Assembly: GCF_000177215.2 (NCBI RefSeq)
Contig: NZ_CM001369.1
Coordinates: 1-64,000, forward strand
Length of the DNA stretch: 64,000 nucleotides
From: Solidesulfovibrio carbinoliphilus subsp. oakridgensis
GTDB taxonomy: Bacteria; Desulfobacterota; Desulfovibrionia; Desulfovibrionales; Desulfovibrionaceae
Direction: 5' to 3'
Positions 1-64,000 of this stretch are shown here, one piece after another. Position 1 is the stretch's first letter. Every line of letters begins with the position of its first letter. A program made the position numbers and the translations under genes. The notes below the pieces were generated by a model that ran no database searches, was not told where the DNA came from, and saw only the letters and a program-made list of their open reading frames with translations.

Positions 1-12
1 TCGCGAGACCAA

Positions 13-64
13 CGCAAGAGGCCCGGTCCCGCCTGCTTGGTCAGGCGGGACCGGGCCTCTTGCG
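13..64. terminator. 23-bp perfect inverted repeat, likely transcription terminator
   Basis: Positions 13-35 pair perfectly with 42-64, leaving a 6-nt loop (CTTGGT at 36-41). The hairpin lies about 20 bp beyond the stop codon of the membrane-protein gene that ends the leftward operon, so it probably terminates that transcript. No clear T-tract follows the stem on either strand, so factor-independent activity is inferred only from the very stable stem. Confidence 0.6.
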
Positions 65-84
65 CGTCCGGCGCCGGCCGCGCG

Positions 85-1680
85 TCAGAAGCCGTCGGTT
101 CCCGTGGCGCGGCGCACCTGACACAGGCGCAGGGTGGTCTCACGGCCGTTGTAGCGGATCGGCGCGCAGGTGTCGTCCAGACGCTCCAGGCCGTGTTCCC
201 GAAGCGTCTGTTCCACGGGCGGGTCGCCGGTGCGGGAATCGATGGCGAAAAGCGGCTCCGGCAGGTGCCGCACCAGGGACAGGGCCTGGCGGCGCAGCAG
301 GTTGTCTTGCCCGGGCTTTATGAGGTTGTTTTGCAGGGCCACGAAGCGGACGCGGGGGTCGAAAAAGGGAATGACGTAGGCCAAACCCTCGTCGTTGAGC
401 AAAAAGACCGTGGACTCCGGCGGCAGGGCCGGCACCCGGGCATCCATGACCGTATCGCCAAAGGGGAGGCGGCCCCAGTCGGGATAGCGGGTCGTGGCCA
501 GAAGGAGCGCGGCCAGGCAGGCCATGGCCCACAGCGCCCGGCGAGGGGACTGGAAGAGGACAAGGCATCCGGCGCACAGCAGGACGCCGGTCAGGAGTTC
601 GAGGCCGGCCAGATAGCGCAGGATGGCGAATTTCTTGAGCCAGAAGGCGTAGGCCACAACCCAGAAGACGACAAGGCCCAGCCACGGCCGGGAGATGGCC
701 GAACGACGCGCCACCAGCCATCTGCAGCCGGCCAGGAGGCCAATCACCAGGACCACGGCGAAACGTGGATCGCGAAGCGGCGGCTCGGACACCACCGTGG
801 TCAGCCGCGTGGCCCAGACAAAGGGATAGGCCAGGGCCTGCCACAGGCCGGCCGGCAGAAAGCGCGGGTCGTCAAAGGGCAGCGGCGCGGCGTACGGGGA
901 GTGAAACAGGTTATTGTAGAAGGGAAAGAACGGATTTCCGAAAAGCCGCCACATCTTCCACAGAAAAAATCCGTCCGTGACCAGGAGGCCAAGGCCGGCG
1001 GCCAGACAGAAGCGCCAGGCCTGGGCCGGAAAACGGCGCAGCCCGTAGAAACCGGCCAGGGCGGCGGCCACGGCCACGGCGTAGAGGGCAATGGTCAGCT
1101 TGAGGCCGACGGCGAGCCCGACCAGCCCGCCGGCCAGCCAGACGGCCCGGGAACTCCCGGCATCGCCGTTTTTCGCGTCGCGCAGCAGCAGGAACAAGGC
1201 CGCCAGGACCAGGGTCGTGGCCGGGGCGTCGTTCATGGTCGAGCCGACCACCGGCAGCAGGGCGGCCCCGGTGGCCCCGACCAGGGTGGCCAGCCCGGCC
1301 GCGGCCAGCGACAGGCCCGGAGCGCCCGCGACCACGAGCAAGAGCCGGGCGATGCGCCACAGGACGTAGTAATTGAGTCCCTGCCAGGCCCCGAGCAGAG
1401 CGGCCACCAGGCGGGGCCAGTCGTTTAAGACCTGGATCAGCCCGTAAAACGGCAGGTCCAGGAGCGGACTCAGAAACGTCTGGCGCTGGGCCGGGGCGAT
1501 GTCGAAGCGGTAGCGGTCGCCGAGCCAGGCGTGGACGTTGTAGAAATGGTAGTTGCGCAGGTCCCAGTTGCAGTCCTGGCCCAGGGCCAGGCTGACCCCC
1601 GCGCCAAAGGCCAGGCTGAGCAGCAAGGGGAGCCAGGAAAAGCCCCGGCTCCCCTCGAAAAGGCCTTCCCGGCCCGTCAT
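85..1680 (-). CDS. polytopic membrane protein, possible PMT/GT-C-type glycosyltransferase
   Basis: The 531-aa product has about ten hydrophobic segments, the first at roughly residues 14-33, followed by an acidic, aromatic first loop (DCNWDLRNYHFYN). This layout, with an early Asp-containing extracytoplasmic loop, resembles GT-C lipid-linked-sugar transferases of the PMT/GtrII type, but I recognise no specific family. The soluble tail after about residue 390 has no clear motif. The ATG at 1678-1680 overlaps the TGA of the upstream gene by 4 bp, so translation is probably coupled. As the last gene of a Wzm/Wzt operon it may modify or ligate the exported glycan; that role is inferred. Confidence 0.75.
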   Translation of the reverse strand: MTGREGLFEGSRGFSWLPLLLSLAFGAGVSLALGQDCNWDLRNYHFYNVHAWLGDRYRFDIAPAQRQTFLSPLLDLPFYGLIQVLNDWPRLVAALLGAWQGLNYYVLWRIARLLLVVAGAPGLSLAAAGLATLVGATGAALLPVVGSTMNDAPATTLVLAALFLLLRDAKNGDAGSSRAVWLAGGLVGLAVGLKLTIALYAVAVAAALAGFYGLRRFPAQAWRFCLAAGLGLLVTDGFFLWKMWRLFGNPFFPFYNNLFHSPYAAPLPFDDPRFLPAGLWQALAYPFVWATRLTTVVSEPPLRDPRFAVVLVIGLLAGCRWLVARRSAISRPWLGLVVFWVVAYAFWLKKFAILRYLAGLELLTGVLLCAGCLVLFQSPRRALWAMACLAALLLATTRYPDWGRLPFGDTVMDARVPALPPESTVFLLNDEGLAYVIPFFDPRVRFVALQNNLIKPGQDNLLRRQALSLVRHLPEPLFAIDSRTGDPPVEQTLREHGLERLDDTCAPIRYNGRETTLRLCQVRRATGTDGF

Positions 1681-4600
1681 GCCCCCTCCGGCCGCCGCCT
1701 CCCGGCCGGGTAATCGGCCAGCAGGGCCGCCACGGCGTCGTGGAAACAGTCCCGGCTGTACTCCCGGTCGATGCGTGCGAGGGCCCCGGCCTGGACCGTG
1801 GCCCACAGGTCCGGCTCCCGGTAGAGACGCAGGCACTGGCGGGCAAAGGTCTCGGGATCGTCGCCGACGAGGAGTTCCACGCCGTCGTTCCAGCCGAGCT
1901 GCCGGGCCAGAAGCGAGGTGGCCACCACCGGCAGGCCGTAGCCGGCCGCTTCCACGATCTTCAGGGGAATGCCGGCGGAGAAACGGGTGGGGGCGACGAA
2001 AATCCGGCACTTGCCATACCAGGCGGACAGGTCGTCCACCCTTCCCAGCAGCACCACGTCCGGGCGCGCGGCAAAGGACCGGGGCAGGGCGTCGTTGCGG
2101 CCGGCCACGATCAGCCTGGCGCCGAGATTCGCCCGGCGCAACAGCGGCATGACCTTTTCCACGAACCAGACCATGGAATCGACGTTGGGCGAGCCGGGCG
2201 TGAAGAGGGCCCCCACAAACAGGATGTCGGCCCGCTCGGCAAAGGGCGTCCGGGTGGGGCAGGCCGCCACGGCGTGGGACAGGACCCGGACGTCGCCGTA
2301 GCCGCCCTGGCGAAAGACCTCCCGCTCCGTTTCGGACACCGCCAGCACGCAGGCCGCCGGCCGGGCCAGGTCCAGTTCCTGGCGCAGGGCCTGGGCGATC
2401 TGCCGCTCGGGCATGGGATGGCCGAACACGGCGGCCCGGTGGATGTCCCGGAAGGCCCACACGGCCTCGGCGTCGTACAGGACGGCCATGTCCCCGAGCA
2501 GCCCGGCCTGCTCCGTGAACAGGAAGGCCAGGCGCTCCATGTTGGACGGCCGGCTGACGAAAAACAGGTCGTAGTAGCCTTGCCGCGCTTCCAGAAGCTC
2601 GACCAGCTTGTCCGGGGTCAGGCCCGGCATGACCTCGAAGCCGGGCGGCAGCCCGTCGTCGGGACGCCTGGCCGGCGTGGTCATGGGTTCGGCCAGGGAC
2701 ACCACCGTGGCGAACAGGCCGTGTTCCCCCAGGGCGGCAAGCAGGGCCTGGGCGCGCGGAAACCCGCCGCCCAGGTCCGGACGCGGCACCCGGTCGTCGA
2801 CGTAGAGCACGCGTGCGGCCCCGGTCCCGCGCATCCGGGCCCGGAGCATGGCCCCGGCCAGGGCGGCGGATTCCTGGTCGGCCAGGGCCCGGGCGTGCTT
2901 GGCCTGGAACCGTTTCTGGTTGGTGGCCATGCGCTTTGCGGCGGCCTCGCTCGATCCGGCGCTGCCGTATTCGTAGTGGTCGACCACGATCCAGGGGTCG
3001 TAGACCACCCGGGCCCCGTGTTCCCACAGGCGCATGCAGTAGTCGACCTCCTCGTAGTAGGCCGGGGCAAAGGCCTCGTCAAAGCCTCCGAGTTCCTTGA
3101 AAAGCCCGGTCCTGGTCATGAGGAAGACGCCGGAGCAGAAATCCACGTCCCGGCGGAACAGGGCCTCGGGCGCCTCGGCGGCCTCGCCCCGGAGGTAGCC
3201 GGCGCACGACCCGTCGCTCCACACCACGCAGCCGGCCTCCTGGAGCCGGCCGTCTGGCAGGAGGATGCGGCCGCCGACGGCTCCGATGCCGGCATCGGCC
3301 GCCAGGAGAGCCCGGGCCTGCCCGAGGCTCCCGGGACGCGGCACGGCGTCGTTGTTCAGAAAGAGGACGAGCGGCGCGGCCGCGGCCATGGCCCCCTGGT
3401 TGGCGGCCAAAAGAAAGCCCACGTTGTCCTGGTTGCGCAGGATGGTGGCCCCGTGGACCCGGTCGAGAAGGCTTGGCGTGGCGTCGGGCGAGGCGTTGTC
3501 CACGATGACGATTTCCACGCCCTCCCCGGCCTCGCCGGCCAGGGCCCGCAGGCAGGCCAGGGTCAGCTCGGCCTGGCCCCAGAGCACGAGGACAATGGAC
3601 AGCCAGGGGCGGTCGCCCGGGGCGAAACGGATGGTCTCGTCGGAGGCCAGAAAGTCCCGGAACCCGGCCTCGGCCTGCTCCCGGAGCCGGGCCTTGGCCG
3701 TTTCCAGGGAAACGGCCGGATCGGCCGCCTCGCCCGCCGCCCCCTGGTCGCCCTTCCACTGGCGCAGGGCGAATTCGTAGAAAAGACGGGCCACGCCGGG
3801 CCAGCCGAACTGGCGGTACCGGTCGCGCAGGGTGTTCCAGCGGGTCCGGGGGCGCAGGCGATGGCGCAGCAACCAGGCAAAGGACCGCAGCTGCGAGGCC
3901 TGGACCGCGTCGATGCCGAACAGCATTTTCTGGAGATAATACCGGGTCAAGTGCCGCCGGGACTGGAGGATCTGGACCATGCCGGCCTGGGCCAGCCTGA
4001 CGGCCTCGTACTGGCGCAGCAGGTTTTTGTAGCCCTCTTCGAGCCGGACATAGTGCTTGCGCAGGGCCTCGCTTTCTTCCAGCACGGCGGCGCACCGGGC
4101 GTCGTGCTGCGAGCCCTCCTCCCGCAGGTCCCGGCAGCGGTGGCCCAGGTTCTCGTTTTCGTCTTTGAGGTCCAGGTAGCCTTTTTCCAGAACAAGATAG
4201 TTGTTCTGCAAGAGGTCCCGTTCCCGGCGAAGGGCCGCATGGGCGCTTTTGAGATCGTCGTAAAGAAGCCTGAGGACCCCGTGCTCCTCGGCCGGGTCCG
4301 GCCCGGCCGGCAGTCCGGGCGCCTCCGGCCCTTCCGGCCCGGCCGCCGTGTCCAGACGCCGGCGCATGACCCTGGCCGGGTTGCCGGCCACCACCGCCAG
4401 GGGCGGCACGTCCGAGGCGACCACCGATCCGGCGCCCACCACGGCCCCGGCCCCCACCCGGCAGCCCGGCAGGATGATGGCCCCGGCCCCGATCCAGGCC
4501 CCGCGTTCGATGGCCACCGGCGCCGGGGCCGAGGGGTTCGGCGCGGCGCCGGCTTGGGCCGGCTCCAGGCCCTGCCCGGCCGAAAGGATCTGGACGTGGG

Positions 4601-4913
4601 GCCCAAGCAGGACCTCGTCCTCGATGACAAGGCCCCCTTCGCCGGACAGGTAGCAGCCCACGTTGACGATGACCCGGTCGCCGAGGGTCAGGCCCGAGGC
4701 CGGCGATTCCCGGGGGTCCGCCACCACCAGGCGCACGTTGTCGAGGAGGGTGCAGTCCCGCCCCAGGCGGATGAGGGCGGCATCGGCCGTGTCGCCGGGC
4801 CGCCGGACCGTGCAGGTCGGGCTGACCCGGCAGCCCGGCTCCAGAATGTCGATGCCCGGATGACTGGTGGTGAGATCCGGCACGCCTTGCTGTTTCACGT
4901 CAAAAGCTCCCAT
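1677..4913 (-). CDS. trifunctional hexapeptide acyltransferase / GT2 / GT4 fusion
   Basis: The 1078-aa protein appears to join three enzymes. Residues about 40-185 form a left-handed beta-helix acyltransferase (hexapeptide steps such as GAGAIILPGCRVGAGAVVGAGSVV, in two stretches, and the family ending VVAGNPARV). Residues about 213-330 are a heptad-rich linker. Residues about 437-680 are a GT2 domain with VDNASPD and LFLNNDA, and a YYEEVDYCMRL motif near 625. The remainder from about 705 resembles GT4/GT1 (GAGYGLPVVATSLLA near the C-terminus). It lies 11 bp downstream of the DPM1-like GT2 gene and overlaps the next gene by 4 bp. The likely role is assembly and acylation of the polysaccharide exported by the adjacent ABC transporter. 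Substrates cannot be read from the sequence. Confidence 0.85.
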   Translation of the reverse strand: MGAFDVKQQGVPDLTTSHPGIDILEPGCRVSPTCTVRRPGDTADAALIRLGRDCTLLDNVRLVVADPRESPASGLTLGDRVIVNVGCYLSGEGGLVIEDEVLLGPHVQILSAGQGLEPAQAGAAPNPSAPAPVAIERGAWIGAGAIILPGCRVGAGAVVGAGSVVASDVPPLAVVAGNPARVMRRRLDTAAGPEGPEAPGLPAGPDPAEEHGVLRLLYDDLKSAHAALRRERDLLQNNYLVLEKGYLDLKDENENLGHRCRDLREEGSQHDARCAAVLEESEALRKHYVRLEEGYKNLLRQYEAVRLAQAGMVQILQSRRHLTRYYLQKMLFGIDAVQASQLRSFAWLLRHRLRPRTRWNTLRDRYRQFGWPGVARLFYEFALRQWKGDQGAAGEAADPAVSLETAKARLREQAEAGFRDFLASDETIRFAPGDRPWLSIVLVLWGQAELTLACLRALAGEAGEGVEIVIVDNASPDATPSLLDRVHGATILRNQDNVGFLLAANQGAMAAAAPLVLFLNNDAVPRPGSLGQARALLAADAGIGAVGGRILLPDGRLQEAGCVVWSDGSCAGYLRGEAAEAPEALFRRDVDFCSGVFLMTRTGLFKELGGFDEAFAPAYYEEVDYCMRLWEHGARVVYDPWIVVDHYEYGSAGSSEAAAKRMATNQKRFQAKHARALADQESAALAGAMLRARMRGTGAARVLYVDDRVPRPDLGGGFPRAQALLAALGEHGLFATVVSLAEPMTTPARRPDDGLPPGFEVMPGLTPDKLVELLEARQGYYDLFFVSRPSNMERLAFLFTEQAGLLGDMAVLYDAEAVWAFRDIHRAAVFGHPMPERQIAQALRQELDLARPAACVLAVSETEREVFRQGGYGDVRVLSHAVAACPTRTPFAERADILFVGALFTPGSPNVDSMVWFVEKVMPLLRRANLGARLIVAGRNDALPRSFAARPDVVLLGRVDDLSAWYGKCRIFVAPTRFSAGIPLKIVEAAGYGLPVVATSLLARQLGWNDGVELLVGDDPETFARQCLRLYREPDLWATVQAGALARIDREYSRDCFHDAVAALLADYPAGRRRPEGA

Positions 4914-4924
4914 GGCCTTGCGGC

Positions 4925-5899
4925 TTAGGCGGATGCGCCCGGTTCGGCGCGGGTTTCCGGGACTGGGTCGTCGTGGGGGGGCCGGTGGGACAGGTAGGCG
5001 AGCTTTTTCGCCTCATGGCGGCCCGTGCGGACCAGATCGAGGATAAGTCCCGTAAAAAAGCAGTTCACGGCGATGCCCCCCAGGGCGGCGGCCAGAAAGG
5101 CCGACGGAAACCGGGGCACCACGCCGGTGGCGAAGTATTCGAAGACCACCGGCAGCCCGATGGCCAGACACAGCAGGGCCAGAACGGCGGCGATGCTGCC
5201 GAAAAAGGCCAGGGGCCGCTCGGCCCGAAGCAGGGTGAAAATGGCGCGCAGGATCCGCCCGCCGTCGCGGAAGGTGGCCAGCTTGCTGTGCGAGCCCTCG
5301 GGCCGCTCCTTGTACGGGGTCTTCACCTCGGCCATGGCCACGCCCATTTCCAGGGCATGGACCAGGATCTCGGTTTCGATCTCGAAACCCGAGGACAGGG
5401 CGGGGAACGACTTGACGAACCGTCTGGAAAAGACCTTGAAGCCCGACAGCATGTCCTCGATGCGGGCCCCGAACATAAGGCCGACCAGGCGGCTGAAAAA
5501 GGCGTTGCCGAACCGGTGGCCGGCCCGGTAGGCGGCCCCCCGGGTGGTGACCCGGGCCCCGTTGACCATGTCGCAGGGTCCCTGGCGCAACAGCCGGATC
5601 ATCTCCGGCGCGCTGTCCAGGTGGTAGGTGTCGTCGCCGTCGGCCAGGACGTAGATGTCGGCCTCGATGTCCGCGAACATCCGGCGCACGACGTTGCCCT
5701 TGCCGCGCCGGGCTTCGGTCCGGACCACGGCCCCGGCCGCGGCGGCGATGCGGGCCGTGTCGTCGCTGGAGGCGTTGTCGTAGACATAGACCACGGCTTC
5801 CGGGAGCGCGCGCCGGACCCGGGCGACCACCTGGGCGACGGTCGGCGCTTCGTTGTAGCACGGGATGCAGACCGCGATCTCAACGTGCTGCGGAGCCAT
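4925..5899 (-). CDS. GT2 polyprenyl-phosphate sugar transferase (DPM1/GtrB-like)
   Basis: The GT2 domain occupies residues about 5-230, with a CIPCYNEAPTV start, YDNASSDDT for nucleotide binding and LADGDDTYH as the DxD metal site. Two hydrophobic segments follow (about 232-257 and 268-292), as in undecaprenyl-phosphate glucose/mannose synthases of the GtrB type. I place the start at the ATG ending at 5899 because GGAGG lies 6 nt upstream of it; an in-frame GTG two codons earlier directly abuts that site. The protein would charge a lipid carrier with sugar at the inner face of the membrane. It sits between wzt and the fusion glycosyltransferase in one operon. Confidence 0.9.
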   Translation of the reverse strand: MAPQHVEIAVCIPCYNEAPTVAQVVARVRRALPEAVVYVYDNASSDDTARIAAAAGAVVRTEARRGKGNVVRRMFADIEADIYVLADGDDTYHLDSAPEMIRLLRQGPCDMVNGARVTTRGAAYRAGHRFGNAFFSRLVGLMFGARIEDMLSGFKVFSRRFVKSFPALSSGFEIETEILVHALEMGVAMAEVKTPYKERPEGSHSKLATFRDGGRILRAIFTLLRAERPLAFFGSIAAVLALLCLAIGLPVVFEYFATGVVPRFPSAFLAAALGGIAVNCFFTGLILDLVRTGRHEAKKLAYLSHRPPHDDPVPETRAEPGASA

Positions 5900-5928
5900 A
5901 GGCACCCTCCGAAACTCGATCCTGGTTT

Positions 5929-7236
5929 TTATGAATCCTCAAGCTCGGATTCCTGAAACCGCACGTCTTTGAGCAACAGCAGATGGCCGCTGTGCGAGAC
6001 CCGGTCATGGGAGATGACCCGCAAGACCGAGGCATCGTGGACCCAATGGGCCAGCTGGTGGTCATCGTAGGTGCCGTCGCCGATGGCCACGGACAAGGGG
6101 TAGGTGCCGTCCCGCAGGAAGGGGAAGGTGAAGGTGGTCTCCACCAGCCGGCGCTGCCCCGGCAACAGCGGGGCGAGCGGCTGGCCCAGGGCCGAGGAGT
6201 TGGACCCCGTCACCGGGTTGCCCTTCTCGTCGGTGACGAAAAACCCGAAAAGGGGACTGTGCAGGGGCCGCACGGCGGTCACCACCGCCCGCAGGGAGAC
6301 CGTTTCCCCGCCGGTCAGCACCGTGACCCGTTCCCCTCCCCCGGCCAGGCTCAAGGACACCTGCTCGATGACGGCCGCGCCGTTGCCAAAGGAATCGCGC
6401 CCCTCGGTCGATTCCATCACGCCCGGGGCGGCCACGGCCGCCTCGGCCTCGGGGGGCCCGGAGGCCGCCCGGTCCGTGTCCTCGGGCGGCAGTTCGCCGT
6501 AGGACATGTAGGAAATGAAATCGCGCACCACATCCTTGGTCACGCCCTGGCGAAAGACCTTGCCGTCCATGATCCAGACCACCCGGTGGCAAAAGGCCAG
6601 GATGGCGTTCATGTCGTGGGAGACGAAGAGGATGGTCTTGCCGCGCTTCTGGAACCCTTCGATGGTGCGCAGGCATTTTTGCTGGAACCGGATGTCGCCG
6701 ACGCTCAGGGCCTCGTCCACGATCAGGATGTCCGGATCGACGTGGATGGCCGCGGCAAAGGCCAGGCGGACGTACATGCCGCTCGAATAGCTTTTGACCG
6801 GCTGGTCGATGAACTCGCCGAGCTCGGCAAAGGCGATGACGTCGTCCAGGCCGGCCAGGGCTTCCTTTTTGGTGCGGCCGGCCAGGGTGGCGCCAAAAAG
6901 GATGTTCTCCCGGCCGGTCAGCTCCGGGTTGAACCCGGCGCCGAGTTCCAGGAGGGCGGAAATGGTGCCGCCGACGGCCACCGTGCCGGCGGTGGGGGTG
7001 ATGACGCCGGTGATGAGCTTTAAAAGCGTGGATTTTCCCGCGCCGTTCTTGCCGATGATGCCCACGGACTCGCCCGGGGCCACTTCCAGGTCCAGGCCGT
7101 TTAGGGCGTAAAAAAGGGAGTGAAACTGCTTCTTGAAAAGATGCAGGCTCTCCTTGAGCCGGTCCAGGGGCGAACCGTAGAGCCGATAGGCCTTGGTGAG
7201 GCCGGCGGCCACGACGGCTCCTGTGGCGATGTCCAT
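5929..7236 (-). CDS. wzt: ABC transporter ATP-binding subunit Wzt, with C-terminal glycan-binding domain
   Basis: This is the ATPase of an ABC-2 polysaccharide exporter (435 aa). Walker A is GIIGKNGAGKST near residues 59-70, the signature is the YSSGM form typical of the Wzt/TagH family, Walker B is ILIVDEALSVGD near 170-181, and the H-loop is FVSHDM. About 150 residues after position 285 form a beta-rich domain like the carbohydrate-recognition domain of Wzt from E. coli O9a, which selects terminally capped chains. Capping by methyl or phospho groups would fit the methyltransferases here, although the match is inferred. The chosen ATG has GGAAGG 4 nt upstream; an upstream ATG at 7254 is an alternative. 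It follows wzm. Confidence 0.93.
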   Translation of the reverse strand: MDIATGAVVAAGLTKAYRLYGSPLDRLKESLHLFKKQFHSLFYALNGLDLEVAPGESVGIIGKNGAGKSTLLKLITGVITPTAGTVAVGGTISALLELGAGFNPELTGRENILFGATLAGRTKKEALAGLDDVIAFAELGEFIDQPVKSYSSGMYVRLAFAAAIHVDPDILIVDEALSVGDIRFQQKCLRTIEGFQKRGKTILFVSHDMNAILAFCHRVVWIMDGKVFRQGVTKDVVRDFISYMSYGELPPEDTDRAASGPPEAEAAVAAPGVMESTEGRDSFGNGAAVIEQVSLSLAGGGERVTVLTGGETVSLRAVVTAVRPLHSPLFGFFVTDEKGNPVTGSNSSALGQPLAPLLPGQRRLVETTFTFPFLRDGTYPLSVAIGDGTYDDHQLAHWVHDASVLRVISHDRVSHSGHLLLLKDVRFQESELEDS

Positions 7237-7312
7237 GGGGCCTTCCGTATTCATCCGCAGGCCCCGGGCCCGGGACGCGGGCGGGCCGTCCCCGGCGCGG
7301 CCGGCACCCGCA

Positions 7313-8119
7313 TCAGATGACGTCCGCGAAATGGGGGCGCAGCTTTTGAAACACGATGCGCCCGGTGAAAAAAATCGCCAGGGTGACGAGCCAGAAATAG
7401 CCGGTCAGCATCGGGCGTTCCCAGAACCATCCGCCGTAGAGAAAGGCGCGGCGATAGCCGTCGATGAGATAGTAGGCCGGATTGAGCGCAATCCAGGGCA
7501 CATACCGGGCCGGCACCATCCCGATGTTCCACATAATGGGGGTGAACCAAAACCCGAACTGAATGCAGGTGGCGACCATGTAGCCGACGTCCGGAATGAA
7601 GACGATGAGGCTTGACGTCAGCCAGGAGAGGCCGACCAGCAGCACCAGCGAACCGGCCAGATAATAGGGGATCTGCAGCAGGGCCCAGCCGGGATGCTGG
7701 CGGTAGGCGACCAGGATGCCCACGACCACGACCAGAAAGAACATGTGGACGATGAGCGAGGAACCGATCTTGACCAGGGGCAGGATGCCCAAGGGGAAGA
7801 CGATGTTTTTGACCAGATAGCGGTAGCCCAGGATCGATTGGGTAGCGGCGGCCCAGGCTTCCGAGAAAAAAAACCAGGGGATGAGCCCGGCCAAGAGCCA
7901 GAGGATAAAGGGCCGGTCGCCCTGGGGCCCGGCCCGAAAGCCGACCTCGAAGACGAACCACAGAAGCAGCACGGTGATGCCGGGTTGCAGAAAGGCCCAG
8001 ACCACGCTCAGGTACGAGCCGAGAAATCCGGCCTTGAAGTCCCGCAGGACCAGTTCGAAAAAAAGGTGGGCGGTCCGTTTGGCCCGGGAGGCCCATGTGG
8101 GATATGACAAGCTGCTCAC
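7313..8119 (-). CDS. wzm: ABC-2 polysaccharide export permease Wzm
   Basis: The 268-aa product has about six membrane segments and the family hallmarks: an N-terminal RDFKAGFLGSYLSVVW stretch before the first helix, and NPAYYLIDGYRRAF before the last pair. It partners the Wzt ATPase encoded 76 bp downstream to move an undecaprenyl-linked glycan across the inner membrane. I start at GTG 8119, which has AGGA three bases upstream and gives the usual family length of about 260-270. Longer readings add a low-complexity Pro/Arg/Gly extension atypical of the family. Confidence 0.93.
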   Translation of the reverse strand: MSSLSYPTWASRAKRTAHLFFELVLRDFKAGFLGSYLSVVWAFLQPGITVLLLWFVFEVGFRAGPQGDRPFILWLLAGLIPWFFFSEAWAAATQSILGYRYLVKNIVFPLGILPLVKIGSSLIVHMFFLVVVVGILVAYRQHPGWALLQIPYYLAGSLVLLVGLSWLTSSLIVFIPDVGYMVATCIQFGFWFTPIMWNIGMVPARYVPWIALNPAYYLIDGYRRAFLYGGWFWERPMLTGYFWLVTLAIFFTGRIVFQKLRPHFADVI

Positions 8120-9112
8120 GTGTCCTGTAACGCTTGGGCCGTCTCTCGCGTCGGGCCATCGGGCCCGCCAGGCAAGGTCGGCTGTTTTCCACAGGCAGGC
8201 GCGCTGCCCGTTTCCCCGTCCCAGGGAGGCGGACCGACCGGGTGCCGGCGGGTGCAGGGCGCTTCCGGGGACCGCGCCGATCCAGGGAAACAAGGAACAC
8301 CGGCGGCCTTACCATGTCCCCGGCACCTTGCCAATCGCGGCCCCGCGACGCCATTTCCCGGCGCTCAGGCCCGGCAAGGGAAGAGGGGAACGGAAGACCG
8401 TGGGGCACAGGCGGGACGTTGCCCGCCCCGCTTTCCTGGCGCCAGGCAAAAACGGAGGCCTCCAGGCCGCAACGGCCCGGATCGAGCGCTCCACGCGCAA
8501 CATAGGAAGGTTTTGGGAAAAAGCGCCAAGGGGTGTGACGCGCCAACCGTCGGCTTCGGCTCCGGGACCCGGCAAGCGGGCGCCCCATGGCCAAAAGGGT
8601 GGCGGCAAAAACAAAACAAACGACGGAAGCTGTCGTGTTCCGTCTGGATTCCAGTGCTCTTTTAAAGATCCGCGGGGAGATCATCCCCTCGCCCGCCAGG
8701 CCGCCACAGGTGCCCGACGGGGGAAATGGTGAAACGAGGGACAATTTGGTCTGTCACCGGCGAGGTCTTTCCATCACCCTGAATATCAAGGAATTCTTTG
8801 CCTAATCCCAGCTTGCCCGTGTCTTCTCATGGCCGGCCAATCATTGTCGCCTCGTTTCACCTCCCTGTGTCGTTTTCCAGTATCCAGAAAGTTTTGGAGG
8901 AAGTCAACCTCCGTCGCGCCACCGAATGGCCGGGAATTGCATTCTTCCGGTACAGAGTCTCCGGAAAAATCGGCCGGAAACGCCGGGCCCGGCGGTCTCC
9001 GGCCTGGCTGCAACCCCAGGCGTGGCCGAGCCGGCGGCGGGCCTGGCCTGGCCTGCCCCGCCGCCGGGCGAGACGTGGCCGGGCCGGCGGCCTTGCGGCC
9101 AGGCGTGGCCGC
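8120..9112. other. 993-bp region without a convincing gene
   Basis: This gap lies between wzm (start 8119, reading left) and the end of the acyltransferase gene at 9113, both on the minus strand. It must hold the promoter of the wzm-wzt operon. The more AT-rich stretch 8620-8800 is the likeliest site, but no confident -35/-10 or sigma-54 pair is visible. Just beyond the acyltransferase stop a GGCC-TTGC-GGCC hairpin near 9089-9100 could act as a weak terminator. Short open frames, such as 8587-8805 on the plus strand, lack ribosome sites and recognisable sequence. Confidence 0.5.
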
Positions 9113-9721
9113 TCAGGCGGAAACAAGGCGGGCCGGATTGCCCGCCACCCGGGCCAGGGGCGGCACGTCCCGCGTGACCACGGAACCGGGGCCGACCACG
9201 GCCCCGGCCCCGACGCAGCGGCCCGGCAGGATGATGCTCCCGGCCCCGATCCGGGCGCCCCGGCCGATCCGCACCGGCCCGTAGGTCAGGGCGTTGCCGA
9301 CGATGGCCACGTGTTCCGTCCCGATGGCGTGGCCGGCCGAAAGGATCTTGACATGGGGGCCGACGACCACGTCGTCTTCCAGGGTCAGGCCGCCTTCGCC
9401 GGAAAGGTAACAGCCCACGTCGATGGCCACCCGATTGCCCACCGCCACCCGGGCCTGGGGAAAGTCGTCGGGCGAGGTCACGACGATGCGGACCAGTTCC
9501 CCGATGACCACCGCCTCGCCCAGGGCCACCACGGCCGGCGCGGCTGCCGGCCCTCCCCGGTCCCAGACGGAAAGGGAGGGGGCCAGCCGGCAGCCCGGGC
9601 CGAGGCTGGTGACGCCCGGATGGCCGGCCACGACCGGGGGCAATCCCATGTCGGCACAGGCCGCCCCAGCGGTCGGGGCTTCCGGGCCTGGCCCGTCAAA
9701 AGGCTGCAGGTCTTCGCGCAT
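9113..9721 (-). CDS. stand-alone hexapeptide-repeat O-acyltransferase
   Basis: The 202-aa product is a left-handed beta-helix acyltransferase of the WbbJ/maltose-acetyltransferase kind, with GNRVAIDVGCYLSGEGG, GPHVKILSAGHA and GRGARIGAGSIILPG stretches and the terminal RVAGNPARL. It is clearly paralogous to the N-terminal domain of the 1078-aa fusion encoded at 1677-4913, sharing the GCYLSGEGG and VGPHV-ILSAG elements at the same spacing. It probably acetylates a sugar of the local glycan. The ATG at 9721 has AAAGGA about 10 nt upstream. The frame stays open for 2 kb further upstream, but that extension lies opposite the divergent methyltransferase and is not credible. Confidence 0.85.
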   Translation of the reverse strand: MREDLQPFDGPGPEAPTAGAACADMGLPPVVAGHPGVTSLGPGCRLAPSLSVWDRGGPAAAPAVVALGEAVVIGELVRIVVTSPDDFPQARVAVGNRVAIDVGCYLSGEGGLTLEDDVVVGPHVKILSAGHAIGTEHVAIVGNALTYGPVRIGRGARIGAGSIILPGRCVGAGAVVGPGSVVTRDVPPLARVAGNPARLVSA

Positions 9722-10138
9722 CGTGGGTCTATCCTTTCCGGAGCGTTCGTTCCAGAGGCTTGGGGTCCCGGGCCGGCCGTGGCGGCCATCCAGGCCGGGA
9801 CCGGGGAAAAAAAGACCGGGGCCTGCGGTTTTGGGCCAGGGGGCGGATTTTGGCAAGCCTGGCCGGCCGGCCAGGGTACCCCGGGCCGGCCGGGATTGGC
9901 AACGTTGGGGCAAAAGGGTAACGTTACGCGTGGCGTTTCGGGCTCCAGACGAGGTATCCGGCCGCAATATGCCTCTTTCCGGTCGCGGCCTTTTTTCGCC
10001 CCAACGCACCTGGCTCGGCCTTGGCCGGAGCCGTCGCGCCGCATCCCCGCAGGGGGTGATCCGCAACGCCTTTTCCGCCAGAAACCCTAACCGGCAGCCG
10101 AGCCCGGCCTTTCGGGGCTCCGCCAGGGACGTTCGCTC
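9722..10138. promoter_or_regulatory. divergent intergenic region with a small palindrome
   Basis: This 417-bp gap separates the leftward acyltransferase from the rightward methyltransferase, so both promoters should lie here. A perfect 10-bp palindrome, GTAACGTTAC, sits at 9918-9927 and may be an operator. No confident promoter hexamers are visible and I see no gene in it. Confidence 0.35.
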
Positions 10139-11545
10139 ATGGGCAGATTCACGTTGGAAAACCATCCCATTGTCTTCGATCCGGTCCAGCGCCTGGAAAA
10201 CCCGCTGTCCTGGGCGACCCATATTCCCTTTGCCATGCTCCTGGTCGACCTGCTGCGGCCGAGGGTCCTGGTCGAACTCGGCGTGCACACCGGCAATTCC
10301 TATTTCGCCTTCTGCCAGGCCGTGCGCCGCCTGGGCGCGCCCACCCGCTGCCACGGCGTCGACACCTGGCAGGGCGACACCCATGCCGGTTTCTACGACG
10401 ACGCCATCTACCAGGACGTGGCCGGCCACAACCAGCGGTTCGCGGACTTCTCCACCCTCCACCGCCGTCCCTTTGACCAGGCCGCCCCGGAATTCGGCGC
10501 CGGCCAGATCGAGCTGCTCCATATCGACGGGCTGCACACCTACGAGGCCGTGGCCCACGATTACGAGACCTGGGCCCCCCGGGTCAGCCCCACCGCCGGC
10601 GTGATCCTTTTCCACGACACCCAGGTCCGGGAACGCGGTTTCGGGGTCTGGCGCTTTTGGCGCGAAATTTCCGAAGGCCGGGTCGCCTACGAATTCAAGC
10701 ACGGGTCCGGGCTCGGCGTCCTGGCCGTGGGCACGGCCCTGCCCGAGCCGTTCCTGGACCTGCTGGACCAGGCTTCGCGGTCTCCGTTTCTCGAGGACTT
10801 CTTTGCCAGCCGCGGCACGGAACTCGTTGCCAGCCACGTGCTGGCCCGGGACTGCCGGCCGCGCCCCGAACGCCAGGCCCGGCTCTACGTCGATACCGGC
10901 CTTGGCTACAACGAAAAGGAATCGTTCGCCAAAGCCATCACGGCCAAGACCATGGCCTTTTCCTGGGATTTCCCCGAGGACCTGCCGGTCAAACACCTCC
11001 GGTTCGATCCGGCCGACGACCTGTGCATCGTTCGGCTGCGGCGCGTGGCCGTAAACGGCCAGGACCTGCCCCTGGCCGACTGCCTGGAGCCGGAAACGAA
11101 TTTTCTCAAGCAAAACTGGGATATCCTCTTTTTCGGCACCCTTGACCCGCAGATCCACGTCAGGCTGCCGGCCACCCTCGAAGGGCCCATCGCCCGCGTG
11201 GCCTTCGAACTCGAGTACCTCCTCGAGGAGGAGGCGTGCTACCACAGGATCGTTGCGCTTTATGATGAGATCCTGCGGCAACAGGCCTGCGACATGCGGC
11301 ACAAAGACGCTACGCTGGCCCAGACGACGGGCGAGCTCGACCAGTTGAAAGCGGCCTTCGCCCGGGAAACCGCCGCCTTCGAAAAAGCCAGGCAGCAGCA
11401 TCTGGCCAACGAAATCGAGCTTCGCACCGAGCTGTCCCGCCGCAAATACCACCTGCCCAACCCGAAATTCTGGAAGATCGCCCAGCCCCTGCGGCCCCTG
11501 AAAGCGAAGCTGGAGGAATTTTTCGGCGGCCCCAAGCGCCCGTAG
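10139..11545 (+). CDS. class I SAM-dependent methyltransferase (Methyltransf_24-like) with C-terminal coiled coil
   Basis: Residues about 40-200 form the methyltransferase core: VLVELGVHTGNSYFAF as motif I, CHGVDTWQGD as the acidic loop and IELLHIDGLHTYEAVAHD as the later catalytic strand. This pattern is typical of cephalosporin-hydroxylase/TylF-like glycan methyltransferases. A beta-rich middle region follows, then from about 365 a heptad-rich coiled coil with a basic C-terminus. The same GT/MT-plus-coiled-coil layout recurs in other proteins of this window. It stands alone on the plus strand, and its 3' end faces the antitoxin gene 4 bp away. Confidence 0.82.
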   Translation: MGRFTLENHPIVFDPVQRLENPLSWATHIPFAMLLVDLLRPRVLVELGVHTGNSYFAFCQAVRRLGAPTRCHGVDTWQGDTHAGFYDDAIYQDVAGHNQRFADFSTLHRRPFDQAAPEFGAGQIELLHIDGLHTYEAVAHDYETWAPRVSPTAGVILFHDTQVRERGFGVWRFWREISEGRVAYEFKHGSGLGVLAVGTALPEPFLDLLDQASRSPFLEDFFASRGTELVASHVLARDCRPRPERQARLYVDTGLGYNEKESFAKAITAKTMAFSWDFPEDLPVKHLRFDPADDLCIVRLRRVAVNGQDLPLADCLEPETNFLKQNWDILFFGTLDPQIHVRLPATLEGPIARVAFELEYLLEEEACYHRIVALYDEILRQQACDMRHKDATLAQTTGELDQLKAAFARETAAFEKARQQHLANEIELRTELSRRKYHLPNPKFWKIAQPLRPLKAKLEEFFGGPKRP

Positions 11546-11549
11546 GAAA

Positions 11550-11906
11550 CTACGCCAGAAACACGAGCGGGCTCGACCCGAACACCTCGGCCAGCTTCCC
11601 GGCCATTTTCCTGCTGATGGGCCGACGCCCGTGCTCCAGGTCCGAGACCACGGTTTTGGAGACACCCAGGCGCCTGGCAAGTTCGATCTGCGTCCAGCCT
11701 TCGCGAGTCCGGCCGCCACGGATAAGGCGGCCGGGCTGGCGCGGCCCGAACACGTCTTCGGGGGTGTGGGCCAGGGCCGCATCCAAGGCCTTGCGAACTT
11801 CCCTGGCGATCATGTCCACGGCTATGGATTCGGCTTCCTTCCTGGGTATGCGGACCGTGATTTCAACATCGTCGCCCGTAATCGGCGCCCTCGTGACTTC
11901 CAACAT
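11550..11906 (-). CDS. XRE-family antitoxin of a RelE-type toxin-antitoxin pair
   Basis: The 118-aa product has a helix-turn-helix in its C-terminal half (WTQIELARRLGVSKTVVSDLEHGRRPIS, about residues 70-98), the usual DNA-binding part of HigA-like antitoxins. The N-terminal half should bind the toxin. The ATG at 11906 has GAGG 7 nt upstream and lies 44 bp inside the toxin gene, so the two are co-translated with the toxin first, as in higBA. By analogy it represses its own promoter, marked by an inverted repeat just upstream of the toxin gene. Confidence 0.85.
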   Translation of the reverse strand: MLEVTRAPITGDDVEITVRIPRKEAESIAVDMIAREVRKALDAALAHTPEDVFGPRQPGRLIRGGRTREGWTQIELARRLGVSKTVVSDLEHGRRPISRKMAGKLAEVFGSSPLVFLA

Positions 11907-12153
11907 AGCTCACCTCGATTTCGTTCTCTCCCGTCTCGCGCCACACCGCCACGTAGGTCGGGCGTCCCCGTAAGATATGGCAATGGTGGCAACGCGGATG
12001 GCCGACGATCTTTCCGTAGTGCGGCCACCTGGGGAGAACCGGGCCGGTCGATTCCAGGTCGGCGACTAGAAACTCCACGGCATCGCGGACTTTTGCAGGA
12101 AGCTTTTGCGTTTGCCGTTTCGTTGTCCCCGAGAATTTTACCGCCCAGTTCAT
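11863..12153 (-). CDS. RelE/HigB-type toxin (predicted mRNA interferase)
   Basis: The 96-aa basic protein has the RelE/ParE-superfamily layout: an N-terminal helix pair (QTQKLPAKVRDAVEFLVADL), a conserved Pro-Arg-Trp turn and the strand pair HCHILRGRPTYVAVWRE followed by IEVSYVGSHEGADY near the C-terminus. Such proteins cleave mRNA on the ribosome until bound by the antitoxin, which is encoded next and overlaps by 44 bp. No ribosome site is visible upstream of ATG 12153, and the predicted transcription start lies within a few bases of that codon, so the message may be leaderless. Confidence 0.85.
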   Translation of the reverse strand: MNWAVKFSGTTKRQTQKLPAKVRDAVEFLVADLESTGPVLPRWPHYGKIVGHPRCHHCHILRGRPTYVAVWRETGENEIEVSYVGSHEGADYGRRC

Positions 12154-12157
12154 CTAC

Positions 12158-12187
12158 AAAAAGTACACTTTTTTTGTGAACTGTCAA
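12158..12187 (-). promoter_or_regulatory. promoter and operator of the RelE-type TA operon
   Basis: On the minus strand a consensus -35 TTGACA (12187-12182) is followed after 16 bp by TACTTT (12165-12160). An inverted repeat, AAAAAGT-AC-ACTTTTT at 12158-12173, overlaps the -10 and is a natural binding site for the XRE antitoxin. The predicted start of transcription is close to the toxin ATG. Confidence 0.65.
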
Positions 12188-12434
12188 GCAGCCTCTGCAG
12201 TCAAAGGGCAACATCTTCCCTCGCGTAGCTTCCGCCCTCCGGTTACCACGCTTTTTTGGAACGCTTGCCCCGCTTGGCGGCCTTTGGGTCCGAGACCACG
12301 CCGGCCTTGACGGAGCGGCGTCCGGTGTCCGATGCAACGCGGCATCCGACCCAAACGACTGGACGGTTGGGACCGGGATCGGCCTGGCGAGGCCGGCCGG
12401 CAACCCGTTTTCAAGCACGGGAGGAAACGACTTG

Positions 12435-13457
12435 ATGGACAGGAACGGACGGAAACCCGGGAGCCGCTTGGCCCGGATCGTTGCGGCGAGCCTTTGGCTG
12501 GTTCTTTTGGGCAGCGGCAACGCCGCCGCCATTTTGCTGGAAAAACCCATCGACTGCCAGCCGGGGCGGGACTGCTTCGTGCAGAACTACGTCGACCTCG
12601 AGCCGGGACCGGGCTACGCCGACGAGGCCTGCGGGCCCCTGGCCTACGACAAGCACAAGGGCACGGATTTCCGCGTGTCCTTTGAGCAGATGCAGGCCGG
12701 GGTGGCGGTCAAGGCCGCCGCGCCGGGCCTGGTCCGGGGCCTGCGCGACGGCATGCCGGACATAAGTTTCAAGGCCGGCGGCAAGGAAGCGATCCAAAAC
12801 CGCGAGTGCGGCAACGGTGTGGTCCTCCTCCACCCGGACGGCATGGAGACGCAGTACTGCCACATGCGAAACGGCAGCATCCGGGTCAAGCCCGGGGAGC
12901 AGGTGACCACCGGCCAGGTCCTCGGGCTGGTGGGGCTGTCCGGGCAGACGGAATTTCCCCACCTCCACTTCGAGGTGCGGGCCGGCGGCCAGACGCTTTG
13001 CCCCTTCACGGGCCGGATCATGGAAAGCGGTTGCGGCGGCGCGCCAAAGCCGCTTTGGAGCATCAATACCCTGGACGAGCTGCCCTACATGCCGAGCGGC
13101 GCCCTGGACGGGGGCTTCTCGGACGCGCTGCCCGACATCGACACCATTTTCGTGGGCGGGAAAAAGACCGATCCCCTGACGCCGCAGGCGCCGGCCCTTC
13201 TTTTCTGGGCGGGATTCTGGGGAGTGCGGGCCGGGGACACGGTGGCCATGCGGGTGACCGCCCCGTCGGGCGAGGTCTGGACCACGCCGGACCAGACGAT
13301 CGACCGCAACAAGGCCCAACTCGTCCTTAGCCTCGGCAAGAAGCGCACCGCCCCCTGGGCCCCGGGCCCCTACAAGGGGGAGGCCGTGCTGACCCGGCAG
13401 GGCGCGAACGGCCAGAAAACGGTCATCCCCGTGGCCCGGACCTTCACCATGCCCTGA
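12435..13457 (+). CDS. exported M23 (LytM) metallopeptidase
   Basis: The 340-aa protein begins with a signal peptide (basic MDRNGRKPGSRLAR, then a hydrophobic run to about residue 32). The LytM zinc site is visible as HKGTDF (His and Asp near residues 74 and 78) and HLHFEV (HxH near 180). LytM enzymes cleave peptide cross-links of peptidoglycan; some are degenerate activators, but here the metal ligands are all present. About 100 residues after the catalytic domain form an extra beta-rich region. I start at ATG 12435, 11 nt after GGAGG; a TTG one codon earlier is the alternative. It stands alone, converging on the type I secretion genes. Confidence 0.88.
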   Translation: MDRNGRKPGSRLARIVAASLWLVLLGSGNAAAILLEKPIDCQPGRDCFVQNYVDLEPGPGYADEACGPLAYDKHKGTDFRVSFEQMQAGVAVKAAAPGLVRGLRDGMPDISFKAGGKEAIQNRECGNGVVLLHPDGMETQYCHMRNGSIRVKPGEQVTTGQVLGLVGLSGQTEFPHLHFEVRAGGQTLCPFTGRIMESGCGGAPKPLWSINTLDELPYMPSGALDGGFSDALPDIDTIFVGGKKTDPLTPQAPALLFWAGFWGVRAGDTVAMRVTAPSGEVWTTPDQTIDRNKAQLVLSLGKKRTAPWAPGPYKGEAVLTRQGANGQKTVIPVARTFTMP

Positions 13458-13464
13458 AAACGCG

Positions 13465-13496
13465 CCCGGGGGCGGGCCCGGGGGCCCGCCCCCGGG
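13465..13496. terminator. GC-rich hairpin between convergent genes
   Basis: A 15-bp perfect stem (13465-13479 with 13482-13496) lies just beyond the LytM gene and before the end of the convergent hlyD-like gene. It could terminate both transcripts. No T-run flanks it. Confidence 0.55.
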
Positions 13497-13533
13497 ATTG
13501 GGCGGTTGCGACGGGGCAGACGGATGCGGCGGC

Positions 13534-14919
13534 TCAGGGCTCGCGCAGGCTTTCGTCCAGGCCCTGGATGATGGGATAGGCCAGATAGCTGATGACCCGG
13601 CGTTCGCCGACGACGATCTCGGCCGTGACGGTCATGCCCGGCAGAAAGCGGGTATCCTTGCTCACGTCGTGCAGGGTCGTGTTGGTCAGCTCCACCCTGG
13701 CCTGATAGGTCGGCACCTTGTTTTCCCCGCTGGAGCCGACGACATAGGCATCCTCGGAAACCACCCGCAGGTCGCCTTCCATGGTGCCGTGGCGCTGGAA
13801 GGGAAAGGCGTCGAGCTTGATGCGCACCGGGTCCTTGAGGCGCACGTAGCCGATGTCCTTGGTCTCGATGGAGACCTCGGCCTCGAGCGGGAAATTGAGG
13901 GGCACCAGGGTCATGATGGCCTCGCCTTCCTTGGCCACCGAACCGACGGAATAGTTGCCGAGTTCGAGCACCACCGCGTCAAAGGGGCTGGCCAGTTCCG
14001 CCAGTTCCCGATACCGGATGGCCTTGGCGTTCTGTTCGACCAGGGTGTCGCGTTCCTTGCGGGCCGTGGCCAGATTGTTGGCAATGTCGTTGCGCCAGTT
14101 GCTGATGAAGGCCTCCCGTTCGGCCTGGGACTGGGCGATCTGCTGCTGGCGGACCTTCATGTCGTTGGAGATGCCCTCGGCCTCGGCCTGGGTGGAGGAA
14201 AACCGGGCCTGGGCGTCCAGCACGCTCAGGCGCGAGTCCGCGCCCTGGGAAAAGACCTTCTGGCGCATCTTGAGGACTTCGTCGGCGGACTGCAGCTGTT
14301 CGCGCAGGCTCTCCAGCCGCTTCTTGAAGGACTCGTACTCGCCCTTGGCCTGGGCCAGCCGGCTGTCGTAGTTCTCGAGCTTGGCGTGGTACTCGTTTTG
14401 GCGCCCCCGGTAGAGGTTGCTCTGCAGGGCGGCCTCGCTCGGGTCCATGTCGCTTGTGACCTGGAACGGCTTGCCGGCCAGCTCGGCTTCCATCCGCTTG
14501 AGCTGCACGGACAGCGAGGCCAGCCGGGTCTGGACCTGCGCCTCGTCGGCCATGGCAAAGGTCGGATCCAGGGACACGAGGGGCTGGCCCTTTTTGACCA
14601 CCTGCCCCACTTCGACATGGAACTTCTTGATGATGGAATTGATCAGCGGCTGGATGACCACCTGCTTGCCGGTGGAAATAAGGCGTCCCCGGGCGGTGAC
14701 GATCATGTCCATCTTGGCCACGATGGACCAGACAAGGGCGGCGATCACCAGGGCCAGCAGAAAATAATAGGTCAGCCGGACACTGGTCGGCAGGGGCTGC
14801 TTTTCCAGCTCCACGGAATCGGCCTGGAACTCCAGGACCCGGTGGTCGAGGGCCTGGCGATCCCGGACCCGAATCGGATTGATCTTGGCTAAGAAATTTT
14901 TTCCCGGTTCTTTTGTCAT
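13534..14919 (-). CDS. type I secretion membrane-fusion protein (HlyD family)
   Basis: This 461-aa periplasmic adaptor links the inner-membrane ABC exporter to an outer-membrane TolC-like channel. A short cytoplasmic N-terminus precedes one membrane helix (about residues 49-68); a lipoyl-like half follows (VVKKGQPLVSLD), then long alpha-helical hairpins (about 120-300), the second half-motif and the HlyD C-terminal beta-barrel with GMTVTAEIVVGERRVISYL. Length and order match HlyD/PrtE. Its ATG overlaps the ABC transporter stop codon by 4 bp, so the two are co-translated. No TolC-type gene is in the window, so the outer-membrane partner must be elsewhere. Confidence 0.93.
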   Translation of the reverse strand: MTKEPGKNFLAKINPIRVRDRQALDHRVLEFQADSVELEKQPLPTSVRLTYYFLLALVIAALVWSIVAKMDMIVTARGRLISTGKQVVIQPLINSIIKKFHVEVGQVVKKGQPLVSLDPTFAMADEAQVQTRLASLSVQLKRMEAELAGKPFQVTSDMDPSEAALQSNLYRGRQNEYHAKLENYDSRLAQAKGEYESFKKRLESLREQLQSADEVLKMRQKVFSQGADSRLSVLDAQARFSSTQAEAEGISNDMKVRQQQIAQSQAEREAFISNWRNDIANNLATARKERDTLVEQNAKAIRYRELAELASPFDAVVLELGNYSVGSVAKEGEAIMTLVPLNFPLEAEVSIETKDIGYVRLKDPVRIKLDAFPFQRHGTMEGDLRVVSEDAYVVGSSGENKVPTYQARVELTNTTLHDVSKDTRFLPGMTVTAEIVVGERRVISYLAYPIIQGLDESLREP

Positions 14920-17093
14920 GCCGATTGGACCTCAAGGACGGGTGCTTTCGTATGGCGGTTCTGGACGTCCCAGAGCTCGCGATACAGGGTGCACGTTTTG
15001 AGAAGTTCCTGATGTTTTCCCACAGCGATGACGCGGCCGCCGTCAATGACCACGATGCCGTCGCAGTCGGCGATCATGGAAAGCCTGTGGCTGATGATCA
15101 GCATGGTCCGGCCTTTGCTGATGGCCCCGAGGTTGCTTTGGATGATGGCCTCGCTTTCCGCGTCCAGGGCGGAGGTGGCCTCGTCCAGGATCATGATGCG
15201 GGGATTGAGCAGAAGCGATCGGGCGATGGACAGGCGCTGGCGCTGGCCGCCCGACAGGTTGGCGCCATTTTCCGTGATCGGCGTGTCGTAGCCCTGGGGC
15301 AGGCGCTGGATGAACTCGTCGGCCCCGGCCAGCCGGGCCACGTTGACGATCTCCTCGAAGGTGGCCGAGGGCTTGGTGTAGGAAATGTTCTGCCGGACCG
15401 TGCCGCGAAACAGGAAGTTCTCCTGGAGCACCACGCCGGTGCTGCGCCGCAGGTGGGGCAGGTCGATCTCCCGGATGTCCAGGCCGTCGATCTTGATGCT
15501 GCCTTCCTGGACCGGGTACAGGCCCTGGACCAGACGGGTCAGGGTCGATTTGCCGGAACCGCTGCGGCCGACAATGCCGACCGAAGCGCCGGGCGGCACG
15601 GAAAGCGTCACGTCCTGCAAGGCCGGCACGGTGCCCTTGGGATAGCGGAAGGTGACGTGCTCGAAATCGATGCGCCCGTTGATGGCCGGGGCCAGGCCGC
15701 GCACGTTCTGGGGCCGCTCGGTGGGCCTGTTCATGATGTTGCCGAGCATGTCGATGGAAAGGCCCACTTCCTGGTACTGGTGGAGCAGGGAAACAAAGCC
15801 GACCAGGGGCGAGCTGACGCGCTGGGACAGCATGTTGAAGGCGATCAGGGCGCCGACGGTCATCTGGTTGTCAAAGACCAGGGAGACGCCGACCCAGATT
15901 AGAAGAACGCTTGTTATCTTCTGAATGAAGTCCGTGATGGTCTGGATGGAAACGGAAAGCTTTCCCACCCGAAATTGCATGGAAATGGCCCGGGCGGACT
16001 GGTTGTCCCAGTTGCGCGACTGCAGGGGTTCCAGGGCCAGGGCCTTGATGGTCGGCATGCCGTGGATGGCCTCGACCAGGGTGGACTGCCGTTCGCCTTC
16101 CGCGTTGTAGAGATCCTGCAACCTCCGGCGGAAAATCGGAATGGCGAACCACAAGGTGGCGCCGATGATCAGCGACATGGCGACCACGATAAAGGAAAGG
16201 GTCACGCTGTACATGAAAATGATCGGGAAGACGACGAGCAGGACACTGAGGTCAAGGAGGGTGAACAGCAGTTTTCCCGTCAGGAAGCCGCGGATCTTTT
16301 CGGTCTGCTGCATGTGCTTGATCAGCACGCCGGCGGAACTGGCCTCGAAAAAGTCCGTGGGCAGGTAGAGCAGGTGGTTGAAGGTCCGCCGCGTCAGGCG
16401 CATGTCGATCTTGTTGGTGGCGTAAAGCAGCATGGTCTGCTTGATGTAACCGAAGGCGGCATCGAAAAGGAGCAGGACCCCCATGCCGATGGCCAGGGTC
16501 TGCAAGGTGGAAAACCCTTTGTGGACGAGCACCTTGTCGATGACCAGCTGAAAGAAGATCGGGCTGCCGAGCGCCAGGATGTTGATGATCATCGAGGAGA
16601 CCGCGACATCCCGGAACAGGACCTTCTCGCGGATGATCTCAGGCAGAAACCAGCGCAGCGAAAACGGCTGGGATTCGTCGGAAATCTTGTAGTTGCGCTT
16701 GATGAGGATGGTGACGCCGTCCCATATCTCCTCAAACTCCTCTTTCGTCATGAGCTTGAAGCCGGCCTGAAGGTTCAGAGGATCCAGGATGGCCACGCGC
16801 TTTTCTTCCGTGACCTGGATGCCGGAAAGAATGATGCTCTTGCCGCTTTTCAGGCGGGCAATGGCCGGAAAGGCCCCGCCCATGCGGAACAACTTGTCCC
16901 AGCTCAAGCGGGCTTCCTTGGCCTTGAAATTGTGCTCCTTGGCAATCCGGAGCAAATGGGGGATCAAGACCTCGGCATCCTGCACCGCATACTTATGCAA
17001 AAGGCCTTCAAGGGAAAAATCAAGATGAAAATGCCGTGCCACCAGGATAAAGCAGATCAAAGCGGTATGGTTGGCAGGATTGATATTGGACAT
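14916..17093 (-). CDS. type I secretion ABC transporter with inactive C39-like domain (HlyB family)
   Basis: The 725-aa exporter has a C39-peptidase-like domain (residues 1-130), a five- or six-helix transmembrane domain (about 155-440) and an ATPase (about 480-715) with Walker A GIVGRSGSGKST, signature LSGGQRQR, Walker B IMILDEATSALD and H-loop ISHR. The N-terminal domain lacks the catalytic Cys environment of true C39 proteases, as in HlyB, where it docks the unprocessed substrate. The start has GAGGA ten bases upstream. It should export the neighbouring metalloprotease encoded at 17489-18517. Confidence 0.94.
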   Translation of the reverse strand: MSNINPANHTALICFILVARHFHLDFSLEGLLHKYAVQDAEVLIPHLLRIAKEHNFKAKEARLSWDKLFRMGGAFPAIARLKSGKSIILSGIQVTEEKRVAILDPLNLQAGFKLMTKEEFEEIWDGVTILIKRNYKISDESQPFSLRWFLPEIIREKVLFRDVAVSSMIINILALGSPIFFQLVIDKVLVHKGFSTLQTLAIGMGVLLLFDAAFGYIKQTMLLYATNKIDMRLTRRTFNHLLYLPTDFFEASSAGVLIKHMQQTEKIRGFLTGKLLFTLLDLSVLLVVFPIIFMYSVTLSFIVVAMSLIIGATLWFAIPIFRRRLQDLYNAEGERQSTLVEAIHGMPTIKALALEPLQSRNWDNQSARAISMQFRVGKLSVSIQTITDFIQKITSVLLIWVGVSLVFDNQMTVGALIAFNMLSQRVSSPLVGFVSLLHQYQEVGLSIDMLGNIMNRPTERPQNVRGLAPAINGRIDFEHVTFRYPKGTVPALQDVTLSVPPGASVGIVGRSGSGKSTLTRLVQGLYPVQEGSIKIDGLDIREIDLPHLRRSTGVVLQENFLFRGTVRQNISYTKPSATFEEIVNVARLAGADEFIQRLPQGYDTPITENGANLSGGQRQRLSIARSLLLNPRIMILDEATSALDAESEAIIQSNLGAISKGRTMLIISHRLSMIADCDGIVVIDGGRVIAVGKHQELLKTCTLYRELWDVQNRHTKAPVLEVQSA

Positions 17094-17488
17094 GCAGTTC
17101 CTCGCGTTGGAATCCCTCTAGGATGAAACAGAAAAGCGCTGCGCAGCGTACGTGATTTTGAGACAGGCCGAGGCGGCATCCCGACCTTTTCTTTCCTGAA
17201 AGGGGTAGGGGGCATGAAGACAACGAACCGTTTCACCTCTCGCGACAGGAGAGAACCAGCGGGTAGTCACGTGTGTTCGCATCAGCCGCCGTGCGTTCGA
17301 ATTCTTGGAACGCGTGACAGAGGGAGCGCCGGGAATAACGCCCGATCGGCCGCCTAAACTGGACGAGACGGCCATTACAGCCATTCATGCCCTTTGTCGA
17401 TGGCTTCTTCCCCGGGGCCGGCCGGGGGGCAAAAAGCCGGGCACCTTTTCCGTGGCGCCCGGCCGGCCGGGCACCGCGCGAAAAGGCC
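17094..17488. promoter_or_regulatory. 395-bp intergenic region upstream of the type I secretion genes
   Basis: The gap separates the end of the metalloprotease gene from the start of the ABC exporter, both reading left. It contains a 12-bp palindrome, CGCTGCGCAGCG, at 17137-17148 and a GC-rich palindrome at 17459-17474 that could terminate the protease message. No open frame here has family resemblance, and no confident promoter is visible. Confidence 0.35.
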
Positions 17489-18517
17489 TCAGGCAAACGA
17501 GGACCCCAGCCCCTGTTTGCCGTCCACGCCGTCGGTGCCATAGATGTACTGCAGGGCCAGGACATCGTATTCCTGGTAATGATTGTACTTCGCAATATAC
17601 TCCTGGGTGGTGCCCGGGGTATAGGTATAGGACATGATGGTGTTTTCCATCGTATCCAGAGACGACGGGAGGGTGATGCTGCCTTCAAACGGATGCTTGA
17701 GCCCCACGGCATGGCCGATTTCATGAATAACGACCTGGTACCAGCTGTCCGTCGAGGGATTATACGTGTGGTACTGGTCGTTATCGATGAAGACTTCGGA
17801 AACCACTTTCCCATTGTAGGAGGAAGGATAATAGGCCTCGCCGGCCACGCCCGGATCGAGATTGGCCGTTCCGAACAGAATGTTGGCCGCGCTCGCGTCC
17901 GTGGTCTGCACGAAGGTGAGGCCTGTTATCTTGGCGCAGTCGCCCAGGGCCGTGGCAACGGAATTCCGTTCGGCCTGGTCCATGGCGGCAAAGTTCACGG
18001 GATCGAAGGACAACACATCGTCGCTCGGGCTTTGCATGAAGGCGTAATAAATGATCGGGCCGGGATTGTCGTTTAACGTCGTGGAACCGTAGGTCAGGGC
18101 GCCGATGATTGGATCCGACGCGGCGCTGCTGAAGGCATCGGCATTGCTGGACGCCTTGGGGGTCAAGCCTTCCTTTTTCCCGTACAGGAGATAATGATCC
18201 ACAGGATCGAGATTGCTGCCTTGAAAGGCTTCGGCCACTTGGGCGGCCGTCCAGTCGGTCCGGCCACCGGTGTGGTTCGTGTTGAGTTGCGTGGCCTTGT
18301 CCTGGTAGTATTTTCTGGTATTGAAATTTCGATTGGCATCGACGTCGATCTCGAAGGCGCTGTATTTAATATAATTCTCTTCCGGCGTCTGGCCGGCCGC
18401 TACAATGGCCTGCTTGGCGGTCTCGGCATTCCAATCCGTTTTCCCTCCGATCTGGCGGGCATTCAACGCATCGGCCTTGGAAATCAAAAAGAAGGATTCG
18501 TCAAACCAGTCCGCCAT
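17489..18517 (-). CDS. serralysin-type (M10) zinc metalloprotease, predicted type I substrate without RTX repeats
   Basis: The 342-aa protein carries the metzincin site HEIGHAVGLKHP (His265, Glu266, His269, His275) and the Met-turn MSY at 295-297, as in serralysin and ZapA. There is no Sec signal peptide, which fits export by the adjacent ABC/HlyD pair. Two features are odd. The C-terminal GGxGxDxxx calcium-binding repeats of serralysins are absent and the protein ends about 45 residues after the Met-turn. The N-terminus has two copies of a roughly 45-residue module (about 12-52 and 72-112), each with LN, GG[KR]TDW and a following helix. GGAGGG lies 5 nt before the ATG. Targets are unknown. 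Confidence 0.88.
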   Translation of the reverse strand: MADWFDESFFLISKADALNARQIGGKTDWNAETAKQAIVAAGQTPEENYIKYSAFEIDVDANRNFNTRKYYQDKATQLNTNHTGGRTDWTAAQVAEAFQGSNLDPVDHYLLYGKKEGLTPKASSNADAFSSAASDPIIGALTYGSTTLNDNPGPIIYYAFMQSPSDDVLSFDPVNFAAMDQAERNSVATALGDCAKITGLTFVQTTDASAANILFGTANLDPGVAGEAYYPSSYNGKVVSEVFIDNDQYHTYNPSTDSWYQVVIHEIGHAVGLKHPFEGSITLPSSLDTMENTIMSYTYTPGTTQEYIAKYNHYQEYDVLALQYIYGTDGVDGKQGLGSSFA

Positions 18518-18744
18518 TTGTCCCTCCGGATCGGTCGGCTCTTTCTTGTGAAAAACATTTCCATTGCATTGGCATGCCGTTGCGGGAAGCGAGGAGGATC
18601 GGTAACACCACTTCCCTTTCCACGTTTTCTTTTGGAAACGTCCTAGGCCTGTTTCCGGCAGCAGTAGCCAAATTATTTTTCTTGATCAAGAACGCTGTGG
18701 TCCTGTCCTTTTCCCGTGGCCAACCGGTCAGGAAACACCGGCCG
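18518..18744. promoter_or_regulatory. upstream region of the metalloprotease with a 14-bp palindrome
   Basis: This AT-richer gap precedes the metalloprotease. TTCTTGATCAAGAA (18679-18692) is a perfect palindrome followed on the minus strand by an A/T-rich stretch. It is a plausible operator or promoter element for the protease or the secretion genes. No gene is visible. Confidence 0.4.
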
Positions 18745-20139
18745 TCAAGGCCCGGGGCTCCCGTCCCCCCCGGGGCTCGTCCGGTACTGTTTCATCCACC
18801 GGCTTTTGAGCCACTGTTCCCTGGGTCCCCCCACGTAACCGACCATGGCCGCTTGGAGGGCCTCCGGGGAAAGGCCGGCCCGCCAGGCCTCGTACTGGGC
18901 CTGCTCCGCCCGCTGGCGGGTGGCGGCAAGCTTTTTGGCCGTCTCCTCGGCGTCGAGCAGGGCCTGCTCCTCCGGGGAAACGTAGCCCGGCGGCTTGCGG
19001 TAATAGCCGGTCCTGGCCAGGGACCGGAACACCCAGGAGCAGGGATCGGCCACGGGAACGCCGTTTTTGTCGAGCATCTTCCCGTGCTCCAACTCCCACT
19101 CCGCATGGTGCAGGCCCTGGACGACCTTGTCCGGCCCGGTCCCGAGTTCGGCCAGGGCCAGGACGATCTGGTCGACCTGGGGGACGCCGAAGCCGTGGCG
19201 GGCCAGGTGCGGCCAGGTCAGCTGGATCCGCTCTTGAGAGATAGATAGATTCTTCTTTCTATCTATCTTCATAACCGGCCTTTGGTCTGTCCGGTCGGTC
19301 TGTCCGGTTGGTGTGTCCGATCGGTCTGTCCGATCGGTCTGTCCGGTCCCTTGGCCGAGCTCGAAAAAGGCGAAGGCCAGGGCCCGGGTGTTCCCCTGCC
19401 ACCAGTCGTTTTTTTTGAGGATGCCAACGGCTTCGAACTTGCGGATCACCGCCCGGACCGTACCCCGTGGAATGCCGATTTCATTGGAAATAACGTCGTA
19501 GGTGGTGACGTGGGAACCGTTTATCTGGAAGTAGCGGTAGACTGCGGCCTGGGCCGGCGTGGCCAGGGGGGAACGGGGGGTGAGCTTGACCCTGGTGGGG
19601 GCCTTTGGGGGCCTTCCTCTGTCCGGTACGATTGTCCGGTCAGTCTGTCCGGTTGGTCTGTCCGGTACGACTGTCTGGTCGGACAGTCCGATCGGACAGT
19701 CCGGTCTGTCTGTCTGTCCGGTCTGTCTGTCCGGTTGGTCTGTCCGATCGGACACACTAACCGGACAGACAGACCGGACAGACCCATCGGACAGTCCGGT
19801 TGGTCTGTCCGGTTGGTCTGTCCGGTACGACTGTCCGGTACGACTGTCCGGTTGGTTGGTCCGGTTGTTGTGTCCGGTCAGTGTGTCCGGTTGGTCTGTC
19901 TGGTTGGTCTGTTCGGTAGAAGTGTCCGGTTCGAGTGTCCGGTTGGTCTGTCCGATCGGTCTGTCCGGTTGGCCGGTCCGCCCGGCCGGGGTCAGGCCGG
20001 CCTTTTTCCGGGCAGCTTCTTCGTACTTGCGGGCATTGTCCTCGATTTCAGCCAGAAGGACCGCGTGTCCCGCCCCCTTGGACATCGTTGCCTGCGCCGA
20101 GGCGATGATCTGGTCGCGTAGGGTCAGACGGCGGGCCAT
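18745..20139 (-). CDS. ParA-partner winged-helix protein with repeat-encoded linkers (module 1)
   Basis: The 464-aa protein has five parts: a basic N-terminus (1-53, starting MARRLTLRDQ), a Thr/Asp/Gln/Pro/Arg-rich tract (54-173), a winged-helix domain (about 194-260; VISNEIGIPRGTVRAVIRKF is the helix-turn-helix), a second short tract (264-286) and a C-terminal domain (about 300-450) containing HHAEWEL, DPCSWVFRSLARTGYY and GYVSPEEQA. The low-complexity tracts are translations of a 13-bp DNA repeat read through all three phases, so the peptide repeats every 13 residues. Four copies are inverted and read as SVRSVCPVSVS. The gene follows parA by 4 bp, with AGGAG overlapping the parA stop. It is most simply a centromere-binding (ParB-analogue) protein; a replication initiator is the alternative. 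A paralogue starts at 62816. Confidence 0.82.
   Translation of the reverse strand: MARRLTLRDQIIASAQATMSKGAGHAVLLAEIEDNARKYEEAARKKAGLTPAGRTGQPDRPIGQTNRTLEPDTSTEQTNQTDQPDTLTGHNNRTNQPDSRTGQSYRTDQPDRPTGLSDGSVRSVCPVSVSDRTDQPDRQTGQTDRPDCPIGLSDQTVVPDRPTGQTDRTIVPDRGRPPKAPTRVKLTPRSPLATPAQAAVYRYFQINGSHVTTYDVISNEIGIPRGTVRAVIRKFEAVGILKKNDWWQGNTRALAFAFFELGQGTGQTDRTDRSDTPTGQTDRTDQRPVMKIDRKKNLSISQERIQLTWPHLARHGFGVPQVDQIVLALAELGTGPDKVVQGLHHAEWELEHGKMLDKNGVPVADPCSWVFRSLARTGYYRKPPGYVSPEEQALLDAEETAKKLAATRQRAEQAQYEAWRAGLSPEALQAAMVGYVGGPREQWLKSRWMKQYRTSPGGDGSPGP
19288..19347. repeat. 13-bp tandem repeat cluster, module 1, distal block
   Basis: Five copies of TGTCCG(G/A)T start at 19288, 19301, 19314, 19327 and 19340, each exactly 13 bp apart with a YGGT(C/G)-type spacer. 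They lie inside the winged-helix gene, between the regions encoding the winged helix and the C-terminal domain. Confidence 0.92.
19620..19969. repeat. 13-bp tandem repeat array, module 1, main block, with an inverted segment
   Basis: About 24 direct copies of (T/A)GTCCGRT start every 13 bp from 19620 to 19962, with one 4-bp slip near 19711-19715. At 19747, 19760, 19773 and 19786 four copies occur in the opposite orientation (ATCGGACA or ACCGGACA), again 13 bp apart. Junctions such as TGTCCGATCGGACA are palindromic. The array keeps the host reading frame open even though 13 is not a multiple of three. It is a candidate centromere or iteron site. Confidence 0.93.
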
Positions 20140-20143
20140 GGGG

Positions 20144-20917
20144 CTACTCCTGGAACATGTCCAGCAATTCGAGGGCGAGTTTGCGGAACTTGATGGTGGC
20201 CGTGGCCTTGGGGGCCGCCCGGATCACCGTCTGGCCCAGGGCTTCGGCCTGTTTGACCGCCGTACACCGGGGAATCATCGTGTCAAAGACGAGCCCCGGA
20301 TAGTTGATCATGGCGCTGGTGATAAAGGCCCGGTCCACGCCCTCCCGGCGATCTATCTGGTTGAGGACGAGCCGTAAAAAGCGCAGACTGGGATTGAGCG
20401 ACTCTTGAACGTATTTGATCGTGTTGATGGTCCGGTCGAGACCGACGGCCGCATACTTGGATCCGCCGGTGACGGGGCAGATGACGAAATCGGCCGCCGT
20501 CATGGCCTGCAAGGTGAATAGGCCCAGGTTCGGCGGACAATCGATGATCGTGAAATCATATTTCTGGTTGACGTAGTCGCGCAGACGCTGTTGTAAAAGA
20601 CTGTATCCCCTGTCCTCCCTGGCCATAAAGAGCGGCTCCAGGCCGCCGGAGTCCTCGGTATTGGGCAGAAAGAAAAGACGGTCGTAGGGCGTCGGATAAA
20701 TGCATTTGCCTGGATCGAGTCCGTCGCCGTCCAGCAGTTCGTAAAGCGTCTCGTCAGGGACCTGCTGGAAGAAATTCGACGTGGCGTTGCACTGGTTGTC
20801 CATGTCCACGATCAGGACATCGGATCCCCTATTGGTCAGTGCATGGCCCAGATTGACCGTGATAGTCGTTTTCCCGACACCACCCTTGTTATTGACGACG
20901 GCGATGATCTTCCCCAT
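20144..20917 (-). CDS. parA: ParA-family partition ATPase (module 1)
   Basis: The 257-aa protein is a small ParA/Soj-type ATPase with no N-terminal DNA-binding extension. The deviant Walker A is NNKGGVGKTT (residues 9-18), A' is VLIVDMDNQCNAT and Walker B is FTIIDCPPNLG. Such ATPases form ATP-dependent dimers on DNA and move cargo bound by a partner protein. ATG 20917 has GGAGG 7 nt upstream; the frame continues 37 codons further but those residues do not belong to the family. The partner gene starts 4 bp downstream. It is clearly related to the second ParA at 62007 in length and motif order. Confidence 0.93.
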   Translation of the reverse strand: MGKIIAVVNNKGGVGKTTITVNLGHALTNRGSDVLIVDMDNQCNATSNFFQQVPDETLYELLDGDGLDPGKCIYPTPYDRLFFLPNTEDSGGLEPLFMAREDRGYSLLQQRLRDYVNQKYDFTIIDCPPNLGLFTLQAMTAADFVICPVTGGSKYAAVGLDRTINTIKYVQESLNPSLRFLRLVLNQIDRREGVDRAFITSAMINYPGLVFDTMIPRCTAVKQAEALGQTVIRAAPKATATIKFRKLALELLDMFQE

Positions 20918-21190
20918 GGGACGCCTCCTGCCTTTCTTCCTTCGCCCGATATCATGCGATAACCAAGGGTGGCAATAGGCTGTGGTCCTAAACAAACCCA
21001 AGGAAGCCTTCTGTCCCAAGGAGAGCATGGAGCCAAAAAGCTTCCATTGCAGGGGAAGATGCCCGGATTGTTTCCTTCCTCGGGAACTTGGCCCGGAGCC
21101 GTGGTCCGGGGGCGCTGCGGGCCGGGACCCACGCTTTGGCTTTCGGTCCTGTTCTTGCTAAAGCTTGGCCCGGCACGGAAGGGGGTCTTC
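20918..21190. promoter_or_regulatory. divergent region between parA (module 1) and the CDP-alcohol transferase gene
   Basis: The 273-bp gap must hold the leftward parA promoter and the start of the rightward glycan cluster. Unlike module 2, it carries no copies of the local tandem repeat. No clear promoter hexamers are visible. Confidence 0.35.
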
Positions 21191-22399
21191 ATGCACGCAC
21201 GCACCGCAGCCGACAGGCTCGCGGCCGTTCTCGCCAAAACGCCCAGGGAACACGACCGCGTGGTCTTTGTCGGCCGTTCGAGCGGCCTTTTCATCGACAA
21301 CGGCAAATACGCCTTTCTCCATGCCCAGCGCCACGCGCCGCACCTGCGCACTGCCTTTATGACCTTCGAGCCGGCCCCGGCCAAGGCCCTGCGGGCCCAC
21401 GGCCTGCCGGCCTTCTGTTTCACCGATGCCGAGGGCCCGGCCGAGCTTGCCCGGGCCGGCATCGTGGTGTCCGACGATTTCTGGTGGCGGATCAAGACCA
21501 CGGCCCCGGACTGCACCAAGGGGGCCTTCATGGTCCAGCTGTGGCACGGCATTCCGCTCAAGGCCATCGGCTTTCCGGAAATCCGGTCCTCGGTGAACAT
21601 GAACCCCCAAAAGGCCGAGGAACTGACGCGCGGCTATTCCGGCTACGACGCCGTGCTGTCCACCTCGCCCTTTTTCTGTGAAAAGGCCTTTTCCCGGGCG
21701 TTTGCGGCCGACCGGTTCTGGAATCTCGGCTATCCCCGAAACGACGCCCTGCTTCGCGCCCCGGACCGAAACGACATGCTGAACGTGGACGGGGCCTTGT
21801 ACGCCGATCTGGTCCGGGCCCGGAAAAACGGCGACCGGCTGGTCTTTTACATGCCGACCTTCCGCGACACCGGCGGCAACGCCCTGAGCGCCGGGGCCCT
21901 CGATCCCCGGGCCATGGCCGCCTTTGCCCAGGCCAAGGGCATCCAGTTCGTGTGCAAGTTCCATCCGTACGAAGACACCCGGTTTGTCAGCACCCTGCCG
22001 CATTTCCGGTTTTGCGACGCCCACACCGATCCCTATCCCCTGCTGCAGCTGGCCGACCTGCTCATTACGGACTATTCCTCCATCTATTTCGATTTTCTGC
22101 TGACCGGCAAACCCGTGCTCTTTTTTCCCTACGATCTGGAAGACTACGTCACCCGGAACCGGGAGCTTCTCTTCGACTACGACTCCATCACCCCCGGGCC
22201 CAAGGTCCGCGATACCCCGGGCCTGCAGGCGGCCATGCTGGCGCTGCTCGACGGGAACGACCCCTTCCTGAAGCCGCGCCGGACCCTGGCCCGGCTGGCC
22301 TTCGCCCACCAGGACGCCGGCTCCGGCCAGCGCCTGGTCGACGCCCTGACCGCGGTTTCCCGGGAACTCGGCCGGGCCGCACCCTCCACGAACTCCTAA
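21191..22399 (+). CDS. CDP-glycerol glycerophosphotransferase family protein (TagB/TagF-like)
   Basis: The 402-aa GT-B protein shows family signatures: a glycine-rich N-terminal site (VVFVGRSSGLFIDNGKY), MVQLWHGIPLKAIGFP, the KFHPYED motif and LLITDYSSIYFDFLLTGKPVLFF. Relatives transfer glycerol-phosphate or other alditol phosphates from CDP precursors to teichoic acids or capsules. ATG 21191 has AAGGGGG 6 nt upstream; the frame is open further upstream but without family sequence. A sugar-phosphate cytidylyltransferase-like gene follows 15 bp later, so the pair probably makes and transfers one CDP-activated group. The alcohol itself cannot be deduced. Confidence 0.88.
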   Translation: MHARTAADRLAAVLAKTPREHDRVVFVGRSSGLFIDNGKYAFLHAQRHAPHLRTAFMTFEPAPAKALRAHGLPAFCFTDAEGPAELARAGIVVSDDFWWRIKTTAPDCTKGAFMVQLWHGIPLKAIGFPEIRSSVNMNPQKAEELTRGYSGYDAVLSTSPFFCEKAFSRAFAADRFWNLGYPRNDALLRAPDRNDMLNVDGALYADLVRARKNGDRLVFYMPTFRDTGGNALSAGALDPRAMAAFAQAKGIQFVCKFHPYEDTRFVSTLPHFRFCDAHTDPYPLLQLADLLITDYSSIYFDFLLTGKPVLFFPYDLEDYVTRNRELLFDYDSITPGPKVRDTPGLQAAMLALLDGNDPFLKPRRTLARLAFAHQDAGSGQRLVDALTAVSRELGRAAPSTNS

Positions 22400-22414
22400 C
22401 CACACGAGGCAGGC

Positions 22415-23089
22415 ATGAAAGCGGTCATTTTGGCGGCAGGCGTGGGCAGTCGGCTGGGGCGGCCCTTTCCCAAGGCCCTTTCCCCGCTGCCGACCGGCGA
22501 AACCATCATGGGCCGGCAGATCCGGATTCTCCGGGAAAAGGGCCTTCAGGAAATCATCGTGGTGGTGGGCTTCAAGATGGGCCTGCTCATGGAATACTTC
22601 CCGAGCGTCCTTTTCAAGTACAACCCGGAGTTCTACCTGACCAACACGTCCAAAAGCCTTCTTTGCGCCCTGGAGCACATCGACCGCGAGGACACCCTGT
22701 GGCTTAACGGCGACGTGGTCTTTGACGAGCAGATCATCGGCGACATCCTGGCCCGGGGTGGCAACGTGGTGGCCGTGGACCGGAAAAAGTGCGGGGACGA
22801 GGAAGTCAAATACCGCACCGACCCGCGCGGCCGGATCGTGGAGATCTCCAAGACCGTGGCCGAGCCCGAGGGCGAGGCTGTGGGCATCAACACCATCGGG
22901 GCCAATCACCTGGAAGCGTTTCGCCAGGCCCTTCGCGAATGCGCGGACAAGGACTATTTCGAGCGGGCCATGGAACTGGTCATCGGCCGGGGGGTGACCT
23001 TCGTGCCCATGGACGTTTCGGAATTCCGCTGCATCGAGGTGGATTTCGACGAGGATCTCAAAAACGCCCAGCAGATGTTTTTGCCCTGA
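22415..23089 (+). CDS. NTP transferase, phosphocholine/CDP-alcohol cytidylyltransferase-like (LicC-like)
   Basis: The 224-aa protein has the nucleotidyltransferase start MKAVILAAGVGSRLG with the P-loop-like GxGxRL, PKALSPL with the catalytic Lys, and NGDVVFDE as the metal-binding acidic site. Size and the absence of a C-terminal beta-helix match LicC-like enzymes that activate phosphocholine or related phosphates with CTP. Pairing with the upstream TagF-like transferase supports a CDP-alcohol product, though sugar-1-phosphate activation is possible. Confidence 0.85.
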   Translation: MKAVILAAGVGSRLGRPFPKALSPLPTGETIMGRQIRILREKGLQEIIVVVGFKMGLLMEYFPSVLFKYNPEFYLTNTSKSLLCALEHIDREDTLWLNGDVVFDEQIIGDILARGGNVVAVDRKKCGDEEVKYRTDPRGRIVEISKTVAEPEGEAVGINTIGANHLEAFRQALRECADKDYFERAMELVIGRGVTFVPMDVSEFRCIEVDFDEDLKNAQQMFLP

Positions 23090-23202
23090 GCCGCGGACGT
23101 CTGAGCGACTGGCCCCGTATTTGCAAAAGAATTCCGGCTTCTGTCCGCTTTTCCGCCTCCGGGCACGTTGGACGTTTTGCGGTTGTCTATGAGGAGCACT
23201 CG

Positions 23203-25902
23203 ATGGATCAGGCGCACCTTGCCCCGCCGGCCGACGCGCCCCCGTTTTTCAGCGTCGTCATCTCCACCTGCGAGCGCAAGGACACGCTCCTCGAGTGTCT
23301 GGACGCCCTGGCCCGGCAGAGTTTCCCGGCCAGCCGCCTCGAGGTCTTCGTCTGCGACGACGCCTCGACCGACGGCACGGCCGAGGCCGTGGCCGGCTGG
23401 TCCGGGCCGTTTGCGCCGGTCCACTGCCGCCAGGAGACCCGCCGGGGGCCGGGGCCGGCCCGCAACCGGGCCATCCGCCTGGCCCGGGGCGACTATCTCC
23501 TCTTTTTAAACGACGACGCCATCCTGCACCCCGAGGCCCTGGCCGTGCACGCCGCCTGGCACCGGCGGTTCGCCGGCAAAAAACTCAGCGTGGTCGGCCG
23601 GTTCCTGATGGACACGCCCTACGACCAGACCCTGTTCGGCTTTCTCCTCGACCACTCCTCCCTGTCGTTTCGCTTCCACGGCCTCGACTCGCCGGCTCTC
23701 TACGATTTCATGATGTTTTATACCTGCAACATCAGCGTGCCCCGGCTGGCGGTCCTGGAGGCCGGCCTTTTCGACGAGGATTTCGGGGCCCTGGCCCCGG
23801 ATCTCGGGGGCGGCAGCCCCATTCCCCTTGGCTGCGAGGACCTGGAACTCGGCTACCGCCTGGAGCGGATGGGCTACGGCGTGCTCTATGCCGCCAACTG
23901 CCTGGCCCGGCACCGGCACGACTTGCGGCCGGCCAACTTCTGCCGGACCCAGATCGGCCGGGGGGCCGGCGGGGTGTTGCGCATGGTCAAGCACCCGGCC
24001 ATGTCCGGCCATTACGACGCCATGACCCTCGGCGACGTGGCCCGGCTGCGGGAGAGCCTGCCCCGGCTCGAACCGGAGGCCGCGCGCCTGCAGGCGGCCA
24101 TCGAGGATCTTTGCCGGGCCTTTTTCGTGGATCCGGCCCTGGCCGGGGCCGCGCCGCCGCCGCTTTTCCCCCTGGCCGAGCCGGACCGGAACCTGACCCA
24201 CGGCCAGTGGCGGCTGCCCGAGGACACGGTCCGCCGGATTTTGGCCGCGGCCGCAAGGGAGCTCAAGGCCTTTTTGCCGGGCGGCGGCCCGGCCGGGCCG
24301 GACATTCTGGACGCGGTCTGCCGGGCCGGCATCCTCCTCAAGTGGCACTACGACACCGTGGGCGTGGTCACCTCCCCCTGGATCGAGCGGTTCGTGGCCC
24401 TGCGGGAGAAGGCCCGGGCGGCCCGGCCCCGGCCCGACGTGGCCGGGCTTTACGAGCGCTACCGGCGCGATCCCGGCAACGGCCGCACGGCCATGGACCT
24501 GGCCCGGGCCCTGCGCCAGGCCGGCCGGCCGGTGGAGGCCCGGCTCCTTTTGTCCCTCTACGTGGACCACCACCCCGGCGACGCCCATGCCCGGGCCATG
24601 CTGCGGCGCGGCTTCGACCACTTCGCCGAAGTCCACGCCGGCGGCCCGGCCAGCCCGGCCACCCGGCCGGACGGCCGGGGAAGGCCGCTTTTTTCCGTGG
24701 TCACCCCGTCCTACAACCAGGCCCGCTTCATCGAGGACACGATCCAAAGCGTGGTCCGCCAGGGCGTGGCCTCCTTCGAGCACATCGTCATGGACGGCGG
24801 TTCGACCGACGGGACCAGGGAGGTCGTGGCCCGCCATCCCCATGTCCGGTTCGTCTCCGAGCCGGACCGGGGCCAGACCCATGCCCTGAACAAGGCCCTG
24901 GCCCTGGCCCGGGGGGACATCGTCGCCTGGATCAATTCCGACGACTACTACGCGCCCGGGGCGTTCGCGGCGGTGGCCCGGGCCTTTGCCGCCGAGCCCG
25001 AAGTGGATATGGTCCTTGGCGGCTGTCTTTGGGTCTACGAGGGCACGGGCCGCTGCCGGCTGGTTTCCGGGCGCGACATGGCCTTGCGGGACATGCTGCG
25101 CTACTGGAACGACCTGACGCCGCCGCCCCAGCCGTCCCTTTTTTTTCGCCGCCGCCTGCTCGAGCGGGTGGGCTCTTTCGACGAGGGCCTGCACCTGACC
25201 ATGGATTACGATTTCTGGTTGCGGGCCGCAGCCCTCGGACCGATCCGGGGCCTGCCGGAGCTCCTCGCGGTCTACCGCTTCCACGGGGCCTCCAAAAGCG
25301 GCGACCAGGAGGACTGGCGGCCGTTTTACGCCGAATGGCACCAGTGTTACGAACGCCACCGCCAGGCCGATCCGGACCTCGCCGCCGGGCCGCTGCTCAC
25401 CGTGGCCCTGCCCTGGGGCGTGCCGTCCTTTGACGAGGAGGCCGGGCTGCGGGCCTTGCTGGCGCGGATTACGGGCGACAAGTTTCGGGACATGGAGGTG
25501 CTGGTGGTGGCCGGCGACGGGGTCCCGGTCCCGGAGGGACTTTTGGCCGGACTGCCGGTGGCGGTCCGGGTGGAACGGGCCGGCGGGCTGTCGCCGGACG
25601 GTTTCGTGGACCGGGCGGTGCGGGCGGCGCGCGGGCGCTTCGTGTGGTTTCCCCCGGCCGGGGCCGGCCTGGCCGGCAAGTGGTTCCTGCGGCCCTTAAA
25701 CGCCCTGCTCGACGATCCCGGCCTGGCCTCGGCCGAAATCGCCGCCGACCTGCCGCCCCACGGCTTCCTGCCTGGGGCGGGCGGCTGGAGCGGCCGGCGG
25801 TTTTACCGCACGGCCCCTGTCCGGGCCGGCCGGCCCAGGCCCGCCCCCGGGGAAACCGCCATGGACACCGCCACGCGCCAAAAGGCCGTAAACGAGCCAT
25901 GA
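23203..25902 (+). CDS. multidomain glycosyltransferase with two complete GT2 domains and a degenerate third
   Basis: The 899-aa protein has a first GT2 domain (about 15-270; VVISTCERKDT, CDDASTDGT, LFLNDDA, and CEDLELGYRL as the acceptor-side acidic motif). A helical region follows (about 280-490, with a TPR-like stretch near 420-470), then a second GT2 domain (about 497-720; VVTPSYNQARF, MDGGSTDGTRE, INSDDYY). The last 150 residues resemble a truncated GT2 without a DxD. Such chains often add two successive sugars. ATG 23203 has GAGGAG 7 nt upstream; the longer upstream reading overlaps the previous gene and is rejected. Confidence 0.88.
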   Translation: MDQAHLAPPADAPPFFSVVISTCERKDTLLECLDALARQSFPASRLEVFVCDDASTDGTAEAVAGWSGPFAPVHCRQETRRGPGPARNRAIRLARGDYLLFLNDDAILHPEALAVHAAWHRRFAGKKLSVVGRFLMDTPYDQTLFGFLLDHSSLSFRFHGLDSPALYDFMMFYTCNISVPRLAVLEAGLFDEDFGALAPDLGGGSPIPLGCEDLELGYRLERMGYGVLYAANCLARHRHDLRPANFCRTQIGRGAGGVLRMVKHPAMSGHYDAMTLGDVARLRESLPRLEPEAARLQAAIEDLCRAFFVDPALAGAAPPPLFPLAEPDRNLTHGQWRLPEDTVRRILAAAARELKAFLPGGGPAGPDILDAVCRAGILLKWHYDTVGVVTSPWIERFVALREKARAARPRPDVAGLYERYRRDPGNGRTAMDLARALRQAGRPVEARLLLSLYVDHHPGDAHARAMLRRGFDHFAEVHAGGPASPATRPDGRGRPLFSVVTPSYNQARFIEDTIQSVVRQGVASFEHIVMDGGSTDGTREVVARHPHVRFVSEPDRGQTHALNKALALARGDIVAWINSDDYYAPGAFAAVARAFAAEPEVDMVLGGCLWVYEGTGRCRLVSGRDMALRDMLRYWNDLTPPPQPSLFFRRRLLERVGSFDEGLHLTMDYDFWLRAAALGPIRGLPELLAVYRFHGASKSGDQEDWRPFYAEWHQCYERHRQADPDLAAGPLLTVALPWGVPSFDEEAGLRALLARITGDKFRDMEVLVVAGDGVPVPEGLLAGLPVAVRVERAGGLSPDGFVDRAVRAARGRFVWFPPAGAGLAGKWFLRPLNALLDDPGLASAEIAADLPPHGFLPGAGGWSGRRFYRTAPVRAGRPRPAPGETAMDTATRQKAVNEP

Positions 25903-26043
25903 CCCGTCCGGCCGGGACTGCGAGGCCCGTTTCTTCCGGGAATGTCCGCCAAGTTCCCAAGCCGTCCGCCTGCCCGCCGCCCCGGCGCCGGGCAGGCGGA
26001 CCCCACCCGGCGGCGCGGCCGCGCCGCCGGCACGGAGTGTTGC

Positions 26044-26946
26044 ATGACTGAAAAAAGCAAAGAATTTCCCTGGACAGGCGAACGGATCGTCACTTCCTGC
26101 GCCCTGGACCACGGCGGCGTCATCGAGCACCTGCACCGCTACGCCTTTGCCCGCGACCTGGCCGCGGGCAAGGCCGTGCTCGATATCGCCTGCGGCGAGG
26201 GCTACGGCTCCAACCTCCTGGCCCAGCGGGCGGCGAGCGTGGTCGGGGTGGACATCGCCCCGGACGTGGTGGCCCACGCCACGGAAAAATACCAACGGCC
26301 AAACCTGGAATTTCGCCACGGCAGCTGCCTCGACATCCCCATGCCCGACGCCTCGGTGGACCTGCTCGTTTCCCTGGAGACCCTCGAGCACTTCGTCGAG
26401 CACGAGGTCTTTCTCCGGGAGATAAAACGGGTCCTGCGTCCGCAGGGGCTGCTCGTCCTGTCCTCGCCCAACCGGCCGGAATTTTCCGAGCGCCACAACA
26501 TCAGCTATCCCCACCACGTGCGGGAACTGGATCGTCAGGAATTTGACGATCTCATTACCCCCCATTTCCGCAACATCCGCATGGTGTGCCAGCGGCTGCT
26601 GTTCGGCTCGTGCCTGTTTCCCGAAACCGAGGCCACGGCCCGGGTCGGCGTCTATTCCGGCACGTTCACCGAAGTGGCGTTCACCCCGGGCCTGCCCCGG
26701 GTCAACATGTTCATCGCCCTTTGCAGCGACGGGGAGATCCCCTCCTTTCCGGTCAGCCTGTACGAGGGGGAAAACACCGCCCAGGACCAACTGGGCGTGG
26801 TCCAAAACGAGCTGAACCGGGTCAACGCGGAACGCGAGAAACTGCGTCGCCGGGAGGCCGCCATGACCGCGGCCCTGGAAAAGAAAGTCGCGGAAAACGC
26901 CCGGCTGGCCCTGGAAATAAAGCGCCTGGCCACCCGTCCGTCCTGA
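26044..26946 (+). CDS. class I SAM-dependent methyltransferase with C-terminal coiled coil
   Basis: The 300-aa protein is a Methyltransf_11-type enzyme: VLDIACGEGYGSNLL is motif I (residues about 39-53), VVGVDIAPDVV motif II and LLVSLETLEHF the post-II strand. The last 50 residues are a Lys/Glu/Arg-rich coiled coil. Methylation of glycan termini is the likely role, consistent with chain capping recognised by Wzt, though the link is speculative. ATG 26044 follows GGAG by about 7 nt. Confidence 0.85.
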   Translation: MTEKSKEFPWTGERIVTSCALDHGGVIEHLHRYAFARDLAAGKAVLDIACGEGYGSNLLAQRAASVVGVDIAPDVVAHATEKYQRPNLEFRHGSCLDIPMPDASVDLLVSLETLEHFVEHEVFLREIKRVLRPQGLLVLSSPNRPEFSERHNISYPHHVRELDRQEFDDLITPHFRNIRMVCQRLLFGSCLFPETEATARVGVYSGTFTEVAFTPGLPRVNMFIALCSDGEIPSFPVSLYEGENTAQDQLGVVQNELNRVNAEREKLRRREAAMTAALEKKVAENARLALEIKRLATRPS

Positions 26947-27015
26947 GCCGGAACCGGCGGGCGGACGTTCCCCCGCCGCCGTGCCGCCGGAAGTCCAAAA
27001 GGAGCGACCCGCCTC

Positions 27016-30000
27016 ATGAGCATGAACATCTGCATCGGGTTGGTGGAACACCTCGGGGACATCGTGGCCTGCGAACCCGTGGTCCGGTATCTGCGCCAGG
27101 CCCGGCCCGAGGCCAGGATTTTTTGGTGCGTGCGCCAGGCCTACGCCGATCTGGTGTCCCACCACCCCGACCTTTCCGGCATCATCGAGGTCGCCTGTCC
27201 GAGCGAATGGCGGGCGCTTGTCGCCGCCCAGGCCTTTGACGGCGTGGTCAGCCTCCACCTGGCCCAACGCCACTGCCCCCTGTGCAAAGGGCAGGTCGGG
27301 GTCCAGGCCCGGTTTCCCACGGTGACCGAGGTCAACTACTATTTCTACGGCTCCCTGCTCGAGGTCTTCGGCGCCTGCGCCGGGCTGCCGGCCCTTCGCG
27401 ACCAGCCCCGGCTCCACCTGCCGCCGGCCTGCGTCCCGGCCGTGGACGCGCTTGGCCTGCCGCCGCGCTACGCGGTCTTTCACCGCCAGTCCCTGGACGA
27501 GGCCCGCAACTGGGACGACGCCAAATGGGACGTCCTGGCCCGCCGCCTGCCCGAGGCGTTCGGCCTGCCCGTGGTCGAGGTGGGCGGCCCGCCGGCCGCC
27601 GGGACCCCGGCCCTTGGCGGCGAGGGCCACCGGGACCTGCGGGGCCGGACCTCGATCCTGGAGACGGCCGAGGTCATCCGCCGGGCCAGCCTCTTTGTCG
27701 GCATCGACAGCGGGCCGGCCCACCTGGGCAACGCCCTGGGCACCTACGGCATCCTGCTTCTCGGCCGCTTCAGCGTCTTTCGCCACCACATGCCCTACAC
27801 CGGGGTGTACGCCACCGGGGAAAACAGCCGCATCCTGCGGGCTGACGGCCCGGCCCGGGACATTTCGGCAGAGGCGGTCCTCGAGGCCGTGCGCCAGTGG
27901 GACGCGGCCGGGAAAAACGGGACCCTGCCCCGTTTCCCCGAGCTTGCCGCCTCGGTCGTGGCCCCGGGGGCGGCCGTCCCGGTCCGCCACCCGGGCGTCC
28001 TGGCCTTCCTGCGCCGGGAAGCGGCGGACAAGATCACGCCCGACCTGCTCCGGGACCTGGCGGCCGTGCGCCTGCACCACGGCGACGAGCCTGGGTTCGA
28101 GGCCCTTTTGGCCGAGCTGGAGGCCGGGGAGAATCCGGCCGCTGCCGGCTCCGCCCCGGCCGACCCCCGGGACGTCCGCCTGCGCCAGCTGGCCCGCCTG
28201 GCGGCCCGGGACCCGGGCGAGCGGGCCGTGGCGATCCGGCTGGTCCGGGAACTGCTCGACGCCGGCCAGACCCGGCCGGCCCTGGCCCACCTCAAGCCGC
28301 TCCTGGCCCTGCTGCGGACCCAGGCCGCCCGGCAGCTCGGTCTGGTCACCCGCCACCTGCGCCAGGGCACGCCGGCCTGCGCCGCCTTCCACGCCAACGC
28401 CTATCTGGACTACCAGTCGGAGCGCAGCCAGGCCCAGCTGCTCGAAGCGGCGGCCCAGCTGGCCGCAGGCGCCGCCTCCCGGGCCGACGCCCTCGTCGAG
28501 GCCGTGCTGGCCCAGCCCTTTGCCACCCCGGCCCTCCTGGCCGAGGCCGGCCGGCTCAAGGCGGCCCTGGGCCAGGCCGAAGCCGGGGCGGTCCTGGCCG
28601 CCAAGGCCGCCTCGGTCGGGGACAGGCCCGGGGAGCTGCGCCGGGCGTTCCGGGACCGGCTCCTGGCGAGCGTGGCCGAAGGCCTGGCCCCGGCCGCCGA
28701 AGCCCCGGCCAGGGGCCCCGGACCGAAAACCGCCTTTTTCACCATCTGCAGCGCCAACTACATCCCGACGGCCATGGCCCTTTTCAACTCGCTCATGCTC
28801 CACTGCCAGGAAGGGGACCTGCACCTGCTTTTATGCGAAGAGCCGGGCCTTCGCGAGCAGATCAACCTGCCCCCAAGCATCGCCCTCCACTTTCCGGACA
28901 AGCTCGGCATTCCGCGTTGGCGGCAACTGGCCTATTATTACAACATCACGGAATTCAACACCGCCGTCAAACCGTACTTCTTCCAGAAGCTCTTCGAACA
29001 GGGCTACGAACGCGTCCTCTACTTCGATCCGGACATCCGGTTCTATTCGAGCCTGTCCCCGCTCCTGGCCGAACTGGACGCCAGCGACGCCCTGCTCACC
29101 CCGCACATGGCCAAGCCCTACGAGGACGACGGGATTTTCCCGCGAATCGAGGACTGCATCCGGGCCGGCCAGTTCAACCTGGGTTTCATCGGCCTGGCCA
29201 AGGGGGCCCAGACCGAGGCCTTTTTGCGGTGGTGGGCCGGGGCCCTCTATGAAAAGTGCCTGGTGGAGACGGATTACACGTATTTCGTGGACCAGTTCTT
29301 CGCGGCCATCACCCCGTCCTTCATGGACCGGGTCAAGGTGCTGCGAAACGCCGGCTACAACATGGCCTACTGGAACATCTTCCAGCGGCGCCTGGCGTTG
29401 GAGGACGGCGAATACGTCACCGAGGACGGGCCACTGGTCTTTTTCCATTTCAGCGGCTTTGACGCCGCCTGGCCGGACCGGCTGTCCAAGTACTCCGACC
29501 GGGGCAGTCCCATCGCCCCGGGCTCGGCCCTGGCCCGCCTGACCGGCGACTACCGGGCGGAACTCGAAGCCAACGCGGCCTTTTACCCCTTTGGCGACAT
29601 CCCCTATTCCTTCGGCCGCCACACCGACGGCCGCAGCATCACCGGGGCCGAGCGGCGGGCGTTTCTGAAGCTGCCCCGGGCCCGGCGGGAGCTCCTTGGC
29701 AACCCGTTCAAGCTGCCGGCGGCGGGCGTGGGCGCCGGGGCCGCGCCCGGAAGGGACCCGGCCCCGCGGCCCCAGCCGCCGGCCCAGCCCCGGCCGGCCG
29801 CGACAACGCCCCGGCGGCTCAAGGTGACCAAGGACTACATGGCCGGCGACAAGGCCGTGACCGTGGGCGGGCAGTCGGAATTCGCCCGGCGCCTGCGCGA
29901 GACCATCCTTGCCTGCAGGCCCCGGAAGGTCATCGAGACAGGCACCTTTTTCGGCACCGGCACCACCCGGGCCATTGCCGACGCCCTGCTGTCGCTTGGC

Positions 30001-32454
30001 ACCGAGTTCCGGTTTTTCACCATCGAGTGCAACCCCGTGCACTACGCCATGGCCGTGAAAAACCTCCGCCAGGCCGGGCTCCTCGACGCCGTGCGCATCC
30101 TGCAAGGCCTGACCGTGCCCCGGGCCGTCCTGCCGACCGTGGAGGAGATCAACCGGGCCTGCGTGGAAAACGTGGAATTCGACGACATTTTCATCGACCA
30201 CGCCGAACACGAGCGGGCCCTGCTCTATTACCAGGAAACCGACTTCAAGGACGCGCCCGACGACCTGCTCGGGGCCTGCCTGGACACCTTCGACCACCGG
30301 CCGGATTTCGTGCTCCTCGACAGCGGCGGCCACATGGGCAACGTGGAGTTCAACTACCTGATCGAGCGGCTGGCCCAGCCCTGCATCCTGGCCCTGGACG
30401 ACATCCTGCACATCAAGCACCACCGGAGCTTTCACCAGATCCGAAGCGACGGCCGGTTCGAAATCCTGGCCTCCTCCCAGGAGAAATTCGGCTTTTGCAT
30501 CGCCCGCTTCACGCCGGCCGGCTGGCGGGCCCCGGCCGCGCCCTCCGGCCGCCGGGTCCGGATCGCGGGCCAGGACGCCCACGGAGCGGACCTGACCGAG
30601 GTGGGGGAGACCTCCCGCTTCGCCCAGGCCCTCGAGGCCCTCATCCGGCGCGAGAAGCCGCGGCGGATCGTCGAGACCGGCACCTACCACGGCACCGGCA
30701 CGACCGCGGCCATCGCCCGGGCCCTGCTGGCGGCCGACCTGGGGGACGCGGTCTTTTTCACCATCGAATGCAATCCCGAGAACCACGCCACGGCCGTCAA
30801 AAACCTGGAGGCGGCCGGACTCCTGCCCACGGTCCGCCCCCTCAACGGCCTGTCCCTGCCCCGGACCGCCCTGCCCACCCGGGAGCGGATCCAACGCGAC
30901 TGCGTGGAGCGGATCGAATTCGACGACATCTTCGTGGACCATCCGGAAAACGTCCGCACCTCCCGTTATTACGCGGAAACGGACTTCGACGGGCCGGACG
31001 ATCTGCTCGGCCAGTGCCTGGCCGCCTTCGAGCTGTGCCCGGACCTGGTCCTGCTCGACAGCGGCGGCCATGTCGGCAACGTGGAGTTCAACTACGCCCT
31101 GTCCCTGATCAAATCGCCCTGCCACATCGCTTTGGACGATATCTACCACATCAAGCACCGCAAAAGCTTCGCCCAGATGCAGGCCGATCCCCGCTTCGAG
31201 ATCCTGTCCGCCTCGGACGAGAAGTTCGGCTTCGCCATCGCCAGATTCACGCCCTGGACCACGGACGACCGGCCCAAGCGCCTCCTGTGGGTCCGCACCG
31301 ACGCCATCGGCGACAGCCTGCTCGCCGCGCCGCTGCTGCCGGTCCTCCGGTCCGCCCTGGGCGGACCGGAGGTCACGGTGGTCTGCCAGGAGATGGTGGC
31401 CGACTGCTACCGCCGCCTGCCGGCGGTGGCGGCGGTGGTGGGATTCGACAAGGGGCGCCTGGCCGCCGACGCCCCCTACCGGGAGGGCCTCATGGCCTCC
31501 CTGCGGGAACAGGGCTTCGACCTGGCCCTCAACACCGTCTATTCGCGCAACTGGTGCTCCGAGCTTTTTACCGTCAACAGCGGCGCCAAAAAGCGGATCG
31601 GCTTCCGGGGCGACGACAGCAACATCGCGCGCGAGGACCGGATCGGGGCCGGCCGCTCCTACACCCTGCTGGTGGACAGCCCGGCCGGCCATCGGCTGGA
31701 AGTCGACCGGTACCGGGACTTCCTGACGGGCCTGGGCCTGCCCGGGCAGGACATCCGGCCGCAATTCGCCGTGTCGGCCGGGGACAGGGAGGAAGCGGAC
31801 GCGCTTTTGGCCCGCCATGGCCTCGACCCGGACAAGACGGTGGCCCTTTTCTGCGGGGCCCAGTTCGCGGTCCGGCGCTACGAGGGCTACGGCCAGGCCG
31901 TGGCCGGGATCTGCCGGGAAATGGGGCTCTCGGTCCTGGCCCTTGGCGGCGGGGGCGACGCGGCCATAAACGGGCGCAACCTGGCGGCCGCCGGCGGCGG
32001 GGTCGACCTGTCGGGCCAGACGACCCTGGCCCAGGCCGCGGCGCTCCTGTCCCGGTGCCGGCTGGCCGTTGGCGCGGAAACGGGGCTGGCCCACCTGGCC
32101 TGCGCGGTCGGCACGCCCCACGTGGTACTGCTTGGCGGCGGCCATTTCGGCCGCTTCATGCCCTATTCGCCGCTGACCCACGTGGCCTGCCTGCCCCTGG
32201 CCTGCTACGGCTGCAACTGGCAGTGCCGCTACGAGCGGGCCCACTGCGTGGCCGACGTCCATCCCGGGGTCATGGCCGAGGCGGTCCGGGCCGCCCTGGC
32301 CGGCCCGTCGGACCGGATCCGGGTGTTCATGCAGGCCGTTTCCCTGTGGCGGCCGGCCGGCGGCCGGCCGGCCTGGAAGGGGCCGGAGCGGTATCTCGCG
32401 CCCGGGACCTGCCAGCTGGTCCCGGTGGTCAAATCGGCCCTGGCGGCCGGGTGA
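27016..32454 (+). CDS. 1812-aa glycan assembly protein: GT9 / helical repeat / GT8-like / two methyltransferase-like domains / GT9
   Basis: Residues 1-300 resemble a heptosyltransferase-like GT9 domain (FVGIDSGPAHLGNALG near 230-245). Residues 320-565 are Ala/Leu-rich helical repeats. Residues about 571-880 resemble a GT8-type domain (FFTICSANYIPTAMALFNSL, then LYFDPDIRF as the DxD site). Residues 935-1168 and 1181-1413 are tandem copies of a methyltransferase-like domain (ETGTFFGTGTT and ETGTYHGTGTT; LLDSGGH-GNVEFNY; ALDDI-HIKH). Residues 1418-1812 form a second GT9 domain (VGAETGLAHLACAVGTP). No signal peptide or membrane helix is seen, so it should act in the cytoplasm. The frame is unbroken and codon use is uniform, so this is a real fusion rather than a misassembly. 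AGGAG lies 10 nt upstream. Confidence 0.86.
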   Translation: MSMNICIGLVEHLGDIVACEPVVRYLRQARPEARIFWCVRQAYADLVSHHPDLSGIIEVACPSEWRALVAAQAFDGVVSLHLAQRHCPLCKGQVGVQARFPTVTEVNYYFYGSLLEVFGACAGLPALRDQPRLHLPPACVPAVDALGLPPRYAVFHRQSLDEARNWDDAKWDVLARRLPEAFGLPVVEVGGPPAAGTPALGGEGHRDLRGRTSILETAEVIRRASLFVGIDSGPAHLGNALGTYGILLLGRFSVFRHHMPYTGVYATGENSRILRADGPARDISAEAVLEAVRQWDAAGKNGTLPRFPELAASVVAPGAAVPVRHPGVLAFLRREAADKITPDLLRDLAAVRLHHGDEPGFEALLAELEAGENPAAAGSAPADPRDVRLRQLARLAARDPGERAVAIRLVRELLDAGQTRPALAHLKPLLALLRTQAARQLGLVTRHLRQGTPACAAFHANAYLDYQSERSQAQLLEAAAQLAAGAASRADALVEAVLAQPFATPALLAEAGRLKAALGQAEAGAVLAAKAASVGDRPGELRRAFRDRLLASVAEGLAPAAEAPARGPGPKTAFFTICSANYIPTAMALFNSLMLHCQEGDLHLLLCEEPGLREQINLPPSIALHFPDKLGIPRWRQLAYYYNITEFNTAVKPYFFQKLFEQGYERVLYFDPDIRFYSSLSPLLAELDASDALLTPHMAKPYEDDGIFPRIEDCIRAGQFNLGFIGLAKGAQTEAFLRWWAGALYEKCLVETDYTYFVDQFFAAITPSFMDRVKVLRNAGYNMAYWNIFQRRLALEDGEYVTEDGPLVFFHFSGFDAAWPDRLSKYSDRGSPIAPGSALARLTGDYRAELEANAAFYPFGDIPYSFGRHTDGRSITGAERRAFLKLPRARRELLGNPFKLPAAGVGAGAAPGRDPAPRPQPPAQPRPAATTPRRLKVTKDYMAGDKAVTVGGQSEFARRLRETILACRPRKVIETGTFFGTGTTRAIADALLSLGTEFRFFTIECNPVHYAMAVKNLRQAGLLDAVRILQGLTVPRAVLPTVEEINRACVENVEFDDIFIDHAEHERALLYYQETDFKDAPDDLLGACLDTFDHRPDFVLLDSGGHMGNVEFNYLIERLAQPCILALDDILHIKHHRSFHQIRSDGRFEILASSQEKFGFCIARFTPAGWRAPAAPSGRRVRIAGQDAHGADLTEVGETSRFAQALEALIRREKPRRIVETGTYHGTGTTAAIARALLAADLGDAVFFTIECNPENHATAVKNLEAAGLLPTVRPLNGLSLPRTALPTRERIQRDCVERIEFDDIFVDHPENVRTSRYYAETDFDGPDDLLGQCLAAFELCPDLVLLDSGGHVGNVEFNYALSLIKSPCHIALDDIYHIKHRKSFAQMQADPRFEILSASDEKFGFAIARFTPWTTDDRPKRLLWVRTDAIGDSLLAAPLLPVLRSALGGPEVTVVCQEMVADCYRRLPAVAAVVGFDKGRLAADAPYREGLMASLREQGFDLALNTVYSRNWCSELFTVNSGAKKRIGFRGDDSNIAREDRIGAGRSYTLLVDSPAGHRLEVDRYRDFLTGLGLPGQDIRPQFAVSAGDREEADALLARHGLDPDKTVALFCGAQFAVRRYEGYGQAVAGICREMGLSVLALGGGGDAAINGRNLAAAGGGVDLSGQTTLAQAAALLSRCRLAVGAETGLAHLACAVGTPHVVLLGGGHFGRFMPYSPLTHVACLPLACYGCNWQCRYERAHCVADVHPGVMAEAVRAALAGPSDRIRVFMQAVSLWRPAGGRPAWKGPERYLAPGTCQLVPVVKSALAAG

Positions 32455-32509
32455 GGCCTGGCGGCGCAAGGCAACGACCGACACGACAGTTCCCCGACAA
32501 GGAGAAGCC

Positions 32510-33394
32510 ATGACAGCGAACGGCAAGACGGGCCGCAAGGCGCCAAACGACCTGGGCAAACTGCAGGAACGGCTCCTGGTCAAAAAGCAGCGGGCCCTGC
32601 TGCGCCTGGACGAGCCCGACCCGGACGGGGCGAACATCGTCAAGGGCCGCAACATGATGGAGGGCTATCTTCGCGGCAGCAACATCCAGTACGGCGACTA
32701 CGTCCGGACGGTGGCGAGCGACCCGCTTTTCGCCCGGGCCTATGCCCTGGTCAAGGACCTGACCCTGGTCAGCCTGCCGAAACTGGTCAATCTCTATTCC
32801 CTCGTCCGCTTCTACCTGCCCCGCCTGGCGCCGGGGCAGATCGTGGAATTCGGCTCCTACCGGGGCGGCTCGGCCATTCTCATGGCCTTTCTGGCCCGCC
32901 AGCTCGGCCTTGAGGCCAGGGTCTACGCCCTGGACACCTTCGAGGGCATGCCCGAGACCGCGGCCGTGGTGGACTGGCACAAGCAGGGCGACTTCGCCGA
33001 GACGTCGCTCGCGGCGCTCGAGACCTACCGGGACGAACTCGGCCTCGACAACCTGCACTTCGTCAAGGGCCGGTTCGAGGACACGGCCGAGGCGCTTTTC
33101 GGCCGCATCGGGCCGGTCGCCCTGGCCCACGTCGATTGCGACATCGAATCCGCCGTGCGCTATGCCTACGACACGGTCAGGGAAAGGATGGTTCCCGGCG
33201 GGTACGTGGTCTTTGACGACCCCCTCGAATCCTGCTGCCTGGGCGCGTTCCAGGTGGTGGAGGAGTGCCTGGTGGCGCGCGACGGCCTCCTGGCCGAGCA
33301 GGTGTATCCGCACCTGGTCTACCGCTATCCGCCCCTGGCCGGCCGGACGACGCCTCCGGACGTTTCGGGGGTTGGGCCCGGGAGCGACGCCTGA
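32510..33394 (+). CDS. TylF/MycF-type O-methyltransferase
   Basis: The 294-aa protein belongs to the macrocin O-methyltransferase family, which methylates sugar hydroxyls in a metal-dependent way. Visible motifs are IVEFGSYRGGSA (motif I), VYALDTFEGMPE, LAHVDCDIESA (the metal-binding Asp pair) and GGYVVFDD. The length is usual for the family plus an N-terminal basic extension of about 60 residues. AAGGAG lies 6 nt before the ATG. It sits 55 bp after the 1812-aa gene and may finish the same glycan. Confidence 0.9.
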   Translation: MTANGKTGRKAPNDLGKLQERLLVKKQRALLRLDEPDPDGANIVKGRNMMEGYLRGSNIQYGDYVRTVASDPLFARAYALVKDLTLVSLPKLVNLYSLVRFYLPRLAPGQIVEFGSYRGGSAILMAFLARQLGLEARVYALDTFEGMPETAAVVDWHKQGDFAETSLAALETYRDELGLDNLHFVKGRFEDTAEALFGRIGPVALAHVDCDIESAVRYAYDTVRERMVPGGYVVFDDPLESCCLGAFQVVEECLVARDGLLAEQVYPHLVYRYPPLAGRTTPPDVSGVGPGSDA

Positions 33395-33496
33395 GCCGGC
33401 CGTTTTCGCCAGGGGCGGCCCTGGCCGGGTGACGGCGAGACCGTGCCAACGAACGTGGCGGAGCGCTTCCGGCCCGCCCGGGACGAGGGGAAAGAC

Positions 33497-34570
33497 ATGC
33501 CAGGTTTTGCCTTTGCGGGAAGAAAAATAGGCGACAACCAGCCCGCCTATTTCATCGCCGACATCGCCGCCAATCACGACGGCCGGCTCGACCGGGCCCT
33601 GGAACTCATCCGCCTGGCCGCGGCGGCCGGGGCCGACGCGGCCAAGTTTCAGAACTTCCACGCCGAAAAGATCGTTTCCGAAGTCGGCTTCCAGGGCCTT
33701 GGCCGCCAGCTCGACCACCAAAAGACCTGGAACAAGCCCGTGGTCGAGGTCTACCGGGAGGCGTCCATTCCCGGGGACTGGACCGAGGCCCTGTGGCGGG
33801 CCTGCCGCGAGGCCGGCATCGACTACTTTTCCACGCCCTACGACCAGGAGTCCGTGGATCTGCTCGACCCCTTCGTGCCGGTCTACAAGATCGGCTCCGG
33901 GGACATCACCCACACCCGGCTGATCGACTCCATCGCCGCCAAGGGCAAACCGGTTTTCATCGCCACCGGCGCGTCCGTGCTCGAGGACGTCACCCGGGCC
34001 ATGGACATCCTGCTGGCCCATCAAGTCCCGGTGGTGCTCATGCAGTGCAACACCAACTACACCGGTGCGGCCGACGGGTTCGCCTCGGTCAACCTGCGGG
34101 TGCTCGAAACCTACCGTCGCCTCTATCCCGGCGCCGTGCTCGGGCTGTCCGACCACACCCCGGGCCATGCGGCCGTGCTCGGAGCCGTGGCCCTGGGCGC
34201 CAAGGTGGTGGAGAAACACTTTACCGACGACAACGCCCGGCCGGGCCCGGACCACGGCTTTTCCATGACGCCGGCCGGCTGGCGCGAGATGGTCGACCGG
34301 ACCCGGGAACTCGAACAGGCTCTTGGCGACGGCGTCAAGCGCATCGAGGCCAACGAGCTCCAGACCATGGTGGTCCAGCGCCGGGCCCTGCGGGCCGTCC
34401 GGGATCTGCCGGCCGGCCACGCCCTGACGCCGGACGACCTGGAGGCCCTGCGTCCCATTCCCGAGGACGGATTGCCCCCCTACGAACTGGACGCGCTGCT
34501 CGGGAAAACCCTTGCCCGGGCCCTTGGCCGAGGCGAGCACCTCACGCGTCGCCACCTGGCCCGGACGTAG
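33497..34570 (+). CDS. NeuB/PseI/SpsE-family sialic-acid-type synthase
   Basis: The 357-aa enzyme condenses phosphoenolpyruvate with an N-acetylated hexose to give a nonulosonic acid. Seen are the N-terminal TIM barrel (FIADIAANHDGRLDRALELI, AAKFQNFHAEKI, YKIGSGDITH, GLSDHTPGH, VVEKHFT) and the C-terminal antifreeze-like SAF domain (RRALRAVRDLPAGHALTPDDL onward). I use ATG 33497 with GAGGGG 6 nt upstream; a GTG 18 codons earlier would add non-family residues. The product (neuraminic, legionaminic or pseudaminic acid) cannot be told from sequence. Its 3' end overlaps the convergent reductase gene by 29 bp. Confidence 0.92.
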   Translation: MPGFAFAGRKIGDNQPAYFIADIAANHDGRLDRALELIRLAAAAGADAAKFQNFHAEKIVSEVGFQGLGRQLDHQKTWNKPVVEVYREASIPGDWTEALWRACREAGIDYFSTPYDQESVDLLDPFVPVYKIGSGDITHTRLIDSIAAKGKPVFIATGASVLEDVTRAMDILLAHQVPVVLMQCNTNYTGAADGFASVNLRVLETYRRLYPGAVLGLSDHTPGHAAVLGAVALGAKVVEKHFTDDNARPGPDHGFSMTPAGWREMVDRTRELEQALGDGVKRIEANELQTMVVQRRALRAVRDLPAGHALTPDDLEALRPIPEDGLPPYELDALLGKTLARALGRGEHLTRRHLART

Positions 34571-35507
34571 CCGGCCCCCTCCCCAGGCTCCCGGCCAAAA
34601 GACCCGGAACGCCCGCGTCCCGGAGCTTTTTCAGGCGTCGCACGGCCTCGGCCACGGGCGGGAAAAACGAGGTCCCGATCAGGGCCGCCGCCCTGGAGGA
34701 ATCCAGGCTGGTGTCGCCGGGGCGTCTGGCCGCAAGCGTCTGGCCGCTGCGGCCCGGCCGCACCAGATCTTCCGGATAGCCGAACTCCCGGCACAAAAGC
34801 CGTAAAAAAGCGTACTTGCTCACGGCGTCGGCGGCCCCGGCGTTGTAGACGCCCCGCGCCCCGGCCCGGACCAGGGCCTCGATGGCCCGGGCCAGGTCGC
34901 TGGCCAGGAGCGGGGAAAAGACGGCGTCGGTAAATCCCGTCAGCGGCTCCCCGCCGGCCTCGAGCCGGGCCAGGGCCCATTCGGCCAGGCTCCGTTTCGC
35001 CCGCCCGCTCCAGCCGAACAGGTTGGTGCGCACGATCAGGCATTCTCCCCCGGCTTCGGCCACGGCCTCCTCGCCCGCCAGCTTGGAGGCGGCGTAGGCG
35101 TTGACCGGACCGGTGGGGGCCGATTCGGCATGGGGCGCGCCGCCGGGAGCGTAGACCGCGTCCGTGGAGACGTGGACGAACAGGCTCCCGGCCGCCCGGG
35201 CGGCCCGGGCCAGCCGGCCGGGAGCCCGGGCGTTGACGGCGAAGGCCTCGTCGGGCCGGGCCTCGCAGGCGTCCACCCGGGTCTCGGCCGCGCAGTGCAC
35301 CGTGACCTCGGGCCGGATGTCGGCGAACAGGGCCGCCACCTCCCCGTCCGACCGGATGTCCAGCCGCCGGCTCACGGTTCCGGCCAGGGAAAAGGGGTGG
35401 GCCGCGTAGGTGCCGACCACCTCCCAGTCGCGGCAAAGGGCCAGGGCCACGTTGCCGCCAAGGAGGCCCGAGGCCCCGGTCACGAGCAGGCGCCGCCGGG
35501 CGGCCAT
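34542..35507 (-). CDS. RmlD-like NAD(P)-dependent nucleotide-sugar reductase
   Basis: The 321-aa short-chain dehydrogenase of the RmlD (dTDP-4-dehydrorhamnose reductase) type has TGASGLLGGNV as the cofactor-binding turn, HVSTDAVYA with the catalytic Thr, and YAASKLAGE as the YxxxK pair. It probably reduces a 4-keto sugar. It is the last gene of a five-gene leftward operon and starts 2 bp after the aminotransferase stop. Its stop lies inside the 3' end of the oppositely oriented neuB-like gene. Confidence 0.9.
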   Translation of the reverse strand: MAARRRLLVTGASGLLGGNVALALCRDWEVVGTYAAHPFSLAGTVSRRLDIRSDGEVAALFADIRPEVTVHCAAETRVDACEARPDEAFAVNARAPGRLARAARAAGSLFVHVSTDAVYAPGGAPHAESAPTGPVNAYAASKLAGEEAVAEAGGECLIVRTNLFGWSGRAKRSLAEWALARLEAGGEPLTGFTDAVFSPLLASDLARAIEALVRAGARGVYNAGAADAVSKYAFLRLLCREFGYPEDLVRPGRSGQTLAARRPGDTSLDSSRAAALIGTSFFPPVAEAVRRLKKLRDAGVPGLLAGSLGRGPATSGPGGDA

Positions 35508-35509
35508 GG

Positions 35510-36850
35510 TCAGTTGAGCCTTGTAAAGCCGGTCTGGGCCGGCCGGCCGCGCAGGACCGCCTCGAAATCGCCTCGGGCCAGCACCCGGGCCGTTTCCGCA
35601 AAGGCCTTGTCCACCGCCTCCAGGTAGCCGGCCACGTGGGCCTCGGTGTGGGGCCACATGGCGTAAAAGAGGTTCGAGGCCAGGTAGCCCTCTTCGAGCA
35701 TGTGCTGGATGAAGCAGGCCTTCATGGCCTGGGCCTGGGCGTGGCCGAAGCTGAAATGGCCCATGGGCGGCAGGCCGCCGACCTGGATGTCCAGGCCGTG
35801 GGCCAGGGCCGCCTCGCGCCATCCCCGCTGGACCAGGGAGCCGATCCGGGCCAGGTGGGCCGGCACGTCCAGGCGCTCGAACTTGTCGATGACCGCCAGG
35901 GCGGCGCTCGGCCCGATCCGTTCGGTCCAGTAGGTGCTGCTGATAAACGTCTTCTGGGTCGAGCGCATGACCGCCTCGCGGCCGAGGATGGCGGCCATGG
36001 GATAGCCGTTGCCGAGAGCCTTGGAAAAGACCGCCATGTCGGGGGAAACCCCGCCCACGACCAAATGGGCCCCGCCGGTGGTCAGGCGAAAGCCGATGGA
36101 AATCTCGTCAAAGACCAGCACCGCCCCGGCCGTGTCGGCCAGCCGCCTGACCTGGCCGAGGAAGTCGCCCTCGGGCAGGTCGTTTCGCAGGGGCTCCATG
36201 ACGATGGCGGCCAGGGAGTCCCCGTGCTCGGCCACGATGCGCGAAAGCTCCTCGATCCGGTTGTAGCGAAACGGCAGGGCCGTGCCGCGAAGTCCCCGGG
36301 GGACGCCGGCCGGGGCGAGTCCGGGCAGCAGGTGGCCGTCCAGCGAATCGGTGTCCCCGAGATTGGCCGCCAGGTACCAGTCATGCCAGCCGTGGTAGCC
36401 GCAAAAGGCGATCGTGTCCCGGCCGGTGTGGGCCCGGGCGATGCGCACGGCCACGGCCATGGCCTCGCCGCCGGTGCGGGCGAACCGGGCCATACCGGCC
36501 CACGGATGCAGCCCGACCAGGCGTTCGGCCAGCTCCACCTCCTCGGGACAGTTGAGGGAACAGCTCGTGCCCGAGGCCACGGCCCGCACGACCGCCTGGT
36601 CCACGTCCGGGTCGGCGTAGCCGAGGGCATTGGCCCCGATGCCGCCAAGGCTCATGTCGACGTAGCGGTTGCCGTCCAGGTCCCAGACCTCGGCTCCCGC
36701 GGCCCGGGAGAAATACCCCGGCCAGACGCCGAGGGAAAACATGTCCGGCCGCTTGGAGAGCAGTTGCGTCATGCCGGGAATCAGCCGGGAGGCCCGGCGC
36801 TGCATGCCGAGGCTGCTGTCGAGGGAAAGAGGGCTTTTGGGCTTGGACAT
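35510..36850 (-). CDS. class III PLP aminotransferase (glutamate-1-semialdehyde aminomutase-like)
   Basis: The 446-aa protein is fold-type I, class III. The cofactor lysine is in VFSKALGNGYP, the PLP-binding Asp in LVFDEISIGFR, and the active-site segments are FARTGGEAMAVAVRIAR and FCGYHGWHDWY. GSA-like aminotransferases beside sugar-activation genes usually act on keto sugars or on small amino-carbonyl substrates. The position between an aldo/keto reductase and an RmlD-like reductase, with SpsF and NeuB homologues nearby, points to nonulosonate or amino-sugar synthesis. It is not the DegT/PseC type normally expected after PseB. Confidence 0.9.
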   Translation of the reverse strand: MSKPKSPLSLDSSLGMQRRASRLIPGMTQLLSKRPDMFSLGVWPGYFSRAAGAEVWDLDGNRYVDMSLGGIGANALGYADPDVDQAVVRAVASGTSCSLNCPEEVELAERLVGLHPWAGMARFARTGGEAMAVAVRIARAHTGRDTIAFCGYHGWHDWYLAANLGDTDSLDGHLLPGLAPAGVPRGLRGTALPFRYNRIEELSRIVAEHGDSLAAIVMEPLRNDLPEGDFLGQVRRLADTAGAVLVFDEISIGFRLTTGGAHLVVGGVSPDMAVFSKALGNGYPMAAILGREAVMRSTQKTFISSTYWTERIGPSAALAVIDKFERLDVPAHLARIGSLVQRGWREAALAHGLDIQVGGLPPMGHFSFGHAQAQAMKACFIQHMLEEGYLASNLFYAMWPHTEAHVAGYLEAVDKAFAETARVLARGDFEAVLRGRPAQTGFTRLN

Positions 36851-36876
36851 GGTGGTGTTTCCGGGGCGTCGGGCGG

Positions 36877-37779
36877 CTAGCGGTCCGCCGGCCACAGGCT
36901 GGGGTTGGTGACGGACTGCGGGGCCCCGGGCAGGCGGGCCCGCAGGCTGGCCGGCGCGGGCCGGACCCTGGGGGCGGCGGCAAAAGCCGCGTTTGCGGCG
37001 ATCTGGGCCGGCAGCTCCGCGCCAAGGAGGAGCCCGGCCCCGGCATAGGCGTCCAGGGCGTAGCCAAGGGCCAGTTCGCGAAGGCCAAGGCCCGCCTCCC
37101 GGGCCACGCCCGCCGCCGTTCGGACGTATGTTCGGGCCTGGTCCAGGCGCGGCGGCAGGAGGGCCGGGTCGTCGCAGCACAGCAGGCCCTGGAGGAAGAC
37201 GCTGCGGACGTGGAGCTCCTTGCCGGCCCGGCGGGCGGCCTCGAAAACGCCCGCCCGCTCGAACCGGGCATCGAGCAGGTTCGAGGGGAGCTGGACCAGT
37301 GAAATCCCGGCCAGGCCAAGGGCTTGCAAGGCCCGGGCCGGGGCATAGACCGAGACCCCGAGCCGGCCGACCAGGCCCGAAGCGGCCAGTTGCGCCAGGG
37401 TGTCGCCCAGTCCCTCGGACCAGCAATCCAGGGCCCCCTCTTCGTGGAGCAGCAAATCGAACCCGGTCCGGCCCAGGCGTCCGGCCGAGGCCTGGACCGC
37501 GCCCCGGACCGCGCCGGCGTCCCGGTAGTCGAGCCCCGGCGGCAGCTTGGTGACCACCCGGGCCGCCTCGCCGCCGGCCGACCGGGCCAGGGCCTGCCCC
37601 AGGGTCTCCTCGGCGCCGCCGTAGCCCGGGGCGGTGTCGAAGGTCCGGATGCCCCAGGCCAGGGCGGTCCGGACGATCTCCAGGGCCAGGGCCGGGTCCG
37701 GCCGGCCGGTGGTGTTCATGACCCCGTAGGGCATGCCGAGCTGGGCCGTGCCGAGGATCAGCCGCGACGCGGCCGTCAC
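36877..37779 (-). CDS. aldo/keto reductase
   Basis: The 300-aa TIM-barrel oxidoreductase has the start LILGTAQLGMPYGV and IRTFDTAPGYGGAEETLG, which holds the catalytic Asp and Tyr; VVTKLPP supplies the Lys and LLLHEEG replaces the usual His-containing strand. This subfamily is common in polysaccharide loci. The GTG start at 37779 overlaps the cytidylyltransferase stop (GTGA). It probably reduces or oxidises a sugar intermediate in the operon's pathway. Confidence 0.86.
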   Translation of the reverse strand: MTAASRLILGTAQLGMPYGVMNTTGRPDPALALEIVRTALAWGIRTFDTAPGYGGAEETLGQALARSAGGEAARVVTKLPPGLDYRDAGAVRGAVQASAGRLGRTGFDLLLHEEGALDCWSEGLGDTLAQLAASGLVGRLGVSVYAPARALQALGLAGISLVQLPSNLLDARFERAGVFEAARRAGKELHVRSVFLQGLLCCDDPALLPPRLDQARTYVRTAAGVAREAGLGLRELALGYALDAYAGAGLLLGAELPAQIAANAAFAAAPRVRPAPASLRARLPGAPQSVTNPSLWPADR

Positions 37780-38543
37780 GTTCGCTCCGGCCGGTCCGCG
37801 GCCACGGATTTGGCATAGCCCTCGTTTCGCGAAATATCCGCGTTCAGGCGGGCGATTTCCGGCTGCCGCGTCACCAACTCCAGCACGTCGCGCCAGGTAA
37901 AGGCCGTGCCCCGGGCCGCGAAATGGGCGGCCACCCGCCGGACCATGGCCAGGTCCCGGGGCTCGTCCACGGTCCACCGGTGGTGCGAGAGGTCCTGGCC
38001 GGCGGCGAGGCTGGCCAGCCGGAACCGGTCCGGGTGCTTCCAGACATAGGGCGTCACGTGCTCGCGCTCCGAGGGGAGCCGGGCCTCGCGGTGGGCGCGC
38101 AGGAGGGTTTCGCGGCCGAAGACCTCGACGTCCAGGCCGTCGGGGAAGGTGGCCGTGGGGTAGGCGTTGCTCAGGTAGTCGCACGCCTGGCCGAGGAAGG
38201 CCGCGACGCAGGCGTCGATGACCCCGGGGTCGGCAAACGGGCAGTCCCCGGTCAGCCGGACCACCACGTCGGCCTCCCGGGCCACGGCCGCCTGCCGGTA
38301 ACGGTCGAGGACGTCGTCGAGGCTGCCCCGGACCACGGGAACGCCGAGCCGGGCGGCGGCTTCGGCCAGCCGGTCGTCGGCCGGCCCGGCGGAGGTGGCC
38401 AGGCAGACCTCGTCGAGCCGGACGGCCCGGGCGGCCCGTTCAAGGACCCAGTGCACCAGCGGCCGTCCCGCGACCGTTTCGAGCATCTTGCCCGGCAGGC
38501 GGCTGGAAGCCAGGCGCGCCTGGACGATGGCCACGCATTTCAT
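37776..38543 (-). CDS. SpsF-like CMP-sugar cytidylyltransferase
   Basis: The 255-aa nucleotidyltransferase starts CVAIVQARLASSRLPGKML, the family's CTP-binding loop. It also has RGSLDDVLDRY, RLTGDCPFADP as the metal site and HRWTVDEPRDL near the C-terminus. SpsF/NeuA/PseF-type enzymes activate nonulosonic acids as CMP conjugates. With the neuB-like gene nearby this supports a CMP-nonulosonate product. It overlaps the upstream glycosyltransferase by 4 bp (ATGA) and the reductase downstream. Confidence 0.9.
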   Translation of the reverse strand: MKCVAIVQARLASSRLPGKMLETVAGRPLVHWVLERAARAVRLDEVCLATSAGPADDRLAEAAARLGVPVVRGSLDDVLDRYRQAAVAREADVVVRLTGDCPFADPGVIDACVAAFLGQACDYLSNAYPTATFPDGLDVEVFGRETLLRAHREARLPSEREHVTPYVWKHPDRFRLASLAAGQDLSHHRWTVDEPRDLAMVRRVAAHFAARGTAFTWRDVLELVTRQPEIARLNADISRNEGYAKSVAADRPERT

Positions 38544-39685
38544 TGCGGCCCCCCCTCCCGGTTGCCGGCCCGCTTGAGCCGGTCTTCCAGGGCATTGTAA
38601 AACGTGTGGAGGCGCTCGACGTTGTCGTTCCAGACGGCCCGGCGGCGGACCGTCCGCCGGCCCTGCTCGCCCATGGCCGTCCTGGCCCGGCCATCCATGG
38701 CGGCCACGGCCAGGAGGGCCCGGGCCGCCGCCGCCGGATCGCCGACCGGGAACAACCGGCCGGTTCGGCCCGCCGCCACCCATTCGCGGTTGCCCGGGAT
38801 GTCGCTGGCCACGACGGGCAGCCCGGCGGCCATGGCCTCCAGCAGCGAAACCGAGGAACCGTCGCTGCGCGAGCCGGTCAGGTAGCAGTCGCTGCCCCGG
38901 TAAAAGCGCCGCAATGCCGCCTGGGAAAGGCGGCCGGGCAGGACGATCCTGTGGCCCGCGCCGCACCGCTCCACCGCCCGGCGCACGGCCCCGGCCTCGG
39001 AGCCGTCCCCCGCCAGGGCCAGGCAAAGGCGCGGATCGCGCGCCGCGGCCAGGCCGAAAGCCGCGACAACGGTCGGCACGTCGTAGACCGGCTCGAAGGA
39101 ACGGCAGGCCAGGACCAGGAAACTCCCGTCGCCAAAGCCCAGTTCCCGGCGCAGGGCCGCGTCGCGCCCCGGCTCCAGAAAGGCCTCTTCCACGCCGTAG
39201 GGCAAAACGACCGTCCGGTCCCCGGGGATGTCCGCCAGCCGCCGGGCGGCCGCGGCCACGGCCCGGCAGTCGCACACCAGGCCGTCGGCGGCCCGGAGGG
39301 TCGCCGCGGCGCTCTCCTGCGACCGGGCGTCGCGCCAGGCCTCGGTGAGGATATCCGACCCCATGGACAGGAGAACGAAGGGGTGAAAGCCGCTTGCCGC
39401 GACGAGCTGGCCCGGGCCTTGCAACGGGCCGGCCTGGACCGCGTCCACGCCGTGCTCGGCCAAAAGCCGCCGCAAGGCGGCCACGGCGCTTGTAAAGGCC
39501 GGGTTTTCGGGTGGGCCCGGGGGGTGGGGCAGGGCCAGCTCCCCCACGCCTTCGGGGAGCGGACGCCTCTCCAGGCGGCCCGTGGCGCGCAGCGGCAAAA
39601 AGGAGACCCGGCCGCGTCGCGACAACTGGCCGAGCAGGCGATGGTCGTGGGTGGAATAGCCGTCGGAAACGTGAAGTATGTGCAT
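38540..39685 (-). CDS. GT4-family glycosyltransferase
   Basis: The 381-aa GT-B enzyme starts MHILHVSDGYSTHDHRLL. Its C-terminal nucleotide-sugar half has VLACRSFEPVYDVPT, LTGSRSDGSSVSLLEAMAAG and VVASDIPGNRE, where the E-x7-E acceptor/donor pair is visible. It is the first gene of the operon containing the SpsF-like activation enzyme, so it may transfer the CMP-activated sugar, although GT4 enzymes usually use UDP or GDP donors. I start at ATG 39685, where family similarity begins; an ATG 12 codons earlier is possible. Confidence 0.87.
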   Translation of the reverse strand: MHILHVSDGYSTHDHRLLGQLSRRGRVSFLPLRATGRLERRPLPEGVGELALPHPPGPPENPAFTSAVAALRRLLAEHGVDAVQAGPLQGPGQLVAASGFHPFVLLSMGSDILTEAWRDARSQESAAATLRAADGLVCDCRAVAAAARRLADIPGDRTVVLPYGVEEAFLEPGRDAALRRELGFGDGSFLVLACRSFEPVYDVPTVVAAFGLAAARDPRLCLALAGDGSEAGAVRRAVERCGAGHRIVLPGRLSQAALRRFYRGSDCYLTGSRSDGSSVSLLEAMAAGLPVVASDIPGNREWVAAGRTGRLFPVGDPAAAARALLAVAAMDGRARTAMGEQGRRTVRRRAVWNDNVERLHTFYNALEDRLKRAGNREGGPQ

Positions 39686-39937
39686 CGGTGTCAGCGACCA
39701 GGCGCCTTGTGAGCAGGCCATCGCCTTGTGACGCCAGTATCGGCGTTTTTCCCCGCTTCCATAAGGGAAGATCGCCAGACTTGGGATTTTTTCCGGGGCC
39801 AGTCAAGGCCGCCCCGTCGCAGGCGAGGCCGCCCGAGACGTGGGTCAAAGGGGGAAAGAACCACGGAAAGCCTTGTCAGGTGAAAGAAAAAGTGTCTACG
39901 TTCTTCCCCTCGGCGTAACGAAAAAAGGAAAGCGAAC
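39686..39937. promoter_or_regulatory. divergent promoter region between the GT4 operon and the pseB-like operon
   Basis: These 252 bp separate two divergent glycan operons, so both promoters should lie here. The right half, 39870-39935, is AT-rich and ends with an A/G-rich ribosome site (AAAAAAGGAAAG) before ATG 39938. I see no confident -35/-10 pair and no gene. Confidence 0.4.
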
Positions 39938-40976
<1,039 letters not shown>

Positions 40977-40993
<17 letters not shown>

Positions 40994-41732
40994 CGACGGC
41001 CGGACCGGGACAACGTCCCTGCGGGTGGGCGTCGTCGATTCCGGACTGTGCAATCTTGGGTCGGTCATGCATGCCGTGCGCTGTCTCGGGGCCGAGCCGG
41101 TCCGCCTGGAGGGCCCGGCCGGCATCGCCGCCTGCGACAAGTTGCTTTTGCCCGGGGTCGGCACCTTCGGCCAGGGCATGGAGAACCTGGGCCGCCGGGG
41201 TTTTGTGGGCCCCCTGGAGGAGGCTGTGCTCGGCCGGGGCACGGCAATCCTCGGCATTTGCCTGGGAATGCAGCTTTTCGCCTCTTTGGGCACGGAAAAG
41301 GGGACCTTTCCCGGCCTGGGCTGGATTCCCGGCCGGGTGGAGCGGCTGCGGACCGACCTGCGGCTGCCGCACATGGGCTGGAACGAGGTCCGGTTCCGGG
41401 CCGAGACCCCGTTGCGCCAGGAGGCCATCGACGGCGCGGACTTTTATTTCGTCCACAGCTACGCCTTTGGCTGTGACGATCCCGGGCACATGGCCGCGAC
41501 CACGGTCTACGGGGCCGCATTCGCCTCCGTGGTCCGCCGGGACAACATCCACGGCGTGCAGTTCCATCCCGAGAAAAGCCACCGGGCCGGCCTGCACCTG
41601 TTGCACCGGTTCCTCTACGCCGACCGGGATTCGGTGGACGTGGGGAGCGGACCGGTGGTGGAACAGGTGCTGACCAACGCCCTTTCCGACGACCGCAAGG
41701 TCCACGGCCCCAGGCGGTTGCCCGGGCCCTAG
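40977..41732 (+). CDS. hisH: HisH-like glutamine amidotransferase for sugar amidation
   Basis: The 251-aa class I glutaminase has a catalytic Cys in ILGICLGMQLF, a His/Glu pair in GVQFHPEKSH and the HisH-type PGVGTFGQGMENL. No other histidine-pathway genes are here. Instead it lies with a HisF-like gene and an N-acetyl sugar amidotransferase, the set used in P. aeruginosa and Campylobacter-type loci to turn an N-acetyl into an acetamidino group. It should release ammonia from glutamine for that reaction. Its start overlaps pseB, and about 15 extra N-terminal residues precede the usual HisH start. Confidence 0.87.
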
Positions 41733-41857
41733 GCCGGGCCACGCGAAAAACGCAGGGGGTGTTCCATGGTTTCCACCGTCGCCCCAGGGCGCAGGCAACG
41801 TAAAAGGACGGGTCGAAGCCCGGGGCGGCAGCGGCCCGGGCCGGCGCGAGGCGTTCG

Positions 41858-42643
41858 ATGCTCAAAAAACGGCTGATCCCCGTCGTTCTCGTCAAGCAGG
41901 GCCTGGTGGTCCAAAGCATCGGGTTTCGCCGGTATCTGCCCGTGGGCCGTCCCAAAATCACCGTGGAATTCTTCAACCGTTGGGACTGCGACGAGATCGT
42001 CTTGCTCGCCATCGACCGCGAACCGGACCTGGCCAGGCTGGCCGGCCTGACGGCCCACGTGAGCGGCGCGGCCTTCGTGCCCCTCACGGTCGGCGGCGGG
42101 GTGCGCCGGATCGAGGATTTCCAGGAGCTTTTGCGGGCGGGCGCGGACAAGGTCAGCCTCAACACCGCCGCCTTCCGCGATCCGGAACTGATCACCCGGG
42201 CCGCGGAAGCCTTCGGCAACCAGGAAGTGGTGGTCTCCATCGACGCCAGGCGGCATGCGGACGGGCGCTATGAAGTCTTCGTCGGCGGCGGACGGGAGGC
42301 CACGGGGGCCGATCCCCGGGATTTCGCCCGAGAGGCCGAGAGACGCGGGGCGGGCGAGATCCTGCTCAACGCCATCGACCGCGACGGCGGCAAGCAGGGC
42401 TATGACCTGGAGTTGGTCCGGCGGGTGGCCACGGCGGTTTCCATTCCGGTCATCGCCCTCGGCGGAGTGGGCCGGATCGAACACGTGCCCGAGGCCATCG
42501 GGGCCGGCGCGGCCGCGGCCGCCGCCTCCAACATCTTCCACCACATCGAGCACAGCACCATCTTGGCCAAGCAGGCCATGCACAAGGCCGGAATCGCCGT
42601 CAGGCGGGGTGGCACCAGCGCGTGCGCCACGCCGGGAGGGTAA
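41858..42643 (+). CDS. hisF: HisF-like cyclase subunit of the sugar amidotransferase complex
   Basis: The 261-aa TIM-barrel protein matches HisF along its length (TVGGGVRRIEDF, ADKVSLNTAAF, VVSIDARR, LNAIDRDGGKQGYD, PVIALGGVG). It begins MLKKRLIPVVLVKQG, whereas histidine-pathway HisF has Asp at position 11 (IPCLDVK). That catalytic base is replaced by Leu, while the second catalytic Asp (in SIDARR) is kept. The change is typical of HisF paralogues paired with WbpG/PseA-like enzymes, where the barrel acts as an ammonia conduit. It starts 125 bp after the hisH-like gene. Confidence 0.87.
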   Translation: MLKKRLIPVVLVKQGLVVQSIGFRRYLPVGRPKITVEFFNRWDCDEIVLLAIDREPDLARLAGLTAHVSGAAFVPLTVGGGVRRIEDFQELLRAGADKVSLNTAAFRDPELITRAAEAFGNQEVVVSIDARRHADGRYEVFVGGGREATGADPRDFAREAERRGAGEILLNAIDRDGGKQGYDLELVRRVATAVSIPVIALGGVGRIEHVPEAIGAGAAAAAASNIFHHIEHSTILAKQAMHKAGIAVRRGGTSACATPGG

Positions 42644-42650
42644 GCGCCCC

Positions 42651-43853
42651 ATGATCAGTGTCCACACGCGCGACTGCCCCGGCTGCGCCGGCAGACGGGG
42701 GCGGGTCGTCCACAGCCAGGATTTCCAGAGCCTGCAGGGCTTTGAAAACGAGACCTTCACCCAGGTCCTCAAACTCTGCCCGGACTGCGGCCTGGCCTTT
42801 GTGGATCCGGTGCCGGATCCGGCGGCCCTGGCCCGGTACTACGGTGAATTCTCCAACTATGAACACGCGGAATATGATTACACCTGTCCGCCCCACCGGC
42901 TGGCCATGGCCCGGCGACAGGCGGATTTCGTGTGCGCCCACCTGCCGGCGGCCCGCTCCCTCCTCGACATCGGCTGTTCCAGCGGCTACGCCCTCGACCA
43001 TTTCCGAAGCCGGGGCTTCACGGACGTGACCGGGGTGGAGCCTTCGGCCACCAACTGCCGCATCGCCAGGGAGCTCTACGGCATCGACATCCGCCAGGGA
43101 CTCTACGAACCCGGCCTGTTCGCCGGGCGCAGCGCGGACGTGGCCCTGCTCAGCCACGTCCTCGAACACCTCACCGCGCCCCGTGACGTTCTGGCCGACC
43201 TGCGCGGGGCCCTGGCCCCGGGCGGGGCCTTTTTCATCGAAGTCCCGGACGTGGAGCTGTTCGAACCGGGCCAGGAAGGGCACATCGGTTTCGAGCATTG
43301 CAACTACTTCGGCCTGTCGAGCCTCGGCGGCCTGATGGCCCGCGTCGGCTTCCGGCTCCTGGCGGAAACGGTCTTTTCCAACACCGACACGGTCCCCTTC
43401 TACCCGACCCGGGGATCGCTGTGGGTGCCAAGCGACGGCCCGCCGCCGATCGTGGCCGGCCGGGAGAGGGCCGAAGCCCACCTGCTCGGCTATCTGGCCG
43501 CCGAACGGGCCGAGCGGGAGGCCCTGCGGCAGAGGGTCGAGGAGATCCTCGGCCAGGGCGGCCGCCTCGGGATCTGGGGCGTGGGCACGACCGCGGCCTC
43601 GCTCCTGGCCCAGACCCGGCTCGGGGCCCGGACCGTGGCCGCCGCCTTCGACAGCAACCCCAAACGCCACGGCCAGACCCTGCACGGCATTCCCATCCAC
43701 CCGCCTTTTGCCGACCCGGCCCGCTACCAGGAACTCGTGGACGCCATCCTCATCGCCTCCCGTTCGAGCCAGGAGGAAATCCACCAGGCCCTGGCTCCGC
43801 TTCTGGCCCACGGCATCCGTCTTCACCGTCTGTGGGACCGGAAAGGGGCCTGA
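42651..43853 (+). CDS. sugar C-methyltransferase-like SAM enzyme with zinc-binding N-terminus
   Basis: The 400-aa protein has the layout of TDP-sugar C-methyltransferases. Cys pairs CPGC and CPDC (residues about 7-50) form a zinc site. A SAM domain follows (SLLDIGCSSGYALDHF, VTGVEPSATNC, LLSHVLEHL), then a C-terminal Rossmann-like half (RLGIWGVGTTAASLL, AFDSNPKRHGQTLHG) typical of Methyltransf_14 proteins. It probably adds a methyl branch to a nucleotide sugar. GGAGGG lies 10 nt before the ATG, 7 bp after the hisF stop. Confidence 0.87.
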   Translation: MISVHTRDCPGCAGRRGRVVHSQDFQSLQGFENETFTQVLKLCPDCGLAFVDPVPDPAALARYYGEFSNYEHAEYDYTCPPHRLAMARRQADFVCAHLPAARSLLDIGCSSGYALDHFRSRGFTDVTGVEPSATNCRIARELYGIDIRQGLYEPGLFAGRSADVALLSHVLEHLTAPRDVLADLRGALAPGGAFFIEVPDVELFEPGQEGHIGFEHCNYFGLSSLGGLMARVGFRLLAETVFSNTDTVPFYPTRGSLWVPSDGPPPIVAGRERAEAHLLGYLAAERAEREALRQRVEEILGQGGRLGIWGVGTTAASLLAQTRLGARTVAAAFDSNPKRHGQTLHGIPIHPPFADPARYQELVDAILIASRSSQEEIHQALAPLLAHGIRLHRLWDRKGA

Positions 43854-43855
43854 CC

Positions 43856-44992
43856 ATGGCCGCGACGCCACTGCTCGAAGCCCGCCTGCGGGACTTGGCC
43901 CGGGGCCTGGCCGATATCCTTGGCGGCCTGGAAGTCGAACCCGGCCGTTACCGGATGAGCCCCTCGGCTCCCGGGCCGAGCCTCGACGCCACGTCCCTGG
44001 GCCTGGACCTGGAACGGATGCTCGGCCTTGGCCGGACCGAGGCCGGGCGGGACGCGGCCAAGGCCGTGCTCGACGGCTACCAGCGGGAGGACGCCTTTTT
44101 CGGCGGCTTTTTCTGCGAGCCCGAAGCGGAGCGGGTCCTGGCCGATTCGCCCGTCGACCGGGTCCTTGAGATGCACGCCAACTACATCACCTTTCAGGCG
44201 GCCGGGGCCTATGCGGCCATCGACCGGCTGCCGGCCCGGCCGGTGCGCTTCTACGACCAATTCCTGCCGGCGGCCGGCGGCCAGGGCCTGGCCCGCTACC
44301 TGACGGAACATTGCCCCTGGCACCGCAGTCCCTGGGGCGCGGGCGGCATGGTGGACAACCTCGGCACCATCCTCGACCTGAACCTGCGTCTGGGCCTGTC
44401 CGGATACCGCGGGCCCCTGGCCGAATTGCGTCAATGGCTTGACGCCAACCGGGATCCGGAGACCGGCCTGTGGGGGAGCGCGGACGTCCAGGGCCTCAAT
44501 GGCCAGATAAACGGGGCCTACCACCTGATGCGCGGCACCTATTGCCTCCAGGACTGGCCGTTTGGCCAGGCCGAGCGGATCGTGGACGCCGTGCTGGCCG
44601 ACCTGGCCGCCCACCCCGCCTTCACCCCGGGCCGGGCCCACGGCTGCCAGGACCTGGACCACTTCTTTTTGCTGGAACAGTGCGCGGCCAAGGCCCCGGG
44701 CCACCGGACGGCAGACGTGCGCCGGGCGGCCCGGGCCCGGCTGGCGGCCATCCTGGAAGAAAGCGCCTGCCCGGAAGGCGGATTCTCCTTTGAGGCGAAA
44801 AACGCCGTCACCGTGCACAACTACCTGCCCCGGACGTCGGGGAAAAAAGAACCGGATCTTCTCGGCTGCGTCTTTTACGGCCAGGCCCTGCTTTCCATCG
44901 GAACCATTCTCGGACTGGACGTGCCCTGGGCGTCGTCGTCGACCCATGGCCTGCCGGCGAGCAGGAGCGGCCGGACGGCTTCACGACAGTAG
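43856..44992 (+). CDS. uncharacterised protein with an alpha/alpha-barrel look
   Basis: I do not recognise a specific family in this 378-aa protein. It is helical, with regularly spaced Trp/Gly/His turns (GFFCEP, WHRSPWGAGGMVDNLG, GLWGSADVQGLNGQINGAYH, HGCQDLDHFFLLEQC) reminiscent of six-hairpin glycosidases and terpenoid-cyclase-like (alpha/alpha)6 barrels. It has no signal peptide. It starts 3 bp after the methyltransferase gene, so it belongs to the same operon and probably acts on the same nucleotide sugar or glycan. Confidence 0.75.
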   Translation: MAATPLLEARLRDLARGLADILGGLEVEPGRYRMSPSAPGPSLDATSLGLDLERMLGLGRTEAGRDAAKAVLDGYQREDAFFGGFFCEPEAERVLADSPVDRVLEMHANYITFQAAGAYAAIDRLPARPVRFYDQFLPAAGGQGLARYLTEHCPWHRSPWGAGGMVDNLGTILDLNLRLGLSGYRGPLAELRQWLDANRDPETGLWGSADVQGLNGQINGAYHLMRGTYCLQDWPFGQAERIVDAVLADLAAHPAFTPGRAHGCQDLDHFFLLEQCAAKAPGHRTADVRRAARARLAAILEESACPEGGFSFEAKNAVTVHNYLPRTSGKKEPDLLGCVFYGQALLSIGTILGLDVPWASSSTHGLPASRSGRTASRQ

Positions 44993-45102
44993 CACGGAAA
45001 TTGCATTTTTAAGGCAGCGGGATCGCCATAGGCCCGGCGGCCGCCTGAAGACGGCGGCTTCAGGGAGGCCCGGCACTCTCTTCCCGCCCAAAGGATTCAC
45101 CC

Positions 45103-46329
45103 TTGCAATACTGCACCCGTTGCCTATACCCGGCCAACCACCCTTACGGCATGTTCTTCGATGACGACGGCGTCTGCAGCGGCTGCCGCGTCGACGAGGA
45201 ACGGAAAAACATCGACTGGACGGAGCGGTTCGAGGCCCTCAAGGAGTTGGTGGCCAAGTACCGATCCAAGGACGGCTCTAATTACGACTGCGTCATCGGG
45301 GCCAGCGGCGGCAAGGACAGCCAGTACATCGTCCACGTGGCCAAAAACCTGCTCGGCTTGAACCCCCTGGTCGTCACCTACAACCACCAGTTCAACACTG
45401 CCGCCGGCATCCGCAACCTGCAGCGGATGGTCAAAGAGTTCGACGTGGACCACCTGCGATTCACGCAGAAGCCGAGTGTGGTGCGGCGCATGGCCCGGGC
45501 GGCCATGACCATGATGGGCGATTTCTGCTGGCACTGCCACGCCGGCATCACCACCTATACCATCCAGATCGCCGTCAAGTTCAAGATCCCGCTCGTCCTT
45601 TTCGGAGAATCGGGCCTGCAGGACATGGTCGGCATGTTCTCGCGGGAGGACATGATGGAGTGGACCAAAAAGGTCCGCAACGAACATGGGCTGCGGGGTT
45701 TCTCCTGGAAGGACTTCGTGGGCTTCGAGGGCCTGACCGAACGGGACCTGCTCCCCTACGTCTATCCCGATGACGCCGAACTGGAGGCGGTGGGCGTGCG
45801 GGGGCTGTACCTGTCCAACTTCATTTCCTGGAGCGGCAAGCGCAACGCGGAGTTTCTCATCGAGAAGCATGGATTCGAGACCCGCCGGCCGAGCCTGTCC
45901 CACAACTGCTATTCCAATGTGGAGTGCTGGCACTGCAGCGGGGCCCACGATTACCTGAAATTTCTCAAATTCGGTTTCGGCCGGGCCACGGACCATGCCG
46001 TGGCCGACATCCGGGCCGGCCGCATCAGCCGCGAACAGGGCCTGGAGCTTGTCCGCCGCTACGACGGCAAGCGGCCCGGGGACCTGGATGTCATCCTGGA
46101 ATTTCTCGGCATGACCGAGGCGGAGTTCGTGGCCTGCGTGGACGACATGCGCGACCCCGACGTCTGGGAACGAGACGGCCAGGGGTTGTGGGTCCAACGG
46201 GACAGCGTGCTCAACCACGCCTCCGGCCCGGCCGTCGAAAAGGCCCGGCTGCCCCTGGCCAACGCCCGGGAAGCCGCTTACCGCGACAACCAGTCCGACG
46301 AGCCCGAAACAGGCCATGTGTTCATGTAA
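45103..46329 (+). CDS. N-acetyl sugar amidotransferase (WbpG/PseA/WbuX-like)
   Basis: The 408-aa PP-loop ATPase starts QYCTRCLYP, with Cys pairs near residues 4-7 and 26-29 (CSGC). The ATP-pyrophosphatase loop is VIGASGGKDSQY, and later conserved parts are GDFCWHCHAGITTY and VECWHCSGAHDYLKF. Family members adenylate an N-acetyl group and use ammonia from HisH/HisF-like partners, encoded here at 40977 and 41858, to form an acetamidino sugar. The start is TTG 45103, chosen because family sequence begins at once and AAAGGA lies 7 nt upstream; no ATG fits. Confidence 0.92.
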   Translation: MQYCTRCLYPANHPYGMFFDDDGVCSGCRVDEERKNIDWTERFEALKELVAKYRSKDGSNYDCVIGASGGKDSQYIVHVAKNLLGLNPLVVTYNHQFNTAAGIRNLQRMVKEFDVDHLRFTQKPSVVRRMARAAMTMMGDFCWHCHAGITTYTIQIAVKFKIPLVLFGESGLQDMVGMFSREDMMEWTKKVRNEHGLRGFSWKDFVGFEGLTERDLLPYVYPDDAELEAVGVRGLYLSNFISWSGKRNAEFLIEKHGFETRRPSLSHNCYSNVECWHCSGAHDYLKFLKFGFGRATDHAVADIRAGRISREQGLELVRRYDGKRPGDLDVILEFLGMTEAEFVACVDDMRDPDVWERDGQGLWVQRDSVLNHASGPAVEKARLPLANAREAAYRDNQSDEPETGHVFM

Positions 46330-46338
46330 GGAAACGCC

Positions 46339-47346
46339 GTGAAGGAATCCGCCATCCGCGACTACGACGACATCGAGATCCGTCGGGAGAACTACCGCCG
46401 CGACCAGGAGGCGCTTTTGCGGCACAAGGACCGCTTCGTCGCGGTCGCCTGTCCGGCCTGCGCCGCGGACGCCTCTTCGCTTTTCTACCGCCGCGACGGC
46501 TTCGAGTTCCGGGAATGCGCCGGGTGCGGCACGGTCTACGTCTCCCCCCGGCCGTCGGAAGCGTTGCTCGCCGAACACTACCGCACCTCGATTTCCGAAC
46601 GGTACTGGAGCGAGGTGGTCTATCCCCGGTCCGAGGAAGGCCGGATGCGCCACCTGGTCGAGCCCCGGGTGAAGGCCATCCTTTCCCTTTGCGACAGGTT
46701 CGGGACGGGCGAGCGGGGCTTGGCCGTGGACGTCGGCGCCGGTCCCGGCACCTTCGCGGCCGTGCTGCGGGAGCAGGGCGGTTTCGGACGCGTGGTGGCG
46801 GTGGAGCCGAGTCCGGTCAACGCGGCTTTTTGCCGCAAAAAGGGCCTGGAGGTCGTGGAAGCGCCCCTGGACGAGGTTCGGGGCCTTTCGGACGCGGATC
46901 TGGTGGTCAGCATCGAGTGCCTCGAACACGTTTTCGACCCCGCCGCCTCTGTGCGGGCCGTTTGCGGCCTCCTGCGGCCGGGCGGGCTTTTCGTCCTGAC
47001 CGTGCCGAACATCCGGGGCTTTGACCTTTTGTTGCTGCGGGACCGTTCGGACAACACCACCGCCCCGGACCACCTCAACTATTTTCACCCCGAGTCCCTG
47101 GGCCGCCTGCTCGAGCGCCTGGGGCTCGAAGTCCTCAGCCTCTCCACACCCGGCAAGCTCGACGTGGAGCTGGTGCGGTCCAAGGTCCTCGAAGGCCTTT
47201 TCCGCGTGGACGACCAGCCGTTTCTCAAGCGCCTCCTCGTGGACGACTACGAGACCCTGGGTCCGTCCTTCCAGGAATGGCTGGCGGCCAACGGCCTGTC
47301 CTCGCACCTTTTCGCCGTGGCCCGGAAACCCCTGCTCCGGCCATGA
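46339..47346 (+). CDS. class I SAM-dependent methyltransferase with N-terminal Cys4 motif
   Basis: The 335-aa protein has two CxxC pairs (CPAC, CAGC; residues about 38-64), then a Methyltransf_23-type SAM domain: LAVDVGAGPGTFAAVL, VVAVEPSPVNA, LVVSIECLEHVF. It has the N-terminal organisation of the protein at 42651 but lacks the C-terminal Rossmann half. GTG 46339 is the start, with AAGGAAA just upstream. The following GT2 gene overlaps it by 4 bp (ATGA). Confidence 0.86.
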   Translation: MKESAIRDYDDIEIRRENYRRDQEALLRHKDRFVAVACPACAADASSLFYRRDGFEFRECAGCGTVYVSPRPSEALLAEHYRTSISERYWSEVVYPRSEEGRMRHLVEPRVKAILSLCDRFGTGERGLAVDVGAGPGTFAAVLREQGGFGRVVAVEPSPVNAAFCRKKGLEVVEAPLDEVRGLSDADLVVSIECLEHVFDPAASVRAVCGLLRPGGLFVLTVPNIRGFDLLLLRDRSDNTTAPDHLNYFHPESLGRLLERLGLEVLSLSTPGKLDVELVRSKVLEGLFRVDDQPFLKRLLVDDYETLGPSFQEWLAANGLSSHLFAVARKPLLRP

Positions 47347-48230
47347 CGCCGGAGGCGGTCCACGCCTATGTCTGTACCTGGCGCGAGGCCGAAAATATCG
47401 GCCCGTGCCTGGCCGCCATCCGGGCGGCCGGGGTGCAAAGGGTGTTTGTCGTGGACGCGGGCAGCGACGACGGCACGGCACAGCGGGCCAGGCAGGCCGG
47501 CGCGGAGGTGCTGGCCGCGCCCCGGGGCCTGGCCGGCCAGCGCCAGGCGGCCATCGACCACTGCCGGGCCGATCTCCTGCTGTTCGTGGACGCCGACGAC
47601 CGGCTGCACCCGGACTGCGTGCGCCGGCTTCTGGCGGACATGGCCGGGCACGACTGCGACGTGGTGCAGGCCTCCAACCGGGTCCTTTCCCCCCGCCGCT
47701 ACCTGGAACGGGGCATGGACGCGGTCATGGCGCTCGTTACCTCGCGGCCGGGACCGACAGCCATGGTCGGCCGGCCGGCGCTCTACCGCATCGGGCCCCT
47801 TCGCCAGGCGGGCATGGATCTGGAATTCAACGGCGTGGGCAACGAGGATGCCGCCCTGGCCATCCGCCTGGAAGGCCTGGGGGCGCGCCAACGCATCGGC
47901 ACCGGGCTGAGCTTTCGCCGCCATCCGGCCGGGTGGGGCGACAATATCCGGGCCTGGCGCAAGTACGGGCACGGGGACGCGGCCCTTTTCCGCCGTTATC
48001 CCGACAAGCGGCGAAACGTCCTTCGCCATCTCCTCTACGTGTATCCCGTCGAGCGCAGCCGCCTGCTCTGGGCCGCCGGCCAAGGGCGTCTCGCCGGCTA
48101 CACGGTCCTTGTGGGCGCGGCCCGGTTTCTTTTCATGCTGGAGGGGCTCCTTCGCCGGCGGCCCCCTGCCGTCTCGTTGCGGCCGGCCGCCGGCGTTTCG
48201 CCCGAGCGCTCCGGCAACGGGACAGGATGA
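47343..48230 (+). CDS. GT2-family glycosyltransferase
   Basis: The 295-aa protein starts with a GT2 fold: VHAYVCTWREAENI, VFVVDAGSDDGT and LLLFVDADDRLH as the DxD site. FNGVGNEDAALAIRLEG corresponds to the catalytic ED motif. A hydrophobic stretch at about 253-272 may anchor it to the membrane. It is translationally coupled to the methyltransferase before it. Donor and acceptor are unknown. Confidence 0.86.
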   Translation: MTPEAVHAYVCTWREAENIGPCLAAIRAAGVQRVFVVDAGSDDGTAQRARQAGAEVLAAPRGLAGQRQAAIDHCRADLLLFVDADDRLHPDCVRRLLADMAGHDCDVVQASNRVLSPRRYLERGMDAVMALVTSRPGPTAMVGRPALYRIGPLRQAGMDLEFNGVGNEDAALAIRLEGLGARQRIGTGLSFRRHPAGWGDNIRAWRKYGHGDAALFRRYPDKRRNVLRHLLYVYPVERSRLLWAAGQGRLAGYTVLVGAARFLFMLEGLLRRRPPAVSLRPAAGVSPERSGNGTG

Positions 48231-48362
48231 TCCCCCCGCCGGACCAGAGCAACGCCGCGTGGCCACCCCCGGACGGGATTGGCAACGGTTGCCAAATGAC
48301 CGACACAGGGCCAGGCCTGCCCAAGAAGCAAGGCCGCCGGCCACGAAAAGGAGAAGGCCTTT

Positions 48363-49406
48363 ATGCCAGACAACTATCCGATCTTCATAGGCGGGATGCA
48401 ACGCAGCGGCACAAGCCTGATGCGCGCCATGCTCGGCTCCAATTCCCGGTTGGCCATTTTCGAGTGGGACCTGCAGATGTGGCCGGTCATTTACAGCCAG
48501 CACCGGGAGATGTGGGGAAAGTCCGGTATTGACGAGATTCAGGATGCGCTTCTGGAAGCGATCTACACCAGCGAGAAGGTGGTCTGCGCGGTCAAGCGTC
48601 CCGAGCGCTCCCTGGTCGAGGCCTGCATTCGATCCAAACGGGCGGCAAACGAGTTTACGAGCATGGAATCCCTGGCCGCCGGCGTGTTCCAATGCTTTCT
48701 CGACAGCTACCGGGATCTGCTCGACCGGGCCCGCTGGGGATTGAAGACCCCGGAAAACGAATTCTATTCCTCGATCATCCTCCGGGAGTTCCCGGACGCC
48801 AAGTTTGTCTATATCTATCGGAACATTGTCAGCGCGGCCGCTTCCACCAAAAAGATCGGCTGGATGCCCTACAAATACCCCTACGGCCTGCTCCAGTACG
48901 CCATGCATTGGAACAGATCGTTTGAAACAGCCTGGGAGAATTGTGCCCGGCACCCGGACCGTTACGTCGCCGTCTGCTACGAGCTCCTGACGGAATTCCC
49001 CGACGAGCACTTGAAACTGCTCTGCGCCTTTCTGGACCTTCCCTACGAACCGGCCATGCTGGCCCTGGCCGGCCACGGCAACGGCGATCCCCTGGCCAAG
49101 AGCTCCTCCTTTGACGATCAAACGGACCAAGGCGTCAATCCCCAGATCGCCAAGAGAAAGATCCATGATTTTTCCGAGGAGGAACTCCAGCTCCTGCGGC
49201 TGGTCACCACCATGAACACCGCGACCAGGCAGGGCTTTTACAAGGAATACAATCCCGCGGCCTTTCCCCTCCAGTCCCTGGAGTGGCTTGTCCAGGCGTC
49301 CGTACGGGGGCAAAACGCCCAGGTCCGGCGCTTCGCCCTGGAGCTCATGCGCAAGATTTCCAGGAGGCCGCAGGCCGGCTGGAACCCCTTCGGCCGCTGC
49401 GGGTGA
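48363..49406 (+). CDS. sulfotransferase family protein
   Basis: The 347-aa protein has the PAPS-binding 5' phosphosulfate loop GGMQRSGTSLMRAML (residues 10-24) and the 3' phosphate-binding segment FVYIYRNIVSAAAS near 147-160, as in bacterial Sulfotransfer_3 proteins. It would move sulfate from PAPS onto a sugar hydroxyl or a lipid carrier in the cytoplasm. AGGAGAAGG precedes the ATG. A PAPS-reductase-like ATPase lies 4 kb downstream, and sulfated glycan is a reasonable but untested product. Confidence 0.88.
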   Translation: MPDNYPIFIGGMQRSGTSLMRAMLGSNSRLAIFEWDLQMWPVIYSQHREMWGKSGIDEIQDALLEAIYTSEKVVCAVKRPERSLVEACIRSKRAANEFTSMESLAAGVFQCFLDSYRDLLDRARWGLKTPENEFYSSIILREFPDAKFVYIYRNIVSAAASTKKIGWMPYKYPYGLLQYAMHWNRSFETAWENCARHPDRYVAVCYELLTEFPDEHLKLLCAFLDLPYEPAMLALAGHGNGDPLAKSSSFDDQTDQGVNPQIAKRKIHDFSEEELQLLRLVTTMNTATRQGFYKEYNPAAFPLQSLEWLVQASVRGQNAQVRRFALELMRKISRRPQAGWNPFGRCG

Positions 49407-49424
49407 AACCTGGCCGCGCCGTGC

Positions 49425-51071
49425 TTACGGCCGGGCATTGGCGCCTGAAAGCGCGAAAGCCTGGCCGAGCAGTTCGGCGCCGGCCGCGACCACGGCCGCG
49501 CACCGGGAAACGGCCGCTTCAGGCCGGTCTTTTGCCAGCTGGTCCAGCACCGCGCCGTAGTGTTCCCGGCAGTCCGCAAATGACCTGCTTTCCGAGGCCA
49601 GGGCCACCAGCAACCCCAGACGGGCCTGGGTTGCCGGCGTTGCCTCCCCGCCCCGTATCCGCCCCTTGAGGGCGGAAAGGCCGCCAAGGACCGTGGCCCG
49701 GTCGATGCGGGCCGCCACAGGCGCCGTCTGGCCCGAGGCGGCTTGGCAGGCCGGTTCGTCCCGGAGCCGGCGGTGGGGGACCCGGCCCCTGGCCAGGGCG
49801 TGGATCAAGCCGGACAGGCGCGTAACGGCCTGGCCAGGGGCGTGCCGATGGTAGGCCAAGGCCTCGCGCTGCCGCGCCACGACCCGCTCTCGAAAGGCAG
49901 GGTCGGCGCACAGGCCGCGCAGCGCCGTGGCGCACTCCCCGCCCGTCGGCACAACGAGCTTGCCCCGCCGGGCCGGCACCACGGCGCCGTCGGCCACCGG
50001 AACCATTTCGAAAACAAGGGCCGGACGCTCCATGAGCATGATCTCGCCGATCATGGACGAATAGCCGAACACCATGGTGAAATCCGAGGCGACGATGGCC
50101 TGGGCCTTGTCGTCCAGGTTCAGGCGGACGTCGTGCAGGCCAAGGCCCTGGAGCCAGGCGCGGTACACCTCGAACCGGGCCGGCAACGGATCGGTCAGGC
50201 CCGGGGCCGAGGCTTCGGCCGGATGCGGGCGGCACAGCAGCACAAGATCCCGGCCGAACTCGGCCAGGACGCCAGCCATGCGTTCCATGATCCGCGTATT
50301 CTCCTCCAGGGCGGCAAACCACGGCGGGTGGTTGATTTCGTGGTAATCCGTGCACAAAAGGGCCACGGTCTTGTCCCGGGGCAGTCCCAACCGGTCCCTG
50401 GCCGTGTTCCGGTCCAGGCTGCGGGCGGCATGCAGGTTGATGTCCCAGGGGACGCTTCCGGCGAGCAGGATTTCGTTGGGGCGGGCAAATCCGGCGCGCA
50501 AAAGCTCCTGCCGGCTGTTTTCCCCAAAGACGGCCAGGTAATCGGAAATGAGCCGGCGAAAGCCGGCCGTCTGGTAGGGCGAGCCGTAAAAGTCTCCATG
50601 CATGACCTGGAGGGTGGGGCGGCCGGCGGCGCGCAGGGTGTCGACCAGCGTCGCGCCGCGGCCGTAGCAATCCACCCCGAACACGCCGACGCCCAGACGC
50701 CGGCGGGCCAGAAGCTCCCGGGCCGTGTGCCGGACCTGGAGCTGCGAGCCGGCATTGCGGAGGAACTGGACCAGGAAATCGACGGTCAAAACCCTGCGGC
50801 CCCGGGCCGTGAATGCTTCCAGGGCAGCGGGATCGTGGAGGGCCGCGCACAGGCCCGCCACCACGGCGCGCAGGGCTTTGGCCACGGCCGCGTCCGCCTC
50901 CGGCGTGCGGAAGTGGTCGAAAGGGGTGAAGGCCACGCCCAGCCGGCGCAAGGCCGCGGCCAAAGCGGTCTCGTTGACCACCAGCTCATGCCCCATGGCC
51001 GCCAGGGCCTGGGCCACCACGGCATAATCGGCCAGGAAACAGTCGTAGATGAGCACGGCTTCCGGGCGCAT
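49425..51071 (-). CDS. GT-B glycan transferase, CDP-glycerol-transferase/capsule-synthesis-like
   Basis: The 548-aa protein has an N-terminal Rossmann-like half with a CYGRGATLVDTL segment, a QVMHGDFYG strand and, in the C-terminal half, LLCRPHPAE and VFGYSSMIGEIMLMERPALVFE. The last two are the donor-phosphate motifs of the TagF/LpxB-like GT-B group. The last 130 residues are Ala/Arg-rich without motifs. The gene overlaps the stop of the upstream zinc-ribbon gene by one base (TGATG), so they are co-translated. Function beyond polymer or lipid-linked sugar synthesis cannot be fixed. Confidence 0.78.
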   Translation of the reverse strand: MRPEAVLIYDCFLADYAVVAQALAAMGHELVVNETALAAALRRLGVAFTPFDHFRTPEADAAVAKALRAVVAGLCAALHDPAALEAFTARGRRVLTVDFLVQFLRNAGSQLQVRHTARELLARRRLGVGVFGVDCYGRGATLVDTLRAAGRPTLQVMHGDFYGSPYQTAGFRRLISDYLAVFGENSRQELLRAGFARPNEILLAGSVPWDINLHAARSLDRNTARDRLGLPRDKTVALLCTDYHEINHPPWFAALEENTRIMERMAGVLAEFGRDLVLLCRPHPAEASAPGLTDPLPARFEVYRAWLQGLGLHDVRLNLDDKAQAIVASDFTMVFGYSSMIGEIMLMERPALVFEMVPVADGAVVPARRGKLVVPTGGECATALRGLCADPAFRERVVARQREALAYHRHAPGQAVTRLSGLIHALARGRVPHRRLRDEPACQAASGQTAPVAARIDRATVLGGLSALKGRIRGGEATPATQARLGLLVALASESRSFADCREHYGAVLDQLAKDRPEAAVSRCAAVVAAGAELLGQAFALSGANARP

Positions 51072-51472
51072 CAGTCGTTTCCAGCGGCCAGAATGCCGTA
51101 GATGGTCAGGGAGAGGATGCCGTTGAGGTCATACTCGGCGCTTTGGCCCAGGTTGACGCCTTCGCTGCACAAGGCCTCGCTCCAGGCCGGCACGCCATGC
51201 CACCGTTCCAGGATGGCGTTGCTGCACTGGGCCTGGGCTTCGGCCTCGCCGGCGTCGAAGTGGGGCACGAACCGGGCGAGCAGCGCGCAGGTGGCTCCTG
51301 GACCGAAGGCCACTTCCCGGTGGCAGGCGGGGCAGGTGAACCGGACCAGGGGGACGGAGGCCACCGTGCCCGCGACATGGTCAAAGGCGGTCCGGCAGGC
51401 CGTGCAGCGGACCCGGTAAGTGAATTGCAGGGGCCCGACGCCGGGGCGAGCCGTGACATCCAGAATTTCCAT
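51071..51472 (-). CDS. small zinc-ribbon-like protein of unknown function
   Basis: I do not recognise this 133-aa protein. Residues 20-60 carry two CxxC pairs (CTAC and CPAC) spaced by about 28 residues, which should bind zinc, followed by a helical half. It starts at ATG 51472, where the coding character begins; the frame is open further upstream without support. It is co-translated with the GT-B gene and may regulate or bind it. Confidence 0.6.
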   Translation of the reverse strand: MEILDVTARPGVGPLQFTYRVRCTACRTAFDHVAGTVASVPLVRFTCPACHREVAFGPGATCALLARFVPHFDAGEAEAQAQCSNAILERWHGVPAWSEALCSEGVNLGQSAEYDLNGILSLTIYGILAAGND

Positions 51473-51788
51473 GTATATTATGCCCGCCAGAGATCTCGTC
51501 CGATTGCGTGGCCCGGTCTTGAAAATCTTTTCTCGGCCACAGTTCCGGCACGCAGTAGCTAAAAAGGAAACCACGAACAAGGCTCGGTTGCAAGCCGCAC
51601 GATTTGCCGTAAAGCAGGACTGCTCCGTGGTCGGGAAAACGCTTTGCCGTCTCCGGAGAAGTAATGCTACCGATTTTCCAAGAGCACGCCGCGCTCCACG
51701 CCGTTGGCAGCCGGAGCGGGAAAGGCGCAACCCTCGAAAAAACTGCCGGGGCGGAGTGTGGCCGTTCGGGTAAAAACAGGGGAAGAGC
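51473..51788. promoter_or_regulatory. divergent region between the zinc-ribbon gene and the radical SAM gene
   Basis: These 316 bp are lower in GC than their surroundings. On the minus strand CATAATATA lies only 2-10 bases before ATG 51472, which suggests a -10-like element but is too close for a normal leader. I see no gene and no clear operator. Confidence 0.35.
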
Positions 51789-53222
51789 ATGACTTGCAAC
51801 AGGGTGCTGCTCATCATGCCAGACGTCTGCCGGTACGACCACTATCAATGGGTTCCGAGCAGCTTGCTTTTTCTGGCCGCAACTTTGCTGGATGCCGGCT
51901 ATCGTCCCCTGGTCATCGACGACCGCATTCAGTCGCGGGAGGCGACCTTGCAGGCCGTCCAGGCCCATCTGGACGAGACCCTGCTCGTGGGCGTCGCGGT
52001 CTCAAGCGGCGAACAGCTCGCCCACGCCGCCCAAATCCTGGAAGCCATCGCGGCCGTATCCGATGTCCCTCTTGTGGTCGGCGGTCCCCTGCCCTCGGCC
52101 CTGCCGGAACAAATGTTCGAGCATCCGGCCGTTGATTTCGTTATTTGCGGCCGGGGCGAAGGCCCGATCCGGCAATTGTGCGATAGGTTGCGCGATGGCC
52201 GCAACGACTTCGATACCACGCCGCGCCTGTGGTGGCGCACGCCGGAAGGTATCCGGCAGTCCAGCGCCGCCCGGCATTCGGAACGCGTCAACGACTTGCC
52301 GCCTCTGCCGTATCTGAACAAAGATGTCATCGACATCTGGAATTATATCAATCCGGAAACACACGCCTTCAACTACAGTACCGCTGTTGGTTGCGTGGGC
52401 CGCTGCAGTTTCTGTTACTGGCACGACTCCTATACATATTCCTGGTTCGACAACCAGCGTGTCGTAGACGAACTAGAGTCGCTCGGCCGGCAGCTTTCCC
52501 TGCGCAACGTCACCTTTGACGACCCGACCTTTTTTGTCGGCCGTTCGCGGACCATGGATCTGGTCGAACGCCTGCTGGCCAGCGAGGTGCGCTTCAAGTG
52601 GCGGGCCAACGCTCGCGTGGACACCTTCAAGCCTTTCACCATTGAAGATGTGCACACCATGGAACGTTCCGGCTGCCACCTCATCCACGTGGGCATGGAA
52701 TCGGGTTCCCAACGCATCCTTGACCTCATGCACAAAAACATCACCGTCGACGACGCCCTCGACATGGCCCGCAAGTTCGCGACAAGCTCCATCCACCTGC
52801 GGTGCCACCTGATCATCGGCATTCCCGGCGAGACCATCGACGATATCCGCCGTTCGGGGGAACTGATCACCGAGATCGGGCGTATTAAAAAAGAGTTCGA
52901 TTATACGGTCAACATCTTCATTCCCTATCCCGGAAATGCCTTGACAGAACTTGCCGCGACCATGGGCTATACCCCCCCGGACACCCTGATGGGGTATGTC
53001 GGCGTGGAACAGCATGGCTGCCTCCAGCGCACCAACGCCAACGGCCAGGCGCTGCCTTCCCTCTGGGACATCGACTACCGGCTGGACTGGTTTGAGCCTG
53101 CATATCAGAAGCAGCACGAAATTGCCTGGAAGGCCCTGCTCCCCGAGCTGGGAAAAATTCGGACCGTGGACGGCCGGTCATACCATTTTCACAAAAAAGG
53201 GGAGGTCCCGGGCCTGTCGTGA
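51789..53222 (+). CDS. B12-binding radical SAM protein
   Basis: The 477-aa protein has an N-terminal cobalamin-binding Rossmann domain (VLLIMPDVCRYDHYQW, VVGGPLPSALPE, residues 1-150) followed by a radical SAM barrel with CVGRCSFC (CxxxCxxC, near residue 202) and GMESGSQRILDLM, the SAM-contact strand. Such enzymes methylate unactivated carbons or remodel lipids and sugars. A second, less similar B12/radical SAM protein is encoded at 59961-61433. It is a single-gene unit with a terminator overlapping its stop. Confidence 0.88.
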   Translation: MTCNRVLLIMPDVCRYDHYQWVPSSLLFLAATLLDAGYRPLVIDDRIQSREATLQAVQAHLDETLLVGVAVSSGEQLAHAAQILEAIAAVSDVPLVVGGPLPSALPEQMFEHPAVDFVICGRGEGPIRQLCDRLRDGRNDFDTTPRLWWRTPEGIRQSSAARHSERVNDLPPLPYLNKDVIDIWNYINPETHAFNYSTAVGCVGRCSFCYWHDSYTYSWFDNQRVVDELESLGRQLSLRNVTFDDPTFFVGRSRTMDLVERLLASEVRFKWRANARVDTFKPFTIEDVHTMERSGCHLIHVGMESGSQRILDLMHKNITVDDALDMARKFATSSIHLRCHLIIGIPGETIDDIRRSGELITEIGRIKKEFDYTVNIFIPYPGNALTELAATMGYTPPDTLMGYVGVEQHGCLQRTNANGQALPSLWDIDYRLDWFEPAYQKQHEIAWKALLPELGKIRTVDGRSYHFHKKGEVPGLS

Positions 53223-53244
53223 CGGGACCGGGACCTTTCCTCTT
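53203..53244 (+). terminator. hairpin with T-rich tail after the radical SAM gene
   Basis: AGGTCCCGG (53203-53211) pairs with CCGGGACCT (53228-53236) around a 16-nt loop and is followed by TTCCTCTT. The left arm is inside the end of the coding region. It is a reasonable but not canonical rho-independent terminator. Confidence 0.5.
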
Positions 53245-53347
53245 CGGGCCGGCGCGAGGAGGTTGGAAAAAGCGATTCTTTCGTTGCCGCCTTCATCGAC
53301 AAGGGGCCAGCGGGCCGCCGGATGCCCGTGCCGGCCCGCTGGCCGGG

Positions 53348-54172
53348 CTACATGTAGCCAAGCGAGCGCAGCTGCTCCATGGCCTCTTCCTTTTCCTGGT
53401 CCCGGCCGGCCCGCTCGCCCGAGCGGTCCTCCAGGTCCTGTTCCCAGGCGGGCAGGTCGCTTTGGCGCACCGTGCCGGTCTTGGTGCCAAGGCTGCGGTA
53501 GCCCTTGGCGTAGAGTTCGCAAAAGGGGATGCCGCGCGACCGGGTGATGTCCCAGACGTCGCGTTCGCGCAGGTGCAGGATCGGGTGGACGCGCAGGTGC
53601 GGCGGGTCCTCGCGCGGGCTCTCGTAATCCTCGTTCGCCCGGGCCGGGTGCTCGTCCCAGCGGATGGCCGTGGCCAGGGCGGCCACGTGGTTGTCGCGCA
53701 AAAAGCCGTTCATGGGCGCGACCTTCATGAGCTGGTTGCCGACCGGCGATTCCGGGTCAAAGGGGAAGCCCTCGCCCGTGAACCCGGCCCGGGCCACCTC
53801 GGCCCGGCTCTCCGGGGACAGGTCGGCCACGGCCAGGTAGTCGCCGATGGCCGGACGGCGGGACAGGACGTCGGTGTTGGCGGCGACCGTCAGGTCAAGC
53901 CCCCACTCCCGGACCATCCGTTCCTGAAAGGCCTGGATCTCCGGAAACGGGTCGCCCTCGTCGATGGTCAGCACCCGGGGCATGGGCAGGGACCGTTCCC
54001 GGCAGGCCTCCCGGGTCAGCCACAGGACCAGCGTGCTGTCCTTGGCCCCGGTCCAGGCCAGCCAGAAATCCGGGCCGAAACGGTCGATGGCCGCCAGGAC
54101 CACGGCCTTCCCGGCCGCGATCTTCTCTTCCAGGGGCAGGGCCCAGCGGGCCTGCCGTTCGGTGTCGTTCAT
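53348..54172 (-). CDS. PAPS reductase/ATP sulfurylase-like PP-loop protein
   Basis: The 274-aa protein belongs to the adenine-nucleotide alpha-hydrolase (CysH/CysD) superfamily. The PP-loop is WTGAKDSTLVLWL (residues 39-51), where classical enzymes have SGGKDS, and LRVHPILHLRERDVW is the conserved later strand. It lacks the C-terminal ECGxH Cys of reductases, so it is not a standard PAPS reductase; a CysD-like or nucleotide-modifying role is more likely. No CysN partner is in the window. Its position near a sulfotransferase may be functional. Confidence 0.75.
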   Translation of the reverse strand: MNDTERQARWALPLEEKIAAGKAVVLAAIDRFGPDFWLAWTGAKDSTLVLWLTREACRERSLPMPRVLTIDEGDPFPEIQAFQERMVREWGLDLTVAANTDVLSRRPAIGDYLAVADLSPESRAEVARAGFTGEGFPFDPESPVGNQLMKVAPMNGFLRDNHVAALATAIRWDEHPARANEDYESPREDPPHLRVHPILHLRERDVWDITRSRGIPFCELYAKGYRSLGTKTGTVRQSDLPAWEQDLEDRSGERAGRDQEKEEAMEQLRSLGYM

Positions 54173-54229
54173 GCTATCTCCTTGGGATGGCGAGGACTAC
54201 GGTCCGGGATCGCTTGGGAGGGAGTCCGG

Positions 54230-54553
54230 TTACAATCCCAGCCACAGGGCCAGGGTTCGATTGATTTGCACCATGACCGCATCATCCAATCGGCCCACCA
54301 CCTGGCGCAGGCGATCGCGTCTGACGGCTGAAATTTTATCCACCATGATTTGGGATGTCGTTTCAAGCCCGTTGGTGGCAGTCGGTTCCACGGAAATCCG
54401 AAAAAGCGGCGCATCGATCAGGCAAGACGAAAAGGGGCAGACCACAATGCTGGCATGGGTCGGGTTGGCCTGGTCATGCTGCACCACGACGGCCGGACGC
54501 ATTTTCCCGTAGTCGCCTGACAGGGAAACGATGACGACATCGCCGCGTTTCAT
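54230..54553 (-). CDS. mazF: MazF/PemK-type endoribonuclease toxin
   Basis: The 107-aa protein starts MKRGDVVIVSLSGDYGKMRPAVVVQ, the MazF SH3-like barrel with its RPAVVVQ strand, and has VCPFSS and IMVDKISAVRRDRL, as expected for PemK/MazF. These cleave mRNA at short sequences when the antitoxin is lost. It overlaps the antitoxin gene by 4 bp, with the antitoxin first, the standard mazEF order. Confidence 0.92.
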   Translation of the reverse strand: MKRGDVVIVSLSGDYGKMRPAVVVQHDQANPTHASIVVCPFSSCLIDAPLFRISVEPTATNGLETTSQIMVDKISAVRRDRLRQVVGRLDDAVMVQINRTLALWLGL

Positions 54554-54774
54554 GGCTCATCCCAAGCCCGGACATCGTCCAAAAAGGTCATGACCTCCTG
54601 TTCTTCCGGGCTGCGGCTGGCCAGGAGGGATTGACGCCGCAACGCGCTGGAAATAGCCGGGGAACGCGTGTCCGGTATCCAGATCTGGACGGATCGAAGT
54701 CCCTTTTGCTTCATCTTGCAGCGGTATTGCCGCATCTTTTGGCCGGGAGTGAGGGGGGCGGTTTGCATAGCCAT
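54550..54774 (-). CDS. MazE-type antitoxin (DUF3018-like)
   Basis: The 74-aa protein has a basic start (residues 10-25), VQIWIPDTRSP as the ribbon strand and a C-terminal acidic helix (EEQEVMTFLDDVRAWD) that should occupy the toxin surface. An in-frame ATG two codons later has the better-spaced AGGAG site. It is the first gene of the pair and should autoregulate the promoter at 54787-54817. Confidence 0.86.
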   Translation of the reverse strand: MAMQTAPLTPGQKMRQYRCKMKQKGLRSVQIWIPDTRSPAISSALRRQSLLASRSPEEQEVMTFLDDVRAWDEP

Positions 54775-54786
54775 TCTCCTGCCTCC

Positions 54787-54817
54787 GTAACGTAGTTACC
54801 GTAAAATCGTCTGTCAA
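54787..54817 (-). promoter_or_regulatory. promoter and operator of the mazEF-like operon
   Basis: On the minus strand TTGACA (54817-54812) is followed after 17 bp by TACGTT (54794-54789). The inverted repeat GTAAC-GTA-GTTAC (54787-54799) overlaps the -10, a typical position for antitoxin binding. Confidence 0.7.
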
Positions 54818-55018
54818 GAAGGGAGAATCGAAAAAAATAATTGGTTCACGTTTCCCCTTGGAACGGTTCCGGGAAAACGTGGCGCGCCGGGGCAGCCGCG
54901 CGGTGGTCACCCTTGCCAGGGCCGGACCAAAAATGCCATAAAACACACCGCTGTATCGGTGTGCACCCGGGGCAGGCCTTTTCGCGCGATCCTTGATCTT
55001 CCACAGGCGGCACAGGAC

Positions 55019-56650
55019 ATGAGCGAGACGCGAACCGACTCCGGCCCCGGCCCCCTGGCCGCCGCCCGGACCCGCGTGGCCGCCCTCGAAGCCCGGGTGG
55101 CGGACCTGCTCGCCCGCCAGGAGCGGTGCGAACTGTTTTTCCAGCACTCGGTCATGGGCATCCTGATCGGGGACGCCGCCGGCCGGATCCTCGACGCCAA
55201 TCCCCGGGCCCTGGCCCTGCTCGGCTATGCGGCCGGGGAGCTTTGCGGCAAAAACATCCGCGACATCGTCCATCCCGACGACCAGCAGGCCGTTTCCGTG
55301 GACGCGGGACCGCAGGCCGCCCGGCTGGGCCGGTCTTTTTCCATCGAACGGCGGTGGCGGCGAAAAAACGGCTCCTGGCTGCCGGTGCAGGTCGATTTCA
55401 GCCAGCTCGACGCGGCCTCCGGCCTCTTTCAGGTCATGATCCAGGACATCACCGCCCGAAAGGCCGCCGAAGAGGCCACCATCGCCGCCCTGGCCCTGGC
55501 CGAGACCGCCAGCCAGGCCAAATCCGCCTTCCTGGCCAACATGAGCCACGAAATAAGGACGCCCTTAAACGGCGTCATGGGCATGCTCCAGCTTCTTGCC
55601 GGCACCCCGACCACGCCCGAGCAGGCCGACTACCTGGCCACGGCCATGGACTCGGCCTCGGGACTGCTGCGCATCCTGTCCGACGTCCTCGACATCTCGC
55701 ACCTCGACAGCGGCCGCATGGTCCTGGCCGACGAACGCTTCGCGCTGACCGACGTCCTCGAACCGGTGGCCGCCTCCTTTGCCCACGAGGCGGCCCTCAA
55801 AAGCCTGGCCTTTTCCCGGCGCGTGGCCCCGGACACCCCGGACGAACTGCGGGGCGACCCGGGCCGGGTGCGCCAGATCCTCTACAATCTCACGGCCAAC
55901 GCCATCAAATACACCCCAAGCGGCGAGGTCCGGCTGGAAGTGGCTCCGGTGCCCGGGGAGGCCGACGCGGCCGGGGCGACCCTGGAATTCCTGGTGGCCG
56001 ACACGGGCATCGGCATCGCGCCGGCCATGCAGGAGCAGGTGTTCGAGATCTTTTCCCAGGCCGATCCGTCGGTCACCCGTTCCTATGGCGGCACCGGCGT
56101 GGGCCTGGCCATCGTCAAGGGCCTGACCGACCTCATGGGCGGCCGGGTGACGCTTTGCAGCCAGGAAGGCTTTGGCACCGAGGTCCGGGTGCGGCTGCGG
56201 TTCGCCCGGCCCGGGGACGCCACCCGGGCCTGCGCCGCCGGGACGCCCCCCTGCCTGTCCGGCCGGCGGGTGCTGGTGGTCGAGGACGAGACCATAAACC
56301 GGCTGACCATCCGGGCCATGCTGCGCAAGTTCGACTGCGAGCCGGCCATGGCCGAAAACGGGAGGCAGGCGCTGGCCCTTTTGGCGGAAAAGGATTTCGA
56401 CTGCGTACTGATGGACGTGCAGATGCCGGTCATGGACGGCCTGACCGCCACCCGGGCCATCCGGCAGGGGGAGGCGGGGGTGCGCAATCCCGGAGTGCCC
56501 ATCATCGCCCTGACCGCCCACGCCATGGACGAGGACCGCCACGCGGCCGAGGCGGCCGGCGTTACCGGTTATCTGGTCAAGCCCGTGGACATGGACGCCC
56601 TGGTCCGGGCCATGGGCAAGGCGTTTTGCGGCGGCGACCGGGAGGAATGA
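55019..56650 (+). CDS. cytoplasmic PAS hybrid sensor histidine kinase with receiver domain
   Basis: The 543-aa protein has a short coiled coil, a PAS domain (about 40-145; [23 protein letters not shown]), a HisKA dimerisation domain with the phospho-acceptor in [12 protein letters not shown] (His near 176), an HATPase domain ([23 protein letters not shown]) and a receiver ([12 protein letters not shown]; phospho-acceptor Asp in [14 protein letters not shown], near 464; conserved Lys in YLVKPVD). It has no membrane helix, so it senses a cytoplasmic signal, possibly redox or light by analogy with PAS kinases. I start at ATG 55019 with AGGAC close upstream. No cognate output gene adjoins it. Confidence 0.93.
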
Positions 56651-56670
56651 GGAGGAGAGGGGACGCCTGT

Positions 56671-56958
56671 TTAGGCCACTTTGGGCGTCAGGCGTTCCAC
56701 GGCGATGGCGCAATTTCGCTGGCGGACCTGGGCCAGATCGTGGCGCATCTGCATTCCAAGCCAGGTGTCCGCCGTGCTGCCGAAGGCCTTTTCAAAGCGG
56801 ACGGCCATTTCCGGGGTGACGGCGCTGCGCCCGGCAATGACGTTATGCAGTTGCTGGCGCGTGATGCCTATTCCCCTGGCGGCTTCCGCGACGCTCAGGC
56901 CAAGATCCTCAAGGCATTCCTTGACGAGAAGGCCGGGATGTACGGGATTTTTCATCAT
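56671..56958 (-). CDS. higA: second HigA-family antitoxin
   Basis: The 95-aa HTH protein has the HigA start KNPVHPGLLVKECLEDLGLSVAEAARGIGITRQQL and the later FGSTADTWLGMQ, the canonical HigA motifs. It overlaps the preceding higA stop by 4 bp (ATGA) and so forms part of one operon with it. Two HigA proteins for one HigB is unusual. It may be an insulated spare antitoxin or a second regulator. Confidence 0.86.
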   Translation of the reverse strand: MMKNPVHPGLLVKECLEDLGLSVAEAARGIGITRQQLHNVIAGRSAVTPEMAVRFEKAFGSTADTWLGMQMRHDLAQVRQRNCAIAVERLTPKVA

Positions 56959-57260
56959 GCGCGGCAGTGGTCCACGGCGTCGAACCGGGGAATGGAGCCG
57001 ATTTCCGCTTCCTTGTCCTCTTCCAGGCGGTCTCGATCGATCTCGAAAAGCATCTGCAGATTCATCCAATACTGGGGCGTGGTCCCGAAAAACCGGGCCA
57101 GCCGCCGGGCCGTGTCGGCCGTGACGGTACGCTGGCCCCGAAGGACCTGGCTGATCCGGTTGGCCGGCACCTTGAGGTAGCCGGCCAACTGGTTGGCGCT
57201 CATGTGCAGCGCTTCCAGCTCTTCGGCCAGAATTTCGCCGGGATGAATAGGGGTGCGCAT
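56955..57260 (-). CDS. higA: HigA-family antitoxin
   Basis: The 101-aa HTH protein begins MRTPIHPGEILAEELEALHMSANQLAGYL, with LKVPANRISQVLRGQRTVTADTA as the helix-turn-helix and FFGTTPQYWMNLQ near the end, as in HigA. It neutralises the HigB encoded 62 bp upstream and should repress their shared promoter. I start at ATG 57260, where family sequence begins. About 40% of the residues differ from the next HigA copy, so the two are old paralogues. Confidence 0.9.
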   Translation of the reverse strand: MRTPIHPGEILAEELEALHMSANQLAGYLKVPANRISQVLRGQRTVTADTARRLARFFGTTPQYWMNLQMLFEIDRDRLEEDKEAEIGSIPRFDAVDHCRA

Positions 57261-57322
57261 GGTCTTGTCTCTCTTCTTTTGTACGATACGAGACGTGCTT
57301 CCGGCCAAACCGTCGTTTCGGC

Positions 57323-57604
57323 TCAGTGGTAATCCACGATCTCCACGTTTTCCGCTCCGGAGGGCCCCCAGGTGAAGCAGAGCCGCCATTTGTCGTTGAT
57401 GCGGATGCTGCACTGCCCTTCGCGGTCGCCGTGCAAGGCCTCGAATCGGTTGCTCGGCGGCTGGCGCAGGTCGATCAGTTCCACGGCCGCTTCGAGCTTG
57501 CGCAAGGCCCGTTCCGCGCTTCGCTGAAAGGCCCGGAACCGTTTGTCGCAGTCGCCGTCCTCATAAAGTTTGCGGGTCTTTTTGCAGCGAAACGACTGGA
57601 TCAT
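57323..57604 (-). CDS. higB: HigB-family toxin (RelE superfamily)
   Basis: The 93-aa basic protein matches HigB, the plasmid maintenance killer: MIQSFRCKKTRKLYEDG, NRFEALHGDREGQCSIRINDKWRLCFTW and a terminal VEIVDYH. HigB toxins cut mRNA at the ribosome. The gene is first in a higB-higA-higA operon and has an upstream promoter at 57647-57675. Confidence 0.92.
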   Translation of the reverse strand: MIQSFRCKKTRKLYEDGDCDKRFRAFQRSAERALRKLEAAVELIDLRQPPSNRFEALHGDREGQCSIRINDKWRLCFTWGPSGAENVEIVDYH

Positions 57605-57646
57605 GTCCTTCTCACCGGTCGGGTGGAATGCGGCAACGGCTGACTG

Positions 57647-57675
57647 AATTTAAGACGCTATACGTCATACGTCAA
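57647..57675 (-). promoter_or_regulatory. promoter of the higB-higA-higA operon
   Basis: On the minus strand TTGACG (57675-57670) and TAAATT (57652-57647) lie 17 bp apart. A GACGTATAGCGTC near-palindrome and a direct repeat TGACGTA sit between them, a likely HigA operator. Confidence 0.65.
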
Positions 57676-57719
57676 GAAAAGGGGGAGCGCGCTTCCCCAA
57701 ATTCTGGAATCTGCATTCT

Positions 57720-58844
57720 CTACTTCCCCTCCGCCGCCAGTCGGTAGGCTTCCAGGCACAGGGCGACGGCCGGGTCCCAGGTCAGTTCCCTGGCCCGGGC
57801 CAGGCCCCGGGCGGACAGATCGGACGCCAGGGCCGGGTCGGTGAGGATCCGGGCCAGGGCGTCGGCCAGGCCGGCCGGGTCGCGGGGATCGACGAGGAGC
57901 GCCGCCCCGGCCGCCACCTCGGGCACGGCCGGGGCCGTGCTCGCCACCACCGGCGCGCCGCAGGCCATGGCCTCGGCTACCGGCAGGCCGAAACCCTCGC
58001 CGAAGCTCGGATAGGCGAAGACCGCCGCCCCGCAATAGAGCGCCGGCAGATCGGCCTGGGGCACGGACCCGGCAAAGACGAGGCCCGCCCCGCCGCCGTC
58101 GGCCGTGATGCGGGCGTGGAAATCGGCAAAAAGCCGGTCCCGGCCGCCGGCCAGGACCAGGGCCGGCGCGTTCTCTCCCAGCCGTTCCCGCAAGATCCGG
58201 TAGGCGGCCACCAGGCCGGGGATGTTTTTTCGCGGCTCGATGCGCCCGACCGACAGGATGTACGGCCCGTCCGGGATGCCCAGGCGAGCGCGCAGGGCGG
58301 TCATGGCCCCCGGATCCCGGACCGGCGCGAACTCCTCCCCCACGCCGAGATGGGCAAAGGCGATCCGGTCCGGCGGCACCTTGTAGCGGGCCACGATTGC
58401 GTCGCGGCTGAATTGCGAGATGGTCAGGACCCGGGCCGCCCGGCGGGCGTTTCCCGGGTAGCAAAGGCGCATGAGCGACCCGAGCCCCTTGGGGAAAAAT
58501 TCGGGCATGGTCTCGTGCAGGATGTCGTGAATGGAGACCACGCAGGCCGGGCCGCCAAGAAGCGGCCCCAGGTACTGGCAGTGGAGCACGTCCACCTCCC
58601 GGGCGGCCCGGGCCGGAAACGGGGCCACCAGCCGGGCCAGCCGGCCGGGGGGAATGGGGCGGCGGGTGACGTTCGGCGCGTCCGGGGCCAGGGCCCGGAT
58701 GGCCGGCGCGTCCGGGTCCGTGGCGTAGAAAACGAAGTCTATATCCGGCGCGGCATACGGCAGCCGGGCGGCCAGATTGGCCATGTAGGTCCGGGAGCCC
58801 TGGCGCAGGCCGGACAAGGTGTGGAGATCGAGGCCGACCCTCAC
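57720..58844 (-). CDS. GT4-family glycosyltransferase
   Basis: The 374-aa GT-B enzyme has VGLDLHTLSGLRQGSRTYM at the N-terminus, a central SIHDILHE segment, YILSVGRIEPRKNI as the start of the donor half, and YPSFGEGFGLPVAEAMACGAPV as the E-x7-E-containing donor motif. Its length and sequence match mannosyltransferase-like GT4 proteins. The GTG start at 58844 overlaps the GT2 gene stop by 4 bp, so the two work together. Confidence 0.9.
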   Translation of the reverse strand: MRVGLDLHTLSGLRQGSRTYMANLAARLPYAAPDIDFVFYATDPDAPAIRALAPDAPNVTRRPIPPGRLARLVAPFPARAAREVDVLHCQYLGPLLGGPACVVSIHDILHETMPEFFPKGLGSLMRLCYPGNARRAARVLTISQFSRDAIVARYKVPPDRIAFAHLGVGEEFAPVRDPGAMTALRARLGIPDGPYILSVGRIEPRKNIPGLVAAYRILRERLGENAPALVLAGGRDRLFADFHARITADGGGAGLVFAGSVPQADLPALYCGAAVFAYPSFGEGFGLPVAEAMACGAPVVASTAPAVPEVAAGAALLVDPRDPAGLADALARILTDPALASDLSARGLARARELTWDPAVALCLEAYRLAAEGK

Positions 58845-59854
58845 GATTGGCCCCGCCGGCTCCGAAGCAGGGTACAAGCCCGGCCGGCCAGCCGCTCCAA
58901 AACGGCCCAGGCCGCGCCGCCGGCAAAGGCCAGGGACCGGGCCAGGACGAGTCCCGGGGCGGCCACGGCCAGGCCCCGGTCCCGTTTGCCGGCAAAGGCG
59001 GCAAACGGCAGGGCCGAGCAAAGGACCGCCACCCCGCCCGCCAGGGCCAGGACGCCGCCAAGGGCGGTCACGGGCCAGAAGATCAGCCCGAGGGCCAGCA
59101 GGCCGGCAAGGGCGGTCTGGAGCCGGACCACGCCCGGCGTATAGCCGTCGCGAAGGACCTTTTCCGGGTGGTCCCGGCAGGCGGCCAGCCGCCAGTAGGC
59201 CCGCCAGAACTTGATGCGCAGATACTTGCCCAAGGTCGCCGGGTGGCGGTGAAAGACCAGCGCCTTGGGCGCGAAGACCAGCCGGTGCCCCAGCCGGCAC
59301 AGGCGGTAGGAAAATTCCGTGTCCTCGTTGTTGGCTACGGGATAGGAGGTGTCGAAGCCGCCTTCCTGCAGAAAAAGTTCCCGTCGGAAGGCCGCCGCGT
59401 AGGTGGCCACCAGATCCAGGCAGGGGAACCGGGCCGTGAAGGCGTAGCGGTCCTCGAATTCGGCCTGGGCGAACCGGGCCACCAGCTGCGGTTGCCGGGT
59501 CCGGTAGGCACCCTGCACCCCCGAGACGCCGGGATCGGCCAGGGGCCGGGTCAGTGCGGCCAGGAAATCCGGGTGGGGCTCGCAATCGGCGTCGGTGAAA
59601 ACGAGGAGCTCCCCGCGTCCGGCCGTGGCGCCGGCGTTTCGGGCCGTGGCCGGGCCCTGGTTTTTCTGGCGCAGGACCGTGGCCCCGGCCGCTTCGGCCA
59701 CGGCCGCCGTGGCGTCGGTGGAGCCGTCGTCCACCACGATCACCTCCACCCGGCCGGCAAACCTCTGGGCGGCAAGCCCGGCCAGGGTCGCCGGCAGGGT
59801 GGCCGCCGCGTTGTAGGCCGGCACCACCACGGTCACGTCCACGGATTGCGGCAT
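58841..59854 (-). CDS. GT2-family glycosyltransferase with C-terminal membrane segments
   Basis: The 337-aa protein has VTVVVPAYNAAATL, IVVDDGSTDAT and LLVFTDADCEPH as the DxD site; NNEDTEFSYRLCRLGH supplies the catalytic ED. Two or three hydrophobic segments follow (about 254-310), as in GT2 enzymes that act at the membrane. AAAGGA lies 6 nt before ATG 59854. It is coupled to the GT4 gene. Confidence 0.9.
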   Translation of the reverse strand: MPQSVDVTVVVPAYNAAATLPATLAGLAAQRFAGRVEVIVVDDGSTDATAAVAEAAGATVLRQKNQGPATARNAGATAGRGELLVFTDADCEPHPDFLAALTRPLADPGVSGVQGAYRTRQPQLVARFAQAEFEDRYAFTARFPCLDLVATYAAAFRRELFLQEGGFDTSYPVANNEDTEFSYRLCRLGHRLVFAPKALVFHRHPATLGKYLRIKFWRAYWRLAACRDHPEKVLRDGYTPGVVRLQTALAGLLALGLIFWPVTALGGVLALAGGVAVLCSALPFAAFAGKRDRGLAVAAPGLVLARSLAFAGGAAWAVLERLAGRACTLLRSRRGQS

Positions 59855-59960
59855 AGGGTGTCCTTTGGAGGGAAGACCGGGGCTCTGCCCCGGACCCCGC
59901 CGGGGGGAATCATCCCCCCCGGACCCCCCGAAAGGGGGATAGGTTGAAACACCCGTGGGT

Positions 59961-61433
59961 TCAGACACGGGAGCCGAAGAGGAGGTGTTTGAGGAAGACC
60001 TTGCCGGCCCGAAGCGTCCGGGCCATCTCGCCGGGCGAGGCCAGCGAAAGGAGCGCCCGTTTGGCCAGAAAGGACGGGCGCAGGTAGAACCGGCGGCGGG
60101 CCAGGTCGCACAGCCGGACCAGCTCGGCGGCCGAAAGGCTCTCGTTTCGGATCACGCAGTTGTGGAGCCCCGAGGGCGTCAGCCAGTCGCGGTAGCTTGC
60201 CGCCGTCACGTGGCCGGCGGCATTGTACTCGGCATAGGCCTCGGTGCCGGGGTAGACCATGACCGGATAGAACTGGGCCGTGTCGGGGTTCAGTTTCAGG
60301 GCGAAGTCGATGGTGGCCAGGATCGATTCCCGGGTGTCGCCCGGGAAGCCGAAGATGAAGCAGCCGTGGACCTTGATGCCGGCCGCTTTGGCGTCGGCCC
60401 GGAACTTTTCCATGCGCGAGGCGGCCAGCCCTTTTTTCATGGAGGCCAGCGCCTTGGGGTCGGCCGACTCGAACCCGACGCAGACCTGCCGACAACCGGC
60501 CCGGTGCATGACGGCCAGAAGCCCGGCGTCGAGATCGGCCCGGCTGTTGGCCGACCACTCGAAGCGAAGCCCCCGGCGCAGGATGGCGGCGCAAAATTCC
60601 CGGCACCGGACCCGGTCGGCGGTGAGCGTGTCGTCCTCGAAAAAGATGGTGCGAAGGCCCGGAAAGTTGTCCAGGCACCAGCTCACTTCGTCGAGCACCT
60701 TTTCCACGGACCGGCAGCGGGCGGCCCGGCCGGTCAGGGTCTGGGGGTGCAGGCAAAAGGAGCAGCGGTAGGGACAGCCCCGCGAGGTGGCGAGTGTCAC
60801 CATGGGCGGCTTGGCGTTGGGGTTGAAATAGTGGCGGATGTCCAGGTGCCGCTTGTAGACCGGGGCCACCGGGGGCAGGCGGTCCAGGTCGTCCAGATAC
60901 GGCCGGTCCGGGTTGTGGACCACCCGGCCCGTGGCGTCCACGAAGGACAGGCCGTCGATCGTGGCCAGCCGCTCGGGCGTGGCCGGGCCGGATTCGAGGA
61001 CCCGGGCCAGCTCCAGCACGGTCAGGTCGTACTCGCGCCGGGCCACGGCCGAGACCGCGCCGGGCGTGGCGAGAAGGACCTCCTCGGCCAGGGCCGTGGC
61101 GTGGGGGCCGACCAGCACGGTGAAGAGGCCCGGCAGGGCGGCGCGCAGGGCACCGGCCGCGGCCACGTCGGCGTCGATGCTCGGGGTGGAGGTGTCAAGC
61201 ACGGCCAGGGCCGGCCGGTCGGCCCTGGCCCGGGCCAGGACGTCCTCCAGGCTCAGGTCGGCGGCCGGGGCGTCCAGGAAGGTGACGGCATAGCCGTCCT
61301 CTTCCAGTACGGCCACGGTCTGGGCCAGAAACAGCGGGAAATACAGGGTGCCGCTTTTGGTCACGGCCGGCGACCGCTGGGGCCGGGAAAATTTGGGCAG
61401 AAAAGGCGGGTTGAGCGCCAAAACAGACATCAT
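59961..61433 (-). CDS. B12-binding radical SAM protein
   Basis: The 490-aa protein has a cobalamin-binding N-terminus (VLALNPPFLPKFSRPQR, TVLVGPHATALAEE, residues 1-165) and a radical SAM barrel with the CPYRCSFC cluster motif (CxxxCxxC, near residue 222) and VCVGFESADPKALASM. The type is that of BchE/HpnP and glycan-modifying methylases, so the substrate is open. It is the first gene of the leftward GT2/GT4 group, 106 bp before the GT2 gene. Confidence 0.9.
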   Translation of the reverse strand: MMSVLALNPPFLPKFSRPQRSPAVTKSGTLYFPLFLAQTVAVLEEDGYAVTFLDAPAADLSLEDVLARARADRPALAVLDTSTPSIDADVAAAGALRAALPGLFTVLVGPHATALAEEVLLATPGAVSAVARREYDLTVLELARVLESGPATPERLATIDGLSFVDATGRVVHNPDRPYLDDLDRLPPVAPVYKRHLDIRHYFNPNAKPPMVTLATSRGCPYRCSFCLHPQTLTGRAARCRSVEKVLDEVSWCLDNFPGLRTIFFEDDTLTADRVRCREFCAAILRRGLRFEWSANSRADLDAGLLAVMHRAGCRQVCVGFESADPKALASMKKGLAASRMEKFRADAKAAGIKVHGCFIFGFPGDTRESILATIDFALKLNPDTAQFYPVMVYPGTEAYAEYNAAGHVTAASYRDWLTPSGLHNCVIRNESLSAAELVRLCDLARRRFYLRPSFLAKRALLSLASPGEMARTLRAGKVFLKHLLFGSRV

Positions 61434-62006
61434 GCGGTCGTGTCCTCCGGGGCGTGGTGGTCGAACATCGCCCCCTCATAGGCAATGGGCGGGAAAGCGG
61501 CAACCGTGTCGTGGGCCGGGCGCGCCGGCCCGACCGCTCCAGGCCACACTGCAAGCCTGTCAGTAAGCCGGTCACAAGACCACACACGCTCTCTGGGCCG
61601 CCGGCTCCGGCCGCCCCGTCCCTGGCGTTTTTGGTTTTTCCTTATTTATGATAGAATGTTACGATATAAAATTGCCGGCCGGAAAATATTGACGAAAACT
61701 CGCCGGACATTGTCCGTCCCGGTGCCTAGATTGGGAACCGGAAAACGGTTTCCGGCCAACGGTTCGGACGCCGTTTCTCCATGGGGCACCGGCGAAAGCA
61801 ACGGCCCCCGCCCGGCCACACCATACCTGACCCGACCCATGATCCGACGGATGACCCGACAGGCGACCCGACCAGGGCGTTTCCCCGGGATCCGGGAAAG
61901 GGAGCAAAAAGAAGCTGATTTTTTGCAAACTCAACTGAAGCACCTTGACATAAAGGAATTTTTTCCGGAAGAAACAAGTGTCAATCCATAGAAAAGCAGG
62001 TGCTCC
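61434..62006. promoter_or_regulatory. 573-bp region upstream of parA (module 2), carrying repeat copies
   Basis: The divergent gap has an AT-rich zone near 61640-61680 (possible leftward or rightward promoter elements around TTATTTATGATAGAAT), the four-copy 12-bp repeat at 61828-61872, and TTGACA at 61945-61950 about 55 bp before the parA GTG. TTCCGGAA at 61963-61970 is a small palindrome just after it. No gene is visible. The TTGACA probably belongs to the parA promoter, with a weak -10. Confidence 0.5.
61828..61872. repeat. four 12-bp repeats upstream of parA (module 2)
   Basis: TGACCCGAC, TGATCCGAC, TGACCCGAC and CGACCCGAC start at 61828, 61840, 61852 and 61864, exactly 12 bp apart. They match the repeat inside the winged-helix gene downstream but lie in non-coding DNA, about 135 bp before the parA start. 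Confidence 0.92.
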
Positions 62007-62792
62007 GTGGGAATCATCATCACGATCGCCAACAACAAGGGCGGCGTCGGCAAAACGACCCTGACATGCAACCTGGCCCACGCCCTGGCCCTCAAGGGGG
62101 GGCGGGCCCTGGTCATCGACACGGATTCGCAATGCAATGCGACCAGTCTTTTGACCGGCGGAAACATATCATTTCAAAATTCATTATATGATATTCTGAC
62201 ATCCCGAGATTTGGCCCCCAAGAAAGCGATCATTGAATCATCAATCAAAAAAATAGACCTGTTGCCGAACAGTTCCGATACGGCAGTCCTGGAATACGAC
62301 TTGTCCCAGAACCTGCCGGAAAACTATTCCATCCTCCGTTCCAGAGTTCGTGATTATGTAAAAGAAAAGTATCAATATGTTTTAATAGATACTCCTCCAA
62401 ACCTTGGTTATTTTTCCCTTTCCTCCCTTTTCGCCGCTGATTTCTGTATCGTTCCCATTTCCGCCGGTTCCGCCTACAGCATCGAAGGCCTTTTGCGGGT
62501 TTTGGCGATCATCGAGAAAATCCAGGAAGACGGCAATCCGGATCTCCGTTTCCTGCGCCTTCTCGTCAATAACATCGACCGCAGAACGGCCATGGGACGG
62601 GTTATCGTTTCCGAGCTCGAAAAGAATTTCAAAGGCAAAATGTTTGAAACGCATATTCCGCGCAGCACGGTTTTCGAACAAGCCGAATATATCAAATCGA
62701 CCGTGTTCGGGAATCATGCGACAACCTATGGCGCAAAAGCCTATCGTGAATTGGCGACCGAACTAAAGCGCATTCTCGGCAGCCCTGAGTAG
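62007..62792 (+). CDS. parA: ParA-family partition ATPase (module 2)
   Basis: The 261-aa protein is a small ParA with deviant Walker A NNKGGVGKTT (residues 8-17), A' VIDTDSQCNAT and Walker B VLIDTPPNLGY. It starts at GTG 62007 with AGCAGG 6 nt upstream. It is related to the ParA of module 1 in length and motif order but differs elsewhere. Its middle is AT-rich, with ATA, TTA and TAT codons that are rare in neighbouring genes, so it may have arrived separately. The repeat-bearing partner gene starts 23 bp downstream. Confidence 0.93.
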   Translation: MGIIITIANNKGGVGKTTLTCNLAHALALKGGRALVIDTDSQCNATSLLTGGNISFQNSLYDILTSRDLAPKKAIIESSIKKIDLLPNSSDTAVLEYDLSQNLPENYSILRSRVRDYVKEKYQYVLIDTPPNLGYFSLSSLFAADFCIVPISAGSAYSIEGLLRVLAIIEKIQEDGNPDLRFLRLLVNNIDRRTAMGRVIVSELEKNFKGKMFETHIPRSTVFEQAEYIKSTVFGNHATTYGAKAYRELATELKRILGSPE

Positions 62793-62815
62793 CCGACGAT
62801 CCATCGGGGGACGCG

Positions 62816-64000
62816 ATGCCCGAGCCCAAGCCCAGGCGATCCATTTTCGACACGCTCAAAAAGTCGGCGGACGGCCGGCTCGGCCTGGCCGAAGCCGCGC
62901 GCATGGCGGATAAGATCAGCGTCTTCCCCCAAAAGAAGCCTGACCCCACGTCTGATTCGATGTCTGGGCCGACCTATGATCCGACGGATGCCCCGACTCT
63001 TGACCCGACAGGTGATCCGACCGTCGGGCCAAGCGACGGTCCGGCAAAAGAGCCGACCCATGACCCGGCCATTGACCCGACCCGACACGCGGGTCACGTG
63101 TCGGATCATGAGCCGACACGTGACCCGACAGGTGTCGGGTCATCTGTCCCGACCGGGGTCCCGACCCGTGATCCGACTCCTGACCCGACCATTGATCCCA
63201 CCCTTGGCCCGACCGCAAAGAGTGATCCGACCCATGATCCGACCGGTGATCCGACCATGCGGCGATTGGTCCGCAGCCTGCCAGAGAGCAAGCGCCGCTT
63301 CCTGCACTGGATCATCGACAACGAGCCGTCCGGCGACGATTACATCATCAGCCGGCGAACGGTGGCGAACACGCTCAAACTCACCGAGATCTCGGTCAAA
63401 AGATACTTCGCCGAGTTCGCGGGTCTGGGCTTTTTCCGCAAGGAAACGTATCGGCACGGCATCTGCCAGGGGGTCCGGTTGTTCCTGGTCCGATCCCGAT
63501 GCCAGGCGTTCAAGCGCTGTGCCCCGACCTATGATCCGACAGGTGGTCCAACCACCGGGCATGATCCGACCCTTGCCCCCTCGAAAGACCCGACCCCTGA
63601 TCCGACCGCTTCTTATGAAGAGAGACAGAAAGAGAATCTATCTCTCTCTCTTTCCGCCGCCCGGATCGCCGCGACCTGGCCGCACCTGTCCCGGTCCGGC
63701 TTCGGCCGGGAGCAGCTCGCCCAGATCGGGGCCGCCCTGGCCGAGCTCGGCAAGCCCGCGGACAAGATCGGGCAAAGCCTCGACCACGCCGAATGGGAGC
63801 TTTTGCGCGGGGCCATGCGCGACAAGGACGGCCGGCCCGTGGCCGATCCGTGCGCCTGGGTCTTCCGGTCCCTGGCCCGGACCGGCTATTACCGCCGCCC
63901 CAAAGGCTACGTGTCGCCCGAGGAGCAGGCCGCCAGGGATGCGGAGGAGGAGGCCCGGGCGGTCGTCGCCGCCCGGCAGGCGGCCGAGCAGGCCCGGTTT
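62816..64000 (+). CDS. ParA-partner winged-helix protein with repeat-encoded linkers (module 2), cut by the window end
   Basis: The frame from ATG 62816 is open for 395 codons to the window edge. Residues 1-42 are short and basic (PEPKPRRSIFDTL). Residues 43-147 are a Asp-Pro-Thr-rich tract encoded by the 12-bp DNA repeat. Residues about 148-235 form a winged helix (VANTLKLTEISVKRYFAEF). A second DPT tract follows (about 236-263), then the C-terminal domain (about 283 onward) with TWPHLSRSGFG, DHAEWEL, DPCAWVFRSLARTGYY and GYVSPEEQA. That last domain matches the module 1 protein closely, while the linkers share no sequence with it. The start has only a weak GGGG site. Function is inferred as for module 1: centromere-binding partner of the adjacent ParA, or a replication initiator. 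Confidence 0.85.
   Translation, partial: MPEPKPRRSIFDTLKKSADGRLGLAEAARMADKISVFPQKKPDPTSDSMSGPTYDPTDAPTLDPTGDPTVGPSDGPAKEPTHDPAIDPTRHAGHVSDHEPTRDPTGVGSSVPTGVPTRDPTPDPTIDPTLGPTAKSDPTHDPTGDPTMRRLVRSLPESKRRFLHWIIDNEPSGDDYIISRRTVANTLKLTEISVKRYFAEFAGLGFFRKETYRHGICQGVRLFLVRSRCQAFKRCAPTYDPTGGPTTGHDPTLAPSKDPTPDPTASYEERQKENLSLSLSAARIAATWPHLSRSGFGREQLAQIGAALAELGKPADKIGQSLDHAEWELLRGAMRDKDGRPVADPCAWVFRSLARTGYYRRPKGYVSPEEQAARDAEEEARAVVAARQAAEQARF
62941..63255. repeat. 12-bp tandem repeat array, module 2, main block
   Basis: About 23 forward copies of TGAYCCGAC, some degenerate, start every 12 bp from 62941 to 63247, with breaks near 63085, 63133 and 63211. Inverted copies (GTCGGATCA or GTCGGGTCA) lie at 63100 and 63134, and a degenerate one near 63088, giving dyads such as GACCCGACA-GG-TGTCGGGTC. 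Since 12 is a codon multiple, the forward copies read as Asp-Pro-Thr-x, but the inverted ones do not. Confidence 0.9.
63520..63606. repeat. 12-bp tandem repeat cluster, module 2, distal block
   Basis: Seven copies of TGAYCCGAC (several degenerate) start at 63520, 63532, 63544, 63562, 63574, 63586 and 63598. They lie after the winged-helix coding part and before the conserved C-terminal domain, the same position as the distal block of module 1. Confidence 0.85.

Follow-up and report, generated by a model that had tools for sequence, protein, structure and literature searches.

A candidate plasmid replication initiator of Solidesulfovibrio carries a frame-breaking 13-bp site array, and probably its origin, in its own gene

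Sites for a plasmid or phage protein inside that protein's own gene have been described before. In the RepA_N initiator Rep of pSK41, as described in PMC5703833, the winged helix-turn-helix (wHTH) N-terminal part binds repeats, four Rep boxes, inside its own rep gene; the linker coded by the origin can be deleted from the protein, and the C-terminal part contacts DnaG. The same account describes the chimeric Rep of pPR9, in which the N-terminal part and the origin region are exchanged over a C-terminal part that is >97% identical, and which is compatible with pSK41. The lambda O gene is described as holding iterons bound by the initiator together with an adjoining 40-bp A+T-rich region (PMC5043065). 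In the repABC plasmid p42d, repC is reported to share an operon with a ParA-type gene and to have oriV within, or close to, an A+T-rich region of repC (PMC3155836). Finally, the account of the SCP2 ParA-ParT-parS system describes a ParA partner whose binding site lies in its own coding sequence (PMC12260392).

Here we describe a gene of Solidesulfovibrio carbinoliphilus subsp. oakridgensis that, judged from its sequence, probably encodes a plasmid replication initiator and carries its own origin, iterons and an AT-rich element, within the coding sequence. Sequence analysis reveals selection at the DNA level, coupling of motif and wHTH among close relatives, a recurring inverted repeat, and GC-skew minima at the gene. 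The window, the whole stretch of 64,000 nucleotides that was analysed, comprises bases 1-64000 of contig C2 (97,864 bp), which is probably a plasmid; the genome (4.22 Mb) has three contigs. The gene (18745..20139, minus strand; 464 aa by ORF call; 48 distinct homologues) is the partner gene of a parA (20144..20917, minus strand; longest ORF to 21028), and its ATG follows the parA stop after 4 bases (ORF calls). ParA is a Walker ATPase that matches PF13614 (9.7e-42) and the ParA-like phrog_164 (2.3e-57).

The partner gene encodes, in order, N-terminal helices, block 1 of the array, the wHTH, block 2, an inverted repeat and a C-terminal helical domain. The wHTH (residues about 191-260, coded at 19360..19569, minus strand), between the blocks, is modelled with a block-mean pLDDT of 82-98. 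A conserved, all-helical C-terminal domain (residues about 301-450; 18790..19239, minus strand) is also modelled with confidence; sequence and model comparisons found no known family or clear relative for it. The N-terminal segment (19999..20139, minus strand) is basic and helical, with predicted helices at 7-17 and 25-46 and a low pLDDT of 56-78. Searches of Pfam, NCBIfam and PHROGs with the protein yielded nothing below E 0.01. Pfam and NCBIfam gave neither a ParB/KorB-type domain nor a RepC family at E<=1, Pfam gave no RepA_N domain and no lambda O-family match, and the O-like phrog_391 was matched at E 0.32.

The initial annotation had reported about 33 copies of TGTCCGRT in two blocks around the wHTH coding part, all in the partner's own gene, and the count bears this out: there are 33 TGTCCGRT-like sites (at most one mismatch to TGTCCGGT; period 13 bp) within 18745-20139, 28 forward and 5 inverted, excluding three further one-mismatch matches in the gene (18778, 19128 and 19970) that are out of register. 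Block 1 (19618..19970, minus strand) codes the disordered segment upstream of the wHTH and holds 23 forward sites, between 19620 and 19969, and the 5 inverted sites. Block 2 (19284..19347, minus strand) codes a segment downstream of the wHTH and holds 5 sites, at 19288-19347. The inverted sites are at 19691, 19747, 19760, 19773 and 19786; the first (ATCGGACA on the plus strand) occupies 19691..19698, and the other four form a sub-block (19747..19793, plus strand) in which the DNA motif is kept and the peptide is changed (SVRSVCPVSV). The period, which had been called strict, is so only inside runs: it is interrupted at about 19685-19715 and again where the inverted segment lies (19747-19793), with spacings of 6, 7, 17 and 19. 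Exact TGTCCGRT occurs 27 times in the partner gene and 3 times in the rest of the window. All 19 of the exact tandem pairs TGTCCGRT-N5-TGTCCGRT found in the whole 4.22-Mb genome lie inside the partner gene, and the reversed control pattern has none.

Repeats of this kind might be a neutral tandem expansion tolerated in a disordered linker: the peptide coded by the array is predicted to be disordered (pLDDT about 40-45 in the model), and array-bearing homologues vary greatly in length, from 371 to 1115 aa. However, the commonest 7-mer of the gene (both strands) has 24 copies, against a mean of 7.3 and a maximum of 12 in 300 shuffles that preserve peptide and codon usage, and the self-match at lag 13 has a z of 7.0 relative to codon shuffles; because the repeats exceed all 300 shuffled versions, they are not forced by the peptide. 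The same motif stands on both sides of the wHTH, and a motif model trained on block 1 recognises block 2 with a score of 67.3, compared with a maximum of 54.4 in 500 shuffles. We compared core and spacer in whole runs, since figures from sites picked by their core match are biased. The runs were themselves picked for 13-bp spacing, and units between 19685 and 19793 were excluded. In the resulting 23 units, from three uninterrupted runs, no other of the 1287 ways to choose 8 of 13 positions is as well conserved as the 8-bp core. Within the 13-unit run, compared at six distances from 1 to 8 units, core identity is 0.90-0.93 and spacer identity 0.31-0.60. A core that is kept while spacers vary is unlike fresh neutral duplication, as are the inverted copies.

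Further evidence comes from homologues. Among six orthologues with a TGATACC-type motif, none of which has ParA upstream, synonymous changes in motif codons fall below the amino-acid-matched expectation in 15 of 15 pairs, with p<0.05 in 14. Contrary to expectation, the silent frames of 13-bp arrays (n = 9) are no poorer in stops than those of 12-bp arrays (n = 16), the rates being 3.3 and 4.3 per 100 codons (p 0.44). The excess over shuffles, the genome-wide restriction of tandem pairs, the kept core with varied spacers and the inverted segment with its changed peptide together indicate selection on the DNA and not on the linker peptide, as the initial annotation had proposed; the prediction from block 1 to block 2 and the synonymous constraint in homologous repeat tracts, a comparison it had suggested, bear it out as well. 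Very likely the tract is an array of sites acting as DNA and predicted to be read by the gene's own wHTH, and we regard neutral expansion as highly improbable.

Sampling of the taxonomic family turned up relatives of the gene in 25 of 119 genomes, counting the window's own, and sampling of the phylum in 9 of 395. Plasmid records gave 13 matches, of which 12 belong to sulfate-reducer genera and one is a weak Burkholderia match (E 0.008); phage records yielded none. These relatives make up an unnamed family on Desulfobacterota plasmids, some copies lying beside conjugation genes. Removal of near-duplicates reduced 65 ORFs to 48, of which 47 could be tested for arrays. Repeats at the DNA level that exceed all codon shuffles are present in 30 of these 47 by either test (25 by 7-mer count, 22 by lag). 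Free variation of period and motif over a conserved peptide, a pattern that would speak against a role for the DNA, is not what the homologues show: their array peptides differ (compared by eye), the periods are mostly 12 or 13 bp with a few of 10, 17 or 19-20, and each array gene has one dominant motif, which differs from gene to gene. In 28 of 35 motif-assigned genes the motif is confined to the gene, with no further match in the flanks examined. When the motif is learned from the block upstream of the wHTH, it predicts the downstream block at p<0.01 in 19 of 44 genes (the window gene included), and a gene's own motif model ranks first among all models in the same comparison in 19 of the 44.

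Our searches of the open PMC library turned up no description of this gene family. To this extent the statement that such sites were undescribed for this gene pair stands; in-gene sites as such are known from SCP2 parT, RepA_N, lambda O and repC. The replicon of Geobacter plasmid pSZ77, considered as a possible relative, is described with a different RepA (PMC3403914). Seven of eight PLSDB records examined carry no replicon type, and we could match the protein to no family in Pfam, NCBIfam or PHROGs.

The genome that contains the window has three copies of the gene, at C2 18745-20139, at C2 62816-64135 and on C3 (21,111 bp), and the three systems have three different motifs, which is a further argument against neutral expansion. 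The second system consists of parA2 (62007..62792, plus strand) and a partner gene (62816..64000, plus strand; its end on the contig is 64135) that holds a 12-bp TGAYCCGAC array of its own, with 15 exact sites, two of them inverted. Non-coding copies of this motif, three exact and one variant, also lie upstream of parA2 (61828..61872, plus strand), again unlike neutral expansion, and they suggest autoregulation as well. A similar arrangement is seen in homologue L047, with three motif matches at -967 to -1081 from the frame start, upstream of its parA. These two cases favour an operator array, through which the protein would only repress its own operon. However, we found no motif copies upstream of parA in the first system, and an array of 20-30 sites, hundreds of bp inside the gene, is far larger than an operator; repression as the sole function is improbable.

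Among close relatives, natural domain swaps link the motif to the wHTH. Of 29 pairs with a C-terminal identity of at least 0.70, motifs match only where the wHTHs match (5 of 5 versus 0 of 24), although these pairs are not independent and the five matching ones form three clusters. The five pairs with a wHTH identity of at least 0.75 have a motif similarity of at least 0.86, at about the 99th percentile of 595 pairs or higher, whereas the 24 pairs with a wHTH identity of at most 0.54 have a motif similarity of at most 0.56. Genes L049 and L050, for example, are 91% identical in the C-terminal domain and 19% in the wHTH, and their arrays are unrelated. A single genome, G482, has five copies with C-terminal domains 78-97% and wHTHs 28-54% identical and with five best motifs, of which those of L068 and L073 are partly alike and that of L072 is weak. 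A rank Mantel test over 30 array genes gave the wHTH no advantage over the C-terminal domain: the motif follows C-terminal identity (r 0.31) more closely than wHTH identity (r 0.12; partial r 0.07, p 0.12). The test has low power because most pairs share no motif, and our conclusion rests on the close pairs. Motif similarity is also middling or low for several pairs with a wHTH identity of at least 0.60 (L024-L025 0.32, L024-L044 0.31, L024-L038 0.35, L025-L044 0.51, L044-L038 0.49); the seed 7-mer of L024 lies within its shuffles, so the motif assigned to L024 is probably wrong. The natural reading is that array and cognate wHTH would form a single cassette that sets compatibility.

The initial annotation had offered parS, an iteron origin or both as the function of the array. 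A centromere and nothing else would mean that a ParA-stimulating protein coats about 30 sites in its own gene and that replication depends on something else. Many short wHTH sites fit known centromeres. The generic wHTH matches returned by Foldseek include the centromere-binding AspA (4rs8, 5k5o, 5k5q) and TubR (6tey), all at E 0.001 or above, and the N-terminal basic helices are a possible contact for ParA. There is a precedent in SCP2 ParT, described with parS in its own gene (PMC12260392). ParA lies upstream in 33 of 57 homologue rows (duplicates included), 26 of which have a scored array and 7 an array below threshold; two of these seven are the window's second gene, whose array is plain, so that the threshold is a strict one, and one (L110) is spoilt by N. 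However, 9 of the 24 rows with no ParA upstream also have an array (15 have none; the upstream DNA is short in some rows, namely L052, L077, L079 and L099). Among three ParA-less loci scanned, L093, which has an array, adjoins TrbI, TraG/VirD4-type and ArdC/Toprim genes, and L082 and L085, which have none, adjoin MobA/MobL and TrbL genes. Since arrays are kept in some ParA-less copies, the link with ParA is not obligatory. Furthermore, pDRET01 has annotated ParA-ParG partition genes besides its parA-partner pair. A purely centromeric array would also leave unexplained both the AT-rich inverted repeat and the skew minima that mark the gene as an origin, and we consider it unlikely.

The inverted repeat of the window gene, AGATAGATAGA-8-TCTATCTATCT (19239..19268, minus strand), is AT-rich, lies at the inner edge of block 2 and is the proposed opening element of the origin. 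In this gene it does not beat codon shuffles at p<0.05 (p 0.06), and array copies form a higher-scoring inverted repeat (20 versus 11). Across the family, the best inverted repeat of the region separating block 2 from the C-terminal domain was judged to be this AT-rich element in 35 of 44 members, several of them scoring just 7-8; the other nine genes (L046, L021, L031, L027, L019, L023, L071, L029 and L047) were dropped because their best repeat was judged to be something other than the AT-rich element. The arms are of several types (GATAGATAGA, TAGTAGTAG, AGTAAGTAG, ACAGACAGA, GAGAGAGAT). Each of nine paired arm positions shows at least three pair types with at most 4 mismatches in 35, a regularity that is partly by construction because the repeats were chosen for complementarity. 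The codon shuffle is the fair test, and by it the best inverted repeat of the region is significant at p<0.05 in 23 of 44 genes. In 28 of 44 the AT maximum of the whole gene falls inside the region between block 2 and the C-terminal domain. The exact GATAGATAGA type was found at six distinct places in 4 of the 119 sampled family genomes, all six within members of the gene family, and the reversed control at one place. In pDVUL01 (a 198-kb record) a single copy of the GATAGATAGA type lies just past the 3′ end of the gene. Six viral contigs have a GATAGATAGA inverted repeat, with no member of the gene family on the stretches examined.

The minimum of cumulative GC skew is a signature of replication origins. 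In 7 of 11 plasmid-sized replicons (pDMC2, pDRET01, CP045507, CP045505, G025:C2, CP116247 and pDVUL01) this minimum lies inside the open frame of the gene; in CP045507 and CP116247 it precedes the annotated start codon. In six of the seven it is 16-361 bp from the inverted repeat. Elsewhere the minimum lies off the gene, by 1.8 kb in CP090010, 2.1 kb in C3 and 14.6 kb in pDMC1, which has its second-lowest minimum about 150 bp away from its inverted repeat. G025:C2 has the same gene as pDMC1 and was excluded from the combined test; over the other 10 replicons the Fisher combined p is 8e-5 for minima and 0.97 for maxima. Two replicons, pDMC2 (p 0.51) and pDRET01 (p 0.08), have a skew range that falls short of significance, and over the 8 replicons with a significant range the combined p for minima is 4e-4. 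GC skew also tracks gene orientation, a point against this reading. In C2 itself gene 1 lies 35.8 kb from the minimum and gene 2 lies 6.9 kb from it. The evidence for an origin is thus good at the level of the family; in the window's own plasmid this copy lies away from the minimum, and the active origin may be gene 2 or another site. For the related plasmids, these minima suggest that copying starts in this gene.

Plasmid pDMC2 (8.9 kb) has no recognised initiator among 8 of its 12 annotated proteins, the other four being ParA, this protein and a toxin-antitoxin pair; C3 has none in its 10 main ORFs; and the gene tables of pDMC1 and pDRET01, which are incomplete, name none. As in iteron-type origins, tandem direct repeats adjoin an A+T-rich element. 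DnaA boxes are often present in iteron-type plasmid origins, and the strict box TTATNCACA was absent near the gene in the four replicons scanned; about 30 sites of 13 bp are also many and short for an iteron origin, which counts against one, as does a C-terminal domain that has no clear relative. On balance, the skew minima in 7 of 11 replicons, the AT-rich inverted repeat, the lack of a recognised initiator among the proteins scanned from two small plasmids and the arrays kept without ParA favour the origin. Of the functions first proposed, it has the stronger independent evidence, and the centromere, a possible role, is no longer the lead reading.

The origin reading has a sub-case in which one protein and one embedded array serve both as initiator with iterons and as ParA partner with centromere. 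All the points for an origin and all those for a centromere apply to it, as do the tight linkage to parA and the (incomplete) gene tables of pDMC1 and pDMC2, which name no ParB-like gene; the copies that keep arrays without ParA stand against it. We put this dual role forward tentatively, as something short of an even chance. With similar reserve, a two-gene core of ParA and one protein can be envisaged, in which the in-gene array would be origin and centromere at once, and array and wHTH would be an exchangeable compatibility cassette over an unchanged C-terminal domain.

For the preferred reading, a replication initiator with its origin inside the gene, we propose the following mechanism. 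The winged helix would bind the 13-bp sites of both blocks as iterons, and the array, once loaded, would promote opening of the AT-rich inverted repeat that separates block 2 from the part coding the C-terminal domain. The flexible hinges encoded by the array would tether the C-terminal domain, which would engage a host replication factor, helicase or primase. Because array and cognate wHTH would lie in one cassette, they could be exchanged together, changing compatibility and leaving the C-terminal domain as it is. The neighbouring ParA would probably use the same protein or array to segregate the plasmid. If this is correct, Desulfobacterota plasmids, mostly untyped by plasmid typing, gain a replicon type; reading frames have been written to satisfy a repeat that breaks the frame; and plasmid compatibility evolves by the swapping of one in-gene cassette. 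Synonymous recoding can separate the function of the DNA from that of the protein, and the systems could supply replication modules for the genetics of sulfate reducers.

Of the known systems, as far as the cited accounts describe them, RepA_N resembles the present family in having repeats inside the initiator gene (seen here in sequence alone) and in modular exchange. It differs in having four Rep boxes in a central linker, where the present gene has about 33 sites of 13 bp that flank the wHTH, and in belonging to Gram-positive plasmids (PMC5703833); the protein described here has no RepA_N Pfam match. Lambda O differs in its four 19-bp iterons, which are inverted repeats, and in having no ParA partner (PMC5043065). 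The repABC plasmids are alike in having an initiator gene beside a ParA-type gene and an origin within the initiator gene, as is proposed here; in contrast, repC of p42d is described with no iterons and with a separate ParB-type RepB and parS region (PMC3155836). SCP2 ParT, as reported, has one 18-bp inverted repeat, is a sliding clamp-type protein and acts in partition only, and its ParA-linked homologues are mostly from Actinomycetota (PMC12260392). The family described here would thus share a logic common to RepA_N, lambda O and repC, with no sequence-model match to RepA_N or RepC. To that logic it adds features of its own, namely dense 12-13-bp arrays that flank the wHTH, an inverted repeat whose letters vary, and direct pairing with ParA.

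The window carries a second complete system at its end (61828-64000), with its own 12-bp motif, TGAYCCGAC; its partner gene extends beyond the window to position 64135 of the contig (C2:64135). All 18 exact copies of TGAYCCGAC on C2 fall at this locus (61828 to C2:64135), three of them in non-coding DNA upstream of the second parA gene, parA2.

Genome G482 has five members of the family (L064, L068, L071, L072 and L073). Their C-terminal domains are 78-97% identical, their wHTHs are only 28-54% identical, and their best motifs differ. Judged from these sequences, the five copies look like five compatible replicons.

L046, from the Nitratidesulfovibrio vulgaris megaplasmid pDVUL01, encodes 1115 aa and has a long repeat region rich in GTCACCC; the AT-rich inverted repeat of the GATAGATAGA type occurs once in the pDVUL01 record, just past the 3′ end of the gene. 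L021 and L031 lack the inverted repeat at the usual place, between array block 2 and the C-terminal coding part, and their motif copies run on just 3′ of the stop codon (about 2290-2411 and 2067-2095 from the frame start, respectively).

The TGATACC-type relatives (L086, L089, L091, L092, L093 and L112) have no ParA upstream, and their motif sites are under synonymous constraint. At L093, the one TGATACC-type locus scanned, the neighbours are conjugation genes (TrbI, TraG/VirD4-type, ArdC and Toprim).

The L049 gene is close to the Solidesulfovibrio copies and sits on a contig labelled as a Spirochaetia MAG; a binning error or recent transfer probably accounts for this. Window positions 13534-18517 include a matrixin-like metallopeptidase gene, the sole ORF scanned there; the adjoining ORFs, judged by eye, resemble an ABC transporter together with a protein of the HlyD type, which would perhaps make a type I secretion set.

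The 8.9-kb plasmid pDMC2 (L039) encodes DnaB-like helicase C-terminal domains in two separate genes (3057-5169), and on pDRET01 annotated ParG and ParA-ParG partition genes (661-888 and 6987-7847) reside alongside the ParA/wHTH pair (L116).
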